In this document: in pieces, positions 1 through 64,000 of the stretch
How the letters are laid out: every line of letters starts with the position of its first letter
Position numbering within the stretch: position 1 is the first letter of the stretch
From: Streptomyces halobius
Lineage (GTDB): Bacteria > Actinomycetota > Actinomycetes > Streptomycetales > Streptomycetaceae
Assembly (NCBI RefSeq): GCF_023277745.1
Contig: NZ_CP086322.1
Span: 5,890,001 to 5,954,000 of the forward strand
Reading direction: 5' to 3'
Length of the DNA: 64,000 bases
Notes under the pieces: generated by a model
Database searches by the model: none
What the model was told of the DNA's origin: nothing
The model's input: only the letters and a program-made list of their open reading frames with translations
Position numbers and translations under genes: made by a program

Positions 1-8
1 GGAGTGGG

Positions 9-353
9 TCATCCGAACACCTCCGCCGGAAGACGGGGCCCGTCGGCCTCGTCGTCGGTGTCGGGGTCGGTGTCGGGGTCGGGGTCGGGATGGTCGTAGT
101 CGGGTGTGGGCAGGCGGGCGCCCCGGCTCTCCGCCACCCGGTGCACTTCGGTGAGAGATTCCATCAACTCGACTGCCAGCAGATGAATTTCGCCGGATGT
201 CCACCTCCGCCCGTCGAGGATGCGGCGGCCTTCCTCCATGAGTGCGGCGGCCGAGTCGAGCTGCGCCGCCTCCATGCTGTCGGCCAGACGGGAGACGTAT
301 CCCGTCCCGTCGCCCGCCAGATAGCACGGTTTCCCGTCCTGTCGGCGGTCCAC
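9..353 (-). CDS. Small acidic-tailed hypothetical protein
   Basis: A 114-residue protein starting at a GTG. The middle is helical and the C-terminus is a run of Asp-Pro and Asp-Thr pairs, which is slippage-prone low-complexity sequence. Small proteins like this often sit beside XRE/DUF397 regulator genes in Streptomyces, and a degraded one begins only 5 bases away on the other strand. No Shine-Dalgarno sequence is visible before the GTG, so the true 5' end may have been lost when the neighbouring remnant was joined here. An alternative ATG lies at 275. Function unknown. Confidence 0.55.
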   Translation of the reverse strand: MDRRQDGKPCYLAGDGTGYVSRLADSMEAAQLDSAAALMEEGRRILDGRRWTSGEIHLLAVELMESLTEVHRVAESRGARLPTPDYDHPDPDPDTDPDTDDEADGPRLPAEVFG

Positions 354-358
354 ACGTG

Positions 359-725
359 ATGGCGGAACAACTGCGCACGATCGCCGACTTGGCCGAGGCG
401 CGCCGGCTACGGCTGCACGTACTGCCCTTCGCGGCAGGGGCGCACGTGCTTATGGAAAGCCTGATGACCCTCATGATCTCCGGGTGGTTCAAGTCAAGCC
501 ACAGCGGGGGGCGGCAGCGGTGAGTGCCTCGAAGTAGCCTTCACCGGCTGGCTGAGGTCCAGCTACAGCGGGCCCGGCAACGGTGACTGTCTCGAAGCGG
601 CCCGCGGCTGCGCCAACGTTCCTGTACGCGACAGCAAGCGCCCAGCCGGCCCCGCCCTGCTCATCCCCTACGAGAGCTGGTCCGCGTTCCTCTCGGCGGT
701 AAAGCGCGGGGAGTTCTCCGCCTAA
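359..725 (+). pseudogene. Degraded XRE-type regulator (DUF5753) joined to DUF397 remnant
   Basis: The first part (359-480) reads as the end of a DUF5753 ligand domain (LRLHVLPFAAGAHVLM). It joins directly to a DUF397 start (WFKSSHSGG). A stop follows at 521, but removing one G from the G6 run at 505-510 restores an open frame (GECLEVA). That frame continues through a second DUF397 unit (WLRSSYSGPGNGDCLEAA, VPVRDSK, WSAFLSAVKRGEF) to the stop at 723-725. I infer an internal deletion plus a one-base insertion. Intact DUF397 proteins are small partners of XRE/DUF5753 regulators. Confidence 0.75.
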
Positions 726-785
726 GAGCAGGCACCGGCCGGGGGACGCCGGTGGCGCCACTGCTCGGCGCCCCACCGTCAGCGC

Positions 786-944
786 GATGAGGCGTTCCGG
801 GCGGCGGGGCTGACCTCTGAGGTGGAGTTCGAGGTGACCACCGTCGAGTTCCTGACGAAGCTGGTACGGCCGGGCTCGGCGTCGGCATGGTGCCGGAGGC
901 AGTGGCCTCCGAGATGCCCGGGCTGCACATTGTGGGCTCGGGTT
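786..944 (+). pseudogene. LysR-type regulator C-terminal remnant
   Basis: The frame from 786 gives DEAFRAAGLTSEVEFEV, then EFLTKLVRPG, and then loses sense. Adding one G near 873 lets it continue as LGVGMVPEAVASEMPGLHIV, which looks like the end of a LysR effector-binding domain. No N-terminal helix-turn-helix part remains upstream. The fragment ends just before the P450 start, so the P450 may once have had a LysR neighbour. The assignment rests on pattern recognition of a short piece. Confidence 0.5.
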
Positions 945-964
945 ACGGTCGAGAGGTGCACGAC

Positions 965-2368
965 ATGCCCGACGCCACCCGCCTCCCCACCTCCGGTGCC
1001 ACCCACCCGGCCGCCTCCGCCGTCCCGCACCCGGCCACCCCCGGCGCCATCCCCGCGGGCTGCCCCGCCGCCCCGGCCTCGGAACCGGCCCCGGCATTCA
1101 CGGCCGAACCGACGCCCGCCCCGGCTCCCGACCTCTTCACCTGGGAGTTCGCCACCGACCCCTACCCCGCGTACGCCTGGCTGCGCGACCATGCGCCGGT
1201 CCACCGGACCGCGCTGCCCAGCGGCGTCGAGGCATGGCTGGTGACACGGTACGCGGATGCCCGGCAGGCGCTGGCCGACGCCCGGCTGTCGAAGAACCCC
1301 GTCCACCACAGCGAGGCCGCACACGGCAAGGGCAAGGTCGGCATCCCGGGCGAGCGCAGCGCCAATCTGATGACGCATCTGCTCAATATCGACCCGCCCG
1401 ATCACACCCGGCTGCGCCGGCTGGTCTCCAAGGCGTTCACCCCGCGCCGGGTCGCGGCCTTCGCGCCACGCGTGCAGGAACTGACCGACACCCTCATCGC
1501 GGGATTCGCGGTGCGCGGGGAGGCGGACCTCATCCACGAGTTCGCGTTCCCGCTCCCCATTTACGCGATCTGCGATCTGCTCGGCGTCCCGCGTGAGGAC
1601 CAGGACGACTTCCGCGACTGGGCGGGGATGATGATCCGGCACGGCAGAGGGCCGCGCGGCGGCGTCGCGCGCTCCGTGAAGAAGATGCGTACGTATCTCG
1701 CCGAGCTGATCCACCGCAAGCGCGAGACCCTGGGCGACGTCCCCGCCCCGGACGAGGACCTGATCTCCGGCCTGATCCGGGCCTCCGACCATGGCGAGCA
1801 CCTCACTGAGAACGAGGTCGCCGCGATGGCGTTCATCCTGCTCTTCGCCGGTTTCGAGACCACCGTCAACCTCATCGGCAACGGGACCTACGCGCTGCTG
1901 CGCAACCCCGCCCAGCGCGAGCTGCTGCAGAAGTCGATCGAGGCGGGCGACACCGAGCTGCTGGCCACCGGTGTCGAGGAGCTGCTCCGCTACGACGGCC
2001 CGGTGGAGCTGGCGACCTGGCGGTTCGCGACCTGCGAGCTGACGGTCGGCGGGCAGCGGATAGCCGAGGGGGACCCCGTCCTGGTGGTGCTGGCGGCCGC
2101 CGACCGCGACCCGGCGCGCTTCGCCGATCCGGACGTCCTCGACCTGACCCGCCGTGACAACCCGCATCTGGGATACGGCCACGGCATCCACTACTGCCTG
2201 GGCGCACCGCTGGCCCGGCTCGAAGGACAGACCGCGCTGGCGACCCTGCTGACCCGGCTCCCGGATATCCGACTTGCCACGGAACCCGACGATTTGCGGT
2301 GGCGCGGCGGGCTCATCATGCGCGGACTGCGGTCCCTGCCGGTGGAGTTCACCCCGGTGGAGTCCTGA
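965..2368 (+). CDS. Cytochrome P450 (CYP107-like)
   Basis: A 467-residue P450 monooxygenase. The first 50 residues are a Pro/Ala-rich extension. Landmarks are the I-helix AGFETT, the K-helix ExxR (EELLRY), and the heme loop GYGHGIHYCLGAPLAR with the Cys ligand. Class I bacterial P450s take electrons from a ferredoxin and ferredoxin reductase, and neither gene is adjacent. The ATG at 965 is chosen because AGAGGTG lies about 7 bases upstream and because the open frame before it encodes the LysR remnant. Substrate unknown. Confidence 0.9.
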   Translation: MPDATRLPTSGATHPAASAVPHPATPGAIPAGCPAAPASEPAPAFTAEPTPAPAPDLFTWEFATDPYPAYAWLRDHAPVHRTALPSGVEAWLVTRYADARQALADARLSKNPVHHSEAAHGKGKVGIPGERSANLMTHLLNIDPPDHTRLRRLVSKAFTPRRVAAFAPRVQELTDTLIAGFAVRGEADLIHEFAFPLPIYAICDLLGVPREDQDDFRDWAGMMIRHGRGPRGGVARSVKKMRTYLAELIHRKRETLGDVPAPDEDLISGLIRASDHGEHLTENEVAAMAFILLFAGFETTVNLIGNGTYALLRNPAQRELLQKSIEAGDTELLATGVEELLRYDGPVELATWRFATCELTVGGQRIAEGDPVLVVLAAADRDPARFADPDVLDLTRRDNPHLGYGHGIHYCLGAPLARLEGQTALATLLTRLPDIRLATEPDDLRWRGGLIMRGLRSLPVEFTPVES

Positions 2369-2697
2369 CCAGGGAAGCGGCCGAAAACCCGGCACATGGT
2401 GACGGCCCGTCAGTCACGTGACCTTTGCGTGATCTCCACTACACCGACTTGTGACTACCCGTGACCCCGGCTACCTTTCCACCGAACCGAACGGGCGTCG
2501 GACTTCGTCATTCGTCAGGGGGTAACGGGCCTCGCCGGGCCATGCCGGGATCACCGCATGGTCGGAGCGGGCAGCGGGAACCGCCGTAGCGACCGTGGCG
2601 TCCTCTTCGGCAGCTCGTTCGAGAGTTCGTTTCTACGACTCAACGTTCGTTGCGACGACTCAACCGACAACTCAACCGCCGCTCGAAAGGCAACCGC
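2369..2697. other. Intergenic region with a GTCACGTGAC palindrome
   Basis: A 329-base gap. It has a perfect 10-base palindrome at 2413-2422 and several further GTGAC repeats up to about 2475. These could be a regulator site for the P450 or for the Rpf gene downstream. The ydaO structure found before the next Rpf gene is absent here. No coding sequence is supported. Confidence 0.4.
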
Positions 2698-3804
2698 ATG
2701 CGCTCCGGGAACGGCCGACACCGTCGCCCCCGTCAGGCACCGGCCATCTTTGTCACAGCGGGGGTGACCGGCGCCGGCCTGGCCATGCCGCTGCTCGGCG
2801 CCGGCGGTGCACACGCCGCCGACACCGCGACCTGGGACCGGGTCGCACAGTGCGAGAGCGGCGGGATGTGGAGCGCCGCCTCGGGCAACGGCTTCTACGG
2901 CGGCCTGCAGCTGACCCGGGAGATGTGGGACGAGTACGGCGGCCGGGCCTATGCCTCGCGCCCCGACCTCGCCAGCCGCTCCCAGCAGATAACCGTGGCC
3001 GAGAAGATCCTGGCCGACCGGGGCCCGGACGCCTGGCCCAGCTGCGCCGTGAACGCCGGGCTGACCCAGGACGGCCGCGCGCCGGAGGTCGACCCGGGCG
3101 GCACCAGCGCGCCGATCCCCGATCCGTCGGACAGCGCCGACCCCTCGGAGCCTCAGGGCCCCCTGGACCCGTCCGGCTCGACCGGCGGCTCCGGCAGCTC
3201 CGACGACTCCGGAGCCTCCGCCGACCCGAGCGATCCGTCCGCCCCCACCGATCACACCGATCACACCGGTCCCTCCGACCCGTCCGATGACGTGACGCCC
3301 TCGCCCTCGGTGCCCGGCGGGTCGGACGCCACGGACCCGTCCGACCCCTCCAACCCCTCTGCGGACCCGTCCAGCCCCTCCGAGGCCCCGGACGACTCCT
3401 CCGACTCCTCCAAGACCCCTGACCCGTCCGATTCCCCGGCCCCGGGCGACGGCCGTGGCGACGACGCGTCCCAGCACGCCGACCCGAGCCCCACGCCGAG
3501 CCACCGGCCCACCAGGGGCAGGCACCGTGGCGACGCGGACGACAGGGAGGGCAAGGGCGAAAACGGAGCGGGTGACGGCGACAGGCCGTCGGGCCGGCAT
3601 GCCTCGCGCGGCGACGGCGCGCACCGTACGCCTCCGGCGGCCGACGGCGAGTACACCGTGCGCCCGGGTGACAGCCTGTCAGCCATCGCGGCGGCCAACG
3701 AGCTGCCGGGCGGCTGGCCCGCGCTCTACGACCGGAACAAGGACGTCATCGGCTCCGACGCGGACCTGATCCGCCCAGGTCAGCTCCTCGACCTCGGGGA
3801 CTGA
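2698..3804 (+). CDS. Resuscitation-promoting factor with long Asp/Pro/Ser linker and LysM
   Basis: A 368-residue exported peptidoglycan hydrolase. A signal peptide (about 1-41, ending AHA) is followed by an Rpf transglycosylase-like domain (about 42-120) with the catalytic Glu in QCESGG. A long acidic linker of DPSD-type repeats leads to a C-terminal LysM domain (YTVRPGDSLSAIA ... LIRPGQLLDL). Rpf proteins cleave cell-wall glycan and promote spore germination and outgrowth. The ATG at 2698 is preceded by GAAAGG with good spacing. It is paired with a second, shorter Rpf gene, and probably corresponds to the RpfC-type gene next to rpfA in S. coelicolor, from memory. Confidence 0.9.
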   Translation: MRSGNGRHRRPRQAPAIFVTAGVTGAGLAMPLLGAGGAHAADTATWDRVAQCESGGMWSAASGNGFYGGLQLTREMWDEYGGRAYASRPDLASRSQQITVAEKILADRGPDAWPSCAVNAGLTQDGRAPEVDPGGTSAPIPDPSDSADPSEPQGPLDPSGSTGGSGSSDDSGASADPSDPSAPTDHTDHTGPSDPSDDVTPSPSVPGGSDATDPSDPSNPSADPSSPSEAPDDSSDSSKTPDPSDSPAPGDGRGDDASQHADPSPTPSHRPTRGRHRGDADDREGKGENGAGDGDRPSGRHASRGDGAHRTPPAADGEYTVRPGDSLSAIAAANELPGGWPALYDRNKDVIGSDADLIRPGQLLDLGD

Positions 3805-3832
3805 ACGGGGAATCAGGGCCTTCCTGATGGGG

Positions 3833-3885
3833 CACCGCCCCCCTTCGGGGAAAGTGAGACATGGATCTCGTCCCGCGGGGCGGTG
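3833..3885 (+). terminator. Hairpin after the first Rpf gene
   Basis: CACCGCCCC at 3833-3841 pairs with GGGGCGGTG at 3877-3885 around a long loop that has its own small C/G hairpin. There is no clear T run, so termination is plausible but not certain. Confidence 0.4.
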
Positions 3886-4041
3886 TCCGACCCGTCCGGC
3901 TTTTCCATACCGCGTCCTGCCTGCGGAAATATGAGCCCCTCGTGATCAAAAGCTGTCAACTTGACTTAGAAGAGGGGGTTTGAACGGTAAGGCGGTTACT
4001 GCTTACGGTCGGGACCGCTCGCCAAAGCGGGCTCTTCGATC

Positions 4042-4907
<866 letters not shown>

Positions 4908-4944
4908 GCCGTCCCGCATCGCGGAACCGCTCATCCGTGAACCT

Positions 4945-4986
4945 GCCCCGTCCGGCGCGTCGTCCCCCCCGCGCGCCGGACGGGGC
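4945..4986 (+). terminator. Strong hairpin after rpfA
   Basis: A 15-base perfect inverted repeat (GCCCCGTCCGGCGCG with its complement) around a C-rich loop, followed by ATTTCC. It lies 38 bases past the rpfA stop. The rest of the gap to eno (to 5271) shows no gene and should hold the eno promoter. Confidence 0.8.
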
Positions 4987-5103
4987 ATTTCCATGCCCTT
5001 TCCATGCTTTTTCCACGCCCTTCTCCACACGCGTCGTTGTCCGAGCACCGGGCATCCCCCTTCTCCGGGCACCGGACCGCCCCGGCTGCCCGCAAGCCCC
5101 TGA

Positions 5104-6552
<1,449 letters not shown>

Positions 6553-6582
6553 GTACCTCAGCTGCGGTAACGCCCCGGCTTT

Positions 6583-6627
6583 CGTACGTCCCCGCCGACG
6601 GTCCCGTACCGTTGCCGGGGACGTACG
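6583..6627 (+). terminator. Hairpin between eno and divIC
   Basis: CGTACGTCCCCG at 6583-6594 pairs perfectly with CGGGGACGTACG at 6616-6627. No T run follows. It may be a terminator or a partial attenuator between eno and divIC. Confidence 0.6.
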
Positions 6628-6673
6628 TGGTCAGGCGACTCATACCTGGTTAGGCGACTCAAGGGGAGGCGAC

Positions 6674-7156
6674 GTGCCCGCGGACCGGTTCTCGACCGCG
6701 ACCCGACTCAAGGCGCTCGGCGAGCAGGCCGCCGCCCGCGTCTACCGGGCGCGGCCGGCCCGCCGTAACCGTCTCACCGGCCGCGCCGCCCTGCTCGCCC
6801 TGGTCATGTGCTCACTGGTCGTCGCGCTCGCCTACCCGATACGGCAGTACATCTCCCAGCGTTCGGACATCAGCGACCAGCGGCGCAAGGCCCAGGAGGC
6901 CGCCAGAGAGCTGGACCGGCTGCGCGACGAGAAGGCCCGCTGGCAGGATCCGGCCTACGTCCGCCAGCAGGCCCGGCAGCATCTGCACTACGTCGTGCCG
7001 GGCGAAACCGGCTATATCGCCCAGGACGGTTCCGGCTCCGGCACCGTGCGGAAGGGGCCGAAGCCGGCGCCGCGCGCCTGGTACGAGAATCTGTGGGAGG
7101 ACGTCGACTCCGCCGACAAGCGCCGACCCGAATCCCGTGAACGCGGTAACCCGTGA
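6674..7156 (+). CDS. divIC: FtsB/DivIC-family septum formation protein
   Basis: A 160-residue bitopic membrane protein. A basic cytoplasmic N-terminus is followed by one membrane span (about 43-60, LLALVMCSLVVALAYPI), a coiled coil (SDISDQRRKAQEAARELDRL), and the conserved WQDPAYVRQQARQ block that ends FtsB/DivIC domains. It acts with FtsL and FtsQ/DivIB at the division septum. The GTG at 6674 follows AAGGGGAGGCGAC. It lies between eno and the DUF501 gene, the usual actinobacterial position. Confidence 0.92.
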   Translation: MPADRFSTATRLKALGEQAAARVYRARPARRNRLTGRAALLALVMCSLVVALAYPIRQYISQRSDISDQRRKAQEAARELDRLRDEKARWQDPAYVRQQARQHLHYVVPGETGYIAQDGSGSGTVRKGPKPAPRAWYENLWEDVDSADKRRPESRERGNP

Positions 7157-7243
7157 CCCGTAAAGCGGTAACCCGTACGCCCCGCCGCACCACCGTCCAG
7201 CACCCCTTGCCCGTCACTTCCTATCCCCTCACCGAAAGCCCAC

Positions 7244-7816
7244 ATGGAAACCCCTCCGCCCCAGACCGAGCCCACCGAGCCCACCGCCGCGGACATCGCC
7301 GCCTTCAAGGAGCAGCTGGGCCGGCCCCCGCGCGGCCTGCGCGCCATCGCGCACCGTTGCCCCTGCGGGCAGCCGGACGTCGTCGAGACGGCGCCGCGCC
7401 TGGAGGACGGCAGGCCCTTCCCCACGCTCTACTACCTCACCTGCCCGCGCGCGGCCTCCGCGATCGGCACGTTGGAGGCCAACGGCGTGATGAAGGAGAT
7501 GACCGAGCGGCTGGCGACCGACCCGGAGCTGGCCGCCGCCTACCGCGCGGCACACGAGGACTACATCCGGCGGCGGGACGCCATCGAGGTGCTGGAGGGC
7601 TTCCCGAGCGCGGGCGGCATGCCCGACCGGGTCAAGTGCCTGCATGTCCTCGTCGGCCATTCGCTGGCCGCCGGCCCCGGCGTCAATCCGCTGGGTGACG
7701 AGGCCATCGCGATGCTGCCGGAGTGGTGGAGGAAGGGGCCGTGCGTGGACCCGGCCGAAGGCGCCGACGCCGGCCCCGCCCAGGCTCGGCACGCTCCCGA
7801 AGGAGACACCAAGTGA
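7244..7816 (+). CDS. DUF501 family protein
   Basis: A 190-residue cytoplasmic protein of the DUF501 family. Visible features are GRPPRGLRAIAHRCPCGQPDVV with two Cys, PFPTLYYLTCPRAASAIGTLE, and the RVKCLHVLVGHSLAAG block with conserved Cys, His and Asn-Pro-Leu-Gly. The gene is found next to divIC and ppx across actinobacteria. The biochemical role is unknown. Its stop overlaps the GTG of the ppx gene, so the two are translationally coupled. Confidence 0.92.
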   Translation: METPPPQTEPTEPTAADIAAFKEQLGRPPRGLRAIAHRCPCGQPDVVETAPRLEDGRPFPTLYYLTCPRAASAIGTLEANGVMKEMTERLATDPELAAAYRAAHEDYIRRRDAIEVLEGFPSAGGMPDRVKCLHVLVGHSLAAGPGVNPLGDEAIAMLPEWWRKGPCVDPAEGADAGPAQARHAPEGDTK

Positions 7817-8754
7817 AGCGGGTCGCCGCCATCGACTGCGGTACGAACTCCATCCGTCTGCTGGTCGCCGACACCGACCTGGAGACCGGTGAGATCAAGG
7901 ACCTGGACCGCCGGATGGAGATCGTCCGGCTGGGCCAGGGCGTCGACCGGACCGGGCGGCTGGCGCCCGAGGCGCTGGAGCGCACCTTCGCCGCCTGCCG
8001 GCAGTACGCCGGAGTGATCAAGGAACTGGGCGCCGAACGGACCCGCTTCGTGGCGACCTCCGCTTCCCGGGACGCAGAGAACCGCGCCGACTTCGTCCGG
8101 GGCGTGGTGGACATCCTGGGCGTGGAGCCCGAGGTGATCACCGGCGACCAGGAGGCGGAGTTCTCCTTCACCGGCGCCACCAAGGAACTGGCCGGCCGCG
8201 CGGACATGCCGGTGCCCTACCTGGTGGTGGACATCGGCGGCGGCTCGACCGAGTTCGTCCTGGGCGACGGCTCCGTACGGGCCGCGCGCTCGGTGGACGT
8301 CGGCTGTGTACGGATGACCGAACGCCATCTGCTGCACAACGGCACGATCAGCGACCCGCCGCCCCCGGGTCAGATCACCGCGATAAAGGCCGATATCGCC
8401 GAGGCACTGGACCGGGCCGAGCAGACGGTCCCGCTGGGCGAGGCCGCCACCCTGGTCGGCCTGGCCGGTTCCGTGACCACCGTCGCCGCCATCGCACTGG
8501 GCCTGAGCGGCTACGACTCGGCGGCCATCCACCACTCCCGGCTCTCCCTCGCCCAGGTCCGGGAGATCACCGGCAGTCTGCTGGCCTCCACCCACGCCGA
8601 GCGGGCGGCCATCCCGGTCATGCACCCGGGCCGCGTCGATGTGATCGGCGCGGGCGCGCTCGTACTGCTCTCGATCATGGAGCGCACGGGCGCACAGGAG
8701 GTTGTGGTCAGCGAGCACGACATTCTCGACGGGATCGCGTGGAGCGTCACCTGA
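7813..8754 (+). CDS. ppx: Ppx/GppA-family phosphatase
   Basis: A 313-residue member of the ASKHA fold exopolyphosphatase/pppGpp phosphatase family. The first phosphate loop (AAIDCGTNSIRLLVAD), the Glu-containing EAEFSF segment, the second phosphate loop (VVDIGGGSTEFVLG) and the adenosine-type GLAGSVTTVAAI motif are all present. It lacks the C-terminal HD-like half of E. coli Ppx, as is usual for short actinobacterial forms. It hydrolyses polyphosphate or pppGpp, and which one cannot be told from sequence. The start overlaps the DUF501 stop by four bases. Confidence 0.92.
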   Translation: MKRVAAIDCGTNSIRLLVADTDLETGEIKDLDRRMEIVRLGQGVDRTGRLAPEALERTFAACRQYAGVIKELGAERTRFVATSASRDAENRADFVRGVVDILGVEPEVITGDQEAEFSFTGATKELAGRADMPVPYLVVDIGGGSTEFVLGDGSVRAARSVDVGCVRMTERHLLHNGTISDPPPPGQITAIKADIAEALDRAEQTVPLGEAATLVGLAGSVTTVAAIALGLSGYDSAAIHHSRLSLAQVREITGSLLASTHAERAAIPVMHPGRVDVIGAGALVLLSIMERTGAQEVVVSEHDILDGIAWSVT

Positions 8755-8837
8755 CGCAAGGAGTCCGCCGGCTCCGACGGCCCTGGGTGGTGCGCCGTCT
8801 GAGCGCCCTTCAGAGGGTTTGTCAGCGGCTTGTGAGC

Positions 8838-8857
8838 CCCAGGCCGGCCGGCCTGGG
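8838..8857. repeat. Perfect 20-base GC palindrome
   Basis: CCCAGGCCGGCCGGCCTGGG reads the same on both strands. It lies 80 bases after the ppx stop and may help end that transcript, though no T run follows. Confidence 0.5.
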
Positions 8858-8865
8858 AAGAAAGT

Positions 8866-8883
8866 TCGTGAAATCCTTCACAT
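8866..8883. promoter_or_regulatory. Putative distal Rex operator
   Basis: TCGTGAAATCCTTCACAT contains a perfect GTGAA-N4-TTCAC inverted repeat, the core of Rex operators (TTGTGAA-N4-TTCACAA). Rex is the NADH/NAD+ sensing repressor. The site is about 305 bases before the ndh start and so might serve an upstream promoter or DNA looping. Confidence 0.6.
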
Positions 8884-9137
8884 GAAAAACCCGCCGCACA
8901 GGCGAACATTTTGGCCTTTCGGCCCTCATTCGAAGGCCCTAGGGCTCTTCCACCCGGGGAATGTGTGGTTCCATCTGTGTTCGCGGCGGGCTCTTTTGGA
9001 GGGTGGTCCAGCCGTCCGGCGGCCGACAACCCCTGATCAATGGGGGTTTCAACGCCTCGCGTTACACCGTGGTTCCCTACCCGCGCTATGGCGTCGGTCA
9101 CGAAGTCGGCGGAGTGTAGCAGATGCCTCCCCGGCCC

Positions 9138-9155
9138 TTGTGAAGGGGCTCACGA
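9138..9155. promoter_or_regulatory. Rex operator proximal to ndh
   Basis: TTGTGAAGGGGCTCACGA matches the Rex pattern TTGTGA-N6-TCACAA with one mismatch. It lies 34 bases before the ndh ATG. In S. coelicolor, Rex represses the NDH-2 gene until NADH rises, so this fits known regulation. Confidence 0.75.
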
Positions 9156-9188
9156 GCGACCCCCTATGTGGGGGTGGATACTCGTTGC

Positions 9189-10574
9189 ATGAGCACCACG
9201 GAGCGTCCCAGGATCCTCGTTGTAGGCGGTGGGTACGTAGGTCTGTACGCGGCACGCCGCATTCTCAAGAAGATGCGGTACGGCGAGGCGACCGTCACGG
9301 TCGTCGATCCCCGTTCGTACATGACGTACCAGCCCTTCCTCCCTGAAGCTGCGGCCGGCAGCATCTCTCCCCGCCACGTCGTGGTTCCGCTACGACGCGT
9401 GCTCCCCAAGGCGGAGGTTCTCACCGGCCGGGTGACCACCATCGATCAGGACCGCAAGGTCGCCACGATCGCCCCGCTGGTCGGCGAGGCGTACGAGCTG
9501 CCCTTCGACTACCTGGTCATCGCGATGGGTGCGGTCTCCCGTACCTTCCCCATACCCGGCCTGGCCGAGAACGGCATCGGCATGAAGGGCGTGGAAGAGG
9601 CCATCGGCCTGCGCAACCACGTCCTGGAGCAGCTGGACAAGGCCGACTCCACGACCGACGAGGAGGTCCGCCGCAAGGCGCTGACCTTCGTCTTCGTCGG
9701 CGGCGGCTTCGCGGGCGCGGAGACCGTCGGTGAGGTCGAGGACATGGCCCGCGATGCCGCGAAGTACTACAAGAACGTCAAGCGGGAGGACATGCGCTTC
9801 CTGCTGGTCGACGTCGCCGACAAGATCCTTCCCGAGGTCGGCCCGAAGCTCGGCGCCTACGGCAAGGAGCACCTGGAGAGCCGCGGCGTCGAGGTCTACC
9901 TCAAGACCGGCATGGACTCGTGCGTGGACGGCCATGTCGTCCTGAACAACGGGCTGGAGGTCGACTCCAACACCATCGTGTGGACCGCCGGCGTCAAGCC
10001 GAACCCGGCGCTGTCCCGCTTCGGTCTGCCGCTCGGCCCCCGTGGCCATGTCGATACCGGCGCCACCCTCCAGGTGCAGGGCACCGACTACATCTGGGCC
10101 GCGGGCGACAACGCCCAGGTCCCGGACCTGGTCGGCCGCAAGAACGGCAACGAGAACGCCTGGTGCCCGCCGAACGCGCAGCACGCGCTGCGGCAGGCCA
10201 AGATCCTCGGCGACAACGTGATCTCCGGGATGCGCGGCTTTCCGCAGAAGGAGTACAGCCACGCCAACAAGGGCGCGGTCGCCGGTCTGGGGCTGCACAA
10301 GGGCGTCGCGATGATCGTCTTCGGCAAGGCCAAGATCAAGCTCAAGGGCCGGCTGGCCTGGTACATGCACCGCGCGTACCACGGCATGGCGATGCCGACG
10401 TTCAACCGCAAGATCCGGGTCTTCGCCGACTGGACGCTGGCCATGTTCCTCAAGCGCGAGGTCGTCTCGCTCGGCGCCATGGAGAACCCCCGCGAGGAGT
10501 TCTACGAGGCGGCCAAGCCGGCCCCCGCCCCGGCGGCCTCGGCCGGCGACAAGCCGAAGGCCAAGGCTTCCTGA
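9189..10574 (+). CDS. ndh: Type II NADH dehydrogenase (NDH-2)
   Basis: A 461-residue FAD-dependent, non-proton-pumping NADH:quinone oxidoreductase at the inner face of the membrane. The FAD-binding GGGYVGLYAAR is at the N-terminus, the NADH-binding FVGGGFAGAETVGE is near residue 160, and the second FAD block (YIWAAGDNAQVPD) is near 300. The C-terminal segment (LAWYMHRAYHGMAM) is the membrane-facing part, and the tail is Ala/Pro/Lys-rich. The ATG at 9189 follows GGGGGTGG, which can also pair with CCCCC just upstream. An alternative ATG lies at 9168. The Rex site upstream supports redox control. Confidence 0.93.
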   Translation: MSTTERPRILVVGGGYVGLYAARRILKKMRYGEATVTVVDPRSYMTYQPFLPEAAAGSISPRHVVVPLRRVLPKAEVLTGRVTTIDQDRKVATIAPLVGEAYELPFDYLVIAMGAVSRTFPIPGLAENGIGMKGVEEAIGLRNHVLEQLDKADSTTDEEVRRKALTFVFVGGGFAGAETVGEVEDMARDAAKYYKNVKREDMRFLLVDVADKILPEVGPKLGAYGKEHLESRGVEVYLKTGMDSCVDGHVVLNNGLEVDSNTIVWTAGVKPNPALSRFGLPLGPRGHVDTGATLQVQGTDYIWAAGDNAQVPDLVGRKNGNENAWCPPNAQHALRQAKILGDNVISGMRGFPQKEYSHANKGAVAGLGLHKGVAMIVFGKAKIKLKGRLAWYMHRAYHGMAMPTFNRKIRVFADWTLAMFLKREVVSLGAMENPREEFYEAAKPAPAPAASAGDKPKAKAS

Positions 10575-10601
10575 AACCCCGGTCGGGTACTCCGACCAGC
10601 C

Positions 10602-10637
10602 CGAAGGGCGTCCGCCATCCGTGGGGCGGGCGCCCTT
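10602..10637 (+). terminator. Hairpin after ndh
   Basis: AAGGGCG-type arm and its partner CGCCCTTT close a GC stem with one internal mismatch, ending in TTT. It lies about 30 bases past the ndh stop. Confidence 0.6.
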
Positions 10638-10773
10638 TGGCGTGTCCGCCCTGGCGGGCGACCGGCCATGTGCGGTTCCCTTGCTGACGAACGGGACTAA
10701 ATCGGCGCCCATTTGGCGTTTACGTGCTGGGTGAAACTTCTTTGCCCGACTCGTCAACACGGAGGTGTGCGAC

Positions 10774-12096
10774 ATGGCCGACGCCGCTGGACGGCTCTCC
10801 AAGCTCGCCGAGGAGGTTCTGGGAGTCCCGCTCCCGGTCCGTATTCGCGCCTGGGACCGCAGCGAGTCAGGCCCTCCCGGGGTACCGACACTGGTGATCC
10901 GCAGCCGCAGGGCACTGCGCCGTCTGCTGTTCAAGCCGGGGGAACTGGGCCTGGCCCGCGCCTGGGTGGCCGGGGACATCGAGGTCGAAGGCGACCTCTA
11001 CGAGGCGCTCGACCTGCTCGCCGGCCTGATCTGGGAGCGCGGTACCGCCGCCCCCAAACCGCGGCGGGCCGCCGCCCTGCGCACCCTGGCCCGCCCGGAG
11101 GTGCGCGCTGCCGCCCGCGAGCTGCTGGCCCTGGCCGGGCCGCCGATCCCGCCCACACCGCCCGCCGAAGAGGCCCGGTTCCGCCGCGGCCCGCTGCACA
11201 CCCTGCTCCGCGACAAGGAAGCCATCAGCCACCACTACGACGTCGGCAACGACTTCTACGCGCTGGTGCTCGGCCCGTCGATGGTCTACTCGTGCGCGTA
11301 CTGGGGGACCGGTGAGGACACCGCCGCTTCCCTTGAGGACGCCCAGCGCGACAAGCTCGACCTGATCTGCCGCAAGCTCGGCCTCCAGGAGGGCCAGCGG
11401 CTGCTGGACGTGGGCTGCGGCTGGGGCTCGATGGTGCTGCACGCCGCCCGCGAATACGGCGTACGGGCGGTCGGCATCACCCTCTCCGACGAACAGGCCG
11501 CCTACGCCCGTAAGCGCATCGCCGACGCCGGCCTCGCCGACCGGATCGAGATCCGGGTGCAGGACTACCGGGAGATCAAGGACGAGCCGTACGACGCGAT
11601 CTCCTCGATCGGCATGGCCGAACATGTCGGCCGCGCCCGGTACGCGGAGTACGCGAACGCCCTGTACGCCCTGCTCAAGCCCGGCGGGCGACTGCTCAAC
11701 CACCAGATCGCCCGGCGTCCTGTGGAGAACGAAGAGGCGTACCACGTCGATGAGTTCATCGACCGTTACGTGTTCCCGGACGGGGAGCTGGCGCCGGTCG
11801 GGCAGACGGTCGGTCAGCTGGAGGAGGCCGGCTTCGAGGTGCGCGATGTGGAGGCGATCCGGGAGCACTACGCGCTGACGCTGCGGCAGTGGGTGGCCAA
11901 TCTGGAGGCCCACTGGGACGAGGCGGTAGGCCTGACGTCCGTCGGCCGGGCCCGGGTCTGGCAGCTCTACATGGCCGCGTCGGCGCTGTCGTTCGAGCGC
12001 AACCGTATAGGGGTCAACCAGGTGCTCGCCGTGCGCACCCCGGAGTCCGGGAGTTCCGGCCTGCCGCTGCGTGCGCGGGTGTGGCGTTCCGCCTGA
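10774..12096 (+). CDS. cfa: Cyclopropane-fatty-acyl-phospholipid synthase family methyltransferase
   Basis: A 440-residue SAM-dependent enzyme that modifies unsaturated acyl chains in membrane phospholipids. An N-terminal lipid-binding region is followed by the marker HHYDVGNDFYALVLG, the YSCAYW segment, the SAM loop LLDVGCGWGSMV, SIGMAEHVG, and the C-terminal RQWVANLEAHW block. The family makes cyclopropane or 10-methyl products, and the exact product is not decided by sequence. The ATG at 10774 has GGAGG seven bases before it. A GTG at 10765 is possible. Confidence 0.9.
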   Translation: MADAAGRLSKLAEEVLGVPLPVRIRAWDRSESGPPGVPTLVIRSRRALRRLLFKPGELGLARAWVAGDIEVEGDLYEALDLLAGLIWERGTAAPKPRRAAALRTLARPEVRAAARELLALAGPPIPPTPPAEEARFRRGPLHTLLRDKEAISHHYDVGNDFYALVLGPSMVYSCAYWGTGEDTAASLEDAQRDKLDLICRKLGLQEGQRLLDVGCGWGSMVLHAAREYGVRAVGITLSDEQAAYARKRIADAGLADRIEIRVQDYREIKDEPYDAISSIGMAEHVGRARYAEYANALYALLKPGGRLLNHQIARRPVENEEAYHVDEFIDRYVFPDGELAPVGQTVGQLEEAGFEVRDVEAIREHYALTLRQWVANLEAHWDEAVGLTSVGRARVWQLYMAASALSFERNRIGVNQVLAVRTPESGSSGLPLRARVWRSA

Positions 12097-12185
12097 CCGC
12101 TGCGCTGGGCTGATCACCCACGTACTTGGCTTTCCCGCCATGACGCCTGGCGGCGGGCTGAGTGCCGCTGCGCGGGGCTGTACGT

Positions 12186-12234
12186 CACGGGGGCGGCCCT
12201 CCGGGCTCCGTCCTGCGGGCCGCCCCCTCCCGTG
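12186..12234 (+). terminator. GC hairpin after cfa
   Basis: CACGGGGGCGGCCC pairs with GGGCCGCCCCCTCCCGTG across a short loop with a small bulge. It is the first of two strong hairpins between the convergent cfa and ABC permease genes. Confidence 0.7.
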
Positions 12235-12250
12235 GATGGGTGAAGAAGAA

Positions 12251-12314
12251 CCGGTGGGGGTGTACGTAAGGGACCACGCACACGCAGTGGACCACTTACG
12301 TACACCCCCACCGG
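12251..12314. terminator. 20-base-arm inverted repeat between convergent genes
   Basis: CCGGTGGGGGTGTACGTAAG at 12251-12270 has a perfect inverted copy at 12295-12314 around a 24-base loop. It separates the convergent cfa and ABC permease transcripts and should act in both directions. The gap 12097-12457 holds nothing else recognisable. Confidence 0.8.
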
Positions 12315-12457
12315 CCTTATCCAGTCACCTCACGGGAGGGGCCGCGCCGCAGGACGAAGTCCGGAGGCGCGGCACCGCACTCGAAAGCCCACGCCCGCCG
12401 CAGGCGCCAGGTCGAGCAACAACCACGGCGGGAAAGCCGAAAACGTGGGCGTGGGTG

Positions 12458-14992
12458 CTACTCCGTCTTAATGGCGGCGAGCATGTTCAGCCGCGCCGCC
12501 CGCCGGGCCGGCCACAGCGCGGCCAGCACGCCGACGACCGCGGCCAGGGCGAGGAAGACGCCCATCCGGCCCCACGGCAGCACCAGCTCGTACGTCGCCA
12601 TCTGAGCACTGATCAGCTCGCCGACCGCCCAGCCGAAGAACACACCCAGGCCGATGCCGAGGACCCCGCCGAAGAGGGAGATCACCAGCGACTCCAGGCG
12701 GACCATGCGCTTGATGCCGCGCCGGTCCAGGCCGATGGCGCGCAGCATGCCGATCTCCTGCGAGCGTTCGAAGACCGACATCGCCAGGGTGTTGATGACA
12801 CCGAGCACCGCGACGATCACGGCCATGGCCAGCAGGCCGTAGAGCATGTTCAGCATCAGGCTGAACATCTTGGCGATGTTGTCGGAGACGTCCGCCTTGT
12901 CGGCGATGGCGATCGCCGGGTTCTCGCCGAGCGCCGTGGCCAGTGCGTCCTTGGTGGCGTCGGTGGCGCCGTCCTTCGTCTTGACCATCACCTGCATATC
13001 GGTGATCTGCTTCTGGTGCGGGGCCAGCGTGGCGTTGTCCAGGATGATGCCCCTGAGCATGTCGTTGCCCTGGTAGACGCCCGAGACGGTCAGCGTGCCC
13101 TGCTTGCCGTCCTCGAACGTCACCGGGAAGCGGGAGCCGGGCTGCCAGCCCTTCTCCTTGGCGGTGGTGTCGTCCACTACGGCCCGGCCGCCGCGCAGCT
13201 CGCCCAGCGAGCCCTTGGTGAAGTCGAGCCGGGTGAGTTTGCCGAAGTCCTTGCCGTTGACGCCCGTCAGATACTCGGTGTCGCCGCCGATACGGGACGG
13301 GGAGTTGCGCAGCGGGCTGACGGCGGTGACGTCGTCCAGGCCGTCGAGTGTCTTCGCCACGTCGGGGGAGAGCGGCGTACGGCTGGCCATGGAGACGATG
13401 TAGTCGGCCTTGAGCGCGTCGGTGGCCATCTTGTCGATGCCCTTCTGCGCGCTGCCCGCGACCACGGTCATGCCGGTGATCAGCAGCAGCCCGACCATCA
13501 GCGCGGAGGCGGTGGCGGCCGTACGGCGCGGGTTGCGGACCGCGTTCTGCCGGGCGAGCTTGCCGGAGATCCCGAAGGCGCGCAGTACCGGCGTGGCCAG
13601 CGCGATCAGCGGGCGGGACAGCAGCGGCGTCAGGATGAACACGCCGATCAGCAGCAGGATCGCGCCGAGGCCCATCATGGCCTTGCCGTCGGGCATACCG
13701 GTGGCCACCAGCACCCCGGCCGCACCGGCACCGGCGAACAGCGCACCGATGGTGTTGCGGACCACCAGCGACTTGGAGGTGGCGGTGGCGTGCACGCTGC
13801 TCATCGCGGCGACCGGCGGGATCTTCGCGGCGCGGCGGCCCGGCAGCCAGGCGGCCAGGACCGTCACGACGATGCCGACCAGCAGCGAGGCCAGGACCGT
13901 GGAGAGCGAGACGACCAGCGGACCGTCGGGGACCGTGGCACCGGTGCTGCTCATCAGCGCCCGCAGCCCGGCCCCGATGCCTATACCGGCCGCAAGACCC
14001 GCGACGGCGGCGACCGCGCCGACGACGAACGCCTCGATCAGCACCGAGCGGGTCACCTGACGGCGGCTCGCACCGACCGCGCGCAGCAGCGCCAGCTCCT
14101 TGGTGCGCTGGGCGACCAGCATGGTGAAGGTGTTGGCGATGATGAAGACGCCGACGAACAGCGCGATACCGGCGAAGGCGAGCAGGGCGTTCCTCATTCC
14201 GTCCATGCTCTTGGCGATGAACGCGGCCTCCTCGTCGGCGAGTTGCTTGCCGGTGGTGGTCTCGGCGCCGTCCTCGGGCAGCACCTTGTCGACCGCGGCC
14301 TTCAGGGCCGTCTGGGAGGTGCCCGGCGCGGCCTTCACGTCGATCTCGCTGAATTCACCGGGTGCGGCGAACAGCTTCTGGGCGGTCGGGGTGTCGAACA
14401 GCGCGAGGCTGCCGCCGGCCACGACCATGCCGTCGTCGGTGGTGAAGATGCCGGTCAGCTTCTGCTCGCGGACCGGTCCGTCGACGGATATCCGGACGGT
14501 GTCGCCGACCTTGTAGCCGGCCTTGTCCGCGGTGTGCGCGTCCAGTGCGAACTGGTCCGGGCCCTTGGGGGCGACGCCGTCCCGCATCGGGTAGCGGGCG
14601 TCCTTGCCGTCCTTGGCGGGGAAGTAGTTGCCGCCGCGGGTCGTGAAGCCGTCGCCGATCAGCTTGCCGTTCTTGTCGCCGACGGCGGTGAAGCCGGACA
14701 CGGTGCCGGTGGCGGAGGCGGCGCCGGGCACCTTGCCGGCCGCGTCGAGCAGCTTCTGATCGAGCCGCGGGGCGGCCCCGGGTGCGCCGGAGTCCGGCTC
14801 GGACTTCTTCGGCTGGATGGCGACGTCGACGTTGTCGTAGCCCTCTTGGGAGCTGGCCTGGGTCGCGTTGGAGAGGGTCGAGGTGAAGACCAGGGTGCCG
14901 GAGACGAAGGCCACGCCGAGCATGACGGCGAGGATGGTCATCAGCAGCCGGGCCTTGTGCGCGAGCACATTGCGCAAGGCGGTACGGAACAT
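12458..14992 (-). CDS. ABC transporter permease, MacB/FtsX family
   Basis: An 844-residue membrane protein. An N-terminal span (LLMTILAVMLGVAFVSGTLV) is followed by an extracytoplasmic MacB-like domain and a first FtsX core (three spans, about 260-400). A middle span pair, a second extracytoplasmic domain and a second FtsX core (about 720-840) complete it. Such permeases do not form classic channels but transmit ATPase motion to extracellular partners, exporting lipids, peptides or drugs. It is 60 bases downstream of the ATPase gene and clearly forms its transporter. Substrate unknown. Confidence 0.9.
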   Translation of the reverse strand: MFRTALRNVLAHKARLLMTILAVMLGVAFVSGTLVFTSTLSNATQASSQEGYDNVDVAIQPKKSEPDSGAPGAAPRLDQKLLDAAGKVPGAASATGTVSGFTAVGDKNGKLIGDGFTTRGGNYFPAKDGKDARYPMRDGVAPKGPDQFALDAHTADKAGYKVGDTVRISVDGPVREQKLTGIFTTDDGMVVAGGSLALFDTPTAQKLFAAPGEFSEIDVKAAPGTSQTALKAAVDKVLPEDGAETTTGKQLADEEAAFIAKSMDGMRNALLAFAGIALFVGVFIIANTFTMLVAQRTKELALLRAVGASRRQVTRSVLIEAFVVGAVAAVAGLAAGIGIGAGLRALMSSTGATVPDGPLVVSLSTVLASLLVGIVVTVLAAWLPGRRAAKIPPVAAMSSVHATATSKSLVVRNTIGALFAGAGAAGVLVATGMPDGKAMMGLGAILLLIGVFILTPLLSRPLIALATPVLRAFGISGKLARQNAVRNPRRTAATASALMVGLLLITGMTVVAGSAQKGIDKMATDALKADYIVSMASRTPLSPDVAKTLDGLDDVTAVSPLRNSPSRIGGDTEYLTGVNGKDFGKLTRLDFTKGSLGELRGGRAVVDDTTAKEKGWQPGSRFPVTFEDGKQGTLTVSGVYQGNDMLRGIILDNATLAPHQKQITDMQVMVKTKDGATDATKDALATALGENPAIAIADKADVSDNIAKMFSLMLNMLYGLLAMAVIVAVLGVINTLAMSVFERSQEIGMLRAIGLDRRGIKRMVRLESLVISLFGGVLGIGLGVFFGWAVGELISAQMATYELVLPWGRMGVFLALAAVVGVLAALWPARRAARLNMLAAIKTE

Positions 14993-15052
14993 GGGTGGAT
15001 CAGTCCTGGAGAAGAGGTCCGAGAAGTCCGGAGTATGGGTGGCTGCTGCCGG

Positions 15053-15865
15053 TCAGCTGGTGTGTCCCGGGGCGTCGAAACCGGGGGTCCGGGGGGCACC
15101 CCCGGAAAAACGCAGCATCCGCTCCAGAACCATGTCGGCGGTCGGTTCGGGCATGTCGTCTACTATCCGGCCGTCGGCGAGGAAGACCACACGGTCCGCG
15201 TACGAGGCGGCGACCGGGTCGTGCGTCACCATCACCACCGTCTGGCCCAGCTCGCGCACGGAGTTGCGCAGAAAGCCGAGGACCTCGGCACCGGAGCGCG
15301 AGTCGAGGTTGCCGGTGGGCTCGTCGGCGAAGATGATCTCGGGCCGGGAGGCGAGCGCGCGGGCGACCGCCACCCGCTGCTGCTGACCGCCGGAGAGCTG
15401 GCTGGGGCGGTGCTTGAGCCGGCCGGCCAGGCCGACGGTCTCCACGACGCGGTCCAGCCAGGCGCGGTCCGGCTTACGCCCGGCGATGTCCATCGGGAGG
15501 GTGATGTTCTCCAGGGCGTTCAGGGTGGGCAGCAGGTTGAAGGCCTGGAAGATAAAGCCGATCTTGTCGCGCCGCAGCTGGGTGAGCTTCTTGTCCTTCA
15601 GCCCGGTCAGCTCGACGTCGCCGATCCTGGCCGAGCCGCCGGAGATCGCGTCCAGCCCGGCCATGCAGTGCATCAGGGTCGACTTGCCGGACCCGGAGGG
15701 GCCCATGATCGCGGTGAACTGGGCCTGCCGGAATTCGACGGAGACGGCGTCCAGGGCGACCACCTGGGTCTCGCCCTGTCCGTAGACCTTGGTGAGATCC
15801 GTGGCGCGGGCGGCCACCGCGGTGGCGCGGGTGGCGGTGGAGACGCCGGAGTGGGTGGTGGTCAC
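15053..15865 (-). CDS. ABC transporter ATP-binding protein, LolD/MacB type
   Basis: A 270-residue ATPase. Walker A is GPSGSGKSTL, the Q-loop is in FIFQAFNLLPTLNA, the signature is LSGGQQQRVAVARAL, Walker B is IIFADEPTGNLDS, and the switch His is in VVMVTHDP. It drives the FtsX-type permease encoded next. A Ser/Thr/Arg-rich N-terminus precedes the domain. The start follows AGGAGCTCC. Confidence 0.93.
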   Translation of the reverse strand: MTTTHSGVSTATRATAVAARATDLTKVYGQGETQVVALDAVSVEFRQAQFTAIMGPSGSGKSTLMHCMAGLDAISGGSARIGDVELTGLKDKKLTQLRRDKIGFIFQAFNLLPTLNALENITLPMDIAGRKPDRAWLDRVVETVGLAGRLKHRPSQLSGGQQQRVAVARALASRPEIIFADEPTGNLDSRSGAEVLGFLRNSVRELGQTVVMVTHDPVAASYADRVVFLADGRIVDDMPEPTADMVLERMLRFSGGAPRTPGFDAPGHTS

Positions 15866-16467
15866 GGGGAGGAGCTCCTGTCGGGATGAGGACCGGCTGG
15901 TCCGCGGTGGCCGGATGCGGCCGCGTACTGAGGACGGCTTCCATCGTCAGTCAGGACAGGGGACGGGACGTCAACCCCTGTGACCGTCCTTGAACCGACC
16001 CTGGGGTGTACCCGCACACCCCCGCTCATCCCTGGGTAGGAGAGGGACCCTGAGAACCGCTTCCCGCCCCGGCCGCGCGACATGGCAGCGTCAGACCGCC
16101 TCAGGGTCATGTCAAAACATCATCAGGGCTGCATCGCTCCCCTCCCCGCCAGGCGTTGCCACGCCGACCGAGCCGGACGTCGCCCCGTTCCGGCCGCGCG
16201 TCGGACCGATCCGGTAGCCGTACGGCATGGGGCATGGCAGAGCCCCTCGACGGGGCATCGAGTTTCCGTCAATTCGGGCACGAATTTCGTTGTGGCGCCA
16301 CACCGCAAACGTGGGCCTCAGGCATGTGCCGACGGCCTGTACCGGTCACTGATGCGCCCTCAGTTGCCAATAAAATAAGACAACCTCGGGATGTGCGGCC
16401 GATGTGCGCAGTGTGCTGCGGGCTACGCTCGTGCTGCCCTCTCTGAGGTGCCATGGGGGATCCCAGG
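15866..16467. other. Region between the ABC operon and bldA
   Basis: No gene is supported here. It contains an inverted repeat GGGGTGT-N6-ACACCCC at 16003-16022, which may be an operator for the ABC pair (start at 15865). Near 16424, TACGCT is a candidate -10 element for the tRNA gene at 16468. Both are tentative. Confidence 0.4.
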
Positions 16468-16549
16468 CCCGGATGGTGGAATGCAGACACGGCGAGCTTA
16501 AACCTCGCTGGCCTTCGGGCCGTGCCGGTTCAAGTCCGGCTCCGGGCAC
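16468..16549 (+). tRNA. bldA: tRNA-Leu(UAA), bldA
   Basis: The acceptor stem GCCCGGA pairs with TCCGGGC. The D arm, a long class II variable arm (GGCCTTCGGGCC) and the T arm (GCCGGTTCAAGTCCGGC) are all clear. The anticodon stem GCGAG/CTCGC closes the loop CTTAAAC, giving anticodon TAA at 16500-16502. In Streptomyces this is the only tRNA that reads the rare UUA codon efficiently. Its loss blocks aerial growth and much secondary metabolism. CCA is not encoded. Confidence 0.98.
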
Positions 16550-17013
16550 ACTGCGCCACAAGCCTTCTGACCTGCGAAAACAAGGCAATGAAGGTGCTCG
16601 GCGGAGTGACGGACGAAGCCGCGCGGCGCCGGCCGACGGGGTGGGGCAAGGGGCCCGGGTGCACCACCGCCGGGGATGTGATTGACGACCGTTCCGCTTC
16701 CGCTACGGGTTCCGCGTTTCCGTGCCTCCTCGCAGAGAAAACCGAACGGCGATCGACGGCCGCACGCCGAACGCCTGCCGCAATCAACTTGAATGTTGGA
16801 TTTCCCCCGGCGTCGGGAATGCGCCATCCACAGCACCGAACACTTCGTCACGGACTCCTCGCCCCGCATGAAGTGACACGGAACGCCGCGTGCCCGAACT
16901 CCGCCTGCCCGAACACGGCCACGGCGTACCGCCGTTCACGGGTGGATCGGCCAACCGGGCGAGGCGGCAACCAGGCGAGGCGGCCGGCTGGACGAGGTGG
17001 CCAACAGCACGAC
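16550..17013. other. Non-coding gap after bldA
   Basis: I see no supported gene. A short direct repeat of GGCGAGGCGGC type occurs near 16960-16995. Open frames here lack start sites and known motifs. Confidence 0.5.
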
Positions 17014-17241
17014 CTAGCCGCCCCATTCCTCGGGCCCTCCGCCCAGCCAGTCGATGAGATCGGTCTCCTCGACCTCCACCTCATCCAGCGGGACATGCTC
17101 CGTCAGCCGGGCGTGCCGCAGGAACTTCACCAGATCCTCGATCCGGTGGGCGACCCCCAGGGGCCGGCCGTCGACCGTCACGCGCCGCGCCCCGCCGGGA
17201 CCCGGCGGGTGGACGGTCACGCGTGGTGGCTTCTCGTACAT
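17014..17241 (-). CDS. Small conserved-looking hypothetical protein
   Basis: A 75-residue protein (MYEKPPRVTVHPPG ... LVKFLRHARLTEHVPLDEVEV) ending in an acidic and Gly/Trp-rich tail (DLIDWLGGGPEEWGG). The pattern of a beta-strand start and a Trp-containing acidic tail is one I associate with short Streptomyces proteins of unknown role. The ATG at 17241 has only a weak ribosome site. It lies downstream of the His-rich gene on the same strand, separated by a hairpin. Confidence 0.6.
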   Translation of the reverse strand: MYEKPPRVTVHPPGPGGARRVTVDGRPLGVAHRIEDLVKFLRHARLTEHVPLDEVEVEETDLIDWLGGGPEEWGG

Positions 17242-17320
17242 GACACCAGGCTGCGGCCGGCACGGGCGGGGCGCATGTCGCGGGCCCGCTCCAGCCGCCG
17301 GACCCGGCGGACACATGATG

Positions 17321-17356
17321 ACGGGCCGCCGCGGTGGGGGTGCCGCGGTGGCCCGT
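17321..17356 (-). terminator. Hairpin after the His-rich gene
   Basis: ACGGGCCGCCGCGG and CCGCGGTGGCCCGT pair with one mismatch around a short G-rich loop. It lies 16 bases past the stop of the His-rich protein gene. Confidence 0.6.
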
Positions 17357-17371
17357 CTCTCCTTCCGGTTG

Positions 17372-17881
17372 TCAGAAAAGGCCACCGCCCCCGAAGAGGC
17401 TGTCACCCCCGCCATGGCCGTGGCCGCCGTGGCCGTGGCCGCCGTGGCCGTGGCCCCCGTGCCCGTGACCGCCATTCCAGACATCGGGACGATCGAGCTT
17501 GCCGTTCCAAACGTCAGGACGATCGAGATTGCCGTGCCAAACGTCGGGACGATCGAGCTTGCCGTGCCAAACATCGGGGTGCTGGTGGTCGAAGCCATGG
17601 CAGAACCCACCCCAGATATGGGGGGTATCAACCGTCACCTTCACGTTGTCATGGTGATGGTGATGGCCGTGGTGATGGTGATGGTGGTGGTCCTTCTTCT
17701 TTTTCTTCCCATCGTCATGGTGATGATGGTGATGGAGGTTGTCCTTCACGTGGTGATGCTGTTGGTAGCCGTCGCGGTGGCCGCAGCCACCACCACCGGC
17801 CTGGGCCACACCACTGAGCGGGATGATGGCAACGGCGGCAATCGCCGCGGCGGCCACGGAGTGTCCTATGTACCTGCGCAT
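17372..17881 (-). CDS. Exported histidine-rich repeat protein
   Basis: A 169-residue protein with a signal peptide (about 1-27, IIPLSGVAQA). The mature part has His clusters and a short Lys run, then repeats of about ten residues around DRPDVWHGK/N (four partial copies), then GHGHGGHGHGG repeats, and ends in a Gly/Phe tail. His density this high usually means zinc, nickel or copper binding outside the cell, but I recognise no named family. The ATG at 17881 follows CAGGAGAATGTC, a good ribosome site. It opens the small-exported-protein region but is not a member of families A, B or C. Confidence 0.8.
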   Translation of the reverse strand: MRRYIGHSVAAAAIAAVAIIPLSGVAQAGGGGCGHRDGYQQHHHVKDNLHHHHHHDDGKKKKKDHHHHHHHGHHHHHDNVKVTVDTPHIWGGFCHGFDHQHPDVWHGKLDRPDVWHGNLDRPDVWNGKLDRPDVWNGGHGHGGHGHGGHGHGGHGHGGGDSLFGGGGLF

Positions 17882-19053
17882 GACATTCTCCTGATTAGCG
17901 GGAAATCTGACAATCCGATGGATACCGCGTTCCCTTGCGAATCCCGCAGACACGACGAAGAGCCACCCCAATAGCTTCAAGGTTTGCTCCACCCGTGACG
18001 TGCATCAGGCAGAACGAGCTGGTGGGCGGCCCGGTCAGGGCCGGATGACCACAAGACCGTGCTATCGGTGTCCCCGCCGCGCGGCGGCAGTCGACCACCA
18101 GTGGATACGCCCCAACGGGACGAGCCATCGCGTCGGCGCCGATGCCCTGGTGCCGGATCAGTGCATCGGCCGGCCGCGCAAGACGGACGTCGCCGCCCTC
18201 GCGGCCGAGCAGCACCAGCACGCCCCGGTGAAGACACCCGTGCCTCGGGCCGGGCCACATGTTGGAGCGGTGCCGAGCGACGCAGCGGACGAACGCGACC
18301 CTCACCGTGCCCCCAACCCCTTGCCCTCCGTGCCGATCCCCCGCCCCCGAACCGACCCGCGGGCCGATCGAACACGTCAATACCGCTTACGGCTCCACGA
18401 AGTTGGCATACGGCGGCTCGCGTGGCTCTGGTCCAGGCACCACATGGCCGGGACGGCAGCTTCAACTGCACGCTCTCGACACCAGCCTCCGATATCGATC
18501 GCACCGCATCGATCGCACCGCTGAATTCTCATCATCGCGCCCGCGAAGGGTTACCGGGGCTGTCACCGACAGGAGTTGTCCGGGCATCAGGGCGGCCTTC
18601 GTATGATCCTGAACTCGGTTAAGCGGTACGGAAACTGGGCACGAAGTCCGTGGCGCTGGTCCTGCTCCGGCAAGGCCACCCGCGGGAATGCGTCCGCAGG
18701 ACTGCCACGCGTCAACTGCGGTCGGGCCGGGGACCACATATGTGCCAACTTGCAGCGGATCCAGCACCGTCCGCACCTCATTGACGGAGCCTTACCGGGA
18801 TCGGTCTGCCCTTCGAACCGCCATGCCCGGCCCGGCCGCCACCACGAATTCAAGCTCAGTGACACGAGGTAAAGCTCGATAAGACGTGGGAGAGCAGCGT
18901 GGCGAATGCCGTTGCGGCGCGGGAGATTTGTTGCGTGGCCGGACACGGAACGCGCAGCGTCGTGGAACCCCCAAGATGACTACTGCTAGTGTGCATCCAG
19001 TCACAGTAGGCAATCAGCCTCTATGTACCAGGTAATGAAGGACCGAGGGTTCC
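17882..19053. other. Long gap before the exported-protein island
   Basis: About 1.2 kb without a supported gene. Several overlapping open frames exist on both strands, but none has a ribosome site, known motif or convincing composition. A 14-base direct repeat (ATCGATCGCACCGC) occurs near 18495-18525. The last 120 bases hold the promoter of the next gene. It may be a decayed gene, but I cannot identify one. Confidence 0.5.
18937..18995 (+). promoter_or_regulatory. A-type promoter/leader block, copy 1
   Basis: It begins GGCCGGACACGG and ends AGATGACTACTGCTAGTGTG. The same two blocks at the same spacing occur before three other genes of the island (21517, 25118 reverse, 27558). TAGTGT is a plausible -10 element. 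The downstream part runs into a shared GAAGG(G/A)CCGAGGGTTCC ribosome-site segment. Confidence 0.65.
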
Positions 19054-19302
19054 ATGCGCAAGCTTCAGCAGATCGTGATCGTCGCCGCTGCGGCCGGCGG
19101 TCTGACCGCCGTCGGTGCCGGCGCCGGCACCGCCTTCGCCGGTGACAAGGGCCACGGCCCAAAGGTGAAAGAGCTCTACCGTCCGTACCAGGAGTGCAGT
19201 CCGCAGACGTTTGCCGAGAGCAACCTCCCGATCGGCGTGCTCGCCGTCCCGCAGACCTGGGGCACCACCTGCGGCCAGTTCAACCACGCGTTCACTGGCT
19301 GA
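19054..19302 (+). CDS. Small exported protein, family A
   Basis: An 82-residue protein. The signal peptide MRKLQQIVIVAAAAGGL ... AFA (about 1-29) is followed by a short basic stretch and a C-terminal module of about 45 residues. The module has LYRPYQECSP, LPIGVLAVPQT and GTTCGQFNHA with two Cys. The same module closes the gene at 24654-25118. No known family is recognised, and it is not a chaplin or rodlin. It has the A-type promoter. A disulfide between the two Cys is likely. Role unknown, probably at the cell surface. Confidence 0.85.
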   Translation: MRKLQQIVIVAAAAGGLTAVGAGAGTAFAGDKGHGPKVKELYRPYQECSPQTFAESNLPIGVLAVPQTWGTTCGQFNHAFTG

Positions 19303-19534
19303 GGCCGGGAGCGGCCGCACTCGACGTTCGTTGCAGGCCCTTCGGGGGACACCCCGGGGGGCCTCTTCGTTTGCGGCATGCCCGAACGAGGCGTGTGCGG
19401 TGGGATTTACGGACTTTGTGCAGTGTGATTGAACGACGATTCCGTCGCGGGATGGCACCCGGGGCGGCGTCCGATTGTGATGGTCATGGAATCCGGCGCG
19501 TCGTCGGGTTGTTACGGGAATTTCGTATTAGCTT

Positions 19535-19594
19535 GCCGTAACTGTACGAAGTCGATCGGTCACCGATCGCATCCGTTCAATCCCCGGAGTTGAA
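19535..19594 (+). promoter_or_regulatory. B-type leader with covarying hairpin, copy 1
   Basis: GCCGTAACTGTACGAAGT is followed by the hairpin CGATCGG-TCA-CCGATCG at 19553-19569 (7 perfect pairs), then CATCCGTTCAATC and CCGGAG before the ATG. Three other B genes carry the same layout with compensating stem changes. It probably forms in the mRNA leader. Confidence 0.75.
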
Positions 19595-19915
19595 ATGCGC
19601 AAGCTTCGTAAGGCTGCCGTCGTGGCAGCCGTTCTCGGCAGCGTCGGCTTCCTCGGCGCCGGTACCGCCGTCGCTGATGGGCACGGTGGGCACGGCCACA
19701 AGGACGGCACCAGGATCGGCCTCAGCCAGGGCAACCACTGCCGGTCGCACGACATCAACGTCAACATCCTCGGCGAGGTCGGCCTCGTCAACGGCCTCCT
19801 GGGCGGCGCGCTCGGCGGCGAAGGCTCGCCCGGCGCCCAGTCCACCCCGATGGGCTCGGAGCTGGGCTGCAACAACGCAGCCGACTTCGGCCAGCACCAG
19901 AAGAAGAAGCACTAG
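19595..19915 (+). CDS. Small exported protein, family B
   Basis: A 106-residue protein. The signal peptide MRKLRKAAVVAAVLGSVGFL ... AVA (about 1-27) is followed by a Gly/His stretch and the family B core. The core is HCRSHDINVNILGEVG, then GLLGGALGGEGSPG, then STPMGSELGCNN, with two Cys about 45 residues apart. The tail is QKKKH. The hydrophobic NILGEVGLVNGLL segment recalls chaplin beta-strands, but the chaplin Cys-Gly-Asn motif is absent. I know no name for this family. It is followed by a family C gene, as is the gene at 21517. Confidence 0.88.
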   Translation: MRKLRKAAVVAAVLGSVGFLGAGTAVADGHGGHGHKDGTRIGLSQGNHCRSHDINVNILGEVGLVNGLLGGALGGEGSPGAQSTPMGSELGCNNAADFGQHQKKKH

Positions 19916-19925
19916 TAGTGGCAAG

Positions 19926-19970
19926 GGGTCCCGGCGTCCTGGCCACGGGCCGGGCGCCGGGACCCGCTTT
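19926..19970 (+). terminator. Terminator after family B gene
   Basis: GGGTCCCGGCG at 19926-19936 pairs with CGCCGGGACCC at 19955-19965, followed by GCTTTT. An almost identical hairpin follows the gene ending at 22206. Confidence 0.85.
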
Positions 19971-20050
19971 TCAACCGTCTTCAGACCCAGGACACGGGCC
20001 GTTCGCGGCACATGGCGCCTGGGCATCGATCACTAAAGGGGAACGCAGTC

Positions 20051-20383
20051 ATGTTCAGTCGGAAGAGGATCGCAGTCGTCTCGGGGATTCTGAGTGGCCT
20101 CGTCGTGACCTGCGCCGGCGCCACCCAGGCGTACGCCGAAGCGGCCTCGGTCAACTGTGGTCGCAACACCCGGGGCATCATCACCTGCACTCAATCCGGT
20201 TACACCAGCGACAACACCCCGTACGTCGTCCGCCAGACGCAGGACTGCCTGCCGCTGAGGCCCGTCAAGCTGCCCACGGACGGTGTGGTGAACACGAGCA
20301 CCCTGATCGGGCCCTCCGTGTCCTGCTCCAACTCGTCGGCACCGTCGGGTGGAGGCGCCGAGCCGCCCGGCCCCGGATTCTGA
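20051..20383 (+). CDS. Small exported protein, family C
   Basis: A 110-residue protein. The signal peptide MFSRKRIAVVSGILSGLVVTC ... AYA (about 1-30) precedes a mature part with four Cys (VNCGRN, TCTQSGYTS, TQDCLP, SVSCSN) and a Gly/Pro tail. Its only relative here is the gene at 22339. Both share the leader GGCATCGATCA, then AAAGGGGAACGCAGT, before the ATG. Two disulfides are likely. No known family recognised. Confidence 0.83.
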   Translation: MFSRKRIAVVSGILSGLVVTCAGATQAYAEAASVNCGRNTRGIITCTQSGYTSDNTPYVVRQTQDCLPLRPVKLPTDGVVNTSTLIGPSVSCSNSSAPSGGGAEPPGPGF

Positions 20384-20493
20384 GCCCCAGAGGCCGGCAT
20401 ACGAGCCTCGGACGGGGCTTGTCCGGGTCGGGTTGGCCTGCGCGACATGCTCCCCGTCTCACGTGAAGCCGGAGGCTCGTAGAGCATCCTCTC

Positions 20494-20545
20494 GAACGGT
20501 GGATGGCCGGACCGGTTTGATCCCGGACCCGGCCATCCACCGTTC
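20494..20545 (+). terminator. Terminator after family C gene
   Basis: GAACGGTGGATGGCCGG and its perfect 17-base complement flank an 18-base loop, followed by TCTTG. It lies about 110 bases past the stop. Confidence 0.8.
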
Positions 20546-21397
20546 TCTTGCCCGCGAACGCAGGGCGCGGGGATGGAAACCAGAGCCCCCAATCGGCACT
20601 ATTCCGGTCGGAATATCCGACCGTCACAACGACATGCCATGCGACGGTCGTTGGTCGCCAGAGCCGATGTCGTGGTGTGCAGGTGTTCGTCGGAAAGGTG
20701 AGGCGGAGTAAGGCCGGCAGACTAACTAGGCTGTGAACGCGGCGTGTTGGTGTACGAAACGTAATCGCGATATTCGGCGGGTCTGGCGCGCAAAGCCGTG
20801 GTCGGATTCAGGAGCATGAAGGACGGGGCGTCGAAGGTCATACCGGCCACCGTTCCATTGCGCCTTCCGTGGCGCGGCTCTGTTCGCGGCGCCACCAACA
20901 CCCCGAATAATTCCCGCCAGTGGGCAAATGGGTGACCGCGCATCGGCTCCCGTGACCCGGTCGGGGGGAAGGCTCGTTGCTCTCCGGGAGGGAGCAGCGA
21001 ATGGGCCGTGCGCAGACACCGGTGGAAACGCTCATTCTGTGGTGACGTGGGCCGTCCGCGGCGGCTGCGACCCTCCAATCTCCCTGATGGGATGTCAAAT
21101 GAGTCTTCAGCAGGCTTCTTTCGCGCTGGCCGGTTCGCGCGGCGCGCCCGGCCGTCTCCTGCGTTTCGTTGGCCATGACCGGTCGAGGCCCCGGCCCTCT
21201 CGGCGCGACACCGCCCGCACTCAGCGGGCCGCACGGCTCACCGGTTTGCCAATGAACGTGAAAAAAGGGGGGTGAGTGCCCCATGGAAAACCTGCTGACG
21301 TGCGGCCAGTTGGTGATCACTGACGCCCGTTGTCGGCTTCGAACGGTGCTGGAGGACGGTGCGGCGAGAGCCGTCGGGAGCTTGCCGAGGTTTCTGT
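20546..21397. other. Gap before the A/B hybrid gene
   Basis: About 850 bases without a supported gene. It contains copy 1 of the three-copy element (20909-21007). The open frames on both strands across this gap have no ribosome site or known motif. Confidence 0.5.
20909..21007 (+). repeat. Three-copy island element, copy 1
   Basis: The conserved blocks are GGGTGACCGCGC, then TCGGCTCCCGTGACC, then GGGAGGGAGCAGCGAATGGG. Similar sequence at similar spacing occurs at 27188-27287 and, reversed, at 25311-25412. Each copy lies upstream of an A-type promoter, here by about 390 bases. Confidence 0.7.
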
Positions 21398-21455
21398 GGG
21401 CCGACACGGGGGGTGTTGAGCGGCGAAATCCCATAGTGACTACGGTAAGTGTGTA
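21398..21455 (+). promoter_or_regulatory. A-type promoter/leader block, copy 2
   Basis: GGGCCGACACGG, then CCCATAGTGACTACGGTAAG, match copy 1 of the block. The leader contains a tiny open frame ATG CAC ATG AAA TGA before the ribosome site. Confidence 0.6.
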
Positions 21456-21516
21456 TATGCTCACAAAAGGTAGTCAAGGGGGGCTCCATGCACATGAAAT
21501 GAAGGGTCAGAGTTCC

Positions 21517-22206
21517 ATGCGCAAACTTCAGCAAGCCGCGATCGTCGCCGCAGCGGTAGCCGGTCTGTCCGCCCTCGGCGCCGGTGTCGGTTTCGCCAAT
21601 GGTGTCGGGTACCAGAGTGGTTCGCACGGTGGTCCGACGGTCACTGCATGGGCAGCTTCTGCCTCGGGAGCCACTGCAGACGGCGGCCACAACAACTCGC
21701 ACGGGTTCCACCCGCACGCCAGTGCTCCGCAGCAGGTTGCCGCGCCGCAGTACGCTCCGCAACCCGCGCCGCAGTACTACGCTCCGCAGGTGGCGCCCCG
21801 GTACGCAACGCAGGCGGCGCCCCGGTACGCTCCGCAGCCCGCGCCCCGGTACGCCCCGCAGCCGGCTCCGCAGGCCGCCCCGCGGCCCGCTCCGCAGGCC
21901 GCCCCGCAGCCGGCTCCGCAGGCCGCCCCGCAGCCGGCTCCGCAGGCCGCCCCGCAGCCGGCTCCGCAGGCCGCCCCGCAGCCCGTCCAGGAATCGGGTC
22001 ACCGCAAGCACCACAGTGACGCGAAGCGCGTCGACGTCCGCCAGCAGACCCGCTGCCGGTCGCACGACATGAACATCGACATCCTCGGCTCGGTCGGGAT
22101 CCTCAACGGCGTTCTGGGCAACGCGCTCAACGGTGAGGGCTCCCCGGGCGGTCAGAAGACCCGCCAGGGCTCGCACATGGGCTGCAACAACGTAGCCCGC
22201 AAGTAA
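21517..22206 (+). CDS. Exported A/B hybrid protein with Pro/Gln repeats
   Basis: A 229-residue protein. The leader, start context and signal peptide (MRKLQQAAIVAAAVAGL) are family A type. A long low-complexity middle follows, made of APQYAPQPAP and PQAAPQPA units encoded by 24-base DNA repeats at about 21890-21980. The C-terminus is a full family B core (TRCRSHDMNIDILGSVG, NALNGEGSPG, SHMGCNN). It looks like a recombinant of two families. The Pro/Gln part could span the cell wall and present the B module outside. Followed by a family C gene. Confidence 0.87.
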   Translation: MRKLQQAAIVAAAVAGLSALGAGVGFANGVGYQSGSHGGPTVTAWAASASGATADGGHNNSHGFHPHASAPQQVAAPQYAPQPAPQYYAPQVAPRYATQAAPRYAPQPAPRYAPQPAPQAAPRPAPQAAPQPAPQAAPQPAPQAAPQPAPQAAPQPVQESGHRKHHSDAKRVDVRQQTRCRSHDMNIDILGSVGILNGVLGNALNGEGSPGGQKTRQGSHMGCNNVARK

Positions 22207-22212
22207 GGGAAA

Positions 22213-22256
22213 GGGTCCCGGCGTCCTGGCCACGGTCCGGGCGCCGGGACCCATTT
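22213..22256 (+). terminator. Terminator after the hybrid gene
   Basis: GGGTCCCGGCG and CGCCGGGACCC form the same stem as at 19926, followed by ATTTCT. Confidence 0.8.
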
Positions 22257-22338
22257 CTCGACCTTCGTCAGGCCCGAGCGCGGGCCGGTTCGCGGTGCAT
22301 GGCACCCGGGCATCGATCATCAAAGGGGAACGCAGTAC

Positions 22339-22659
22339 ATGTTCAGTCAGAAGAAGATCGCAGTCGTCTCGGGAATCCTGGGCGGTCTCGCCATGACCTG
22401 CGTCGGTGCGGGGCACGCGTACGCCGGGGGATCTCAGGCCGACTGCGCCCGCGGCTCCATGGGCAGCACCTGCATCGACGAGAACGAAGTCGTCTACACC
22501 AGCAAGAAGGGTGACCGTGTCGTCAAGCAGCACAAGAACTGCTCGTCGAACTCCCGGCAGCGCGTGGTGTGGCCCCAGAGCGGTCTGCTGAGCCCCGGTG
22601 CGTCGAAGCTCGGGCCTGTCGTGAACTGCTCCAACCACACACCGCTGCCCAAGGGTTGA
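22339..22659 (+). CDS. Small exported protein, family C
   Basis: A 106-residue paralogue of the protein at 20051. It has the same signal peptide (MFSQKKIAVVSGILGGLAMTC ... AYA) and four Cys at matching spacing (ADCARG, STCIDE, KNCSSN, VNCSNH). The mature part is more basic. The leader before the ATG is nearly identical to that of the first copy, so the whole B-then-C unit was probably duplicated. Confidence 0.83.
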   Translation: MFSQKKIAVVSGILGGLAMTCVGAGHAYAGGSQADCARGSMGSTCIDENEVVYTSKKGDRVVKQHKNCSSNSRQRVVWPQSGLLSPGASKLGPVVNCSNHTPLPKG

Positions 22660-22817
22660 AAGATGCCCTACACCGGGATCTGAGGCTGAAACCACGGATG
22701 GCCGGGCCGGGGTGATCCCGAGCCCGGCACCATGGCGCCATGGGGATGTGGCCATTCGCAGACGGCACCGTGCCGAGTGTTCGGATGGGGCCCCTGGCCG
22801 CCCCGCGCCACCTATTC

Positions 22818-22859
22818 GTGCATCAGGCGCGCTGACGGGGATCAGCGCGCCTGATGCAC
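22818..22859. terminator. 18-base-arm hairpin between convergent genes
   Basis: GTGCATCAGGCGCGCTGA and its perfect complement flank a 6-base loop. It separates the family C gene (+) from the family B gene at 23156 (-). The gap 22660-23155 has no gene. A weaker GCCGGGC/GCCCGGC hairpin lies at 22701-22728. Confidence 0.75.
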
Positions 22860-23077
22860 CATCGCGTCGTGATAACGCGCGACGGTATGACCGTCGAATG
22901 CGATCCGATACCGACGGGGCCGGCTCAACCGCAGCAGTATGTGCAGCGGCTTGTCCGCACGCCCCGTGAGGCAGTTTCCTCCGCACGTCCATCATCAGCG
23001 CCATTGCGCCTGCGTCCTTTTCGGCTCGACCGCGAAGGGGAAGGGGCCCGCGCTGGACTCCGAAGAAGGCCAAAAAG

Positions 23078-23117
23078 GGGTCCCGGTGTCCGGCCTGCGG
23101 CTCGGACACCGGGACCC
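23078..23117 (-). terminator. Terminator of the family B gene at 23156
   Basis: GGGTCCCGGTGTCCG pairs perfectly with CGGACACCGGGACCC. Read on the minus strand it is followed by TTTTTGG. The GGGTCCCGG stem is shared with the other family B terminators. Confidence 0.88.
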
Positions 23118-23155
23118 TATGCGGATACTTGCCGATGCTGTGGGACCCGTTTCGC

Positions 23156-23449
23156 TTACTTGCCGACGCTGTTGCTGCAGCCCATGGTCGAGCCCATGCT
23201 GGTGGACTGCGCACCCGGGGAGCCCTCGCCGCCAAGTGCGTTGGCCAGCAGACCGTTGAGGATTCCGACCTCGCCGAGGATGTCCACGTTAGTGTCGTGC
23301 GACCTGCAGTGGTTGCCCTGCTTGACCATCAGCGAGCCCATCTGGTGCTTTCCTCCGCCGTGCCCGTCGGCGTGGGCGGTGCCGGCGCCGAGGACGCCCA
23401 TGCTGCCGAGGGCGGCGACCACGATGGCAGCCTTGCGAAGCTTACGCAT
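23156..23449 (-). CDS. Small exported protein, family B
   Basis: A 97-residue protein. The signal peptide MRKLRKAAIVVAALGSMGVL ... AHA is followed by a Gly/His/Lys spacer and the core HCRSHDTNVDILGEVG, LLANALGGEGSPG, STSMGSTMGCSN. Two Cys are conserved. It has the B-type leader with the hairpin at 23476-23492. This is one of four short family B genes and one of two on the minus strand. Confidence 0.88.
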   Translation of the reverse strand: MRKLRKAAIVVAALGSMGVLGAGTAHADGHGGGKHQMGSLMVKQGNHCRSHDTNVDILGEVGILNGLLANALGGEGSPGAQSTSMGSTMGCSNSVGK

Positions 23450-23510
23450 TTTATCTCCGGTAGATTGAGCGGATGCGATCTGTGATTGATCGACTTCTTA
23501 CAGTTAAGGC
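23450..23510 (-). promoter_or_regulatory. B-type leader with hairpin, copy 2
   Basis: Read on the minus strand: GCCTTAACTGTAAGAAGT, then CGATCAA-TCA-CAGATCG (five outer pairs kept, the inner two lost), then CATCCGCTCAATC and CCGGAG before the ATG. Confidence 0.7.
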
Positions 23511-24055
23511 TAATACGAAATATCCGAAACCACTTGACGACGCGCCGGATTCCATGGCGGTCGCGAACTCGCGGGCACCCCGGGAAATGCCCGCACCCCG
23601 GCAGGTCGGGCATTGACCGGACGGAAGGGGTGCGGGCGCTCCGCCTCAACTGCTGTGTCTGGCAAGGAGTTTCGGCGGAAAGCCCGATGGTCCGGGCCTT
23701 TCGGCGGGAGCTGACGGGCTTTCATTCCGGCTATGGCCCGGACGCATTTAAATTCGGTTATATTATTTTCTGTGCACATGTCGAAGTGCGTCGAGCTGAA
23801 CCAAGGCGGGACGATCACCTGATCCGAGGCGTTCGGTGCTCACCGGCCGGCGGGGCCGAGTGTGCGCGACAGTGCCACTGTGCGTACGCCGCAGGCGTTC
23901 CACCGTGCCCTAGGGGATCGGTGGAACGCCGATGTGACACCGGGTCAGGGATCCCTGGGGAGGCGTAAATGGTGCCGGGACGTAAATGGTCCCGGCACCG
24001 GGCTTGTGGCTCGGATGCCGGGACCTGTTTCGGATGCCTACGTGACTATTGGCTC
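23511..24055. other. Gap between two family B genes, with hairpins
   Basis: No supported gene. Inverted repeats are present at 23589-23637 (GCCCGCACCCC arms) and 23894-23930 (GGCGTTCCACCG arms). The stretch 23740-23790 is unusually AT-rich for this DNA. Confidence 0.5.
23988..24025 (-). terminator. Terminator of the family B gene at 24056
   Basis: GGTCCCGGCA and TGCCGGGACC form the stem, again the shared GGTCCCGG type. Confidence 0.7.
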
Positions 24056-24358
24056 TCAGGCGTGGTTGTTGCAGCCCATGGTCGACCCCATGTGGGTGGC
24101 CTGTGCGCCCGGGCTGCCCTCGCCGTTGAGCACATTGGCGAGCACGCCGTTGAGGATTCCGACCTCGCCGAGGATGTCGAGGTTGAAGTCATGCGACCTG
24201 CAGTTGCTGCCCTGCATGGCGTAGCCGCCGCCTTTCCCGCCGCCGTGACCGCCGCCGCCATGGCCGCCGTGCCCGTCGGCGTAGGCGGGGCCGACGCCGA
24301 GGAACCCGACGCTGCCGATGGCGGCTGCCATGACGGCAGCCTTGCGAAGCTTGCGCAT
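24056..24358 (-). CDS. Small exported protein, family B
   Basis: A 100-residue protein. The signal peptide MRKLRKAAVMAAAIGSVGFL ... AYA is followed by GHGG repeats and the core NCRSHDFNLDILGEVG, VLANVLNGEGSPG, THMGSTMGCNN. Conserved Cys pair present. The His/Gly spacer recalls the metal-binding-like tail of the protein at 17372, though it is much shorter. Confidence 0.88.
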   Translation of the reverse strand: MRKLRKAAVMAAAIGSVGFLGVGPAYADGHGGHGGGGHGGGKGGGYAMQGSNCRSHDFNLDILGEVGILNGVLANVLNGEGSPGAQATHMGSTMGCNNHA

Positions 24359-24419
24359 TTCATCTCCGGTGGATTGAGCGGTTTCGGTCCGTGACAGACC
24401 GACTTCGTACAGTTACGGG
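24359..24419 (-). promoter_or_regulatory. B-type leader with hairpin, copy 3
   Basis: Read on the minus strand: CCCGTAACTGTACGAAGT, then CGGTCTG-TCA-CGGACCG at 24401-24385. The third pair is G-C where copies 1 and 4 have A-T, so pairing is kept by a double change. CGCTCAATC and CCGGAG follow. Confidence 0.75.
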
Positions 24420-24597
24420 AGGTTAGTACCGAAATAACACGAATCCGCACAGCGACGCGCCGGATTTTATGATGATCGCGAAGGATGCCTGGTTCGTCAG
24501 CCGCCCCGCACCGCGAGCAGGTCGGGCGCATGGGCGCGCCGGAACGGGCGTGGTGGCTCCCTGGTGTGACGGCACATCAGCTGCCGCGCACGCGAAC

Positions 24598-24629
24598 GGG
24601 CCCTTCGAGGGATCACCCTCGAAGGGCCC
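24598..24629 (-). terminator. Terminator after the family A gene
   Basis: GGGCCCTTCGAGGG and its perfect 14-base complement enclose the loop ATCA. It lies 25 bases past the stop of the minus-strand gene ending at 24654. Confidence 0.85.
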
Positions 24630-24653
24630 GTCGCGACAACGCGTGAGCTCGCC

Positions 24654-25118
24654 TCAGTGGCCGGACGCGGTGGCGAAGGCGTTGGCCTGATGGTTGTGCT
24701 GGTGGCAGGTGACGCCCCGGGTCTGGGAGGCGGCGAGCAGGGAGACCGGAAGGTCTGCGTCGAGCAGTGCCGCCGGGCTGCACTCCTGGAACGGACGGAA
24801 GAGGTTGTTCTGATCCTGCTGGGCGGGGGTGGCCTGCGGGGAGATCTCAGGACTGAGCTGCGGGGAGAGCTGCGGATTGATCTGCGGGTTGACCTGCGGG
24901 GCGTCCTGCGGGGCGGCCTGCTGCGGATACGCATACGAGCCGGAAGCGGACGAAGTTGCCTGCGAACCGCTCCAGGCGCTGGCCTGGGGGTCCTGCTGCG
25001 GAACGGGGGGCGGGGCGGCACCGTACCCGACGGGAGTGGCGGAGCTGACGCCGGAACCGATGGTGGACAGACCGCCGGCCGCTGCGACGACGAGCGCGAC
25101 CTGCTGAAGCTTGCGCAT
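24654..25118 (-). CDS. Exported family A protein with Pro/Gln linker
   Basis: A 154-residue protein. The signal peptide MRKLQQVALVVAAAGGL ... is followed by a Pro/Gln-rich linker (QVNPQINPQLSPQLSP) and a C-terminal family A module (LFRPFQECSP, LPVSLLAASQT, GVTCHQHNHQ) with two Cys. Its first 150 bases and leader are almost identical to those of the gene at 27558 in reverse orientation. Probably wall-associated. Confidence 0.85.
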   Translation of the reverse strand: MRKLQQVALVVAAAGGLSTIGSGVSSATPVGYGAAPPPVPQQDPQASAWSGSQATSSASGSYAYPQQAAPQDAPQVNPQINPQLSPQLSPEISPQATPAQQDQNNLFRPFQECSPAALLDADLPVSLLAASQTRGVTCHQHNHQANAFATASGH

Positions 25119-25234
25119 GGAACCCTCGGCCCTTCATTACCTGTGCATGGAAATCTGAATTACTTATTGGAGTCTTGTTCGCGCTAACAGTGGTAATCCT
25201 GGGGTTTCACGCTCTGCGTACCCCGTGTCGGATC
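25072..25234 (-). repeat. Left arm of ~163 bp inverted repeat
   Basis: It covers promoter, leader and signal-peptide start of the gene at 24654-25118. It is nearly identical to 27441-27604 in reverse, with only about a dozen differences by eye. The arms face outward and enclose the chaplin gene and a 60-residue exported protein. Confidence 0.85.
25178..25233 (-). promoter_or_regulatory. A-type promoter/leader block, copy 3
   Basis: Read on the minus strand: ATCCGACACGGGG, then AGGATTACCACTGTTAGCGC. The leader has a minimal open frame ATG CAC AGG TAA before the ribosome site. Confidence 0.6.
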
Positions 25235-25310
25235 GCAATGGAAGCCTCCGCAGCCCCGCGACGCCACCCGGCATCACAAGGAGCATCGGAGTATTTCCTC
25301 GGCAGCACCT

Positions 25311-25412
25311 GACGAGCCCATTCACTGTTCTCTCCCAGTGGGTAAAACGAGAATTCCCCTGGTCCGGTCACGGGAGCCGGAGCGCGGTCACCCGTTTGCC
25401 CGTCGGCGCACA
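25311..25412 (-). repeat. Three-copy island element, copy 3
   Basis: Read on the minus strand it carries CAAACGGGTGACCGCGCTCC, GGCTCCCGTGACCGGACC, and GGGAGAGAACAGTGAATGGG. It ends 77 bases upstream of the A-type promoter. The rest of the gap 25235-25549 shows no gene. Confidence 0.7.
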
Positions 25413-25549
25413 TCATCTGGGGTGGGCGTTCTCGTTCTTGTAGGAGCAGCGGTGTGGCGTGGATGCGAGGGGCAGCTGTGGGAGGTGCTCAAAGCGCCTT
25501 GATCTTCGTGCAGTTGAGGCTGGTGGCCTCTCGGCGCTTGACAGCACCC

Positions 25550-25589
25550 ATGAGTGTGGGGCCCGATGACTGACGGGCCCCACACTCAT
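25550..25589 (-). terminator. Terminator of the chaplin gene
   Basis: ATGAGTGTGGGGCCCG and its perfect 16-base complement flank an 8-base loop. It lies 44 bases past the chaplin stop. Confidence 0.85.
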
Positions 25590-25632
25590 ATATGACGGAG
25601 TGACAGCCCCGGACAGCCGCCGCTCTCCGCGG

Positions 25633-26322
25633 TCAGTTGCGGGCGGAGGCGCGGCGGCCCCGGCGGTAGAGCAGGAAGCCGCCGAGCATCAGCCCGGCGC
25701 TGGCCGGAATCGCCAGGCCGATCTTTTCCGCACCCGTCTTGGCGAGCTCGGGGGTGTCATGGTGCTCGATCGCGCGCTTGGTCTCCGGGGGCGCCGACGG
25801 GCGATGGTCCGGAGTATCCGCTGTGTGGTGGTGCGGCGACGGCTTGTGATCGCGCACCTCCGTCTTGGGATCCGCTGAGTCGTCGTGGTGCGGCCGCTTG
25901 ACGTTGGCGCAGTCGTTGCCGAACGCGACGTTGAGCGCGCCGATCACATTGCCCGAGTTGCCACATGCATTCACGGGTACGTGCACCGGGAGCTGTCCGA
26001 GGTTCCCGGACAGAATCCCCGCGGACCCCTTGGCTGCGCCCTTGGCGCCGCCCTTGTCGTCGTCGCCACCCTTTCCGTGGCTGTGAGAATCTACGTTGAT
26101 ACAGGTGTTGTCGAGCGTGGGGTTGAGCAGTCCGGGGACGTTGACTGTGTTGCCGCAGAAGTTGGCCGGGATGTGGATCGGCACCTGAAGCAGGTTGCCG
26201 GACAGAACGCCGGGCGAGCCGGCGGCCTTTCCCTTGGCGCCGGTGTCGGCGACGGTCGTGCCCGCGCTCGCGAGCAGCAGGCCGCCGGCGGCAGCCGAAG
26301 CGGCGATGACCTTTGTGATCAC
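25633..26322 (-). CDS. Long chaplin with two chaplin domains and a sortase signal
   Basis: A 229-residue cell-wall-anchored hydrophobic protein. The signal peptide (about 1-28) is followed by chaplin domain 1 (GSPGVLSGNLLQVPIHIP, then FCGNTVNVPGLLNP) and an Asp/Gly/Lys spacer. Chaplin domain 2 (GSAGILSGNLGQLPVHVP, then ACGNSGNVIGALN) follows, then a His/Pro-rich wall-spanning region, the sorting motif LAKTG, a membrane span and RRGRR. This is the layout of S. coelicolor ChpA-C, which coat aerial hyphae and are anchored by class E sortases. The GTG at 26322 follows AAGGAGAAAC. Confidence 0.95.
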   Translation of the reverse strand: MITKVIAASAAAGGLLLASAGTTVADTGAKGKAAGSPGVLSGNLLQVPIHIPANFCGNTVNVPGLLNPTLDNTCINVDSHSHGKGGDDDKGGAKGAAKGSAGILSGNLGQLPVHVPVNACGNSGNVIGALNVAFGNDCANVKRPHHDDSADPKTEVRDHKPSPHHHTADTPDHRPSAPPETKRAIEHHDTPELAKTGAEKIGLAIPASAGLMLGGFLLYRRGRRASARN

Positions 26323-26760
26323 GTTTCTCCTTCGTGGCAGTGCGGTCACGACCGCGGACCGCATGAGGCTCAACGAGAACCATGCGGGCAGGCCACGAAT
26401 TCAGCACTGTGCTCACTCTTTCAGCCCGGCGAATGCACTCGTTCGGCCCCAGAATTAAAACCAATTCCTATTTAATGAAGGGATGTTGTCTGTCTGGTCA
26501 CTTCCAACTGAGGGTGGGGAAGGCATAGCTCTGGTGCGGCGGTCCGGCCGCTGGTACGCGGCCGACGCGACAGCCGACGACCACTCTGGCGGCTACTCAC
26601 TCACGGCACGGAAACGACTCGCCGGAACATCCGATGCCCTGCCATGAAGTGGTGAACTGGTGCTGTAAATAGGCAGTTCAGTCCTGTGTGGTCATGGGTA
26701 AACCGTCCGGCAGCCCGGCGGGCTGCCGGACGGTGGTGACCGTGGGCTGCAATCGGACGG
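26323..26760. other. Chaplin upstream region
   Basis: No supported gene. The first 150 bases include AT-rich stretches near 26455-26480 and should contain the chaplin promoter. A GCCCGGCGGGC-type hairpin lies near 26712-26735 and may end the transcript of the 60-residue gene. Confidence 0.45.
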
Positions 26761-26943
26761 TCAGCCGCGGCCGAGCAGCGGCAGTTCACCGAGGTGGAAC
26801 GGGCCGATCTCGGAGGTGGCCTTCAGGGGTACGCCCAGGAGGCCGATGGCGCCGCCCGGCGCGGGCTGTTCGGCGTGGGCGGGGAGCGAGAGGGCCCCGG
26901 TGAGAGCGAAGGCTCCCAAAAGGGTGGCGAGTGTACGGCGCAT
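26761..26943 (-). CDS. 60-residue exported peptide
   Basis: MRRTLATLLGAFALTGALS leads to AHA, a clear signal peptide of about 24 residues. The mature part is about 36 residues, hydrophobic and Gly/Leu/Pro-rich, with no Cys (GGAIGLLGVPLKATSEIG ... LGELPLLGRG). The ribosome site AGGAGTCGCT is strong. It sits between the inverted repeats with the chaplin. No family recognised. It may be a surface-active or secreted peptide, which is inference from composition. Confidence 0.75.
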   Translation of the reverse strand: MRRTLATLLGAFALTGALSLPAHAEQPAPGGAIGLLGVPLKATSEIGPFHLGELPLLGRG

Positions 26944-27440
26944 AGCGACTCCTGCTTCATCTCGTTTTGCTGGCATGCTGGTTGCGCGGGCCACCCTTCC
27001 ACCCGTGGGAAGCAGGTCCCGAAGCCCACGCCAAGTGATCGCCTGATCGCACTAGTGGGAGAAACACGCAGGAGGCGCCGGCTTGCCGCCGGCACGAATG
27101 CGTCAGGCAAACTGCCGTGTTCTCGCGGGTGCTGGGGCCGCGGGCCCGTCGCGCCTTTGCCGTCAGATCTCCACCAACTCCCCGGAAGATTTACGCCAGT
27201 CGGCAAACGGGTGACGGCGCCTCGGCTCCCGTGACCGGACCTGGTGAAATCTCGTTCCCTGCTGGGAGAGAACAGCGAATGGGCCTTGGAGAACAGTGAT
27301 TGAGCCCGTGGCGACCACGCCGGCAGTGTTGTCCGACGCGAATCAGAGGAGAGGTGATGGGATCCGCCGTCGGCTTCGATGGGCGTTGGAGGGCGGCACG
27401 CAGCGGGTGCCGCCGCGGGCCGGCGAGAGGCCTCCACCGT
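26944..27440. other. Gap before the right inverted-repeat arm
   Basis: It holds copy 2 of the three-copy element (27188-27287) and no supported gene. Confidence 0.5.
27188..27287 (+). repeat. Three-copy island element, copy 2
   Basis: It carries CGGCAAACGGGTGACGGCGC, TCGGCTCCCGTGACCGGACC, and GGGAGAGAACAGCGAATGGG. It ends about 154 bases before the A-type promoter at 27441. Confidence 0.7.
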
Positions 27441-27500
27441 GGTCCGACACGGGGGTACGCAGAGTGTGAAACCCCAGGATTACCACTGTTAGCGCGAACA
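27441..27500 (+). promoter_or_regulatory. A-type promoter/leader block, copy 4
   Basis: GGTCCGACACGGGGG, then AGGATTACCACTGTTAGCGC, are almost identical to the reverse copy at 25178-25233 and similar to the blocks before 19054 and 21517. Confidence 0.65.
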
Positions 27501-27604
27501 AGACTCCGATAAGTAATTCAGATTTCCATGCACAGGTAATGAAGGGCCGAGGGTTCCATGCGCAAGCTTCACCAGGCCATGCTCGTCGTCGCAGCGGCCG
27601 GTGG
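27441..27604 (+). repeat. Right arm of ~163 bp inverted repeat
   Basis: Promoter, leader and first codons of the gene at 27558, matching 25072-25234 in reverse. About 2.2 kb lies between the arms. Confidence 0.85.
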
Positions 27605-28418
27605 TTTCTCTGCCATCGGTGTCGGCGTCAGTCATGCCGACGCCCCCGTCGGGTACAGCGGTGCCGCTCCGGCTCCTGCTCCGCAGCAGTACGCTCCGCC
27701 GGCTCCCCCTCCGCAGTACGCTCCGCCGGCTCCCCCTCCGCAGTACGCTCCGCCGGCTCCCCCTCCGCAGTACGCTCCGCCGGCTCCGGCTCCTGCTCCC
27801 CGGCAGTACGCCCCGCGGCAGTACGCCCCGCGGCAGTACGCTCCGCAGCAGTACGCTCCGCCGGCTCCCGCACCGGCCCCCGTTCAGCGGCGGCAGCCTG
27901 CTCCACGGCCGCCTGCTCCGCGGCAGTACGCCCCGCCGGCTCCCGCACCGGCCCCCGTTCAGCAGCGGCGGCCGGCCCCGCGGCCGCCTGCTCCGGCCCC
28001 CGCTCCGCGGCAGTACGCTGCACCGGCTCCTGTTCAGCACTCCGCTCCGCACCGGCCCACCCATCATCACGCCACCGCATCGGCCACTTCGCTCGGTGAG
28101 TCGCTGGCTACCGCCTCGCACCATGCTCCGCACCACCAGGCCCCGCAGCAGTCGGCGTCGCCGATCGTTCCGCAGGTGAAGCCGGAGTCCAACCCGCAGG
28201 TCGCCCCGCAGGTTCGCCCGCAGGTCGATGTCCCGGAGGTCTTCCGTCCGCGCAACCTCCCGAACGCCGCCCCGCAGGTGAACCCGCAGATCAACCCGCA
28301 GGTCAACCCGCTGGTCAGGCCGCTGCTGTCGCCGGGCATCCCGCAGGTCAACCCGATGGGGCTCGGGCGGCTCGCGGCGCCTCCGGTGGGGGATGTCGAG
28401 CTTCCCCGGCTTGCCTGA
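27558..28418 (+). CDS. Exported Pro/Gln/Tyr-repeat protein
   Basis: A 286-residue protein. The signal peptide MRKLHQAMLVVAAAGGF ... SHA is followed by about 120 residues of PPAPPPQYA and PRQYA repeats, encoded in part by 27-base DNA repeats near 27687-27790. A His/Ala part and PQVNPQINPQVNP repeats lead to LGRLAAPPVGDVELPRLA. It lacks both the A and B Cys modules but shares leader, signal peptide and NPQ repeats with the family A gene at 24654. It could be an extended wall-spanning or fibrous protein. Confidence 0.83.
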   Translation: MRKLHQAMLVVAAAGGFSAIGVGVSHADAPVGYSGAAPAPAPQQYAPPAPPPQYAPPAPPPQYAPPAPPPQYAPPAPAPAPRQYAPRQYAPRQYAPQQYAPPAPAPAPVQRRQPAPRPPAPRQYAPPAPAPAPVQQRRPAPRPPAPAPAPRQYAAPAPVQHSAPHRPTHHHATASATSLGESLATASHHAPHHQAPQQSASPIVPQVKPESNPQVAPQVRPQVDVPEVFRPRNLPNAAPQVNPQINPQVNPLVRPLLSPGIPQVNPMGLGRLAAPPVGDVELPRLA

Positions 28419-28573
28419 CCGTTCAAGGGCGGTTCGGAAGGGGCCCCGTCCCCGGAACTGATCGCTCGTCATCCCCGCGGCAGGGGGCGCCATCCGGCCC
28501 CGGCCGGGGGGTGTCCCGCTCGTTTCGGTCTGGTGACGCCGTGCGAGCGGTGCGGGGCATGTCCCGTCGACCT

Positions 28574-28635
28574 CCCGTCACTGTAAGAAGTCGATCTGCT
28601 GCAGATCGCACCCGCTCAATCTCAACGGAGAAGAA
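28574..28635 (+). promoter_or_regulatory. B-type leader with hairpin, copy 4
   Basis: CCCGTCACTGTAAGAAGT, then CGATCTG-CTG-CAGATCG at 28592-28608 (7 perfect pairs), then CACCCGCTCAATC and ACGGAGAAGAA before the ATG. The inner pairs differ from copy 1 but still match. Confidence 0.75.
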
Positions 28636-28914
28636 ATGCGCAAGCTTCAGAAGGCTGCCTTCGTGGGCGCCGTCCTCGGCAGCGTCGGCTCCCTCGGCGC
28701 CGGTACGGCTCTTGCCCACGGCGAGGCGGGTGCCCACGACACCGACATCGGTCAGAGCACCCACTGCAGGACGCACGACATGAACATCGACATCCTCGGG
28801 GCGGTCGGGGCGCTCAACGGCACGCTGGGCAACGCGGCCAACGGCGAGGGCTCCCCGGGTGCGCAGCCCGCCAACATGGGCTCCAAGATGAGCTGTGACA
28901 ACAACGCTCACTGA
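28636..28914 (+). CDS. Small exported protein, family B
   Basis: A 92-residue protein. The signal peptide MRKLQKAAFVGAVLGSVGSL ... ALA is followed by a short Asp/His spacer and the core HCRTHDMNIDILGAVG, TLGNAANGEGSPG, ANMGSKMSCDNN. It is the most divergent core of the set (Arg-Thr for Arg-Ser, Ser before the second Cys), but both Cys are kept. Confidence 0.87.
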   Translation: MRKLQKAAFVGAVLGSVGSLGAGTALAHGEAGAHDTDIGQSTHCRTHDMNIDILGAVGALNGTLGNAANGEGSPGAQPANMGSKMSCDNNAH

Positions 28915-28930
28915 GCGCTGGTAGGCGGAA

Positions 28931-28970
28931 GGCCCGGTGACGAGCCTCAGGTTCGGCGCCGGGCCGTTTT
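28931..28970 (+). terminator. Terminator at the right edge of the island
   Basis: GGCCCGG and CCGGGCC close a stem followed by GTTTTGTT, 14 bases past the family B stop and before the convergent glycosyltransferase gene. Confidence 0.8.
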
Positions 28971-29063
28971 GTTGACTCTCCCTCAGTTCCGCATGGGCAG
29001 GGCCGCCGGTGGATGCCGGCGGCCCCTACGCATGGTGCCCGTTGTCGGTCAGCGTTCCATCGG

Positions 29064-30233
29064 TCAGCGTTCCATGAGGGCGAACAGGCCCTCCCAGCGG
29101 GCGACGATCTCCTCGGTGGAGAACCGCTGGATGTTCTCGCGAGCGGCCTCGCCCATCGTGTCCCGAAGGTCCTTGTCGGAGATCAGGGTTTCCAGGTGCC
29201 GGGCGAACTCGGTGGTGTTGCCCGGGGGCGCCAGAAGGCCGTCCACGCCGTCCGTGATGATCTCGCGGACGCCCGGCGCCACATCGAAGGCCACGCAGGG
29301 AACGGCAGTCGCCATCGCCTCCATAGGGGCCAGCGGGAAACCTTCGCCGCGTGAACTCAGCGCGAAGACCGAGCCGTCCCGCAGTGCGCCGGTCACATCG
29401 CCGGTGCGCCCCATCCACTCGACGCTCGTGGCGACCCCCAGCTCGGCGGCCTGCTTGCGCAGCGCCTCCGCTTCCTCGCCGGAGCCGTAGATCCGCAGCG
29501 TCCAGTCCGGGTGCCGCGGCGCGACCTGCGCCCAGGACTCCAGGAGCAGGTCCACGCCCTTCTCCTCGTGCAGCCGGCCGATGCTGACCACGCACTGGCG
29601 GGACCGGTCGGAGGGCACGTCGGGGAAGAACGGCAGCGGGTTCGGCATGAAACCGACGTTGTCGAGCCGTTGGCGGATCCATTGGTCGGCGTCCTCACGG
29701 GTGAGCGGCAGCATCCGGTCGACGTCCGCGTAGAACCGCTTCACCCGCTGGAAGCGGGACGACTTGCGGCAGGTCGCGAAGGACTCATGGCTCATGCCGA
29801 CGACCTTCAGCCCGGCGGTGTCGGCCAGCGCGACCCACTCCATGGCCCACACCTGGGTGACGATCACCACCCCGCCCGGACGGGCCGCCCGGAACAGCGT
29901 GCTCATCTTGGCGGCCTGTTCGCGCATCCCGGCCTCACGGGCGGTGCGGCGGCGCTGCTCGACGATGTTGAGCCGGTCCTTGAGGCCGCGCACGGGGCTG
30001 ACGTTCGGCGGATGTTCGTCGTAGAGGGTGGTGGTCTTGTAGGGCAGGTTTTCGGCCAGCTCGTGGACCCGGCCTTCGGGAGGCGGGACCACGCCGATGA
30101 CATGCACCCGGTGGCCGCGCTCGCAGAACAGGCGGGCCATCTGGTGCGACCAACTGGTGATGCCCCCCAGCTCGTTGACGCTGTTGGAGACGAAGAAGAT
30201 GTCCCGCGGCTGGGCGGCGTTCGGCTTGCTCAT
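29064..30233 (-). CDS. GT4-family glycosyltransferase
   Basis: A 389-residue GT-B retaining glycosyltransferase. The N-terminal VNELGGITSWSHQMARLF acceptor loop and the donor-binding C-terminal half (SIGRLHEEKGVDLLLESWAQ, SSRGEGFPLAPMEAMA with the E-x7-E pattern, VDGLLAPPGN) are clear. It probably adds a sugar during wall glycopolymer or capsule synthesis with the bifunctional enzyme upstream. The start ATG at 30233 overlaps that gene's stop (ATGA), so the two are coupled. Confidence 0.9.
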   Translation of the reverse strand: MSKPNAAQPRDIFFVSNSVNELGGITSWSHQMARLFCERGHRVHVIGVVPPPEGRVHELAENLPYKTTTLYDEHPPNVSPVRGLKDRLNIVEQRRRTAREAGMREQAAKMSTLFRAARPGGVVIVTQVWAMEWVALADTAGLKVVGMSHESFATCRKSSRFQRVKRFYADVDRMLPLTREDADQWIRQRLDNVGFMPNPLPFFPDVPSDRSRQCVVSIGRLHEEKGVDLLLESWAQVAPRHPDWTLRIYGSGEEAEALRKQAAELGVATSVEWMGRTGDVTGALRDGSVFALSSRGEGFPLAPMEAMATAVPCVAFDVAPGVREIITDGVDGLLAPPGNTTEFARHLETLISDKDLRDTMGEAARENIQRFSTEEIVARWEGLFALMER

Positions 30234-33088
30234 CAACGGCTCCACTGTGCGAAGAACTGATCGACGATGCTCTGTGCGGCGTCGCCCCGGTCGTATTCTC
30301 CGAACTTGGCGACGAATTCCTTGCGGGCCGTCGCGTATTCCAGGGCCTGGGTTTCGAAGGACTTGATGGTCTCGTGGAATTCCTCTTCGGTACGGACCAC
30401 CGGGCCGGGCGCGTCTTCCAGCAGGTCGAAGTAGGTGCCCCGGCCCTCGTGGACGTATGCGTCGTAGTCGTAGGTGAAGAACACCAACGGCCGGTCGAGC
30501 AGGGCGTAGTCGAACATCACGGAGGAGTAGTCCGTGATGAGGCCGTCGGCCAGCTCCAGCACGGGTGTGATGTCGTGGTGGGCCGATACGTCGATCACCC
30601 GGCCCTGTACGGTCGGCGGCAGCACCACGTGATTGAGGTAGTGCGACCGTACGAGCAGGACATAGCGGTCACCGAACTGGTCGGCGAAGCGCTCCACGTC
30701 GAAAGGCAGCTCGAAGCGGCCGTGCCGGCCGCCCACCTTGCGGAATGTCGGCGCGTACAGCAGCACGGTCTTGTCGTCGGGAATTCCCAGCTCCGCGGCG
30801 AGCGGCCCGCGTTCCCTGCGGCCCCGCTCCGCTTCCCGCCGGCGGCATTGGACCAGTGCGTCATTGCGCGGGTAGCCCACCCGCAGCAGGGTCTTCTCCT
30901 TGAGCCGGAATGCCTTGGCCAGAGTGTGCACATCGTGCTCGGAGCGGACCAGGAAACGGTCGAAGCGGTCGAGGGAACGCTGCTGCGCCGACTGCTCCTG
31001 CCGGGTGGTGGCCTTGAGCGAGGGCTGGTCGAAGCCCATCTTCTTGAGGGCCGAACCGTGCCACGTCTGGATGTAGGTGGTCTCCGGACGCTTGGTCAGC
31101 TTGAGCGGATAACTCTGGTTGTCCACCCAGAACTCGGCCTGCGCGAGGGCCTTGAGATACGGCATGGACCACCGCCGCACGAGGGTGACGCCCTTCGGGA
31201 AGTCCTTCGGAGAGCCGCTGTAGGACCAGATCGCCTCGAAGTCCAGGCCCTGTCGGCGCATTTCCTCGTAGATGGCGCGCGGGCTGTCGCTGAACTGCTT
31301 GCCCAGATGGCTTTCGAAGACGACCGTGCGCTTCTTGATGGGCAGCCGGCTGAACACCTCGTGATACACGCGGAGTTTGTTGTCCCCGGAGGCCAGGGTC
31401 TTCCGCAGTGTCCTCGCTTTGCGATAGCCCGCCTTGGCGAGCGTCCCCGGCTTTCCCCGTACACCGCGGGCGATCAGTTCCTGGACGCGCTCGCTGCCGC
31501 GGCCCTCGCTCACCAGGCGGAAGGCGAGGTGGCCCCTGACGGAGATATGCGGCTCGATGTGATCGGCGACCATGCGGGTCAGCCGCGGCCGGACCGGCAG
31601 CGGCCCCCCGGTCAGCTCGGTGTCGGCGACGGTGAGCCGGGTCGTGGTGCGCGCCCCGTCGACGTCCAGGGCCAGGCGGACGTCCCAGATGGTGTCGACG
31701 ATGCCCAGGGGGCGCAGCCGTGCGGTGAGGTCCGCCGTGGTCTCCCAGTGGATGGTGTCGCCTTCGTGGCGCAGTACGCGGACCGGGAAGGTGAAGGATT
31801 GCAGGCTGCGCCGGCGGGCGCTGAATTCCAGAGTGCCGGTCAGTTCCGCGTCCGCGGGGATGACGCCGAGCGGATTGGTGATCCGGCCGGCCAGCGACGC
31901 CGTCCCGCCGACCTCGGAGAAGGCGGTGAGCTGGTTGCGCAGGAACAGCTTGTTCACCGGCTTCTCGTGGTAGCCGCTGTCGGTGACGTCGAGGACGCGG
32001 CGTCCGAACACGTCGTCGAAATGGCCGTCGCACCAGTAGATCCGGCCGTCGTGCTCGGCGAGCGGCGACGAGACCTTGTCGCGGTTGGTGAGCGTGTCCA
32101 CCGCCGGGATCAGATTCTCCCAGTCACCCTGTTGCAGCAGATACGCACAGATGGCCTGAATGGGCTGGACGCGTTCATACGCCTCGGGGTCGATGCTGCC
32201 GAGGTATTCCCGGGAGAGCTCGGCGAACTCCCGGCGGTACGACTCGCTGCGGAAGGGCAGATCCCGCAGATGCAGTACCAGGTCGTGCTTGAGGAACTTG
32301 ACGTCCTTCGCGAGCTTCATCTCGGTCAGCCCGCGCTCGGCCAGCAGCGCGTCGATACGCCGGTGGATCTCCAGCCGGTGGGCGTAGTTGGTCATCTCGT
32401 GCCGCCGGTTCGTCACCGACTTCACGGCGGCCTTCTCGTAGACGTGCCAGAAGTAGACCTGATTGGGGATCAGGGTGATCCGCTTCGCCGCGAGATAGGC
32501 ATCGGCAATAAACATCAGGTCTTCGTAGAACATCCCCTTGGGGAACCGGAGATTGTTCTCGATCAGGAAATCACGGCGATAGCACTTGTTGGTGGACAAG
32601 GTGTCCCATACGAACAGGTCCGGCAATTCCGTGACGGACTCCAGCGTACGGGTCGCGGAATAAAGCCACGCATACCACTCGTCGCGCTTCTGGTTCCGGG
32701 TGTCCTTGTGCAGCCGCACACACAGACCGGAAACAATGTCCGAGCCGGTTTCCTCGGCCGCCTCCAGCAGATTCCGGCACGCATTGTGTTCCAGGACGTC
32801 ATCGCTGTCCAGGAACATGACGTACTGGCCTGTCGTGTGCTGGATGCCGACGTTGCGGGGCTCGCCTCCCGCGCCGCTGTTCTCCGGCAACTGGAAGGCC
32901 CTTACCCGCCCTGAATGAGCGGCGGCGAGGTGCTGCGCCACTTCGAAGGAACGGTCGGTGCTGCAATCGTCGACGATCACCACTTCGACGTCCCGGAGCG
33001 TTTGATCCAGTACGGACTGGACAGCGGTCGGCAACCGGTCGGCGTCGTTGTAGACGATGACGACTACTGAGACGTCAGGCACAGGCAC
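30233..33088 (-). CDS. Bifunctional GT2 glycosyltransferase / CDP-glycerol-type phosphotransferase
   Basis: A 951-residue protein. The N-terminal third is a GT2 GT-A domain (SVVVIVYNDADRL, VVIVDDCSTD, FLDSDD metal site, EDLMF). After a middle region, the C-terminal third is a TagF/TagB-like CDP-glycerol glycerophosphotransferase domain (TYIQTWHGSALKKMG, LLYAPTFR, RSHY, LITDYSSVMFDYALLDRPLVFF). The family links polyol-phosphate units into teichoic-acid-like wall polymers at the inner membrane face. The start has no close alternative. It heads the two-gene operon. Confidence 0.93.
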   Translation of the reverse strand: MPVPDVSVVVIVYNDADRLPTAVQSVLDQTLRDVEVVIVDDCSTDRSFEVAQHLAAAHSGRVRAFQLPENSGAGGEPRNVGIQHTTGQYVMFLDSDDVLEHNACRNLLEAAEETGSDIVSGLCVRLHKDTRNQKRDEWYAWLYSATRTLESVTELPDLFVWDTLSTNKCYRRDFLIENNLRFPKGMFYEDLMFIADAYLAAKRITLIPNQVYFWHVYEKAAVKSVTNRRHEMTNYAHRLEIHRRIDALLAERGLTEMKLAKDVKFLKHDLVLHLRDLPFRSESYRREFAELSREYLGSIDPEAYERVQPIQAICAYLLQQGDWENLIPAVDTLTNRDKVSSPLAEHDGRIYWCDGHFDDVFGRRVLDVTDSGYHEKPVNKLFLRNQLTAFSEVGGTASLAGRITNPLGVIPADAELTGTLEFSARRRSLQSFTFPVRVLRHEGDTIHWETTADLTARLRPLGIVDTIWDVRLALDVDGARTTTRLTVADTELTGGPLPVRPRLTRMVADHIEPHISVRGHLAFRLVSEGRGSERVQELIARGVRGKPGTLAKAGYRKARTLRKTLASGDNKLRVYHEVFSRLPIKKRTVVFESHLGKQFSDSPRAIYEEMRRQGLDFEAIWSYSGSPKDFPKGVTLVRRWSMPYLKALAQAEFWVDNQSYPLKLTKRPETTYIQTWHGSALKKMGFDQPSLKATTRQEQSAQQRSLDRFDRFLVRSEHDVHTLAKAFRLKEKTLLRVGYPRNDALVQCRRREAERGRRERGPLAAELGIPDDKTVLLYAPTFRKVGGRHGRFELPFDVERFADQFGDRYVLLVRSHYLNHVVLPPTVQGRVIDVSAHHDITPVLELADGLITDYSSVMFDYALLDRPLVFFTYDYDAYVHEGRGTYFDLLEDAPGPVVRTEEEFHETIKSFETQALEYATARKEFVAKFGEYDRGDAAQSIVDQFFAQWSR

Positions 33089-33553
33089 CTCTACCCTCTT
33101 ATCGCTGCTGTTTGCCGCCAGAATAGACCCATCTGCACCCCCGGTCGTCGGCTTTCCGTGCCCCGACCATTACGGGTGGTGACCGGCATGCGCGGTACGA
33201 ATCGGTGCCCGGCCGACCGGATCATGACGTCGGGTCATCGGCGCGACATCGCCGCGGATCCACAGGGCAGGGCAGGTTCCGGCTACCTGACAAGACGCTG
33301 CCTTCCGCGTTCCGGTTGCCTGCCGGGCGCCCTACTGGTTGCCTGCCCGGCGCCCTACTATGGGCCCCTTATCCGATTCGATATGCGGAATAAGGCGTTC
33401 GGGCACCTCCGGGGCCTCCCGTACGTCCTCCTCCTGGCGGAGGCATCGGACGGCGTTCTGGGGGAAGATCCTGCTCAGGAACTAGGGACGTGCCTTTGCC
33501 AAGCCATTACGCTTATGCGTCAAGGCCGCGCTGGGCGGCCATGGAGGAGTGAG
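33089..33553. other. Divergent gap with a 23-bp tandem repeat
   Basis: It separates the glycosyltransferase operon (-) from the Bax-inhibitor gene (+) and should hold both promoters. A 23-base unit (GGTTGCCTGCCGGGCGCCCT plus ACT) is repeated directly at 33314-33336 and 33337-33359. No gene is supported. Confidence 0.55.
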
Positions 33554-34444
33554 ATGAGGAGCAGTAACCCGGTCTTCTCGCGGCGGCAGTTCAGCCGCGG
33601 CACCGGCTACGCGGGCTTCAACGCAGCGCCGCAGGCCGGGGCCCCCGCCGCGAACCCCTACGCCGGAGCGAACCCGTACGCGCAGGGCGGCAACCCCTAC
33701 GCGCCGCAGGACGCCACCAACCCGTACGCCCAGGGCCAACAGGGCCTCACCCAGGCACCGCCGCAGCACACGCCGCAGACCCGCCCGATGACGATGGACG
33801 ATGTCGTCGCGCGCACCGGCATGACGCTCGGCACGGTGATCGCGGGTGCGACCGTCGGCTGGCTCTTCCTGACCGAGAGCCTCGGCTTCGCGATCGGCGC
33901 CGGTCTCGTCGCGATGGTGCTGGCGTTCGTCCAGTCCTTCAAGCGCAAGCCCTCGCCCGCGCTGATCCTGTCGTACGCGGCGCTGGAGGGCCTGTTCCTC
34001 GGTGCGCTCAGCGGCTTCATCAACGACCTGCCCAAGCTGGACGGCGCCCCGATGCAGGCGGTGCTGGGCACGATGGCGGTGTTCGTCGCCATGCTGGTCG
34101 CCTACAAGACCCGGATCATCCGGGTCACGGCCCGTTTCACCCGCTTTGTGATGATCGCGGCCCTGGGCTTTGTCCTGCTGTCGATGGTCAACCTGCTGTT
34201 CATGGTCTTCGCCGGGGGTGAGGGTCTCGGCTTCCGCAGTGGCCCCCTGGGCATCATCTTCGGCGTCGTGGGCGTGGTCCTCGGCGCGCTGTTCCTGGCC
34301 CTGGACTTCAAGCAGGTCGAGGACGGCATCGCCTACGGCGCTCCGCGCGAGGAGTCCTGGCTGGCGGCGTTCGGCCTGACGCTGACGCTGGTGTGGATCT
34401 ACATGGAGATGCTGCGCCTGATCTCGATCCTGCGCGGCGACTGA
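33554..34444 (+). CDS. Bax inhibitor-1/YccA-like membrane protein
   Basis: A 296-residue protein. About 85 residues of Asn-Pro-Tyr-Ala-rich cytoplasmic sequence (NPYAGANPYAQGGNPYA) precede seven membrane spans. The family marker block is the end of the last spans (ALDFKQVEDGIAYGAPREESW). Bacterial members are proposed to leak or sense calcium and protons, and the role in Streptomyces is unknown. ATG at 33554 follows GGAGGAGTGAG. Confidence 0.92.
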   Translation: MRSSNPVFSRRQFSRGTGYAGFNAAPQAGAPAANPYAGANPYAQGGNPYAPQDATNPYAQGQQGLTQAPPQHTPQTRPMTMDDVVARTGMTLGTVIAGATVGWLFLTESLGFAIGAGLVAMVLAFVQSFKRKPSPALILSYAALEGLFLGALSGFINDLPKLDGAPMQAVLGTMAVFVAMLVAYKTRIIRVTARFTRFVMIAALGFVLLSMVNLLFMVFAGGEGLGFRSGPLGIIFGVVGVVLGALFLALDFKQVEDGIAYGAPREESWLAAFGLTLTLVWIYMEMLRLISILRGD

Positions 34445-34484
34445 CGCCGGGCGCGGTGCCGGGGCCCCGGCACCGCGGCGCGTA

Positions 34485-34520
34485 CGAAGGGCCCGTGGGC
34501 AGCTGCCCACGGGCCCTTCG
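34485..34520. terminator. 36-base palindrome between convergent genes
   Basis: CGAAGGGCCCGTGGGCA pairs perfectly with its complement around GC. A second stem (GGTGCCGGGG/CCCCGGCACC) lies just upstream at about 34455-34474. It separates the Bax-inhibitor and DUF4287 genes. Confidence 0.85.
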
Positions 34521-34564
34521 GCGTTGAGGTGCACTACGGCGCCGGATGAAGCTGGCATCCGGTA

Positions 34565-34792
34565 TCAGCGCTTGCGGGCGGCGCGCCTGAGGTCGTATTC
34601 ATGGACAATCGCCTTGGCGTGTCCGTAGGCGAGGTCGTGCTCGCCACGGAGCCAGCTGACCTTTTCGTCGAAACGGAAGAGGGACGGTCCTTCTTCAACG
34701 GTGCGGAGCCATTCGGAGATATCCCGGCCGGTGCAGTGAGGGATGCGCGCGAGCATGTTCCGGTGGGTCTCTTCAGAAAAGAGTTGAGACAT
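34565..34792 (-). CDS. DUF4287 domain protein
   Basis: A 75-residue protein with the DUF4287 pattern: HRNMLARIPHCTGRDISEWL, then FRFDEKVSWLRGEHDLAYGHAKAIVHEYD, ending in a basic tail. The fold is thought to be a small helical module, and the function is unknown. ATG at 34792 is preceded by GCGCC only, a weak ribosome site. A longer start is less likely because the extra residues are not family-like. Confidence 0.85.
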   Translation of the reverse strand: MSQLFSEETHRNMLARIPHCTGRDISEWLRTVEEGPSLFRFDEKVSWLRGEHDLAYGHAKAIVHEYDLRRAARKR

Positions 34793-34890
34793 CGGCGCCT
34801 CCGGACGCGGTCGATGCTGGTTCTTCAGCACACCGTGCCTGAGCGTTGGGCCGTTGGCAACCACCCGGGAGTGGCGCTTAGGCTCATGAC

Positions 34891-35235
34891 GTGCTTGACG
34901 TGACCCCTTTGCAGAGCGCCGTGGACGCCTTCGCCGACCGCCTCAGGTCGCTTCCGCGGAGCACCCTCGCCCGCGGCGCGGCCGCCGAAGGGCTCGCGCT
35001 GGCCCGGGAATTGGCGCTGCGAGCGCAACGGATCGAGCGCCCCGGGGAGGAGCCGTACGACCTGCCGGACGCCGGGATGTTCGCGGTCGGCGACCAGCTG
35101 GCGGTGGCCGGCCACGATCTTGTCGAGGCGCTGCGGCGGGCGGCGGCAGCTCCGGCGGATGACGTGAAAGTGGCCCCCGCCGAGGATCTGGCGGAGGCCG
35201 TACGGCTGGTCCGGGACGCGGCGGGCCGCTGCTAG
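34891..35235 (+). CDS. Hypothetical helical protein, probably leaderless
   Basis: A 114-residue, Ala/Arg/Glu-rich all-helical protein. No ribosome site precedes the GTG at 34891, but TTAGGCT lies 11-17 bases upstream and looks like a -10 element, so the mRNA is probably leaderless, as is common in Streptomyces. No recognised domain. Confidence 0.75.
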   Translation: MLDVTPLQSAVDAFADRLRSLPRSTLARGAAAEGLALARELALRAQRIERPGEEPYDLPDAGMFAVGDQLAVAGHDLVEALRRAAAAPADDVKVAPAEDLAEAVRLVRDAAGRC

Positions 35236-35254
35236 CCGCCGTCCGTCAATGTCG

Positions 35255-36190
35255 TCAGAGCGAGGCGATCACGCGGTCGGCCAGGATGTAGACGCTCTCC
35301 TGGTGGCGCTCGCCCCAGGCGAAGGTCAGGGCGTACGCGCCGGAGATGCCGGAGCCGCCCAGCAGCACCGGGCGCCGGCCCGCTTGCAGCGCGTCGGCGA
35401 CGCTCTCCGCGGTCTCACGGTGCCCCGGGGTCAGGCAGAGCGTGGTGCCGTCGGTGAAGACATAGACGTCCAGGGTGCCCAGCGGGCCGGGGCGCACGTC
35501 CGCGAGCGGGGTGCCCAGCCGGGCCAGCTCCTCCAGGCGTGCGACGGTGCGCTCGTGATCGCCGATGACCGGGGTGGGGGAGAAGTCCGGGTGCGAGGGG
35601 TGGCGCCGGCGGGCGGCGGCCAGCTCGGCGGACTCGGTCTCCTCGGCGGGCTCGAACTCCGGCGAGTCCAGGACCTCCAGCGCTTCGAGCGCCTCCACGG
35701 ACTCCAGTGTGTCCATCGGCTCCGGGGCGTCCGGTCCCAGCAGCGGCTCCAGACCGGCCAGATCCGCCTGGCGGGGCACGAACGGCTGGCCGTCGAACCG
35801 GTCCAGGTCGAGCCGCTCGCGCTGGTCCGCGCGGGCGTCCAGCGGGCCCTCCTCGCCCAGGCCGGCCAGCCCGCCCAGCAGGGACGGGGCGTCGGCGGCG
35901 TCCCTGGCCTCCTGGGCGGCCCAGAACGCACGGGCCTCCGCCAGCTCCCGCTCCCGCTCCTCGGCCAGCGCGTCCGCGACGGCGGCACGTATGTCCGCCA
36001 GCGGGGTCTCCTCGGCCGGGGTCGTACGGGCGGCCGGGACGGTCGCGGCGGTCGCCGTACGGGCGGCGACGAGCTCGGCGTGCAGCTCGGTGATCTGGCG
36101 ACGCAGTCCCCGCACGGTGTGCAGCGCCGCGGCACCCAGCACCACGGCCACGGCCGCAGCTGTCGGCAGGACCAGGTTCGTGACGGTCAT
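35255..36190 (-). CDS. Membrane-anchored hypothetical protein with coiled coil
   Basis: A 311-residue protein. An N-terminal span (about 5-24) is followed by a short Leu/Glu helix, an Ala/Glu-rich coiled-coil region, and a long acidic linker (SVEALEALEVLDSPEFEPAE). The C-terminal folded domain (TLDVYVFTDGTTLCLTPG ... VIASL) looks alpha/beta. I do not recognise the family. The ATG at 36190 follows GGAGGGTGC. Confidence 0.75.
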   Translation of the reverse strand: MTVTNLVLPTAAAVAVVLGAAALHTVRGLRRQITELHAELVAARTATAATVPAARTTPAEETPLADIRAAVADALAEERERELAEARAFWAAQEARDAADAPSLLGGLAGLGEEGPLDARADQRERLDLDRFDGQPFVPRQADLAGLEPLLGPDAPEPMDTLESVEALEALEVLDSPEFEPAEETESAELAAARRRHPSHPDFSPTPVIGDHERTVARLEELARLGTPLADVRPGPLGTLDVYVFTDGTTLCLTPGHRETAESVADALQAGRRPVLLGGSGISGAYALTFAWGERHQESVYILADRVIASL

Positions 36191-36435
36191 GCACCCTCCG
36201 CACTTCGCTCGGCGGCCCCGTATTCCCGGGGCGCGCGCCTGTTCATGGACTTCCCTCGGCCTCCGGCCGGCGGGACGCCCTTGATGCGCTCGCTCATCGG
36301 CGTGCTCCGATAACAGAACGTCCCCCGACTTCCTACCTCAGCCTGCCGGGGGTCGGCGACCGTTCCCAGGGTGCTATGCCCCGGAATGTGCGGTCTCTTG
36401 GGCCCGATACGTTCCGGTGCACCCCCGCTGACCTG
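36191..36435. other. Gap upstream of the membrane-anchored protein gene
   Basis: No gene supported. It presumably contains the promoter of the gene starting at 36190. Confidence 0.45.
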
Positions 36436-36480
36436 CAAAAAAGCTTCTCCCCCAGGGCGTTGGTCACAATCCTGGGGGAG
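36436..36480 (-). terminator. Terminator of the thiolase gene
   Basis: CTCCCCCAGG at 36447-36456 pairs with CCTGGGGGAG at 36471-36480. Read on the minus strand the stem is followed by AAGCTTTTTTGC, a good T run. It lies about 165 bases past the thiolase stop, and the stretch between is empty. Confidence 0.75.
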
Positions 36481-36643
36481 ATTGGGTCGCGATCTCATCA
36501 CTGGGTGATGCGGGTCACGCGGTGTCGCTGTGCGTGTCCGGACGGCGGCGAAGGGTGCGCGCGGGGCGGGAGTTGGCGGACGGGCCGGAGGGCAGGTGCC
36601 GGGCACTCGTATCTCGCACCCGACCCCTACCCTCCGCTGCAGC

Positions 36644-37864
36644 TCAGCTCAGCCGCTCGATGACCATCGCCATGCCCTGGCCGCCGCCCACGCACATCGT
36701 CTCCAGGCCGAGCTGCTTGTCGTGCCACTGGAGGGAGTTGATCAGGGTGGTGGTGATGCGGGCGCCGGTCATGCCGAAGGGGTGGCCGACGGCGATGGCT
36801 CCGCCGTTCACATTCAGCCGGTCCAGGTCGATGCCCAGGTCGCGGTAGGAGGGGATCACCTGGGCGGCGAACGCCTCGTTGATCTCGACCAGGTCGATGT
36901 CGGAGATCGAGAGGCCGGCGCGCCGGAGGGCCTGCTTGCTGGCCTCCACCGGGCCGTAGCCCATGATCTCGGGGGAGAGGGCGGAGACGCCGGTGGAGAC
37001 GATCCGGGCCAGCGGGGTCAGGCCCAGCTCGCGCGCCTTGGTGTCGGACATGATGACCAGCGCCGCCGCGCCGTCGTTCAGCGGGCAGCAGTTGCCTGCC
37101 GTCACCAGGCCGTCGGGGCGGAAGACCGGCTTGAGGCCGGCGACGCCCTCCATCGTCACCCCGGCTCGCGGGCCGTCGTCCTTGGCGACCACGGTGCCGT
37201 CGGGGAGCGTGACGGGCGTGATCTCCCGCTCCCAGAAGCCGCCCTTGATCGCCTTCTCGGCGAGGTTCTGGGACCGTACGCCGAACTCGTCCATGTCCTG
37301 GCGGGTGATGCCCTTGAGGCGGGCGAGGTTCTCCGCGGTCTGGCCCATCGCGATATACGCGTCCGGGACCAGACCGTCCTCGCGCGGGTCGTGCCAGTCG
37401 GTGCCCTCCTGCTCGGCGCGGGTGGCGGTGCGCGCCTCCGCGTCGGCGAACAGCGGGTTGTGGGTGTCGGGCAGGCCGTCGGAGGTGCCCTTGACGGACC
37501 GTGAGACGGTCTCGACGCCCGCCGAGACGAAGACATCGCCCTCGCCGGCCTTGATGGCGTGCAGCGCCATACGGGTCGTCTGCAGCGACGAGGAACAGTA
37601 ACGGGTGAGGGTGCAGCCGGGGAGGTGGTCCATCCCCATCTGGACGGCCACGATCCGGCCGAGGTTGTGGCCCTGCTCACCGCCGGGGAGGCCGCAGCCG
37701 AGCATCAGGTCGTCGATGTCCCTGGGGTCCAGCTCGGGGATCTTGGCGAGGGCGGTCTCGATGATCCTCGCGGTCAGGTCGTCCGGGCGCAGATCCTTGA
37801 GCGAGCCCTTGAAGGCGCGGCCGATCGGGGAGCGGGCGGCTGAGACGATCACGGCTTCGGGCAT
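36644..37864 (-). CDS. Thiolase (acetyl-CoA C-acyltransferase)
   Basis: A 406-residue thiolase that cleaves 3-ketoacyl-CoA or joins two acetyl-CoA. The nucleophilic Cys is in [14 protein letters not shown] (about residue 95). The [11 protein letters not shown]is and the C-terminal [11 protein letters not shown]ys complete the active site, and NEAFAAQ is present. It is more like the FadA/FadI degradative group than biosynthetic PhaA, but I cannot settle the direction. A TetR-like inverted repeat lies upstream. Confidence 0.93.
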
Positions 37865-38019
37865 CACACGGCTCCAAGAGAGGAAAGGCTCCGGCGCGCA
37901 GCGCCTCGTTGAGGTGTGGCGGTTGGGCGACGGGTGGGCGGATTGGCGGACTGTGAGGGAAGTTACCCGCACGTACTGCTGAGGTCACGGCATGAACGCT
38001 GTGATGCGGACCTCTTTTC

Positions 38020-38033
38020 TAAGCGGGCGCTTA
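38020..38033. promoter_or_regulatory. Putative TetR-type operator before the thiolase gene
   Basis: TAAGCG-GG-CGCTTA is a perfect inverted repeat with a 2-base spacer, about 156 bases before the thiolase ATG. A related half-site AGCGCTTG lies about 15 bases further. Sites of this form are typical for TetR-family regulators of fatty-acid genes. Confidence 0.5.
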
Positions 38034-38057
38034 TGTGTCGTGGCGAGCGCTTGTGCG

Positions 38058-39086
38058 TCAGGTGGCGATCGGCGGCACCTCCGGCGCGTCCGTCGCCTCC
38101 GGCTCGGGCAGCTGGCGGCGCCTGCGGTGCTTGAGCAGGGCCCAGGGGGCCCGACGGGAGGCGGTGACCTCCGTACCGCCCTCGGACGCGGCCTGCGCCG
38201 CGGCCTGCTCGACGGGCAGGATGCCCTCACGGCGGGCGGCCTCCGGCCGCTCCTCCTCCGGCCACAGGCCGAGCGCGGCACACAGCGTCGGCAGTACGGC
38301 CATCGCGGCGGTGGCATAGCCCTCCGCCGACGGGTGGTAGTTGTCCGGGCCGAACAGCTCCCGCGGCCGTGCCTCGAACTCGGGGCCCAGCAGATCGCCG
38401 AGCGAGACCGTACGGCCGCCGCTCTCGACGACCCCGATGGTCTGCGCCGCCGCCAGCTGGCGGGACAGCCGGCGGGCCACCCAGCGCAGCGGCTGGTACA
38501 CCGGCTCGATGGTGCCCAGGTCGGGGCAGGTGCCGACGACGACCTCACAGCCCAGGTCGGACAGCCGACGCACCGCGTCGGCCAGATGGCGCACGGACTC
38601 CGCGAACGGCATCCGGTGGGTGACGTCGTTCGCGCCGATCATGATGACGCAGACGTCCGGGGGCTCCCCGTCCGCCAGCAGCAGCTCCACCTGGCGCGCC
38701 AGATCGTCGGACTGGGCGCCGGGCAGGGCCACATTGCGGAAGTCGACGGGCAGTTCGGAGAGCGCGGCCAGGCCGGAGGCGAGCAGCGCGCCCGGGGTCT
38801 GGCCGGCGCGGTGGACGCCCTGGCCGGCGGCTGTGGAATCGCCCAGGAACCCGAGCCGCAGGGGCGGCCGGTCCGTGCGGTGGCCGAACGCGGCGCCGTA
38901 GCGGCCGTCGGCGCACGGTGGGATGTCGCTGGAGCCGCCGACCGTACGCCGGGCCAGCCGGACCTCGGTCAGCAGCAGGCCGACGGTGGCGACGCCGAGC
39001 AGACCGATCCCGCCGCCACCGAACGCGGCGGCGGTCGCGATCCGCCTCGCCACCCTTGCCCTGGACATCGTCACCGTCGTCGCCAT
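38058..39086 (-). CDS. Exported or membrane-anchored SGNH-family esterase
   Basis: A 342-residue protein. An N-terminal hydrophobic segment (about 18-40) is a signal anchor. The SGNH blocks are GFLGDSTAAGQG (catalytic Ser), LPGAQSDDLARQ (Gly), MIGANDVTHRM (Asn) and DNYHPSAEGY (Asp, His). The C-terminal tail is basic and Pro-rich. It hydrolyses acyl or carbohydrate esters outside the membrane, substrate unknown. Start at 39086 follows GGGGAGGTG. Confidence 0.9.
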   Translation of the reverse strand: MATTVTMSRARVARRIATAAAFGGGGIGLLGVATVGLLLTEVRLARRTVGGSSDIPPCADGRYGAAFGHRTDRPPLRLGFLGDSTAAGQGVHRAGQTPGALLASGLAALSELPVDFRNVALPGAQSDDLARQVELLLADGEPPDVCVIMIGANDVTHRMPFAESVRHLADAVRRLSDLGCEVVVGTCPDLGTIEPVYQPLRWVARRLSRQLAAAQTIGVVESGGRTVSLGDLLGPEFEARPRELFGPDNYHPSAEGYATAAMAVLPTLCAALGLWPEEERPEAARREGILPVEQAAAQAASEGGTEVTASRRAPWALLKHRRRRQLPEPEATDAPEVPPIAT

Positions 39087-39285
39087 CGGCCGGGCACCTC
39101 CCCGTGCAGCGCGTGCGCGCCCGCTGGCCCGAGGGCCGGACGGGCTCCCTGAATCGTCAACAAACTCCTACAACGGTTTGTGCCCCGTCGCGCACGGAAC
39201 GCAACGCGGCGGACCGCCGACGGGGACGGGCAATAGGCTGACTGCACGGGCGCAGGACAGCGTGCCCCCGACCGCGGAGACCACC

Positions 39286-40674
39286 GTGCAGTTTTACGAT
39301 TCGATGATTGAGCTAGTCGGCAATACCCCGCTCGTGCGGCTCAACAACGTCACCCGAGGGATCCAGGCCACCGTCCTGGTGAAGGTCGAGTACTTCAACC
39401 CCGGCGGTTCGGTCAAGGACCGGATCGCGGTGCGGATGATCGAGGCCGCCGAGGAATCGGGTGAGTTGCAGCCCGGCGGCACCATCGTCGAGCCGACGTC
39501 CGGGAACACCGGCGTGGGCCTGGCGATCGTGGCCCAGCAGAAGGGCTACAAGTGCATCTTCGTCTGCCCCGACAAGGTGTCGACGGACAAGATCAATGTA
39601 CTGCGGGCGTACGGGGCCGAGGTGGTGGTCTGCCCGACCGCGGTGGACCCGGACCACCCGGACTCGTACTACAACGTCTCGGACCGCCTGGTGCGCGAGA
39701 CGCCCGGGGCGTGGAAGCCCGACCAGTACAGCAACCCCAACAACCCGCGCTCGCATTACGAGACGACCGGTCCCGAGCTGTGGGCGCAGACGGACGGGCG
39801 GATCACCCACTTCGTGGCGGGCGTCGGTACCGGCGGCACGATCAGCGGGACCGGCCGCTATCTGAAGGACGCCAGCGAGGGCCGGGTCGAGGTCGTCGGC
39901 GCCGACCCGGAGGGCTCGGTCTACAGCGGCGGCTCCGGGCGCCCGTATCTGATCGAGGGCGTGGGCGAGGACTTCTGGCCGGAGGCGTATGACCGTACCG
40001 TCGCGGACGAGATCGTCGCGGTCTCGGACAAGGACGCCTTCCAGATGACCCGGCGGCTGGCCAAGGAGGAGGGCCTGCTCGTCGGCGGCTCCTGCGGTAT
40101 GGCGGTGGTGGCCGGACTGCGGGTCGCGGAGCGGCTCGGGCCGGACGAGGTCGTGGTGATCCTGCTGCCGGACAGCGGCCGCGGCTATCTCTCCAAGATC
40201 TTCAACGACGAGTGGATGGCGGACTACGGCTTCCTGGAGGAGAGCGGCACCTCGGCGCGGGTCGGCGAGGTCCTCCAGCACAAGGAGGGCGCGCTGCCCT
40301 CGCTGGTGCACATGCACCCGGAGGAGACCGTCGGCGAGGCGATCGACGTCCTGCGGGAGTACGGCGTCTCCCAGATGCCGATCGTCAAGCCGGGCGCCGG
40401 GCACCCCGACGTCATGGCCGCCGAGGTCATCGGCTCGGTCGTCGAACGCGAACTGCTCGACGCGCTGTTCGCCAAGCGCGCGTCGCTCAGCGACCCGCTG
40501 GAGAAGCACATGTCCCCGCCGCTGCCGCAGGTCGGCTCGGGCGAGCCGGTCGCCGACCTGATGGCGGTCCTGGAGAACGCCGATGCGGCGATCGTCCTCG
40601 TCGAGGGCAAGCCGACGGGTGTGGTGAGCCGGCAGGATCTGCTGGCCTATCTGGCACGCGGGGTCGCCAAGTAG
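39286..40674 (+). CDS. cbs: Cystathionine beta-synthase
   Basis: A 462-residue PLP enzyme that condenses serine with homocysteine to give cystathionine. The PLP Lys is in PGGSVKDRIAV, the phosphate loop is GTGGTISGTG, and the EPTSGNTGVGLA block marks the family. Two CBS domains (about 340-460) form a Bateman module that may bind SAM or adenylates. The GTG at 39286 is in frame with MIELVGNTPLV. TAGGCT upstream at about 39234 is a likely -10 element. Confidence 0.95.
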   Translation: MQFYDSMIELVGNTPLVRLNNVTRGIQATVLVKVEYFNPGGSVKDRIAVRMIEAAEESGELQPGGTIVEPTSGNTGVGLAIVAQQKGYKCIFVCPDKVSTDKINVLRAYGAEVVVCPTAVDPDHPDSYYNVSDRLVRETPGAWKPDQYSNPNNPRSHYETTGPELWAQTDGRITHFVAGVGTGGTISGTGRYLKDASEGRVEVVGADPEGSVYSGGSGRPYLIEGVGEDFWPEAYDRTVADEIVAVSDKDAFQMTRRLAKEEGLLVGGSCGMAVVAGLRVAERLGPDEVVVILLPDSGRGYLSKIFNDEWMADYGFLEESGTSARVGEVLQHKEGALPSLVHMHPEETVGEAIDVLREYGVSQMPIVKPGAGHPDVMAAEVIGSVVERELLDALFAKRASLSDPLEKHMSPPLPQVGSGEPVADLMAVLENADAAIVLVEGKPTGVVSRQDLLAYLARGVAK

Positions 40675-41045
40675 CCGCCGGTAGGGACCGGTACCGGTCC
40701 TGCGGAGTGCGACGACACCCTGGCGGCGGCCGCCCGTTGGCCCGTTCCGCAATCGTCACAGCGTCAAGTGGACGTCAGGAAACGGGCTGTCGCCGCAAGG
40801 TGTACGTATGCGTCACGTGTCGGCAGCACGGGCTTAACACTCGTACGGCACATTGAGACGCATGGCGATACGGAACCTCCGGAGCGGCTCCCGGACCTCC
40901 ATCGCCGAGGACGCGACGACCGGACATGCACCCGGACCGCGTCCCTTGCGGGGACCGCCGTCGTCCCGCCCCCGGCTTCGGCCGGGGGTGGCGGTCCCCG
41001 CAATACCCTCTCCCAGCCAGGGATCCCCAGCCTGAGTCGTGGGAG
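40675..41045. other. Gap with a nested hairpin
   Basis: No gene is supported. At 40950-40999 GGGGACCGCC and GGCGGTCCCC enclose a second perfect stem, CCCCCGGC-TTCG-GCCGGGGG. It probably ends the minus-strand transcript from 41474, which stops at 41046. Confidence 0.65.
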
Positions 41046-41474
41046 TTACTCCCGGTCTCCGTCGCGGCGGGGCTCGCGGGTGGGTATCAGAGAGCGGAAC
41101 CCCGGGCTGTGTACGGCGTTGACGGCGACGATGCCGGCCCAGCAGACCGCCAGACCGATCAGCCCGGCGTTCACCGCGGCGATCACGGACAGCGGTACCG
41201 CCAGCACCAGCGAGACCGTGGCGAAACCGAACCGGTCGGCGAAGCCGTTGCCCGCACCGCCGTCCTCGCTCGCGCCACGGCGCGGCGGGTGCACACCCCG
41301 CGCCACCTGCATCTGCTGTTCGGCCAACTGCCGCCGGACCCGCCGGTCGACATTCTTGTCCAGCTTGTCGAGGAAGGCTTCCACCAGCTCCGACTCGTAC
41401 TCCGACCCCAGCTCCTTGCGCGTCTGGAGGGTCGCGTCGAGTTCTTTCCTCAGCTCGGGGTCGTGTGTTGCCAT
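41046..41474 (-). CDS. Small membrane protein with N-terminal coiled coil
   Basis: A 142-residue protein. A charged helical N-terminus (LRKELDATLQTRKELGSEYE ... VRRQLAEQQM) precedes a basic/Gly loop and two adjacent membrane spans (about 88-125), with a basic tail. Similar two-span proteins are common in actinobacteria, and the function is unknown. ATG at 41474 follows GGGAGCATGG poorly. Confidence 0.75.
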   Translation of the reverse strand: MATHDPELRKELDATLQTRKELGSEYESELVEAFLDKLDKNVDRRVRRQLAEQQMQVARGVHPPRRGASEDGGAGNGFADRFGFATVSLVLAVPLSVIAAVNAGLIGLAVCWAGIVAVNAVHSPGFRSLIPTREPRRDGDRE

Positions 41475-41514
41475 GCTCCCGAGAGTACGGACGAAGGGGC
41501 GGGGCGCGGTAGGG

Positions 41515-42243
41515 CTAACCCCCCGATCCGACCGTGGTCCGTGCCCCTGTGTGCCTGCTCCCTTCTCCCTCTTCTCCCTGCTTCCTCTGTTGTTTCCCGG
41601 GGTGGTCAGACCGTCGAGTGCTCCCCCGGGTGGTCAGGCCGGCCGGGGCGTCCAGCGGCCGCAGCTCATCCGCGTACGAGACCGAGACCCGGCGCATCAG
41701 CCCGTCCTCGGTGATGTCGTACTGGCCGAGGCGCCACAGCGGCGGCGAATAGGCATGCACCGAGATCGCGTCGTCCGTGGCGCCGGTGAGGCGGTGGATA
41801 TGGTCCGGGCCGAAGCAGAAGGAGCTGCCCGCGCCGACGGCGGTGGCCGGATGCTCGCCGCCGATCCGGGGATTGGACTCGGTCAGTACGCCCTGGACGA
41901 CGCGGACGGCACCCGAGGAGATGTCGTGATCGTGCCAGCCGGTGTCGTTCCGCCGGGTCCAGCACAGCAGCCAGACATCGACGTGCTCATCGCGGTGCAG
42001 GGACGCGTAGTGGCGCTCGGTGTCGGAGAACGCGACGTCCTCGCGCCACAGGCAGGGGCGGGCGGCCAGCTCGTCGACCAGGGCCTGGAGCTCGCGCTTG
42101 TCGAGATTGCGCTCGGGCAGGGCGCGGAACGGATCGGCGGGTGCGGGGGCGGCGGCATCCGTGGCTGCGAGGACACCCGTGGCGGCGCGGGCGCCGGCGG
42201 TGACGTCGGTCAACTCGGCGAAAGGCTGAGCGCGTTCGCTCAT
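41515..42243 (-). CDS. Cysteine dioxygenase family protein
   Basis: A 242-residue cupin that oxidises cysteine to cysteine sulfinate with non-heme iron. The iron ligands are in TGWHDHDISSGAV (two His) and FGPDHIHRLTG (third His), and the RHY-type strand is SDTERHYASLHRDEHVDVWLLCW. The C-terminal 35 residues are a charged low-complexity tail. Its ATG overlaps the stop of the amidohydrolase gene upstream, so they form an operon. Confidence 0.9.
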   Translation of the reverse strand: MSERAQPFAELTDVTAGARAATGVLAATDAAAPAPADPFRALPERNLDKRELQALVDELAARPCLWREDVAFSDTERHYASLHRDEHVDVWLLCWTRRNDTGWHDHDISSGAVRVVQGVLTESNPRIGGEHPATAVGAGSSFCFGPDHIHRLTGATDDAISVHAYSPPLWRLGQYDITEDGLMRRVSVSYADELRPLDAPAGLTTRGSTRRSDHPGKQQRKQGEEGEGSRHTGARTTVGSGG

Positions 42244-43157
42244 GATCCGGCTCCTTTCATCGGGCCCAGCAGACGGGCCGGGTTGGCGGTACGCAGGGCG
42301 TGGACGGCGGCATCCGCGCCGAGGTCGGGGATCGCAGGGGCCGCGTAGGGCCGGTCGCTTCCGGTGACGACGACATCGATGCCGACGGCCCGTACGAGGG
42401 CGTCCACCGCGCGGGTCCCGTAGGAGGACGTCTCGTAGAACGCGTCGCAGTCGACCCGGCCGCGGTCCCGGCCGCCGCCGCGGGCCATCAGCCGCTCACC
42501 GTGCAGCGGCGCGAGACCGGCGAGCGCGGCGAAACAGACCCGCTGGCCCGGGTGACGCGGCCGGCCGAACGCGCGGAAAGCGAACCAGGAGGCATGCAGC
42601 TGCTGCACATACGGCACCAGCGCGGGCCACCAGACGGGCGCGCCCCCGGAGGCCGACGGGGCGGCCCCCGGATGCACGAACAGCGGCCGGTCCATCCGCG
42701 CGGCGACATCCAGGAGTGGTGCGCAGTGGGCCCGGCCTTCTGCGTCGAGCAGGGCGGTGGCCGGGAGTTGCAGCCCCACGCAGCCGCGCGTCAGCTCGCG
42801 CCGCAGCGCTTCGGGGTCCGGCTCGGGCGCGGAGAGGCAGGGGGAGGCCCAGACGCGGAAGGGGGCGGGCAGGGCGAGTACGCCGTCATGAAAGGCGGTG
42901 AGCAGGGGCGCTGCCTCCTCGGGCGGCAGATATTCGATCCCGAGGGGACTGGAGAGCGAGACCAGGGCCAGATCGAGCCCGTCGGCGCGGGCGAGTCGGA
43001 CACGGGACGCGATGTCGTGGTCGGCGGGGTCGACGTCGTACGGGGGCTCGCCGGGCAGGTGCAGCGTCCAGCCGGCCAGCCGCGGTGGGGTGGCACGGGC
43101 CCGCAGCAGTGCGATGAACCCGGGCGGCCAGAGGTGCTGGTGGACGTCGGTGGGCAC
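42240..43157 (-). CDS. Amidohydrolase-2 family metal-dependent hydrolase
   Basis: A 305-residue TIM-barrel protein. The N-terminal metal motif is MPTDVHQHLWPPGF, followed by RPLFVHPGAAP (third His) and VVTGSDRPYAAP (metal Asp). Family members hydrolyse or decarboxylate small ring or acid substrates. Coupled with cysteine dioxygenase and divergent from a LacI regulator, it may act in a sugar or sulfur-compound pathway. The substrate is unknown. Confidence 0.85.
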   Translation of the reverse strand: MPTDVHQHLWPPGFIALLRARATPPRLAGWTLHLPGEPPYDVDPADHDIASRVRLARADGLDLALVSLSSPLGIEYLPPEEAAPLLTAFHDGVLALPAPFRVWASPCLSAPEPDPEALRRELTRGCVGLQLPATALLDAEGRAHCAPLLDVAARMDRPLFVHPGAAPSASGGAPVWWPALVPYVQQLHASWFAFRAFGRPRHPGQRVCFAALAGLAPLHGERLMARGGGRDRGRVDCDAFYETSSYGTRAVDALVRAVGIDVVVTGSDRPYAAPAIPDLGADAAVHALRTANPARLLGPMKGAGS

Positions 43158-43215
43158 GGGGCGGCGCCTCCTCGACCGTATTCGCCGGTTCCAGGGACCG
43201 TGGTCAACTCCTTGG

Positions 43216-43253
43216 TTAACCGCTTAACTGATGCGGTTAAGTGAAGCGGTTAA
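43216..43253. promoter_or_regulatory. Operator with three GCGGTTAA half-sites
   Basis: TTAACCGC at 43216-43223, then GCGGTTAA at 43233-43240 and 43246-43253. The first two form an inverted repeat and the third a direct repeat. Placed between the amidohydrolase/dioxygenase operon and the LacI gene, it is the obvious site for that regulator. Confidence 0.75.
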
Positions 43254-43335
43254 CGGGGTGAGATGTCAAGGCTGTCGGGGGTGTGCGCCGCATCGGAGCG
43301 CGGAGGCCCCCGCGCTCCTTGGGTAGGCTTTCGGC

Positions 43336-44427
43336 ATGGCCAGGCCAGAGAAGCGCACCACCCTCCGCGAAGTGGCCGAGGCCACCGGACTCTCCACCGC
43401 GGCCGTCTCCTACGCGCTGCGCGGCAAGCAGGTCTCCAAAGAGACCGAGGAGCGGGTGCGCAAGGCCGCCGCCGACCTCGGTTACGAAGCCGACCCGATC
43501 GCCCGCGCCCTGGCCAGTGGCCGTACCAGCATGATCGGTGTGCTGGCCGGTGATCTGCAGGATCTGTGGCAGCAGCACCTGATGGCCGCGATAGGGCGCG
43601 AACTGCTGGCCGGTGACCGCTACGCCCTGATCCTCGACGCGGGCGGCGACCCGGCCCGCGAGCTGGCCCTCGCCAAACAGCTCCGCGACCAGCGCGTGGA
43701 CGGCCTCCTGGTCTCGCCCGTCGATCCATCCGCGGAGGGCTGGTCGAAGATCGCCGACACGGTTCCCGTGGTGTCCATCGGGGACGCGCTGAGCCGGGCC
43801 CGTACGGCGGGCGAGGTGCTCTTCGACAACCGCGCCGGGATCGACGCCGTCCTCGACTACCTCCGTGGCCTGGGTCACCGCCGGGTCACGGTCCTCACTC
43901 CCACCGGGCCCTCCACCCCCGACCGCCCCGCCGACGTCTATGTGCGCGAGGCCGCCGACCGCCTGGGTATCGAGGTCGAAGTTCTGCCCTGCGCCCAGGA
44001 GTTGGGTGAGGCGACGGCGGTCGCCAGGCGGGTCCTGGCGGCTGGGGGAGGGGGTGCGGCCGGTGGCGACAGGGGTGCGGTCGGCGACGGGGGCCTGGCC
44101 GGCGGCGATGGGAGTGTGGCCGGTGGCGGCAGGCCGAACGCCGTCTTCTGCTTCTCCGACTCCATCGCCTACGGCGTCTACGCGGCCGCCGCCGAGGCTT
44201 CGCTGACCATCGGCCGCGATATCTCCGTCGTCGGCTTCGACGACCACCCGGTCTCCCGGGTCCTCACCCCGCCCCTCACCACCGTCGACTGGGGCCTCAC
44301 CGACATCGCCAAGGAAGCCGCGCGCCTGGCGGTGGCTGCCATCGAGGGCCGCCGGGTCCGCCGCAAACGCATCCTGTGTGCGCCGCGACTGTCGGAGCGG
44401 GGGTCTGCGCTGCGGGTGCCGGAGTAG
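43336..44427 (+). CDS. LacI-family transcriptional regulator
   Basis: A 363-residue repressor. The N-terminal helix-turn-helix is TLREVAEATGLSTAAVSYAL with hinge RVRKAAADLGY. The periplasmic-binding-like ligand domain follows (SMIGVLAGDLQD, VDGLLVSPVDPS, GHRRVTVLTPTG, DISVVGFDDHPVS). A Gly-rich insertion of about 30 residues (GGGGAAGGDRGAVGDGG) interrupts the domain near 236-265. It looks like a repeat expansion in a surface loop. It probably controls itself and the divergent operon through the operator between them. Confidence 0.93.
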   Translation: MARPEKRTTLREVAEATGLSTAAVSYALRGKQVSKETEERVRKAAADLGYEADPIARALASGRTSMIGVLAGDLQDLWQQHLMAAIGRELLAGDRYALILDAGGDPARELALAKQLRDQRVDGLLVSPVDPSAEGWSKIADTVPVVSIGDALSRARTAGEVLFDNRAGIDAVLDYLRGLGHRRVTVLTPTGPSTPDRPADVYVREAADRLGIEVEVLPCAQELGEATAVARRVLAAGGGGAAGGDRGAVGDGGLAGGDGSVAGGGRPNAVFCFSDSIAYGVYAAAAEASLTIGRDISVVGFDDHPVSRVLTPPLTTVDWGLTDIAKEAARLAVAAIEGRRVRRKRILCAPRLSERGSALRVPE

Positions 44428-44509
44428 GGATCGCGCTGCGGTTGCCGGAGTGGGATGCGCGTTGCGTGTGCCGTTATAGGGGTGCGCGTTGCGGGTGCCG
44501 TTATAGGGG
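44407..44509. repeat. Tandem repeats over the end of the LacI gene
   Basis: The last codons and stop (GCGCTGCGGGTGCCGGAGTA plus GGGAT) are repeated with a 26-base period to about 44456. Two 27-base units containing GTGCCGTTATAGGGG then run to 44509. The gap to 44575 has nothing else. Confidence 0.75.
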
Positions 44510-44575
44510 TGTGCTGCGGGTGCAGTAGTACGGGCGTGGCGGTGTTGACCGCTTGCCGCGGACCGTCACGAATTG

Positions 44576-45367
44576 TTACGGAGTCGGCCGCTTGCCGCCG
44601 TGCTTCCCCTGCGTGCCGCCCGCATCCGCGTTTCCGACCGGACGGGCGTCCTCCCAGAGCGCGGTGACGTGCGAGGCGAACCGGTCGTACAACCCGTCTT
44701 CGCCGAGCCGGCGGAGATGGAACATGGGGGACTCGTCGCCCAGCAGTCCGGCGATATGCGGTGTCACGAGCATCTGATCATCGAATATGAAGACACTCAA
44801 GGCGATATGCGCGTCGCTGAAACGCGCCTCGATGTGCGGTGTGCTCTCGATCTTCGAGAGTGCGTCAAGAGTGATACGGATGCGGGTACTGACGGTGAGC
44901 GGGACGTCTTCGACTTCCTCCCGTCGAGCCGTGACCGCTGAATCGGGGTCGCCCACCAGGAACCGGACGTGCGCGCCGGCGTCGGCCTTTGCCTTGAGGC
45001 GCGCGCCCAGCCGGGGGTGGTTCTGCCACAGGAAGTAGTTCGTGTAACCGGCGAGGGTCAGATCCTGTGAGGCGCTGTCAATGAGGCTGGCCCACAGGGA
45101 CGTCGGTGCGGCGCTGCGATAGGGATACGCCGCGACGATCTCGCGGGCGTGCCCTGTCTTGACGGCGGATCGCACCGCCCTGGGCCACAGAGTCACTGCG
45201 TCCACTCCTAGCACGCGGGCCGTATCCTCCTGCGCCGCCGGATGAGGGGCGCGCAGTGGATTACCCAGCCACCGTTCCACGGTCTTTGCCGATACCCCGA
45301 CCATACGGGCTAGCTGGCCGGGCTTCACGCCCGCGTCGGCCATAGCGTCTCTGAGCGCCGTGTTCAA
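44576..45367 (-). CDS. XRE-type regulator with C-terminal DUF5919 domain
   Basis: A 263-residue protein. The N-terminal helix-turn-helix is DAMADAGVKPGQLARMVGVS with KTVERWLGNP. The C-terminal domain (about 80-245) has the DUF5919 layout: YPYRSAAPTSLWASLIDSA, LARL-type KAKADAGAHVRFLVGDPDS, and FIFDDQMLVTPHIAG. Such domains resemble a degenerate phospholipase D fold. A TTG start at 45367 is chosen because GGGAGG precedes it and the helix-turn-helix starts soon after. Ligand unknown. Confidence 0.82.
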   Translation of the reverse strand: MNTALRDAMADAGVKPGQLARMVGVSAKTVERWLGNPLRAPHPAAQEDTARVLGVDAVTLWPRAVRSAVKTGHAREIVAAYPYRSAAPTSLWASLIDSASQDLTLAGYTNYFLWQNHPRLGARLKAKADAGAHVRFLVGDPDSAVTARREEVEDVPLTVSTRIRITLDALSKIESTPHIEARFSDAHIALSVFIFDDQMLVTPHIAGLLGDESPMFHLRRLGEDGLYDRFASHVTALWEDARPVGNADAGGTQGKHGGKRPTP

Positions 45368-45475
45368 GAGTCCTCCCGGGGACGTTTGGGCCGCTTCGGA
45401 CCCTAGGCTCAACTTGGCCCAACAGTTACCGGGATGGGAGTAAATCCGCCCTCCTGAGCGACCGATATTCAGGGC

Positions 45476-45712
45476 ATGGACAGCAACTCGGTGAACGTGC
45501 ACCGGCCTTTAGCGTTGGACAGCCGCCCGGGGACGGTCGGCGAGATCATGGGGGAGGACGACGGTGACCCTCATCCGTCACCGGAACACCGGCAGGAGCC
45601 GCCGCTCCGGCCGTCCTCGTCCGGCGCCGTGGTGTTCATTCCCGCGGGCCGGGCGGTGCCTCCGTGCCGTACGGCCTGCGGGCTGTGCCAGGCGGCGGGG
45701 AGGCAGGGATGA
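45476..45712 (+). CDS. Small hypothetical protein, first of a pair
   Basis: A 78-residue protein (MDSNSVNVHRPLALDSRPG) with an acidic middle and a Cys-containing end (VPPCRTACGLCQAAG). The three Cys may bind zinc. Its TGA overlaps the ATG of the next small gene, so they are coupled. It is divergent from the DUF5919 regulator. No family recognised. Confidence 0.55.
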   Translation: MDSNSVNVHRPLALDSRPGTVGEIMGEDDGDPHPSPEHRQEPPLRPSSSGAVVFIPAGRAVPPCRTACGLCQAAGRQG

Positions 45713-46017
45713 TGCGGGTCTTCCGGCTGTGCGCCTGGCATGGAGGGCTGGCCGAGGCGCCCGTGCTCATCCGCACGATGGTGGGCTTCAGCGGGGCGGT
45801 GCGTGCCATGTATGCCTGCTCGCGGTGTGTCGATGCCTACCAGCTGAAGGTGCCGGGGGATGAGGAGCGGTTCCCTCGGGTGAGGTCGTCGGTGGGGGTG
45901 CCCTCGGCGGGGATGCCTTCGGCTCGGGTGGCGTCGACGGGGAGGTCCTCGGGGTGGAGGCCGTCGGGGTGGAGGTCCTCGGCACGGGGTGCGTCGGCAG
46001 GGGGCGCTGAGCCGTAG
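45709..46017 (+). CDS. Small Cys-containing hypothetical protein
   Basis: A 102-residue protein. The first 60 residues are family-like (MMRVFRLCAWHGGLAEAPV ... MYACSRCVDAYQLK) with a Cys-His and a Cys-x2-Cys pair that could bind zinc. The last 45 residues are Ser/Arg/Gly low complexity made by short DNA repeats. It is translationally coupled to the gene before it. Confidence 0.6.
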   Translation: MMRVFRLCAWHGGLAEAPVLIRTMVGFSGAVRAMYACSRCVDAYQLKVPGDEERFPRVRSSVGVPSAGMPSARVASTGRSSGWRPSGWRSSARGASAGGAEP

Positions 46018-46043
46018 GGCGGTGGATACGGGCTGAGCCGTAG
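46006..46043. repeat. Repeat of the gene end at 46017
   Basis: GCTGAGCCGTAG, which contains the stop of the previous gene, is repeated at 46032-46043. The region 46018-46384 holds no gene. It also has a 15-base direct repeat (GTCGGCGAACGGG type) near 46345-46375, just before the ECF sigma gene. Confidence 0.6.
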
Positions 46044-46384
46044 TGCGGTGAGTCGTCGGGCGGGGGATACGGGGCGCTGGTCCGCCCCGTTCCCTGGGAC
46101 GCTCGTTCGCTCGGCCCGTCCTGCCCTCGTCCACGCGGCTCTTCCTTCTCCCGTCCGCTCGGCCGCGCGTCCGCTCGGCCCGTTCTCCCCGGTCCGCTCA
46201 TCCTGCGAACCCCCGCCGGGAGGAGCAGACTGGTGGCCGGCACTCCGGTAGCGTCTGCACGTGAATGCCGACGGCCGGCGGAATACGCGATGTAACAGCA
46301 GCGCGCAGCGCTTCCACTCGGGGCGGTGGCGGGCGACGGGCGGGCGGTCGGCGAACGGGTGGTCGGCGAACGGGCGGGTGCTTG

Positions 46385-47407
46385 ATGAAGCGGTCTTCGG
46401 TGGTGGGTGACGTCGGCGTCGGGGTCGAGGACGGCGGTCGACGGGACGCGCAGCAGGGCGAGTTGGCAGACCTGCTCGAAGCGCATCGTACGGAGCTGAC
46501 CGGCTACTGCTATCGCATGCTCGGGTCCGCGTTCGAGGCCGAGGACGCCGTGCAGGAGACGATGGTGCGGGCCTGGCGGAGTCACGGCCGCTTCGAGGGG
46601 CGGGCGTCGTTGCGGTCGTGGCTGTACCGGATCGCGACGAACGTGTGCCTGGATCTGCTCAAGGGCAGCCGGCGCCGGGCCCGGCCGATGGACCTCGCGT
46701 CCCCGTCGAGTGTCGAGACACCGGTGGGGACGGGGCTGCCCGAGGCGGCATGGATCGGACCGGTGCCGGACGGGCGGGTGCTGGCGGATTCCGGGGATCC
46801 GGCGGAGACGGCCGTCGCACGCGAGTCGGTCCGGCTCGCGTTCATCGCCGCGCTGCAGCGGCTGGCGCCCCGGCAGCGGGCGGTGCTGATCCTGCGGGAG
46901 GTGCTCAGCTGGTCGGCGAACGAGGTCGCGGAGCTGCTCGGGAGTTCGGTGGCCGCGGTCAACAGTGCGCTGCAGCGAGCGCGGGCCACGCTCGCCGAGA
47001 GCGGTGAAGCGGCGGAGCCGGAACCGGCTCCGCCGCTGGACCATGAGCAGAAGGCACTGCTCAAGCGGTATGTGGACGCGTTCGAGCGGTTCGACATGGA
47101 CGCGCTGACGGCCCTGCTGCACGAGGATTCGACGCTGTCGATGCCGCCGTACGAGCTCTGGCTGCGCGGGCCCGAGGACATCGTGAAGTGGATGCTCGGA
47201 CCGGGCATCGGCTGCCGTGGGTCGCATCTGGTGCCGGTGGTGGCGAACGGGCGGCCGGCGTTCGGGCAGTACCGCGCGGGCGGTGAGCCGTGGGCGATCC
47301 AGGTGATCGAGACGGCGGGGGGACGGATCACCGGGCTGAATCAGTTCCTGGACACCGAGCGGCTGTTTCCGTTGTTCGGGCTTCCGCTTCGGTATGACGG
47401 GCGGTAG
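46385..47407 (+). CDS. ECF sigma factor with C-terminal SnoaL-like domain
   Basis: A 340-residue sigma-70 family protein. Region 2 is [20 protein letters not shown] with [16 protein letters not shown]. Region 4 is [20 protein letters not shown] and [21 protein letters not shown] SnoaL-like domain (about 215-335, [20 protein letters not shown]) follows, which in such sigma factors (SigJ/ECF41-like groups) controls activity. No anti-sigma gene is adjacent, as is common for this type. Start chosen at ATG 46385; an upstream frame is repeat-derived. Confidence 0.9.
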
Positions 47408-48923
47408 GCGGTCGGGGGGGCGGCCGCTTGGGGTCCTCGTGGGAGCCGGACCGCTGGTCGTACTCGACGGCAGCGGGCTGGGCAGCGCCGATGTCGCCGC
47501 CCTCGCGGAGCGCACCGCTCGCCCCGCAGCCCCCGACCCCAAGGCCCTCGCCCGCGCCGAGGAGTCCTGGCGCACCGCCCGCCGCCTCGCCGCCACCGGC
47601 CGCGTCTACGGGCGCAGCACCGGGGTCGGCGCCAACCGTACGGAAGACGTCGTGGCCGCCGACGCCGAACACGGCCTGCGCCTGCTGCGCAGCCACGCCG
47701 GTGGGATCGGCGACCCGCTGCCGTCCCGCGAGGTCAGCGCCATGCTCGTCGTCCGAGCCAACCAGCTGCTCGCGGGCGGCGCCGGACTCAACCCGGCCGT
47801 CATCGCCTCCCTCCTCGCCGCGCTGGACGCCGGCGCCCATCCCGTCGTCCACGAATTCGGCGCCGTCGGCACCGGCGACCTCACCGCTCTCGCCCAAACC
47901 GGCCTGGCACTCGCCGGCGAACACTCCTGGCACCTCGAACCGGGCGCCCGGGCACCCGCCCCCATCCCCCTCGACAGCAATGACGCTCTGGCCCTGATCA
48001 GCAGCAATGCCCTCACCCTGGGCCAGTCCGCGCTCGCGCTGGACGAACTGCGCCGCCTCCTGGCCGCATCGCTCCCCGTCGCCGCACTGTCCCTCCTCGC
48101 GGTCGGCGGCTCGTACGAACCGTTCGCCGAACCCGTCATGCGCGCCCGGCCGCACCCCGGGTGCGCGGCCGCCGCGGCACGTATCCGCACCCTCTCCGGC
48201 GTCCCCGACCGCCCCTCGCCGCCCCTGGGCCGCATCCAGGACCCGTACGGATTCCGCTGCATCCCGCAGATCCACGGCCCGGCCCTGGACGCCGCCGACA
48301 CACTCGAAACGGTCCTCGGGGTAGAGCTGAACGCCGCCGCCGAGAACCCGCTGATCGGCGCCGAGGACCAGGCCGCCTACCACCACGGGAACTTCTACGC
48401 CGCGCACACCGCACTCGCCCTGGACACCTTCCGACTGGCCGTCCTGCAGACCGCCCAGCTGTCCACCGCCCGCCTCTCCGCCCTCTCCGAACCCGACTTC
48501 ACCCGACTGCGGCCGTTCCTCGGCGACGCGGCACCGGCCAGCTCCGGCGTGATGATCCTCGAATACGCGGCGGGCGCGGCGCTCGGCGAAATGCGCGCGG
48601 TCTCGCACCCGGCCTCGCTCGGGCACGCCGTCCTCTCCCGCGGCGTCGAGGAACAGGCCAGCTTCGCCTCCCTCGGCGCCCGCCAGACGCTCCGCGCCTG
48701 CACCCACTACCGTCACGTCCTCGCCTGCGAACTCGTCGCCTCCGTACGGGCGTTGCGGCTGCGCTCCCGCGCACCCGAACCGGGCCTCCCGCTCGCCACC
48801 GCCTACACCCTCGCCGCCGAGGCACTCGACCCGAGGATGGAGGACCGTCCGCTGACGGACGATGTCGCGGTGGCGGCGGGGGTGCTGGATGGGCTGGCGG
48901 GGTGTGAGGGGAGCGGGAGATGA
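47394..48923 (+). CDS. Aromatic amino acid ammonia-lyase-like protein lacking the MIO triad
   Basis: A 509-residue member of the HAL/PAL fold. Family features are [12 protein letters not shown] with the catalytic Tyr, the [14 protein letters not shown] block, AENPLIG and a helical C-terminal half. The loop that should read GASGD and form the MIO cofactor from Ala-Ser-Gly instead reads FGAVGTGDL, with Thr160-Gly161 and one residue fewer. Canonical MIO chemistry is therefore unlikely. It overlaps the end of the sigma gene and lies upstream of an RpiR regulator and, further on, the hut operon. It may be a divergent or inactive paralogue. A GTG near 47440 is another possible start. Confidence 0.8.
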
Positions 48924-49000
48924 CGGGTGGGGAGGAAAGGTGGGGATGAGGAATTCCGTACTGTCGTCGATACCGACGGACGGGCCCACTGGATTTCGGC

Positions 49001-49110
49001 GTACGACGTGATGTTCGACGTAACGGCGTGATCTCGGCGTACGGCGTGAGGTCGATGCACGGCGTGACGTCGATGTACGGCGTGAGGTCGATGTACCACT
49101 GACGTCGATG
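49001..49110. repeat. 18-bp tandem repeats before the RpiR gene
   Basis: Units of the form TACGGCGTGAGGTCGATG occur about four times, with weaker copies at each end. They fill the gap between the lyase-like gene and the RpiR gene and could act as regulator sites or be slippage products. Confidence 0.7.
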
Positions 49111-49182
49111 GGCCGATGGGCGTTGGCACACCATAAGGCCCCACAAGGACAAGGCCCCCGACCGGGCCGGGAAGAAGAGGCG

Positions 49183-50112
49183 ATGAGCGGGGACGGGGAC
49201 AACGGCGGCAACGGCGCGGCCGGCGGGACACAGACGGGAACGGCCGGCCAGAGGGCCGGGAAGGCGGCAGCGACCACGGACACCGGCACCGCCGCCCGCC
49301 TCCAGAAGCTCTTCGAAGGCCACCGGCTGACGCCCACCCAGCGCCGGATCGCACACTGCATGGTGCGCCGCGCCGCCGACGCGCCCTTCCTCTCCAGCGT
49401 CGAACTGGCCGAACTGGCCGGCGTCAGCCAGCCCTCCGTCACCCGCTTCGCGGTCGCCCTGGGCTTCGACGGTTACCCGGCGCTCCGCCGCCATCTGCGC
49501 GAGGTCACGCCCGCCGAGAAACCCGCCGGCGCTGCCTCGTACAACGAGTACCAGCAGGCCGTCCAGGCCGAGATCGACAACCTCCGACACCTGGCCGCGG
49601 CGCTCGCCGATCCGTCCTCCGTCATCGAGGCCGGCCGCCTCCTCGCGGCCTCCCGCCCGCTGCCGGTCCTCGGCCTGCGCGCCGCCACCGCCCAGGCCGC
49701 CGGCTTCGCGTACTTCGCCCGCAAGGTCCACCCCGACGTCCGGCTGCTGGCCGAGGGCGGCACCATGCTCACCGACCGCATCGACGCCGCCGTACGGGCC
49801 GGCGCCACCGCCCTGCTCTGCTTCGCCCTGCCCCGCCACCCGCGCGAGGTCGTCGACGCCCTGGAGTACGCCCGCGCGGCCGGTCTCACCGTCGCCACCG
49901 TCGCCGACAGCGCCTTCGCCCCCGTGGCCCACCACACCGACCTGCTCCTCCCGGCCCCCGTAGGCACCGGCCTGGCCTTCGACACGGCCTGTGCCCCCAT
50001 GCTCCTGGGCCGCGTCCTCCTGGAGGCGATGTGCGACGACCTCCCGGACGCCCAGGCCCGGCTGGAGGAGTTCGACGCGAGGGCGGCGGAGCGGGGACTG
50101 TTTGTGGAGTGA
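49183..50112 (+). CDS. RpiR-family regulator with SIS domain
   Basis: A 309-residue regulator. A Gly/Thr-rich start of about 40 residues precedes the RpiR helix-turn-helix (LTPTQRRIAHCMV ... SSVELAELAGVSQPSVTRFA). The SIS sugar-phosphate-binding domain follows (VLGLRAATAQAAGFAYFARK, LLCFALPRHPREVVDALEYA, VATVADSAFAPVAHHTD). It may control the lyase-like gene, the nearby permease genes or the hut operon. Start ATG follows GAAGAGG. Confidence 0.9.
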   Translation: MSGDGDNGGNGAAGGTQTGTAGQRAGKAAATTDTGTAARLQKLFEGHRLTPTQRRIAHCMVRRAADAPFLSSVELAELAGVSQPSVTRFAVALGFDGYPALRRHLREVTPAEKPAGAASYNEYQQAVQAEIDNLRHLAAALADPSSVIEAGRLLAASRPLPVLGLRAATAQAAGFAYFARKVHPDVRLLAEGGTMLTDRIDAAVRAGATALLCFALPRHPREVVDALEYARAAGLTVATVADSAFAPVAHHTDLLLPAPVGTGLAFDTACAPMLLGRVLLEAMCDDLPDAQARLEEFDARAAERGLFVE

Positions 50113-50156
50113 CGGGGTGTTCGTGGAGTGAGGGGGTGTTCGTGGAGTGGCAGGGG
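50100..50156. repeat. 19-bp tandem repeat over the end of the RpiR gene
   Basis: GTTTGTGGAGTGACGGGGT, containing the stop, is followed by two similar 19-base units. The gap 50113-50477 also has repeats of CTCCCGCGCCATC type at 50290-50350 and no gene. Confidence 0.75.
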
Positions 50157-50477
50157 CTGCTTCGGTCTTTGCTCTCGTTGCTCGCTCCCCGTTCTTGCCC
50201 CCGCCCCTTATCCCCGCCGTCGTCCCCCGTCCTCGCCCCCCGTTCTCGTCCCCCGTTCCCGTTCCCGTTCCTCGATCCCTGGTGTCGTCTCTCCCGCGCC
50301 ATCTCCGTCTCTCCCGCGCCATCCATCTCCGTCTCTTCCGCGCCATCTCAGGGAATCCTCATCCAGGCTCGCTACGATCCGCCGCCGAAAAAGCCGATAC
50401 AGGAGTGACGGCGGGACCGGGTGACGTGGTGACATGGTCGCCCGGTGTGCGGTCGTCTCGGTGTGAGGAGGTCTGTC

Positions 50478-51080
50478 GTGGAGCGCGGGGCGTATGCGCT
50501 GGCGCGAGTGGCTGTGGTGGTGCGGGCGCCGGCCGGGTGGCTGTGGTGGCCCGGTTTGCTGGCTGCGGCCATCGGTGCGCTGGTGCCGGGGCTGACCGGC
50601 CGGACGATCGGGGTGCTCGCGGGCGCGGCGCTGTTCGTGATCGCGGCGTTCACGGTGTTCGCGGTGCGGCGCGGGCGGTACACGGCACTGGCCGGCGGGG
50701 CACCCCGCGCGGGGAAGGCCGTCATCCTGCAGGACCGGGCGGTCACCATCCGCGTCTGGCGGCGTGCACACCGCTGGTGGCTGCTGCTCGCCTTCCTGGC
50801 CGCGGTCGCCTGGTCGTTCGTACTGCCCACGACCGGTGGACTCCTGATGGCCGGGGCCGCGGTCGGACTGTGGGCCAAGGCGCTGTGGCTGGGCCACTGG
50901 GAGCGGGAGCACAACGCGCTGCTGTGGGTCCGTACGGAGTCGGCGGCGCGGGGCGGCGCCGCGGGCAAGGACGTCCGTGGCTACCTGACGACAGGGGAAG
51001 CGGCCGGGGACGCGGCTCCGGGCGGAGGGCGCATCAGGACCGGTGCACGCGCGTCGTCGGGTGGCGGCGGGGGACGATGA
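50478..51080 (+). CDS. Hypothetical membrane protein
   Basis: A 200-residue protein with four predicted spans in two pairs (about 18-65 and 96-140), a short cytoplasmic loop with charged residues (RAVTIRVWRRAHRW), and a low-complexity Gly tail. GTG at 50478 follows GAGGAGGTCTGTC. No family recognised. Confidence 0.75.
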   Translation: MERGAYALARVAVVVRAPAGWLWWPGLLAAAIGALVPGLTGRTIGVLAGAALFVIAAFTVFAVRRGRYTALAGGAPRAGKAVILQDRAVTIRVWRRAHRWWLLLAFLAAVAWSFVLPTTGGLLMAGAAVGLWAKALWLGHWEREHNALLWVRTESAARGGAAGKDVRGYLTTGEAAGDAAPGGGRIRTGARASSGGGGGR

Positions 51081-51171
51081 TGGGGCGGCGCCGGGATTCC
51101 GGAGCGGGTCGGTGACCCGGCGGCATGCGCCGTATGGCCCTGCCCGAGTTCCCGTCTTCCCGAGTGCGCGC

Positions 51172-52656
51172 CTATCCGAGTCCCTGCAGCGCGTCCACAT
51201 GTGCCGAGCCGCTCTCCGTGGTCAGTTCCTCCAGGGTCTGCGGGGTGCGGACGGTCGCGAAGCGGACAGTGCCGTCGGGGGCGGCCGCATAGCCGTAAAT
51301 CCCGGGGCGGGGGAGGGAGTTGTAGGCGAAGTGGGTGGAGAAATAGTAGGCGCCGGTGTCCAGAAGGGCGGCGTGGTCGCCGGACTGCAGCAGCGGTAGC
51401 CGACGGTTCTCGGCGACCAGGTCACCGGCGAAGCAGCACGGTCCGGCGATGTCCTGGGCGACCGGAGAACCGGTCTTGGGGCGCCCCTGGGAATCGTACG
51501 CCGCGACCCGGACCGGCCAGAAGTCCGGGACGAAGACCGTACGGGTGGCGACCTGCGCGCCGGCGTGAGTGATCGCGATGGGCCGGCCGCCGGCCGATTT
51601 CGCGTACTCGACGCGGGCGAGGATCGTGCCGTGCTTGGCCAGCAGTGACCGGCCGAACTCGGTGACCAGCCCATAGCGCCCCGAGAACAGGCCGGGGACG
51701 GCCGACCGGAGCGCCTCGGCGTACGCGCGGAAGGTCGGGCTGATCGCGTCCGAGGCGAAGTTGACGGGCAGTCCGCCGCCGATGTCGAGGGTGTCGATCT
51801 GGCGTCGGCCTGCCTTCTCGTTGATCTCCTCGGCGAGGCCGAACAGCGACCGTACTCCCTCGGCCATCAGCTCCAGCGGCATGCCCTGGGAGCCGACATG
51901 GGCATGCAGCCGCGTCAGCCACGGCCGTTCGAGACAGGACCGTACGATCCAGTCGCGGGCGCCCTCGTCCCGCAGCGCGATGCCGAACTTGGAGGTGTCG
52001 GTGGCGGTGCTCATCGCCCCGATGGCGCCGCCGCCGATCTGCGGATTGACCCGCAGGCCGACGGGGGCGGTGGTCGGCGCGGAGGCCATCAGGCCGTCGA
52101 TACGGACCAGTTCCTCGGGGTTGTCGGCGTTGACGGCGATGCCGAGGGCCAGCGCCTCCCGCAGTTCGGCGGGGGTCTTGGCGGGGGAGTCCAGGACCGT
52201 ACGGGCGGCCGGGACGCCGGCGGCACGGGCCAGCGCCAGCTCGCCGGGACTGGCCACCTCGCAGCCCAGCCCCTCCTGAGCGAGCAGTCGCAGCACGGGT
52301 ACGAGCGAGGACGCCTTGACCGCGAAGGCGTGCAGCACCGGGGTGCCGGGTGCGGCGAACTCCTCGAAGACGGTGTGGAGTTCGCCCGCCGACCGCCGGA
52401 TGCCGATGACGTCGAGCAGCCCGACGACGGGCGCACCCGGGCCGACCAGCCCGTCCGCGACCGCTGCCGCTACCGCCCGGTCACGGTCGGTGCGGGCCTC
52501 GAAGCCAGCGGTGGGGTCGTTGGCCGTACTGCCGGCGGGCTCGGGGGCGGGTCTGCTGGTGGGGTGGGTGGCGGGGGTATGGGCTGAGTTGCCGGCGGGG
52601 CCGGTGGTGGGGGCGTTGGCTGCTTTGTTGCTGGGGCCAGTCGTGGGGCCATTCAT
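51172..52656 (-). CDS. PLP-dependent decarboxylase, DAP/ornithine decarboxylase fold
   Basis: A 494-residue type III fold enzyme. The PLP Lys is in LHAFAVKASSLVPVL. The HVGSQGMPLEL block, GGGLPVNF and the C-terminal GPCCFAGDLVAENRRLP with the active Cys-Asp complete the site, and LLDTGAYYFSTHFAYN contacts PLP. The first 50 residues are Pro/Thr low complexity. It could decarboxylate diaminopimelate, ornithine or a pathway-specific amino acid, and a secondary-metabolism role is possible since lysA is usually elsewhere. Start uncertain within the low-complexity region. Confidence 0.87.
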   Translation of the reverse strand: MNGPTTGPSNKAANAPTTGPAGNSAHTPATHPTSRPAPEPAGSTANDPTAGFEARTDRDRAVAAAVADGLVGPGAPVVGLLDVIGIRRSAGELHTVFEEFAAPGTPVLHAFAVKASSLVPVLRLLAQEGLGCEVASPGELALARAAGVPAARTVLDSPAKTPAELREALALGIAVNADNPEELVRIDGLMASAPTTAPVGLRVNPQIGGGAIGAMSTATDTSKFGIALRDEGARDWIVRSCLERPWLTRLHAHVGSQGMPLELMAEGVRSLFGLAEEINEKAGRRQIDTLDIGGGLPVNFASDAISPTFRAYAEALRSAVPGLFSGRYGLVTEFGRSLLAKHGTILARVEYAKSAGGRPIAITHAGAQVATRTVFVPDFWPVRVAAYDSQGRPKTGSPVAQDIAGPCCFAGDLVAENRRLPLLQSGDHAALLDTGAYYFSTHFAYNSLPRPGIYGYAAAPDGTVRFATVRTPQTLEELTTESGSAHVDALQGLG

Positions 52657-52730
52657 GGGGCAACTTCATCACTGGGTGGGGCGTGGCGCCATCGGGATAC
52701 GGGGCGTTCCCGCCGTTCTCCCCCTGCCCT

Positions 52731-53777
52731 CTACGCGGGCATCGCCCCGTTCAGTGCCGCCTTGCGGTGGCGTGCCGTCAGTCGGGAGCCGGACTCGCGG
52801 CGGGCGGCACGGCGCAGGAGGGGTATCGCGAGGAGGAACCCGAGGACGGCCCAGGCGGTCAGTACCAGGGCGACCATCGGCAGCTCCCAGGACCCGGTCG
52901 GTTCGGCGGCTCGCGCGGCGTCCGGCAGCAGCGCCGAGCGCAGGCCCTGCGCCATCCACTTGAGGGGGAAGACCGATGCCATCTGCTGGACCAGCACGGG
53001 CAGTGCGGTGATCGGGAACACCGCTCCGGAGGTGGTCAGCAGACCCATCGTGGGCACCATGATCAACGCTAGCGCCTCGCGCGGGTTGGGCAGCACGGCG
53101 CCTATGGCCGCGCCCAGCGGTACGACGGCTAGCAGCCCGAGCGTGGTCACCCACAGCAGGGTCAGCCAGCCGCCCGGCCCCTGCGGCAGCGGCCCGTCCA
53201 CCAGCAGCGCCGCGGCTCCCAGGAGCAGGGCCAGGGCGCCGACCGCCATCACGACCACCAGCAGGCACTTGGCGACGAGATAGGCCGGTATGCCGCCGGG
53301 GGTGGCGCGCAGCCGCAGCAGGGCGCCTTCTTCCCGTTCGGTCACGAGCCTCTGTGGGAGGTTGATCAAGCCGACCTGAAACAGCAGATAAGCGGCGAAG
53401 CCCGCGACCACCAGATGGGCCATCGGGATGTGGGTGCCGGGTACGTTCTTGCTGACGTAACCGGCGATCAGCAGCGCGACGACCACATTGATCAGGTGGC
53501 CGGACATCTCCCGGGGATTACGGAGGAGATGGCGCAGCTCGATGCCACCGCGCAGGAAGCCGGCGCGCCAGTAGTGGCGCCTGGGGTGACCGGACCGGGC
53601 CTGTTCGGTACGCCTCGTGCGGCGGCCGTCTTCGCCCCGTCCGCCGCTCCCGCCGTGTCTGCCGTGCCCGCTGCGTCCGCCGCACCCGCCATGTCTGCCG
53701 TGCTCGCCACGGGCGTCTCGCCCGCGACGTCTGCCGGGTCCGCTGCCCCTGCCGCGTCCGCCGTATGGACGTGCCAC
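52731..53777 (-). CDS. ABC-2 type transporter permease, start uncertain
   Basis: The conserved permease part begins about 53585 ([20 protein letters not shown]). It has six spans and the ABC-2 signature region ([20 protein letters not shown]). The first 60 residues of the long reading are Arg/Gly low complexity from a repeat tract and are probably not native. The only in-frame starts are the ATG at 53777 and one at 53513 that would cut the domain. No ATPase gene is present, which is unusual. The gene upstream overlaps it in another frame. Exported substrate unknown. Confidence 0.7.
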
Positions 53778-54124
53778 GCCACGTCGGCCTTACCCGTCCC
53801 ACCGGCCTTGCCGGTCTGGTCCGTGTGCTCCGTCTGCTCTGTGTGCTGCGTGTGCTCTGTCAGGCGGCCGGACAGCAGGACGGTCCCGCCGGTCACCACC
53901 ATCCCCGCGACGAACGTGGCGAAGGACCCCCAGTTGTAGCGCGACCGGTGCAGCCGCACCTGGCTCCTGCGGCTGTAGATCACGGCCAGCGTGCCCAGCA
54001 GCGCGACGTAGGCGGCGACCATCAGCCAGACGCCCCACTGCCCGGCGGGCAGGTCGGGGAGGCGTCGACGTCGGCGGGTTGGCGTGGATGTGATGTCGAT
54101 TGGCTGGAAAGTGGTGTCTCGCAC
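53492..54124 (-). CDS. Hypothetical two-span membrane protein with repeat tail
   Basis: A 210-residue protein. After a basic start ([18 protein letters not shown]) come two membrane spans (about 31-50 and 65-85). A His/Thr/Glu repeat ([16 protein letters not shown]), Ala/Asp/Gly repeats and an unlikely tail follow, overlapping the permease gene in a different frame. The native protein probably ended earlier, and the tail may result from repeat expansion or a frameshift. GTG at 54124 follows GGAGGGGCACGGG. It is divergent from hutU. Confidence 0.5.
53617..53770. repeat. GC-rich short-repeat tract
   Basis: Units around CTGCCGTGCCCGCTGCGTCC recur several times. In one frame they encode Ala/Asp/Gly repeats and in another Arg/Gly repeats. 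The tract lies where two genes overlap and probably moved their ends. Confidence 0.65.
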
Positions 54125-54232
54125 CCCGTGCCCCTCCGCGCCCTGTTGACTAGACGTATTCAGGGACTTCAAGATGTGAATAGCTCGATCCACTCGATGG
54201 CTGATCCATTCGACGTCAGGGAGGCACGGCCC

Positions 54233-55897
54233 ATGTCGGGACCGCGACCCGTGAGGGCACCGCGCGGTACGGAGCTGAGTGCTCGGGGATGGCAGCAGGA
54301 AGCCGCGCTGCGCATGCTGCAGAACAACCTCGACCCGGAGGTGGCCGAGCATCCGGATCAGCTCGTCGTCTACGGCGGCACGGGCAAGGCCGCCCGTGAC
54401 TGGCGCTCCTTCGACGCGATGGTGCGCACGCTCACCACGCTCAAGCAGGACGAGACGATGCTCGTCCAGTCCGGCAAGCCGGTCGGCGTGATGCAGACGC
54501 ACGAATGGGCGCCGCGCGTCCTCATCGCCAACTCCAACCTGGTCGGCGACTGGGCCAACTGGGAGGAGTTCCGCCGCCTGGAGGCCCTCGGGCTGACCAT
54601 GTACGGGCAGATGACCGCCGGTTCATGGATCTACATCGGGACACAGGGCATCCTCCAGGGGACGTACGAGACGTTCGCGGCCGTCGCGGCGAAACGGTTC
54701 GGCGGCACGCTGGCCGGGACGATCACGCTCACCGCCGGGCTCGGCGGCATGGGCGGCGCCCAGCCGCTCGCCGTCACGATGAATGACGGCGTCGCCCTCT
54801 GCATCGACTGCGACCCCCGGGCCATCGAGCGGCGGATCGAGCACCGCTATCTGGATGTGCGGGCGGACAGCCTTCAGCACGCGCTGCGGCTCGCCGTCGA
54901 GGCCCGCGACCAGCGCAAACCGCTCTCCATCGGGCTGCTCGGCAACGCCGCGGAGCTGCTGCCGCGGATGCTCGCCGAGGGCGCGCCGATCGACATCGTC
55001 ACCGACCAGACCAGCGCCCACGACCCGCTGGCCTACCTCCCGATCGGTGTCGACTTCGACGACATGGCCGCCTACGCGGCGGAGAAACCCGCCGACTTCA
55101 CCCAGCGGGCGCGGGAGTCGATGGCCCAGCACGTCGAGGCCATGGTCGGTTTCATGGACGCCGGCGCCGAGGTGTTCGACTACGGCAACTCGATTCGCGG
55201 CGAGGCCCAACTCGCCGGGTATCAGCGGGCGTTCGCCTTCCCCGGCTTCGTCCCCGCCTACATCCGGCCGCTGTTCGCCGAGGGCAAGGGCCCGTTCCGC
55301 TGGGCGGCGCTGTCCGGTGACGCACGGGACATCGCCGCCACCGACAAGGCGATCCTGGACCTCTTCCCGAAGAACGCGTCGCTGGCCCGCTGGATCAAGA
55401 TGGCCGGCGAACGGGTCCACTTCCAGGGCCTGCCCGCCCGGATCTGCTGGCTCGGCTACGGCGAGCGCGACAAGGCCGGCGAGCGGTTCAACGACATGGT
55501 CGCCGACGGGACGCTGCGGGCACCGCTCGCCATCGGGCGCGACCACCTCGACTGCGGCTCGGTCGCTTCGCCCTATCGGGAGACCGAGGCCATGAAGGAC
55601 GGCTCGGACGCCATCGCCGACTGGCCACTGCTCAACGCCATGGTCAATGTCGCCTCCGGTGCCTCCTGGGTCTCACTGCACCACGGCGGCGGCGTCGGCA
55701 TGGGCCGCTCCCTCCACGCGGGTCAGGTCACCGTCGCCGACGGCACCCCGCCGGCCGGCGAGAAGATCCGCCGGGTGCTCACCAACGACCCGGGCATGGG
55801 CGTCATCCGGCATGTCGACGCGGGCTACGAGCGCGCCGAAGAGGTGGCCGCCGAGCGCGGCGTCCGCATCCCGATGCGCGAAGGCGAGGGCGCGTGA
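54233..55897 (+). CDS. hutU: Urocanate hydratase
   Basis: A 554-residue urocanase, converting urocanate to imidazolonepropionate with tightly bound NAD+. Family blocks present include [37 protein letters not shown] and [13 protein letters not shown]. The active-site region ([11 protein letters not shown] ... [29 protein letters not shown]) and [13 protein letters not shown] follow. ATG at 54233 follows GGGAGGCACGGCCC. A TTGACT at 54144 may be the -35 element. It heads a four-gene hut operon. Confidence 0.96.
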
Positions 55898-57156
55898 CCT
55901 CCTCGTTCCACGAGATGTGGGAGGAGCTGCGGCCCATCGGCCGCGACTCCTCCTCCGGGGGCTACCGCCGCTTCGCCTGGACCGGCGCGGACACCGACTG
56001 CCGTGCGTGGTTCCGGGCGCAGGCCGAGGCCCGCGGACTCGCCTACGAGCCGGACCGCAACGGCAACCAATGGGCCTGGCTCGGCGCGGCGACCTACCAG
56101 GACGTGGCCGCGGGCGACGCCGTCGTCACCGGCTCGCACCTGGACTCCGTACCGGACGGCGGCGCCTTCGACGGGCCGCTGGGTGTCGTCTCCTCCTTCG
56201 CCGCGCTCGACGAACTCCGGCGGAGGGGGGCGGAGTTCGACAAGCCCCTGGCGATCGTCAACTTCGGCGACGAGGAGGGCGCCCGCTTCGGCCTCGCCTG
56301 CGTCGGCTCCCGGCTGGCCGCCGGGGCGCTCACCGCCGAAGCGGCGCGGCAGCTGCGGGACGCGGACGGCATCACCCTGCCGCAGGCCATGGAGCGCGCC
56401 GGATACGACTCCGGGGGCATCGGTCCGGACCCCGAACGGCTCGCCAAGGTGGGAGCGTTCGTGGAACTCCACGTCGAGCAGGGGCGCGCCCTGGCGCTGT
56501 GCGACAGCGGTTCCGCTGCGGGTTCCGGCGCCCCGGTCGGCATCGCCTCCGCCATCTGGCCGCACGGCCGCTGGCGGTTCGACTTCCACGGCGAGGCCAA
56601 CCACGCCGGCACCACCCGCCTGGAGGACCGCCGCGACCCGATGCTCAGCTACGCCGCGACCGTGCTCGCCGCCCGTGAGCAGGCCCGGCTGGCCGGGGCC
56701 CTGGCCACCTTCGGGAAGATCAGCGTGGAGCCGAACGGCGTCAACGCGATCCCCTCGCTGGTGCGCGGCTGGCTGGACTCCCGCGCCGCCGACCAGGACA
56801 CCCTGGACACCGTCATCACGGAGATCGAGCGGGCGGCCGCCGAGCGCGCCGCGCACGACGGCGTGGACCTGACCGTCGTCCGTGAATCCTTCACCCCCGT
56901 CGTGGAGTTCCAGCACGCTCTGCGGGACGAGCTGGGCGCGATCCTCGGCAAGGCCGGGCACGGGACGGTGCCCGTCCTCGGCACCGGGGCCGGACACGAC
57001 GCCGGTATTCTGTCCGGAACCGTCCCCACCGCCATGCTGTTCGTACGCAATCCCACCGGCGTCTCGCACTCGCCCGCCGAAACGGCGGCCGAGGACGACT
57101 GCGTCGCCGGTGTCACCGCACTTGCCGACGTACTGGAGGGGCTGGCGTGCCGCTGA
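55894..57156 (+). CDS. M20-family amidohydrolase, probable N-formylglutamate deformylase role
   Basis: A 420-residue dinuclear metallo-amidohydrolase of the allantoate amidohydrolase/N-carbamoyl amino acid hydrolase group. Metal ligands appear in [21 protein letters not shown] (His, Asp), [10 protein letters not shown] (Glu-Glu), FVELHVEQG (His) and [11 protein letters not shown] (His). The dimerisation domain contains [17 protein letters not shown]. Family members hydrolyse allantoate, carbamoyl-beta-alanine or related N-substituted acids. Its start overlaps the hutU stop and its end overlaps hutF, so a role on N-formylglutamate in histidine breakdown is the natural inference. Confidence 0.88.
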
Positions 57157-58520
57157 CGCCGCAGGCAACACCGACGCGGGCCACATCCACGACGTACTGG
57201 CTCGAACACGCCTGGCTCGGCACGCACGTCGAGCCGGGCGTGGCCCTGGACGTGGCAAACGGGCGGATCGCGGCCGTGCGCACGGGGGTGCCCGCACCGC
57301 CGCCCGGTGCCGTGGCCTTGCGCGGCTTGACCATTCCGGGCATGTGCAATACGCACAGTCATGCCTTCCATCGCGCGCTGCGAGGCGTCGCGCAGGTCGG
57401 CTCCGGGACCTTCTGGACTTGGCGCGACGTCATGTACAGCGTCGCCGACAAACTCACCCCCGAGAGTTACTTCCAGCTCGCCCGTGCCGTCTACGCCGAG
57501 ATGGCACTGGCCGGCATCACCTGCGTCGGCGAATTCCACTACCTCCACCACGCGCCCGGCGGCACCCGCTACGACGACCCCAACGCGATGGGCGAGGCCC
57601 TCATCGCGGCCGCCGCCGACGCCGGTATCCGCATCACCCTCCTCGACACCGCCTACCTCTCCGCCGGCTTCGGCGACCCGCCCAACCGGCACCAGCTGCG
57701 CTTCTCCGACGGCACCGCCGCCGCCTGGGTCCGCCGCGCCGACGCCCTCAAGGACGGCCGCGAGCACGCCCGCATCGGCGCCGCCGTCCACTCCGTACGC
57801 GCCGTCCCCGCCGGCCAGCTGAGCACCGTCGCCGACTGGGCCCGCGAGCGGCGGGCCCCGCTGCACGTCCACCTCTCCGAGCAGACCGCCGAGAACGACG
57901 CGTGCCGCGACGCCCACGGCCGCACCCCCACCCAGCTGCTCGCCGACCACGGCGCGCTGGGCCCGCGCACCACCGCCGTGCACGCCACCCATCTCACCCC
58001 CGAGGACATCGGCCTGCTCGGCGGCACCCGCACCGGCGTCTGCATGTGCCCGACCACCGAACGCGACCTCGCCGACGGTATCGGCCCCGCCGTCCAACTC
58101 CAGGCCCACGGCAGCCCGTTGTCCCTCGGCAGCGACAGCCACGCCGTCATCGACCTGCTCGAAGAGGCCCGCGCCATGGAGCTCGACGAACGGCTGCGCT
58201 CCCGCACCCGCGGACACTGGACCGCCGCCGCCCTGCTGCACGCCGCCACCGCCGACGGTCACGCCGCCCTGGGCTGGGACGACGCGGGCGCCCTCCGGGC
58301 CGGTGCGCTCGCCGATCTCACCACCCTCGCGCTGGACTCCGTACGCACCGCCGGAGCGCCGCCCCGACTGGGCGCCGAGATGGCCGTATTCGCCGCCTCC
58401 GCGGCGGATGTGCGGCACACGGTCGTCGGCGGTCGGCACATCGTCCGCGACGGCCGGCACACGCTGCTCGCGGACGTCCCCACCGCCCTCGCCGAGTCCA
58501 TCGCCGCCGTACGCGGCTGA
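57147..58520 (+). CDS. hutF: Formimidoylglutamate deiminase
   Basis: A 457-residue TIM-barrel amidohydrolase that converts N-formimino-L-glutamate to N-formyl-L-glutamate and ammonia. Metal motif [14 protein letters not shown] is near residue 68, with [26 protein letters not shown] and [16 protein letters not shown] further on. The GTG at 57147 overlaps the M20 gene end by ten bases. A HutF enzyme implies the five-step route that ends with N-formylglutamate hydrolysis. Confidence 0.93.
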
Positions 58521-58582
58521 CGAGCCCGACGTCCGCCACGCCCCCCACGCGTCCGACGCCGCCGAAGGAGAACACCCCCGCG

Positions 58583-59776
58583 ATGACGACGACCTCCGCG
58601 CCGACCACCGCCATCACCCACATCACCCAGCTCGTCACCAACGACCCCTCCCTCGGCGCAGGCCCCCTCGGTCTGATCCAGGACGCGACCGTCGTCATCG
58701 ACGGCGACCGCATCGCCTGGGTCGGTGAGACAAGCAAAGCACCCGCCACTGACAACGCCGTCGACGCGGCCGGCCGCGCGGGCCTCCCCGGCTTCGTCGA
58801 CTCCCACTCCCACCTCGTCTTCAGCGGTGACCGCACCGCGGAGTTCAACGCCCGGATGTCCGGCCGTCCTTACTCCGCAGGCGGCATCCGCACCACCGTC
58901 GCCGCCACCCGCGCCGCCACCGACGAGGCCCTGCACACCAACGTCGCCCGCTACCTCGCGGAGGCCCTGCGCCAGGGCACCACCACCCAGGAGACCAAGT
59001 CCGGCTACGGCCTCACCGTCGAGGACGAGGCCCGCGCGCTGCGCATCGCCGCCGCGCACACCGACGAAGTCACCTTCCTCGGCGCCCACATCGTCTCGCC
59101 CGACTACGCCGACGATCCCGACGGCTACGTCGACCTGGTCACCGGCCCGATGCTGGACGCCTGCGCCCCGCACGCCCGCTGGGTCGACGTCTTCTGCGAA
59201 AGGGGCGCCTTCGACGGCGACCAGGCGCGCGCCGTCCTCACCGCGGGCAAGGCCAAGGGCCTGACGCCGCGCGTCCACGCCAACCAGCTCGGCCACGGCC
59301 CCGGCGTCCAGCTCGCCGTCGAACTCGACGCCGCGTCCGCCGACCACTGCACCCACCTCACCCCCGAGGACATCGACGCCCTCGCCCACTCCCGGACCGT
59401 CGCGACGCTCCTCCCGGGCGCCGAGTTCTCCACCCGGGCGGAGTGGCCCGACGCGCGCCGCCTCCTCGACGCGGGCGCCACCGTCGCCCTGTCCACCGAC
59501 TGCAACCCCGGCTCGTCCTTCACCAGTTCCATGCCGTTCTGCATCGCGCTGGCCGTCCGCGACATGGGGATGACGCCCGACGAGGCGGTCTGGTCGGCGA
59601 CCGAAGGCGGCGCCCGCGCTCTGCGCCGTACGGACGTCGGCCGGATCACCCCCGGCGCCCGCGCCGACCTCGCACTGCTGGACGCGCCGTCTCACGTCCA
59701 CCTCGCCTACCGGCCGGGCGTCCCGCTCGTAACGGATGTGTGGCGCCAGGGTGTTCGCGTCGGAGTGCGCGGCTGA
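58583..59776 (+). CDS. hutI: Imidazolonepropionase
   Basis: A 397-residue metal-dependent hydrolase that opens the imidazolone ring to give N-formimino-L-glutamate. The metal motif [16 protein letters not shown] is near residue 73, with [27 protein letters not shown] and [15 protein letters not shown] further on. ATG at 58583 follows AAGGAG at a long spacing of about 13 bases. Last gene of the hut operon. Confidence 0.95.
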
Positions 59777-59821
59777 GAAGTCCGAGTGCACGACTGAGAG
59801 GTCGGAGTGCACGGCTGAGAA
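59759..59821. repeat. 21-bp tandem repeat over the end of hutI
   Basis: GTCGGAGTGCGCGGCTGAGA plus A, which contains the hutI stop, is followed by two more 21-base units with few changes. Confidence 0.8.
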
Positions 59822-59942
59822 GTCGGGCCGGCCGCCCGTAGGCGGGCCGCGCCGAGCAGCGCGGCGCGGCTGATCCGACGCACCGGACCACTTCCGGTCA
59901 CGGCACCGGACCACCTCCGGCCACGGCAGACCGGCCCCACCC

Positions 59943-59990
59943 AGCAGAGGAGGGCCCGTCCCGAGTCACCTCGGGGCAGGCCCTCCTCTG
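59943..59990. terminator. Hairpin between hutI and the sigma gene
   Basis: GCAGAGGAGGGCC and GGCCCTCCTCTGC form a 13-base perfect stem with a smaller CCCGAG/CTCGGG stem inside. It separates convergent transcripts. Confidence 0.85.
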
Positions 59991-60035
59991 CGCGGGCGGC
60001 TGGCGGCCAACGGGCCGGCAGTGACCGCGGTCACC

Positions 60036-60974
60036 TCACTCCTCGATCATCAGCCCCTTGCGGAGCCTGACGAGCGTGCGGGAGAGCAGACGGGAGACAT
60101 GCATCTGAGAGATGTTCAGCTCCTCGCCGATCTCGGACTGCGTCATATTGGCGACGAAGCGCAGCGAGAGGATCTTGCGGTCGCGCGGCGGGAGTTCGGC
60201 GATCAGCGGCTTGAGCGATTCGACGTACTCAATGCCTTCGAGACCGTTGTCCTCATAGCCGATGCGGTCCGCCAGCGCGCCTTCGGTGTCGTCCTCTTCG
60301 GGCTGTGCGTCCAGCGAGCTCGCGGTGTACGCGTTGCTCGCCGCCATCCCTTCGACGACCTCGTCGTTGGTGATGCCGAGACGGTCGGCGAGTTCCTTCA
60401 CCGTGGGTGCGCGGTCCAGCTTCTGCGCCAGTTCGTCGCCGGCCTTGGCCAGATCCAGACGCAGCTCCTGCAGGCGCCTCGGTACCCGCACCGACCAGCT
60501 GGTGTCGCGGAAGAAGCGCTTGATCTCGCCGACGATGGTCGGCATCGCGAACGTCGGGAACTCGACGCCACGGCTGAGCTCGAAGCGGTCGATCGCCTTG
60601 ATCAGGCCAATGGTGCCGACCTGGACGATGTCCTCCATGGGCTCACTGCGGGAGCGGAAGCGGGAGGCCGCGAACTTCACCAGGGCGAGATTGAGTTCGA
60701 CCAGCGTGTTGCGGACGTACGCGAATTCGTGGGTGCCTTCCTCCAGCGTTTCCAGACGCTCGAAGAGGGTTTTGGACAAAGCCCTCGCGTCCACCGGACC
60801 CACCTCGTCGAACGGCGGGATGTCGGGCAGACCCTCGATCTCGGGCATTCCCACGAAATCGGATTCGGCGGGGATGATCTGGGAAGGGATGTGTCCGGTC
60901 GGGTCGGACGGGGGTGTCGACGATGCGTGCTGCCGGAAGTGTTCGGTGCGCAATTCGTCGAGCCGGGGTGACAT
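60036..60974 (-). CDS. SigB/SigF-family sigma factor
   Basis: A 312-residue alternative sigma factor. Region 2 contains LVELNLALVKFAASRFRS, MEDIVQVGTIGLIKAIDRFE and VEFPTFAMPTIVGEIKRFFRD. Region 3 is LAKAGDELAQKLDRAPTVKE, and region 4 is LPPRDRKILSLRF with TQSEIGEELNISQMHVSRLL. Streptomyces has many paralogues serving osmotic stress and spore development. By position this may be the SigI type, from memory of S. coelicolor. ATG at 60974 follows GGAGGAGACC. It is divergent from its likely antagonist and kinase genes. Confidence 0.92.
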   Translation of the reverse strand: MSPRLDELRTEHFRQHASSTPPSDPTGHIPSQIIPAESDFVGMPEIEGLPDIPPFDEVGPVDARALSKTLFERLETLEEGTHEFAYVRNTLVELNLALVKFAASRFRSRSEPMEDIVQVGTIGLIKAIDRFELSRGVEFPTFAMPTIVGEIKRFFRDTSWSVRVPRRLQELRLDLAKAGDELAQKLDRAPTVKELADRLGITNDEVVEGMAASNAYTASSLDAQPEEDDTEGALADRIGYEDNGLEGIEYVESLKPLIAELPPRDRKILSLRFVANMTQSEIGEELNISQMHVSRLLSRTLVRLRKGLMIEE

Positions 60975-61234
60975 GGTCTCCTCCATCGTTCTCGGCATAT
61001 GGCTGCCGATGCCTCTACGCGAAGCTACGGTGTGCGGCGCCTCCGAAGCCGGCCGTTTCGAATGTGTCCTTCTACGCCTACCTGGGTTTGCCGGAAGATG
61101 GCAAGTGCGGGTTGTCCGTATTTCGTGCAATATACGGATTGTTCAGCTACCCGTGAGCGTCATGAAGGCGTAGGGTTTACCGAGCGCAGTCGTAAGCAAA
61201 TCAGTCGCCGAGACAGCAAGAGGGGTGCGCGCGC

Positions 61235-61603
61235 ATGGGCCGCGGGACGGTCGGCAGTGCAAGCCAGGGCCGGCTACACGTCGCGATCCGGCATCACGGC
61301 GCCAGTGCGATCGTGACCGCCGCGGGTGAGCTCGATCACCACACCGCCGATTTGTTGCGTGAATCACTTGAGGGGTGCGTGGACGAGGGGTATGCACGCC
61401 TCGTAGTGGATTGCTCACCCCTTGAGTTCATGGACTCCACCGGACTGAATGTGCTGCTCGGCGCACGCCTGAAAGCGGAGGCCGCGGGGGGCGGAGTCCA
61501 TCTGGCCGGGATGCAGCCGGTGGTTGCCCGGGTCTTCGAGATCACTGGCGCGGAGGCGGTTTTCACGGTGCACGACTCGCTCACAGAGGCACTCGCCGAC
61601 TGA
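61235..61603 (+). CDS. Anti-sigma factor antagonist, STAS domain
   Basis: A 122-residue SpoIIAA/RsbV-like protein. The fold is ASAIVTAAGELDHHTADLLR, then YARLVVDCSPLEFMDSTGLN, with the phosphorylated Ser in MDSTGLNVLL. When unphosphorylated it binds the anti-sigma kinase and frees the sigma factor. ATG follows GAGGGG. The gene lies between the sigma gene (-) and the kinase gene (+). Confidence 0.92.
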   Translation: MGRGTVGSASQGRLHVAIRHHGASAIVTAAGELDHHTADLLRESLEGCVDEGYARLVVDCSPLEFMDSTGLNVLLGARLKAEAAGGGVHLAGMQPVVARVFEITGAEAVFTVHDSLTEALAD

Positions 61604-61795
61604 CGTGACAGCAGTATCCGGAAGTGTTCATTCCGGGCACGTAGTACGTGTCACAACTTCCGTACCCAAGAAGTGGGTGTTCTCACGGTCCGCTCGGGCA
61701 GGAGACACCTGAATCCGTTTGAATCAGTCAGTAATCCGTTTCCGTGAGCAGGTATCTGTCTCCGTGAACAGGCGAATCGGTGAGGTGAAGCGCTG

Positions 61796-62296
61796 ATGAG
61801 CACCACCCGGCCGTACCCGCCGGGCGACCTCGGCCCGGACCCGGGCAACGCCGGTGCTTCCGCCGCCGCTCCGGCCACCGCCCCGTTGGGGCAGGTCCGC
61901 CGGCTGCGCCTGGCAGGCACCCGAGGCGCCGTCGCGCGCGCCCGCGACTTCGCCCGGCAGGCCCTGCACGACTGGGGCTGGCTGCCGGCCGTCGGCGGCG
62001 ACCAGCGCGCCGCGGCCGAGGATGTGCTGCTCGTCGTCTCCGAACTGGTCACCAACGCCTGCCTGCACGCCGAAGGGCCGGAGGAACTGCGGCTGCGCTG
62101 TACCGCCAAGGTGCTGCGGCTGGAGGTCGGCGACCTCGGCGCGGGGGCGCCGGCGCCGCGCAGCCCGCACCGCCCCGGGCGTCCCGGCGGCCACGGCATG
62201 TTCATCGTTCAGCGCCTCTGCCTGGACTGGGGCGTCGTGCGCAACCCGGACGGCGCGGGGAAGACCGTCTGGGCGGAGCTCGCCGCACCGTCCTGA
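61796..62296 (+). CDS. Anti-sigma kinase-like ATP-binding protein
   Basis: A 166-residue GHKL ATPase of the SpoIIAB/RsbW group. The N box is VLLVVSELVTNACLHAEG, the G1 box is VGDLGAG, and the G2 region is RPGGHGMFIVQRLCLDWGV. It would phosphorylate the STAS protein and bind the sigma factor. The first 35 residues are Ala/Pro-rich. About 190 bases separate it from the antagonist gene, so it may also have its own promoter. Confidence 0.88.
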   Translation: MSTTRPYPPGDLGPDPGNAGASAAAPATAPLGQVRRLRLAGTRGAVARARDFARQALHDWGWLPAVGGDQRAAAEDVLLVVSELVTNACLHAEGPEELRLRCTAKVLRLEVGDLGAGAPAPRSPHRPGRPGGHGMFIVQRLCLDWGVVRNPDGAGKTVWAELAAPS

Positions 62297-62521
62297 AGGG
62301 CGGGGAGCCGGCGGAACTCCGGCGCGGGCCTCCGGGCCCGCGCTGTGTCGTGCGCGCGCCCTGCCGTGTCGTCGTATGCGCGCCCTGCGGTCACAGCAGA
62401 CCGGCCCCACCCACTGCCGTGTTGTCGTGTGCGCGCCCTGCCGTGCGCCGGCCGGTCTGGACATCGGGGCTGTTCTTTGCCTTCCCTCGGCAAGGCCCCG
62501 GGCGTACCTTGAGCGCCCAAT

Positions 62522-62536
62522 CTGATGTGCCGTCAG
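62522..62536. promoter_or_regulatory. Inverted repeat before the LPQTG gene
   Basis: CTGATGTGCCGTCAG is a near-perfect inverted repeat 41 bases before the GTG. I have the impression that similar CTGAyG-N3-CGTCAG sites precede other Streptomyces surface-protein genes, but this is from memory. The gap 62297-62576 also has repeats of GCGCGCCCTGCC type. Confidence 0.4.
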
Positions 62537-62576
62537 CAACATCCGGCGGTGCGTCCCGGGAGAAGGAGAACTCAAG

Positions 62577-63281
62577 GTGGCCCGCTTCTGCGAACAGTAC
62601 GGCAGGCGCGCGCGCCGGGCGGCCGGCCTGGCCGCCGCCGTGGCGATGACGGCGGGGTCCGCGGTGATGCTCACCGCACCGGCCGCGCACGCCGAGGTCG
62701 TCGACGTCGACTACCAGTGCAAGACGCCGATCGGCAGCAAGGGCGCGATATCGCCCATCGACATCAAGGGCACCCCCAGCGGGGGTGCGTACAAACTCGT
62801 CATGTCCTTCCAAAAGGGTGTCTCCTCCAGCCCTGTGGAACTGGGGAAAGGTGCGATGAAGCCCACCGCGCTGATCCGGCTGGGCGGCGCGGAGAACGGT
62901 ACGGTGCCGGTCGCCGGGCCCGCCAACGACAAGGCGATACCGGCCAACACCCCCATCAAAATCAGCGACTTGAGCGGTACGTACACACCCAAGGCCAGCG
63001 GCAAGGTCACCTTCACGGCCGCCACGCTCACCATCAAGGCCCTGGGGACGACCACCACCTGCACCCCTCGCAACAACCCCAAACCCTCGCTCACCCTGGA
63101 CGTCAAGGGATCCGGCAGCACGGGCGGTGCGGCCACGGGCGGCTCCTCCGGCGGACAGCTGCCGCAGACCGGACCCGCCGACTCCGCCATCGCGCTGGGC
63201 ACGCTCGGTGGCACGGTGCTGCTGGCCGGTACGGCGGGCGTGCTCTGGCTGACCCGCCGCACCGGGCAGCAGCGGGCCTGA
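62577..63281 (+). CDS. LPQTG-type cell-surface protein
   Basis: A 234-residue exported protein. The signal peptide (about 1-42, APAAHAE) precedes a beta-rich domain of about 140 residues with two Cys (DYQCKTPIG, TTTCTPRN). A Gly/Ser linker, LPQTG, a membrane span and RRTGQQRA complete the sortase signal. The domain looks like those of many Streptomyces wall proteins, but its ligand is unknown. GTG at 62577 follows GAAGGAGAACTCAAG. Confidence 0.88.
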   Translation: MARFCEQYGRRARRAAGLAAAVAMTAGSAVMLTAPAAHAEVVDVDYQCKTPIGSKGAISPIDIKGTPSGGAYKLVMSFQKGVSSSPVELGKGAMKPTALIRLGGAENGTVPVAGPANDKAIPANTPIKISDLSGTYTPKASGKVTFTAATLTIKALGTTTTCTPRNNPKPSLTLDVKGSGSTGGAATGGSSGGQLPQTGPADSAIALGTLGGTVLLAGTAGVLWLTRRTGQQRA

Positions 63282-63308
63282 CGCGGGGACGCCCCCAAGG
63301 AGCCGCCG

Positions 63309-64000
63309 ATGCCGTTCCGTACGCGTGCAACGGTCCTGGGCACGGTCCTCGCGACCGCCGCGGTGCTGCTGTGCCCCGCCGCGGCCGTGGCCCTGGCCCG
63401 CCCCGACGCCGCTCCGGCCACCGCGTCGGCACCGGACTGGTCCCTCGCGCCCGCCCCAGGCGACGGGGCCCGGCCGGGGCCGCAGGACCGCCCGTACTTC
63501 TATCTGGAGGGCGCGCCCGGCACCGTCATGAACGACCGGCTGACCCTCAGCAATCCCTCCGGGCGGTCCGTCACCGTACGGCTGCGCGGCACGGACGCCG
63601 GTTCGTGGATCGTGCTCGCGGCGCAGCAGGTCAAGGTGCCCCCGCGGACGCGCGCGAGTGTGCCGTTCTCGGTGACCGTTCCGGGGGACGCGGTTCCCGG
63701 TGACCACCCCGGGGAGATCACCGCGACCGGTGAGAGCGGAGACGGCGGGCGGAACGGGCGGTCCCGGGTGCGGGTTCATCTGCGGGTGACCGGGCCGAAG
63801 CTGTCCGCGCTGACGGTCGAGCAGGTGACGGTGAGCGGGCGGGGGAGTGCAGCGGTGATCCGGTACGCGCTGGTCAACCGGGGCAACACGGTGCTCAGAC
63901 CGCGCCTCGCGGTGCGCGCCGACGGCCTGTTCGGCCCGGTGCTGCGCCGTGCCGCCCGCACCCTGCCAGTCGAACTGCGGCCCGGGGAGCGCGTCGACCG
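63309..64000 (+). CDS. Exported protein with beta-sandwich repeats, cut by the window end
   Basis: Open from the ATG at 63309 to the last base, so the C-terminus is missing. A signal peptide (about 1-30) leads to a region like DUF916-type or NEW3-type extracellular domains (YFYLEGAPGTVMNDRLTLSN, VPPRTRASVPFSVTVPGDAV, YALVNRGNTVLRPRLAV). It starts 27 bases after the LPQTG gene, so the two are probably co-transcribed and work together at the surface. Confidence 0.8.
   Translation, partial: MPFRTRATVLGTVLATAAVLLCPAAAVALARPDAAPATASAPDWSLAPAPGDGARPGPQDRPYFYLEGAPGTVMNDRLTLSNPSGRSVTVRLRGTDAGSWIVLAAQQVKVPPRTRASVPFSVTVPGDAVPGDHPGEITATGESGDGGRNGRSRVRVHLRVTGPKLSALTVEQVTVSGRGSAAVIRYALVNRGNTVLRPRLAVRADGLFGPVLRRAARTLPVELRPGERVD

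What the first reader, a model, noticed from the sequence alone, without database searches (positions are those of the whole stretch)
19054..28914. Island of three paralogous families of small exported proteins around a chaplin
Nine genes fall into families A, B and C or share their leaders. All have nearly the same signal peptide within each group (MRKL or MFSxKxIAVV) and short Cys-containing mature modules. Family B has a fixed core (CRSHD, then NxDILGxVG, then GEGSPG, then MGCNN), family A has YRPYQECSP and TxGxTC, and family C has four Cys. None matches chaplins, rodlins or SapB. The LAKTG chaplin in the middle and bldA 2.5 kb to the left suggest a cell-surface role in aerial growth, but that is inference.
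Basis: partly seen in the sequence, partly recalled or inferred. Interest (0 to 1): 0.88.

Follow-up and report, generated by a model that had tools for sequence, protein, structure and literature searches.

The report
Streptomyces surface-protein cassette, perhaps spore spines
A conserved set of about ten small exported proteins, found in some Streptomyces and mostly inherited as one block, probably coats aerial hyphae or spores and may be what makes spores spiny or hairy.

Summary
Window 19054-28914 holds ten exported-protein genes (2 A, 5 B, 2 C, and P1, a leader-sharing proline-rich protein) around a long sortase-type chaplin. No A, B or C protein reaches a Pfam or NCBIfam cut-off. The three families form a conserved Streptomyces cassette: of 44 non-redundant cassettes, 29 have exactly the order A+ C+ C+ B- B- A- B+ or its mirror image. 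A and B are co-inherited: 37 of 295 Streptomyces genomes have A, all among the 39 with B. A chaplin lies within 8 kb of 16 of the 44, and 3 of these also sit beside a rodlin pair. bldA proximity was seen only in the window. Four of the five B genes share a 30-nt upstream element that occurs 5 times in the 9.24-Mb genome, always before a B gene. My best explanation is a structural kit for the aerial-hypha/spore sheath. My boldest reading is spore ornamentation: of eight carrier species labels whose spore surface I saw in papers, five are spiny, one hairy, one rough and one (S. lydicus, strain unresolved) smooth; six carriers are named for spines. That link is post hoc and correlational. There are no expression or mutant data, and both AlphaFold models were poor.

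The parts
19054..19302 (+). A1: short family A protein (82 aa), leader + C-x24-C module, no Pro-rich linker
   Evidence: A profile match
19541..19570 (+). B-specific upstream element ACTGTANGAAGTCGATC-N7-GATCGC before B1
   Evidence: (5 copies in genome, control 0)
19595..19915 (+). B1: family B exported protein
20051..20383 (+). C1: family C exported protein, 4 Cys in mature part
21517..22206 (+). B2: chimera, A-type upstream region and leader + PAPQ repeat + B core; lacks the B upstream element
22339..22659 (+). C2: family C exported protein, 4 Cys in mature part
23156..23449 (-). B3: family B exported protein
23475..23504 (-). B-specific upstream element before B3
24056..24358 (-). B4: family B exported protein
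24384..24413 (-). B-specific upstream element before B4 (3 mismatches)
24654..25118 (-). A2: full-length family A (leader, PQxNPQ linker, C-x24-C module)
25633..26322 (-). Long chaplin, two PF03777 domains and LAKTG sortase signal; start taken as GTG 26322
26370..26397 (-). BldN-like promoter CGTGGC-N16-CGTTGA upstream of the chaplin (2 mismatches; the motif is at chance level over the window)
26761..26943 (-). Small exported protein (start taken as ATG); relatives lie near the cassette in L014, L203 and L204
27558..28418 (+). P1: A-type leader and upstream region, Pro-rich (QYAPPAP, PQVNPQ), no Cys
28580..28609 (+). B-specific upstream element before B5
28636..28914 (+). B5: corresponds in position to the outlying B of the conserved cassette

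Best explanation
The island is a co-inherited kit of secreted structural proteins. Signal peptides export A, B, C and P proteins (inferred from sequence). Outside the cell their Cys modules (2 Cys in A and B, 4 in C) form disulfides, and the Pro-rich stretches of A2, B2 and P1 act as spacers. None shows a sortase signal like the chaplin's, so they would be held on the aerial hypha or spore by the sheath made by chaplins (and rodlins where present), here including the sortase-type long chaplin inside the cassette. Most likely they build an extra layer of the mature spore sheath, and specifically the spiny or hairy ornament. Shown: families, conserved order, co-inheritance of A and B, chaplin/rodlin neighbourhood in a subset, a B-specific upstream element, and a post hoc association with spiny species. 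Inferred: export, disulfides, assembly, timing, ornamentation.
For: Cassette: 48 of 114 sequences of 7 kb or more had A, B and C; after dropping 4 duplicates, 44, of which 29 have identical order and strands. A in 37 of 295 Streptomyces, all 37 within the 39 with B. Chaplin within 8 kb in 16 of 44 (about 1 expected, my estimate from about 10 chaplin clusters in the own genome); rodlin pair in 3 of 44. B element: 5 of 5 copies before B genes, reversed-pattern control 0. B found only in Streptomyces: 1 of 9 genera, 1 of 14. Spore surface of carriers in papers: piniterrae spiny, chattanoogensis spiny, naphthomycinicus spiny, echinatus spiny, musisoli rough, glaucescens hairy, noursei D337-11 spiny. 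Six of 11 spine-named species I counted are among 47 named carriers (P 1e-6); without albospinus, which I knew only from the hits, 5 of 10 (P 1.7e-5).
Against: No expression, localisation or mutant data. The spine link is post hoc, not corrected for phylogeny, and no named smooth non-carrier was tested. An A hit is labelled S. lydicus (P0187), whose type strain is listed as smooth; strain identity unresolved. S. aculeolatus (name meaning small spines, recalled) has no A. The hair-named S. hirsutus and S. pilosus are not among the carriers listed, though the lists are cut. 28 of 44 cassettes have no chaplin within 8 kb of the fetched sequence; some stretches are shorter than that. The BldN motif, reported for the sigma factor of chaplin genes, is hardly seen before A, B or C, but the same test also missed all 36 chaplins, so it says little. 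Mature proteins are hydrophilic overall (GRAVY -0.29 to -0.82). Structure models were uninformative.
Confidence: 0.45

Rival explanations
1. General aerial-hypha sheath proteins that modify or replace the rodlin-organised layer, without making spines or hairs.
For: Chaplin/rodlin neighbourhood. Carriers often lack rodlins: 27 of 39 B-positive against 57 of 256 B-negative genomes, Fisher 1.4e-8, uncorrected for phylogeny. The own genome has no rodlin match.
Against: 12 of 39 carriers do have rodlins, and in L042, L198 and L215 the cassette sits beside them. It does not account for the run of spiny and hairy carriers.
Confidence: 0.3
2. B is a far-diverged chaplin branch and A a far-diverged rodlin branch.
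For: B VGxLNGxLGN against chaplin iGlLNpAfGN: 3 of 200 and 0 of 100 column shuffles reach the score. Some UniRef names say DUF320, chaplin or RdlA.
Against: Only 10 columns, HHalign probability 9%, and the best of eight pairs compared. A against rodlin is at null level (32 of 100), as are A against chaplin (39) and B against rodlin (67). None of 100 B homologues reaches PF03777, nor do ten further A/B homologues, six of which carry such names; the names may be machine-predicted.
Confidence: 0.15
3. Secreted antagonistic or signalling peptides (bacteriocin- or pheromone-like) that diversify by duplication.
For: Small, exported, Cys-containing, duplicated and patchily distributed.
Against: A, B and C keep a fixed order in most cassettes; the B core is strongly conserved between species; chaplin and rodlin neighbours. 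I noticed no immunity or dedicated export gene among the cassette genes, but did not search for one.
Confidence: 0.08

Closest known systems
Chaplins (Pfam PF03777, ChpA-C)
   Same: Small exported Streptomyces proteins, most with a Cys pair around a hydrophobic stretch; one sits inside this cassette; 10-column similarity to B (VGxLNGxLGN)
   Different: No A, B or C protein tested reaches PF03777; B Cys spacing is about 42 residues, wider than in the chaplin domains collected; no sortase signal; hydrophilic overall
Rodlins RdlA/RdlB
   Same: Exported, two Cys, partners of chaplins; neighbours in 3 of 44 cassettes; UniRef calls some A homologues RdlA
   Different: Profile comparison of A with rodlin is at the shuffled level; full-length A has a Pro-rich linker; carriers tend to lack rodlins
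SapB lantibiotic-like surfactant
   Same: Secreted aerial-growth factor of Streptomyces (recalled)
   Different: Not compared by sequence here; modification and transport genes were not sought

Membership tests
Chaplin (PF03777) | HMM match above gathering score | tested here: not met
   Window A/B/C proteins; 0 of 100 B homologues; 0 of 10 further A/B homologues. The neighbouring chaplin scores 152.5 bits
Chaplin (PF03777) | Profile similarity of the hydrophobic core | tested here: inconclusive
   10 columns, HHalign probability 9%; 3 of 200 and 0 of 100 shuffles reach it; best of eight pairs
Chaplin (PF03777) | Amyloid assembly at air-water interface | not testable with these tools
   needs purified protein
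Rodlin | Sequence or profile homology | tested here: not met
   A against rodlin score reached by 32 of 100 column shuffles; the rodlin profile was built from only 7 sequences
Rodlin | Location beside chaplins and role in rodlet layer | tested here: inconclusive
   16 of 44 cassettes near chaplins; rodlet role not testable
BldN (sheath) regulon | CGTAAC-N16-CGTTGA promoter (consensus from a passage of PMC2375139; chaplins and rodlins as targets, passage of PMC4125116) | tested here: inconclusive
   CGTAAC-N15-17-CGTT before 1 of 181 B, 0 of 84 A, 0 of 38 C, but also 0 of 36 chaplin upstream regions, whose starts were guessed, so the test has no positive control. Window matches 37 against 37.5 expected
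Spore-ornament genes (proposed) | Carriers have spiny, hairy or otherwise non-smooth spores | tested here: inconclusive
   7 of 8 carrier species labels with a surface seen in papers are not smooth; the eighth, S. lydicus, is smooth for the type strain, carrier strain unresolved. S. aculeolatus lacks A. Named smooth non-carriers not tested

The most novel reading that the evidence does not exclude
The A/B/C/P cassette encodes the material and assembly factors of spiny or hairy spore ornament in Streptomyces, a taxonomic character used for decades whose genes are unknown to me. Its A and B families would be a new class of sheath protein layered on the chaplin coat, sometimes in place of rodlins.
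Probability: 0.38. Interest if true: 0.85.

Novelty: new variant of a known kind. Interest (0 to 1): 0.7.

Why it matters
Spore surface (smooth, spiny, hairy, warty, rugose) is a standard trait in Streptomyces descriptions, and the spore sheath is a model for functional amyloids. A compact, co-inherited gene set whose carriers are mostly non-smooth would make the origin of ornamentation directly testable by one deletion. It would also suggest that the known sheath parts (chaplins, rodlins, SapB) are not the whole list. Even without the ornament link, three exported families with no entry in the libraries searched and a largely fixed gene order are good candidates for missing sheath components.

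Tried and rejected
Pfam and NCBIfam scans gave nothing above cut-off for A, B or C; Pfam gave none for homologues. PDB sequence searches with the A and B profiles gave no real relative, and Rfam gave no match over 15000-32000. AlphaFold of B (mean pLDDT 52.7) and A (48.4) was too poor for fold searches, so none was run. C was not folded.

A as a rodlin relative looked convincing by eye but is at null level. The BldN promoter test has no positive control (0 of 36 chaplins) and is inconclusive. bldA as a functional neighbour was rejected because its proximity was seen only in the window. Insertion at tRNA genes was considered because 22 of 44 cassettes have a tRNA within 5 kb (18 Thr, 3 Arg, 1 Leu), but no 14-nt repeat of the tRNA was found in the window (8-40 kb) or in 8 loci tested, so it stays unexplained.

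The B upstream dyad as a covarying RNA hairpin is only moderate: 83.4% of cells pair, against a shuffled maximum of 81.0%, in 103 of 153 sequences chosen by identity outside the stem; RNAalifold itself predicted no structure for these 103 or for all 153 (where the script then stopped with an error). It could equally be an operator.

Selection caveats: cassette loci were fetched because they matched B, and for 36 genomes I chose the stretch around a B cluster. 50 of 98 loci with B lack the full trio. Homologue tables list only the best 120 of 570 and of 364. The spine idea came from reading species names, so its P-values are post hoc. The 47 names were typed by hand, leaving out three leader-only or A-less names (meridianus, nanshensis, aculeolatus) and one entry labelled S. 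albus subsp. albus. Spine-named species were looked up only by the prefixes spin-, echin- and acul-; albospinus was added because it was a hit, which favours the idea (5 of 10 without it). Spore surfaces of other species in the opened papers (cellostaticus spiny, corchorusii smooth, triticiradicis spiny, asenjonii hairy, capoamus smooth) could not be used, as their carriage was not tested.
Full report
What is there. The window is part of a 9.24-Mb chromosome whose B and A homologues bear Streptomyces names (G000:C1:5890001-5954000). Between 19054 and 28914 lie ten genes for exported proteins plus one long chaplin: A1, B1, C1, B2, C2 on the plus strand; B3, B4, A2 and the chaplin on the minus strand; P1 and B5 on the plus strand. 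A and B mature parts carry two Cys, C parts four, P1 none. None has a TTA codon. Full-length family A is leader, Pro-rich PQVNPQLNPQ linker and a C-x24-C module; A1 is a short form without the linker. B2 joins an A-type upstream region and leader to a PAPQ repeat and a B core, and A2 and P1 share 180 nt of upstream and leader at 93% in opposite orientation, so regulatory region plus leader seems to have moved as a module.

Families. No A, B or C protein reaches a curated cut-off in Pfam or NCBIfam, nor do 100 B homologues or ten further A/B homologues in Pfam. Within the window B proteins are 57-69% identical to B4, A1 and A2 49%, C1 and C2 43%. Homologue searches found 570 B, 364 A and 9 C proteins at E <= 1e-3; only the best 120 of the first two were listed, and those two scored only the candidates sharing most words. 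The species names I saw there are Streptomyces. In a draw of 293 genomes of the order, B occurs in 49, in 1 of 9 genera.

The conserved cassette. I built profiles of A, B, C, chaplin and rodlin cores and scanned 113 loci of 7 kb or more plus the window. 48 of 114 sequences have A, B and C together. After dropping 4 duplicates, 44 remain. Of these, 29 have exactly the order and strands A+ C+ C+ B- B- A- B+ or its mirror image (20 and 9). The window is an expanded version with B1 and B2 added. 50 other loci carry B without the full trio. A and B are co-inherited: in the same 295 Streptomyces genomes B is found in 39 and A in 37, all of them among the 39.

Neighbours. A chaplin lies inside or within 8 kb of 16 of 44 cassettes, and a rodlin pair lies about 2 kb away in 3 of those 16. 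From about ten chaplin clusters in the own genome I estimate about one such neighbour by chance; related genomes are not independent, and 28 of 44 show none in the fetched sequence. A tRNA gene lies within 5 kb of 22 of 44 (18 Thr-UGU, 3 Arg-UCU, and bldA in the window alone). In carriers G007 and G016 bldA lies hundreds of kilobases away or in the interior of another contig; in the drafts G001 and G017 it is on another contig, which proves less. 19 kb around bldA in seven relatives, G007 and G016 among them, holds no A, B or C gene; there the left flank is conserved but the window's two right-flank genes are absent. So bldA is an incidental neighbour.

Regulation. Four of five window B genes share a conserved upstream block. 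The 30-nt element ACTGTANGAAGTCGATC-N7-GATCGC (up to 3 mismatches) occurs five times in the own genome, before B1, B3, B4, B5 and an unlinked B gene 1.4 Mb away, with no hit for the reversed control. The dyad pairs slightly better than shuffled columns (83.4% against a maximum of 81.0%, 103 of 153 sequences), though RNAalifold predicted no structure, so hairpin or operator is open. The motif of the sheath sigma factor BldN (consensus from a passage of PMC2375139; chaplins and rodlins as its targets, passage of PMC4125116) is found before 1 of 181 B, 0 of 84 A and 0 of 38 C genes, but also before 0 of 36 chaplins, so the test lacks a positive control. A two-mismatch copy precedes the chaplin at 26370-26397, while such matches over the window are at chance level (37 against 37.5).

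Relation to known sheath proteins. B against chaplin: ten columns (VGxLNGxLGN / iGlLNpAfGN), HHalign probability 9%, reached by 3 of 200 and 0 of 100 column shuffles, the best of eight pairs compared. A against rodlin: 32 of 100 shuffles reach the score. The names DUF320, chaplin and RdlA on some UniRef entries are therefore leads only. Genomes with B often lack rodlins: 27 of 39, against 57 of 256 without B (Fisher 1.4e-8, not corrected for phylogeny). A review passage says rodlins appear to be lost readily (PMC4255298).

Spore ornamentation. Reading the carrier names suggested spiny species. Papers give: S. piniterrae spiny and S. chattanoogensis spiny, S. lydicus type strain smooth (PMC7232196, passages); S. 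naphthomycinicus spiny, S. echinatus spiny, S. musisoli rough (PMC11061393, passages and section 29); S. glaucescens hairy (PMC5307326, passages); S. noursei D337-11 spiny (PMC12417419, passages). Piniterrae, chattanoogensis, echinatus, musisoli and noursei carry A; naphthomycinicus and glaucescens by their A protein. For noursei and glaucescens phenotype and sequence come from different or unmatched strains. An A protein labelled S. lydicus (P0187) makes an eighth label; whether it is the smooth type strain is unresolved. So seven of eight labels are not smooth. Six of 11 species I counted as named for spines (plus albospinus) are among 47 named carriers (hypergeometric 1e-6); without albospinus 5 of 10, P 1.7e-5. 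The theme was chosen after seeing the names. Against it: S. aculeolatus lacks A; the hair-named S. hirsutus and S. pilosus are not among the listed carriers; S. clavifer has B, C and a chaplin but no A; no named smooth non-carrier could be tested. Two literature searches listed 3 of 3 and 15 of 176 papers, by title species descriptions, applied work and cave studies, none on a gene for ornamentation.

Verdict. The cassette is real, conserved and without an entry in the family libraries searched. A sheath role is likely (about 0.75 over the first two explanations). Spore ornamentation is the most interesting specific reading and is testable by one deletion.

Noticed in passing
window 17372-17881, minus strand: His/Asp-rich exported protein with long His runs and repeated PDVWHG motifs, between bldA and A1; could be metal-binding and part of the island (by eye)
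   Followed up: no
window 20892-20970, 25346-25424, 27171-27249: About 79-nt repeat upstream of the A-leader genes B2, A2 and P1, oriented with each gene; possible shared regulatory block
   Followed up: no
window 19923-19965 and 22210-22252: Near-identical GGGTCCCGGCG...CGCCGGGACCC inverted repeats after B1 and B2 (95%), possible transcription terminators; a 79% copy at 23075-23117
   Followed up: no
G000:C1:4531955-4532179 (L006): Unlinked B-type gene with shifted second Cys, about 10 kb from a chaplin cluster; keeps the B upstream element; similar lone genes in L162 and L163
   Followed up: partly
L158 (G026; L101, L111, L121): Tandem small exported proteins with a B-type leader (MRKYQKAAV...) but another Cys core (CSADE...), near a chaplin domain; weak B-profile matches also near a chaplin in L159 (G027), not read
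   Followed up: no
44 cassettes: Frequent adjacency of the cassette to tRNA genes of three kinds (Thr, Arg, Leu) without detectable tRNA-end repeats in the loci tested
   Followed up: partly
window 29064-33088, minus strand: Two glycosyltransferase-like genes (by eye, no family search) on the right flank, not found near bldA in seven relatives examined
   Followed up: partly
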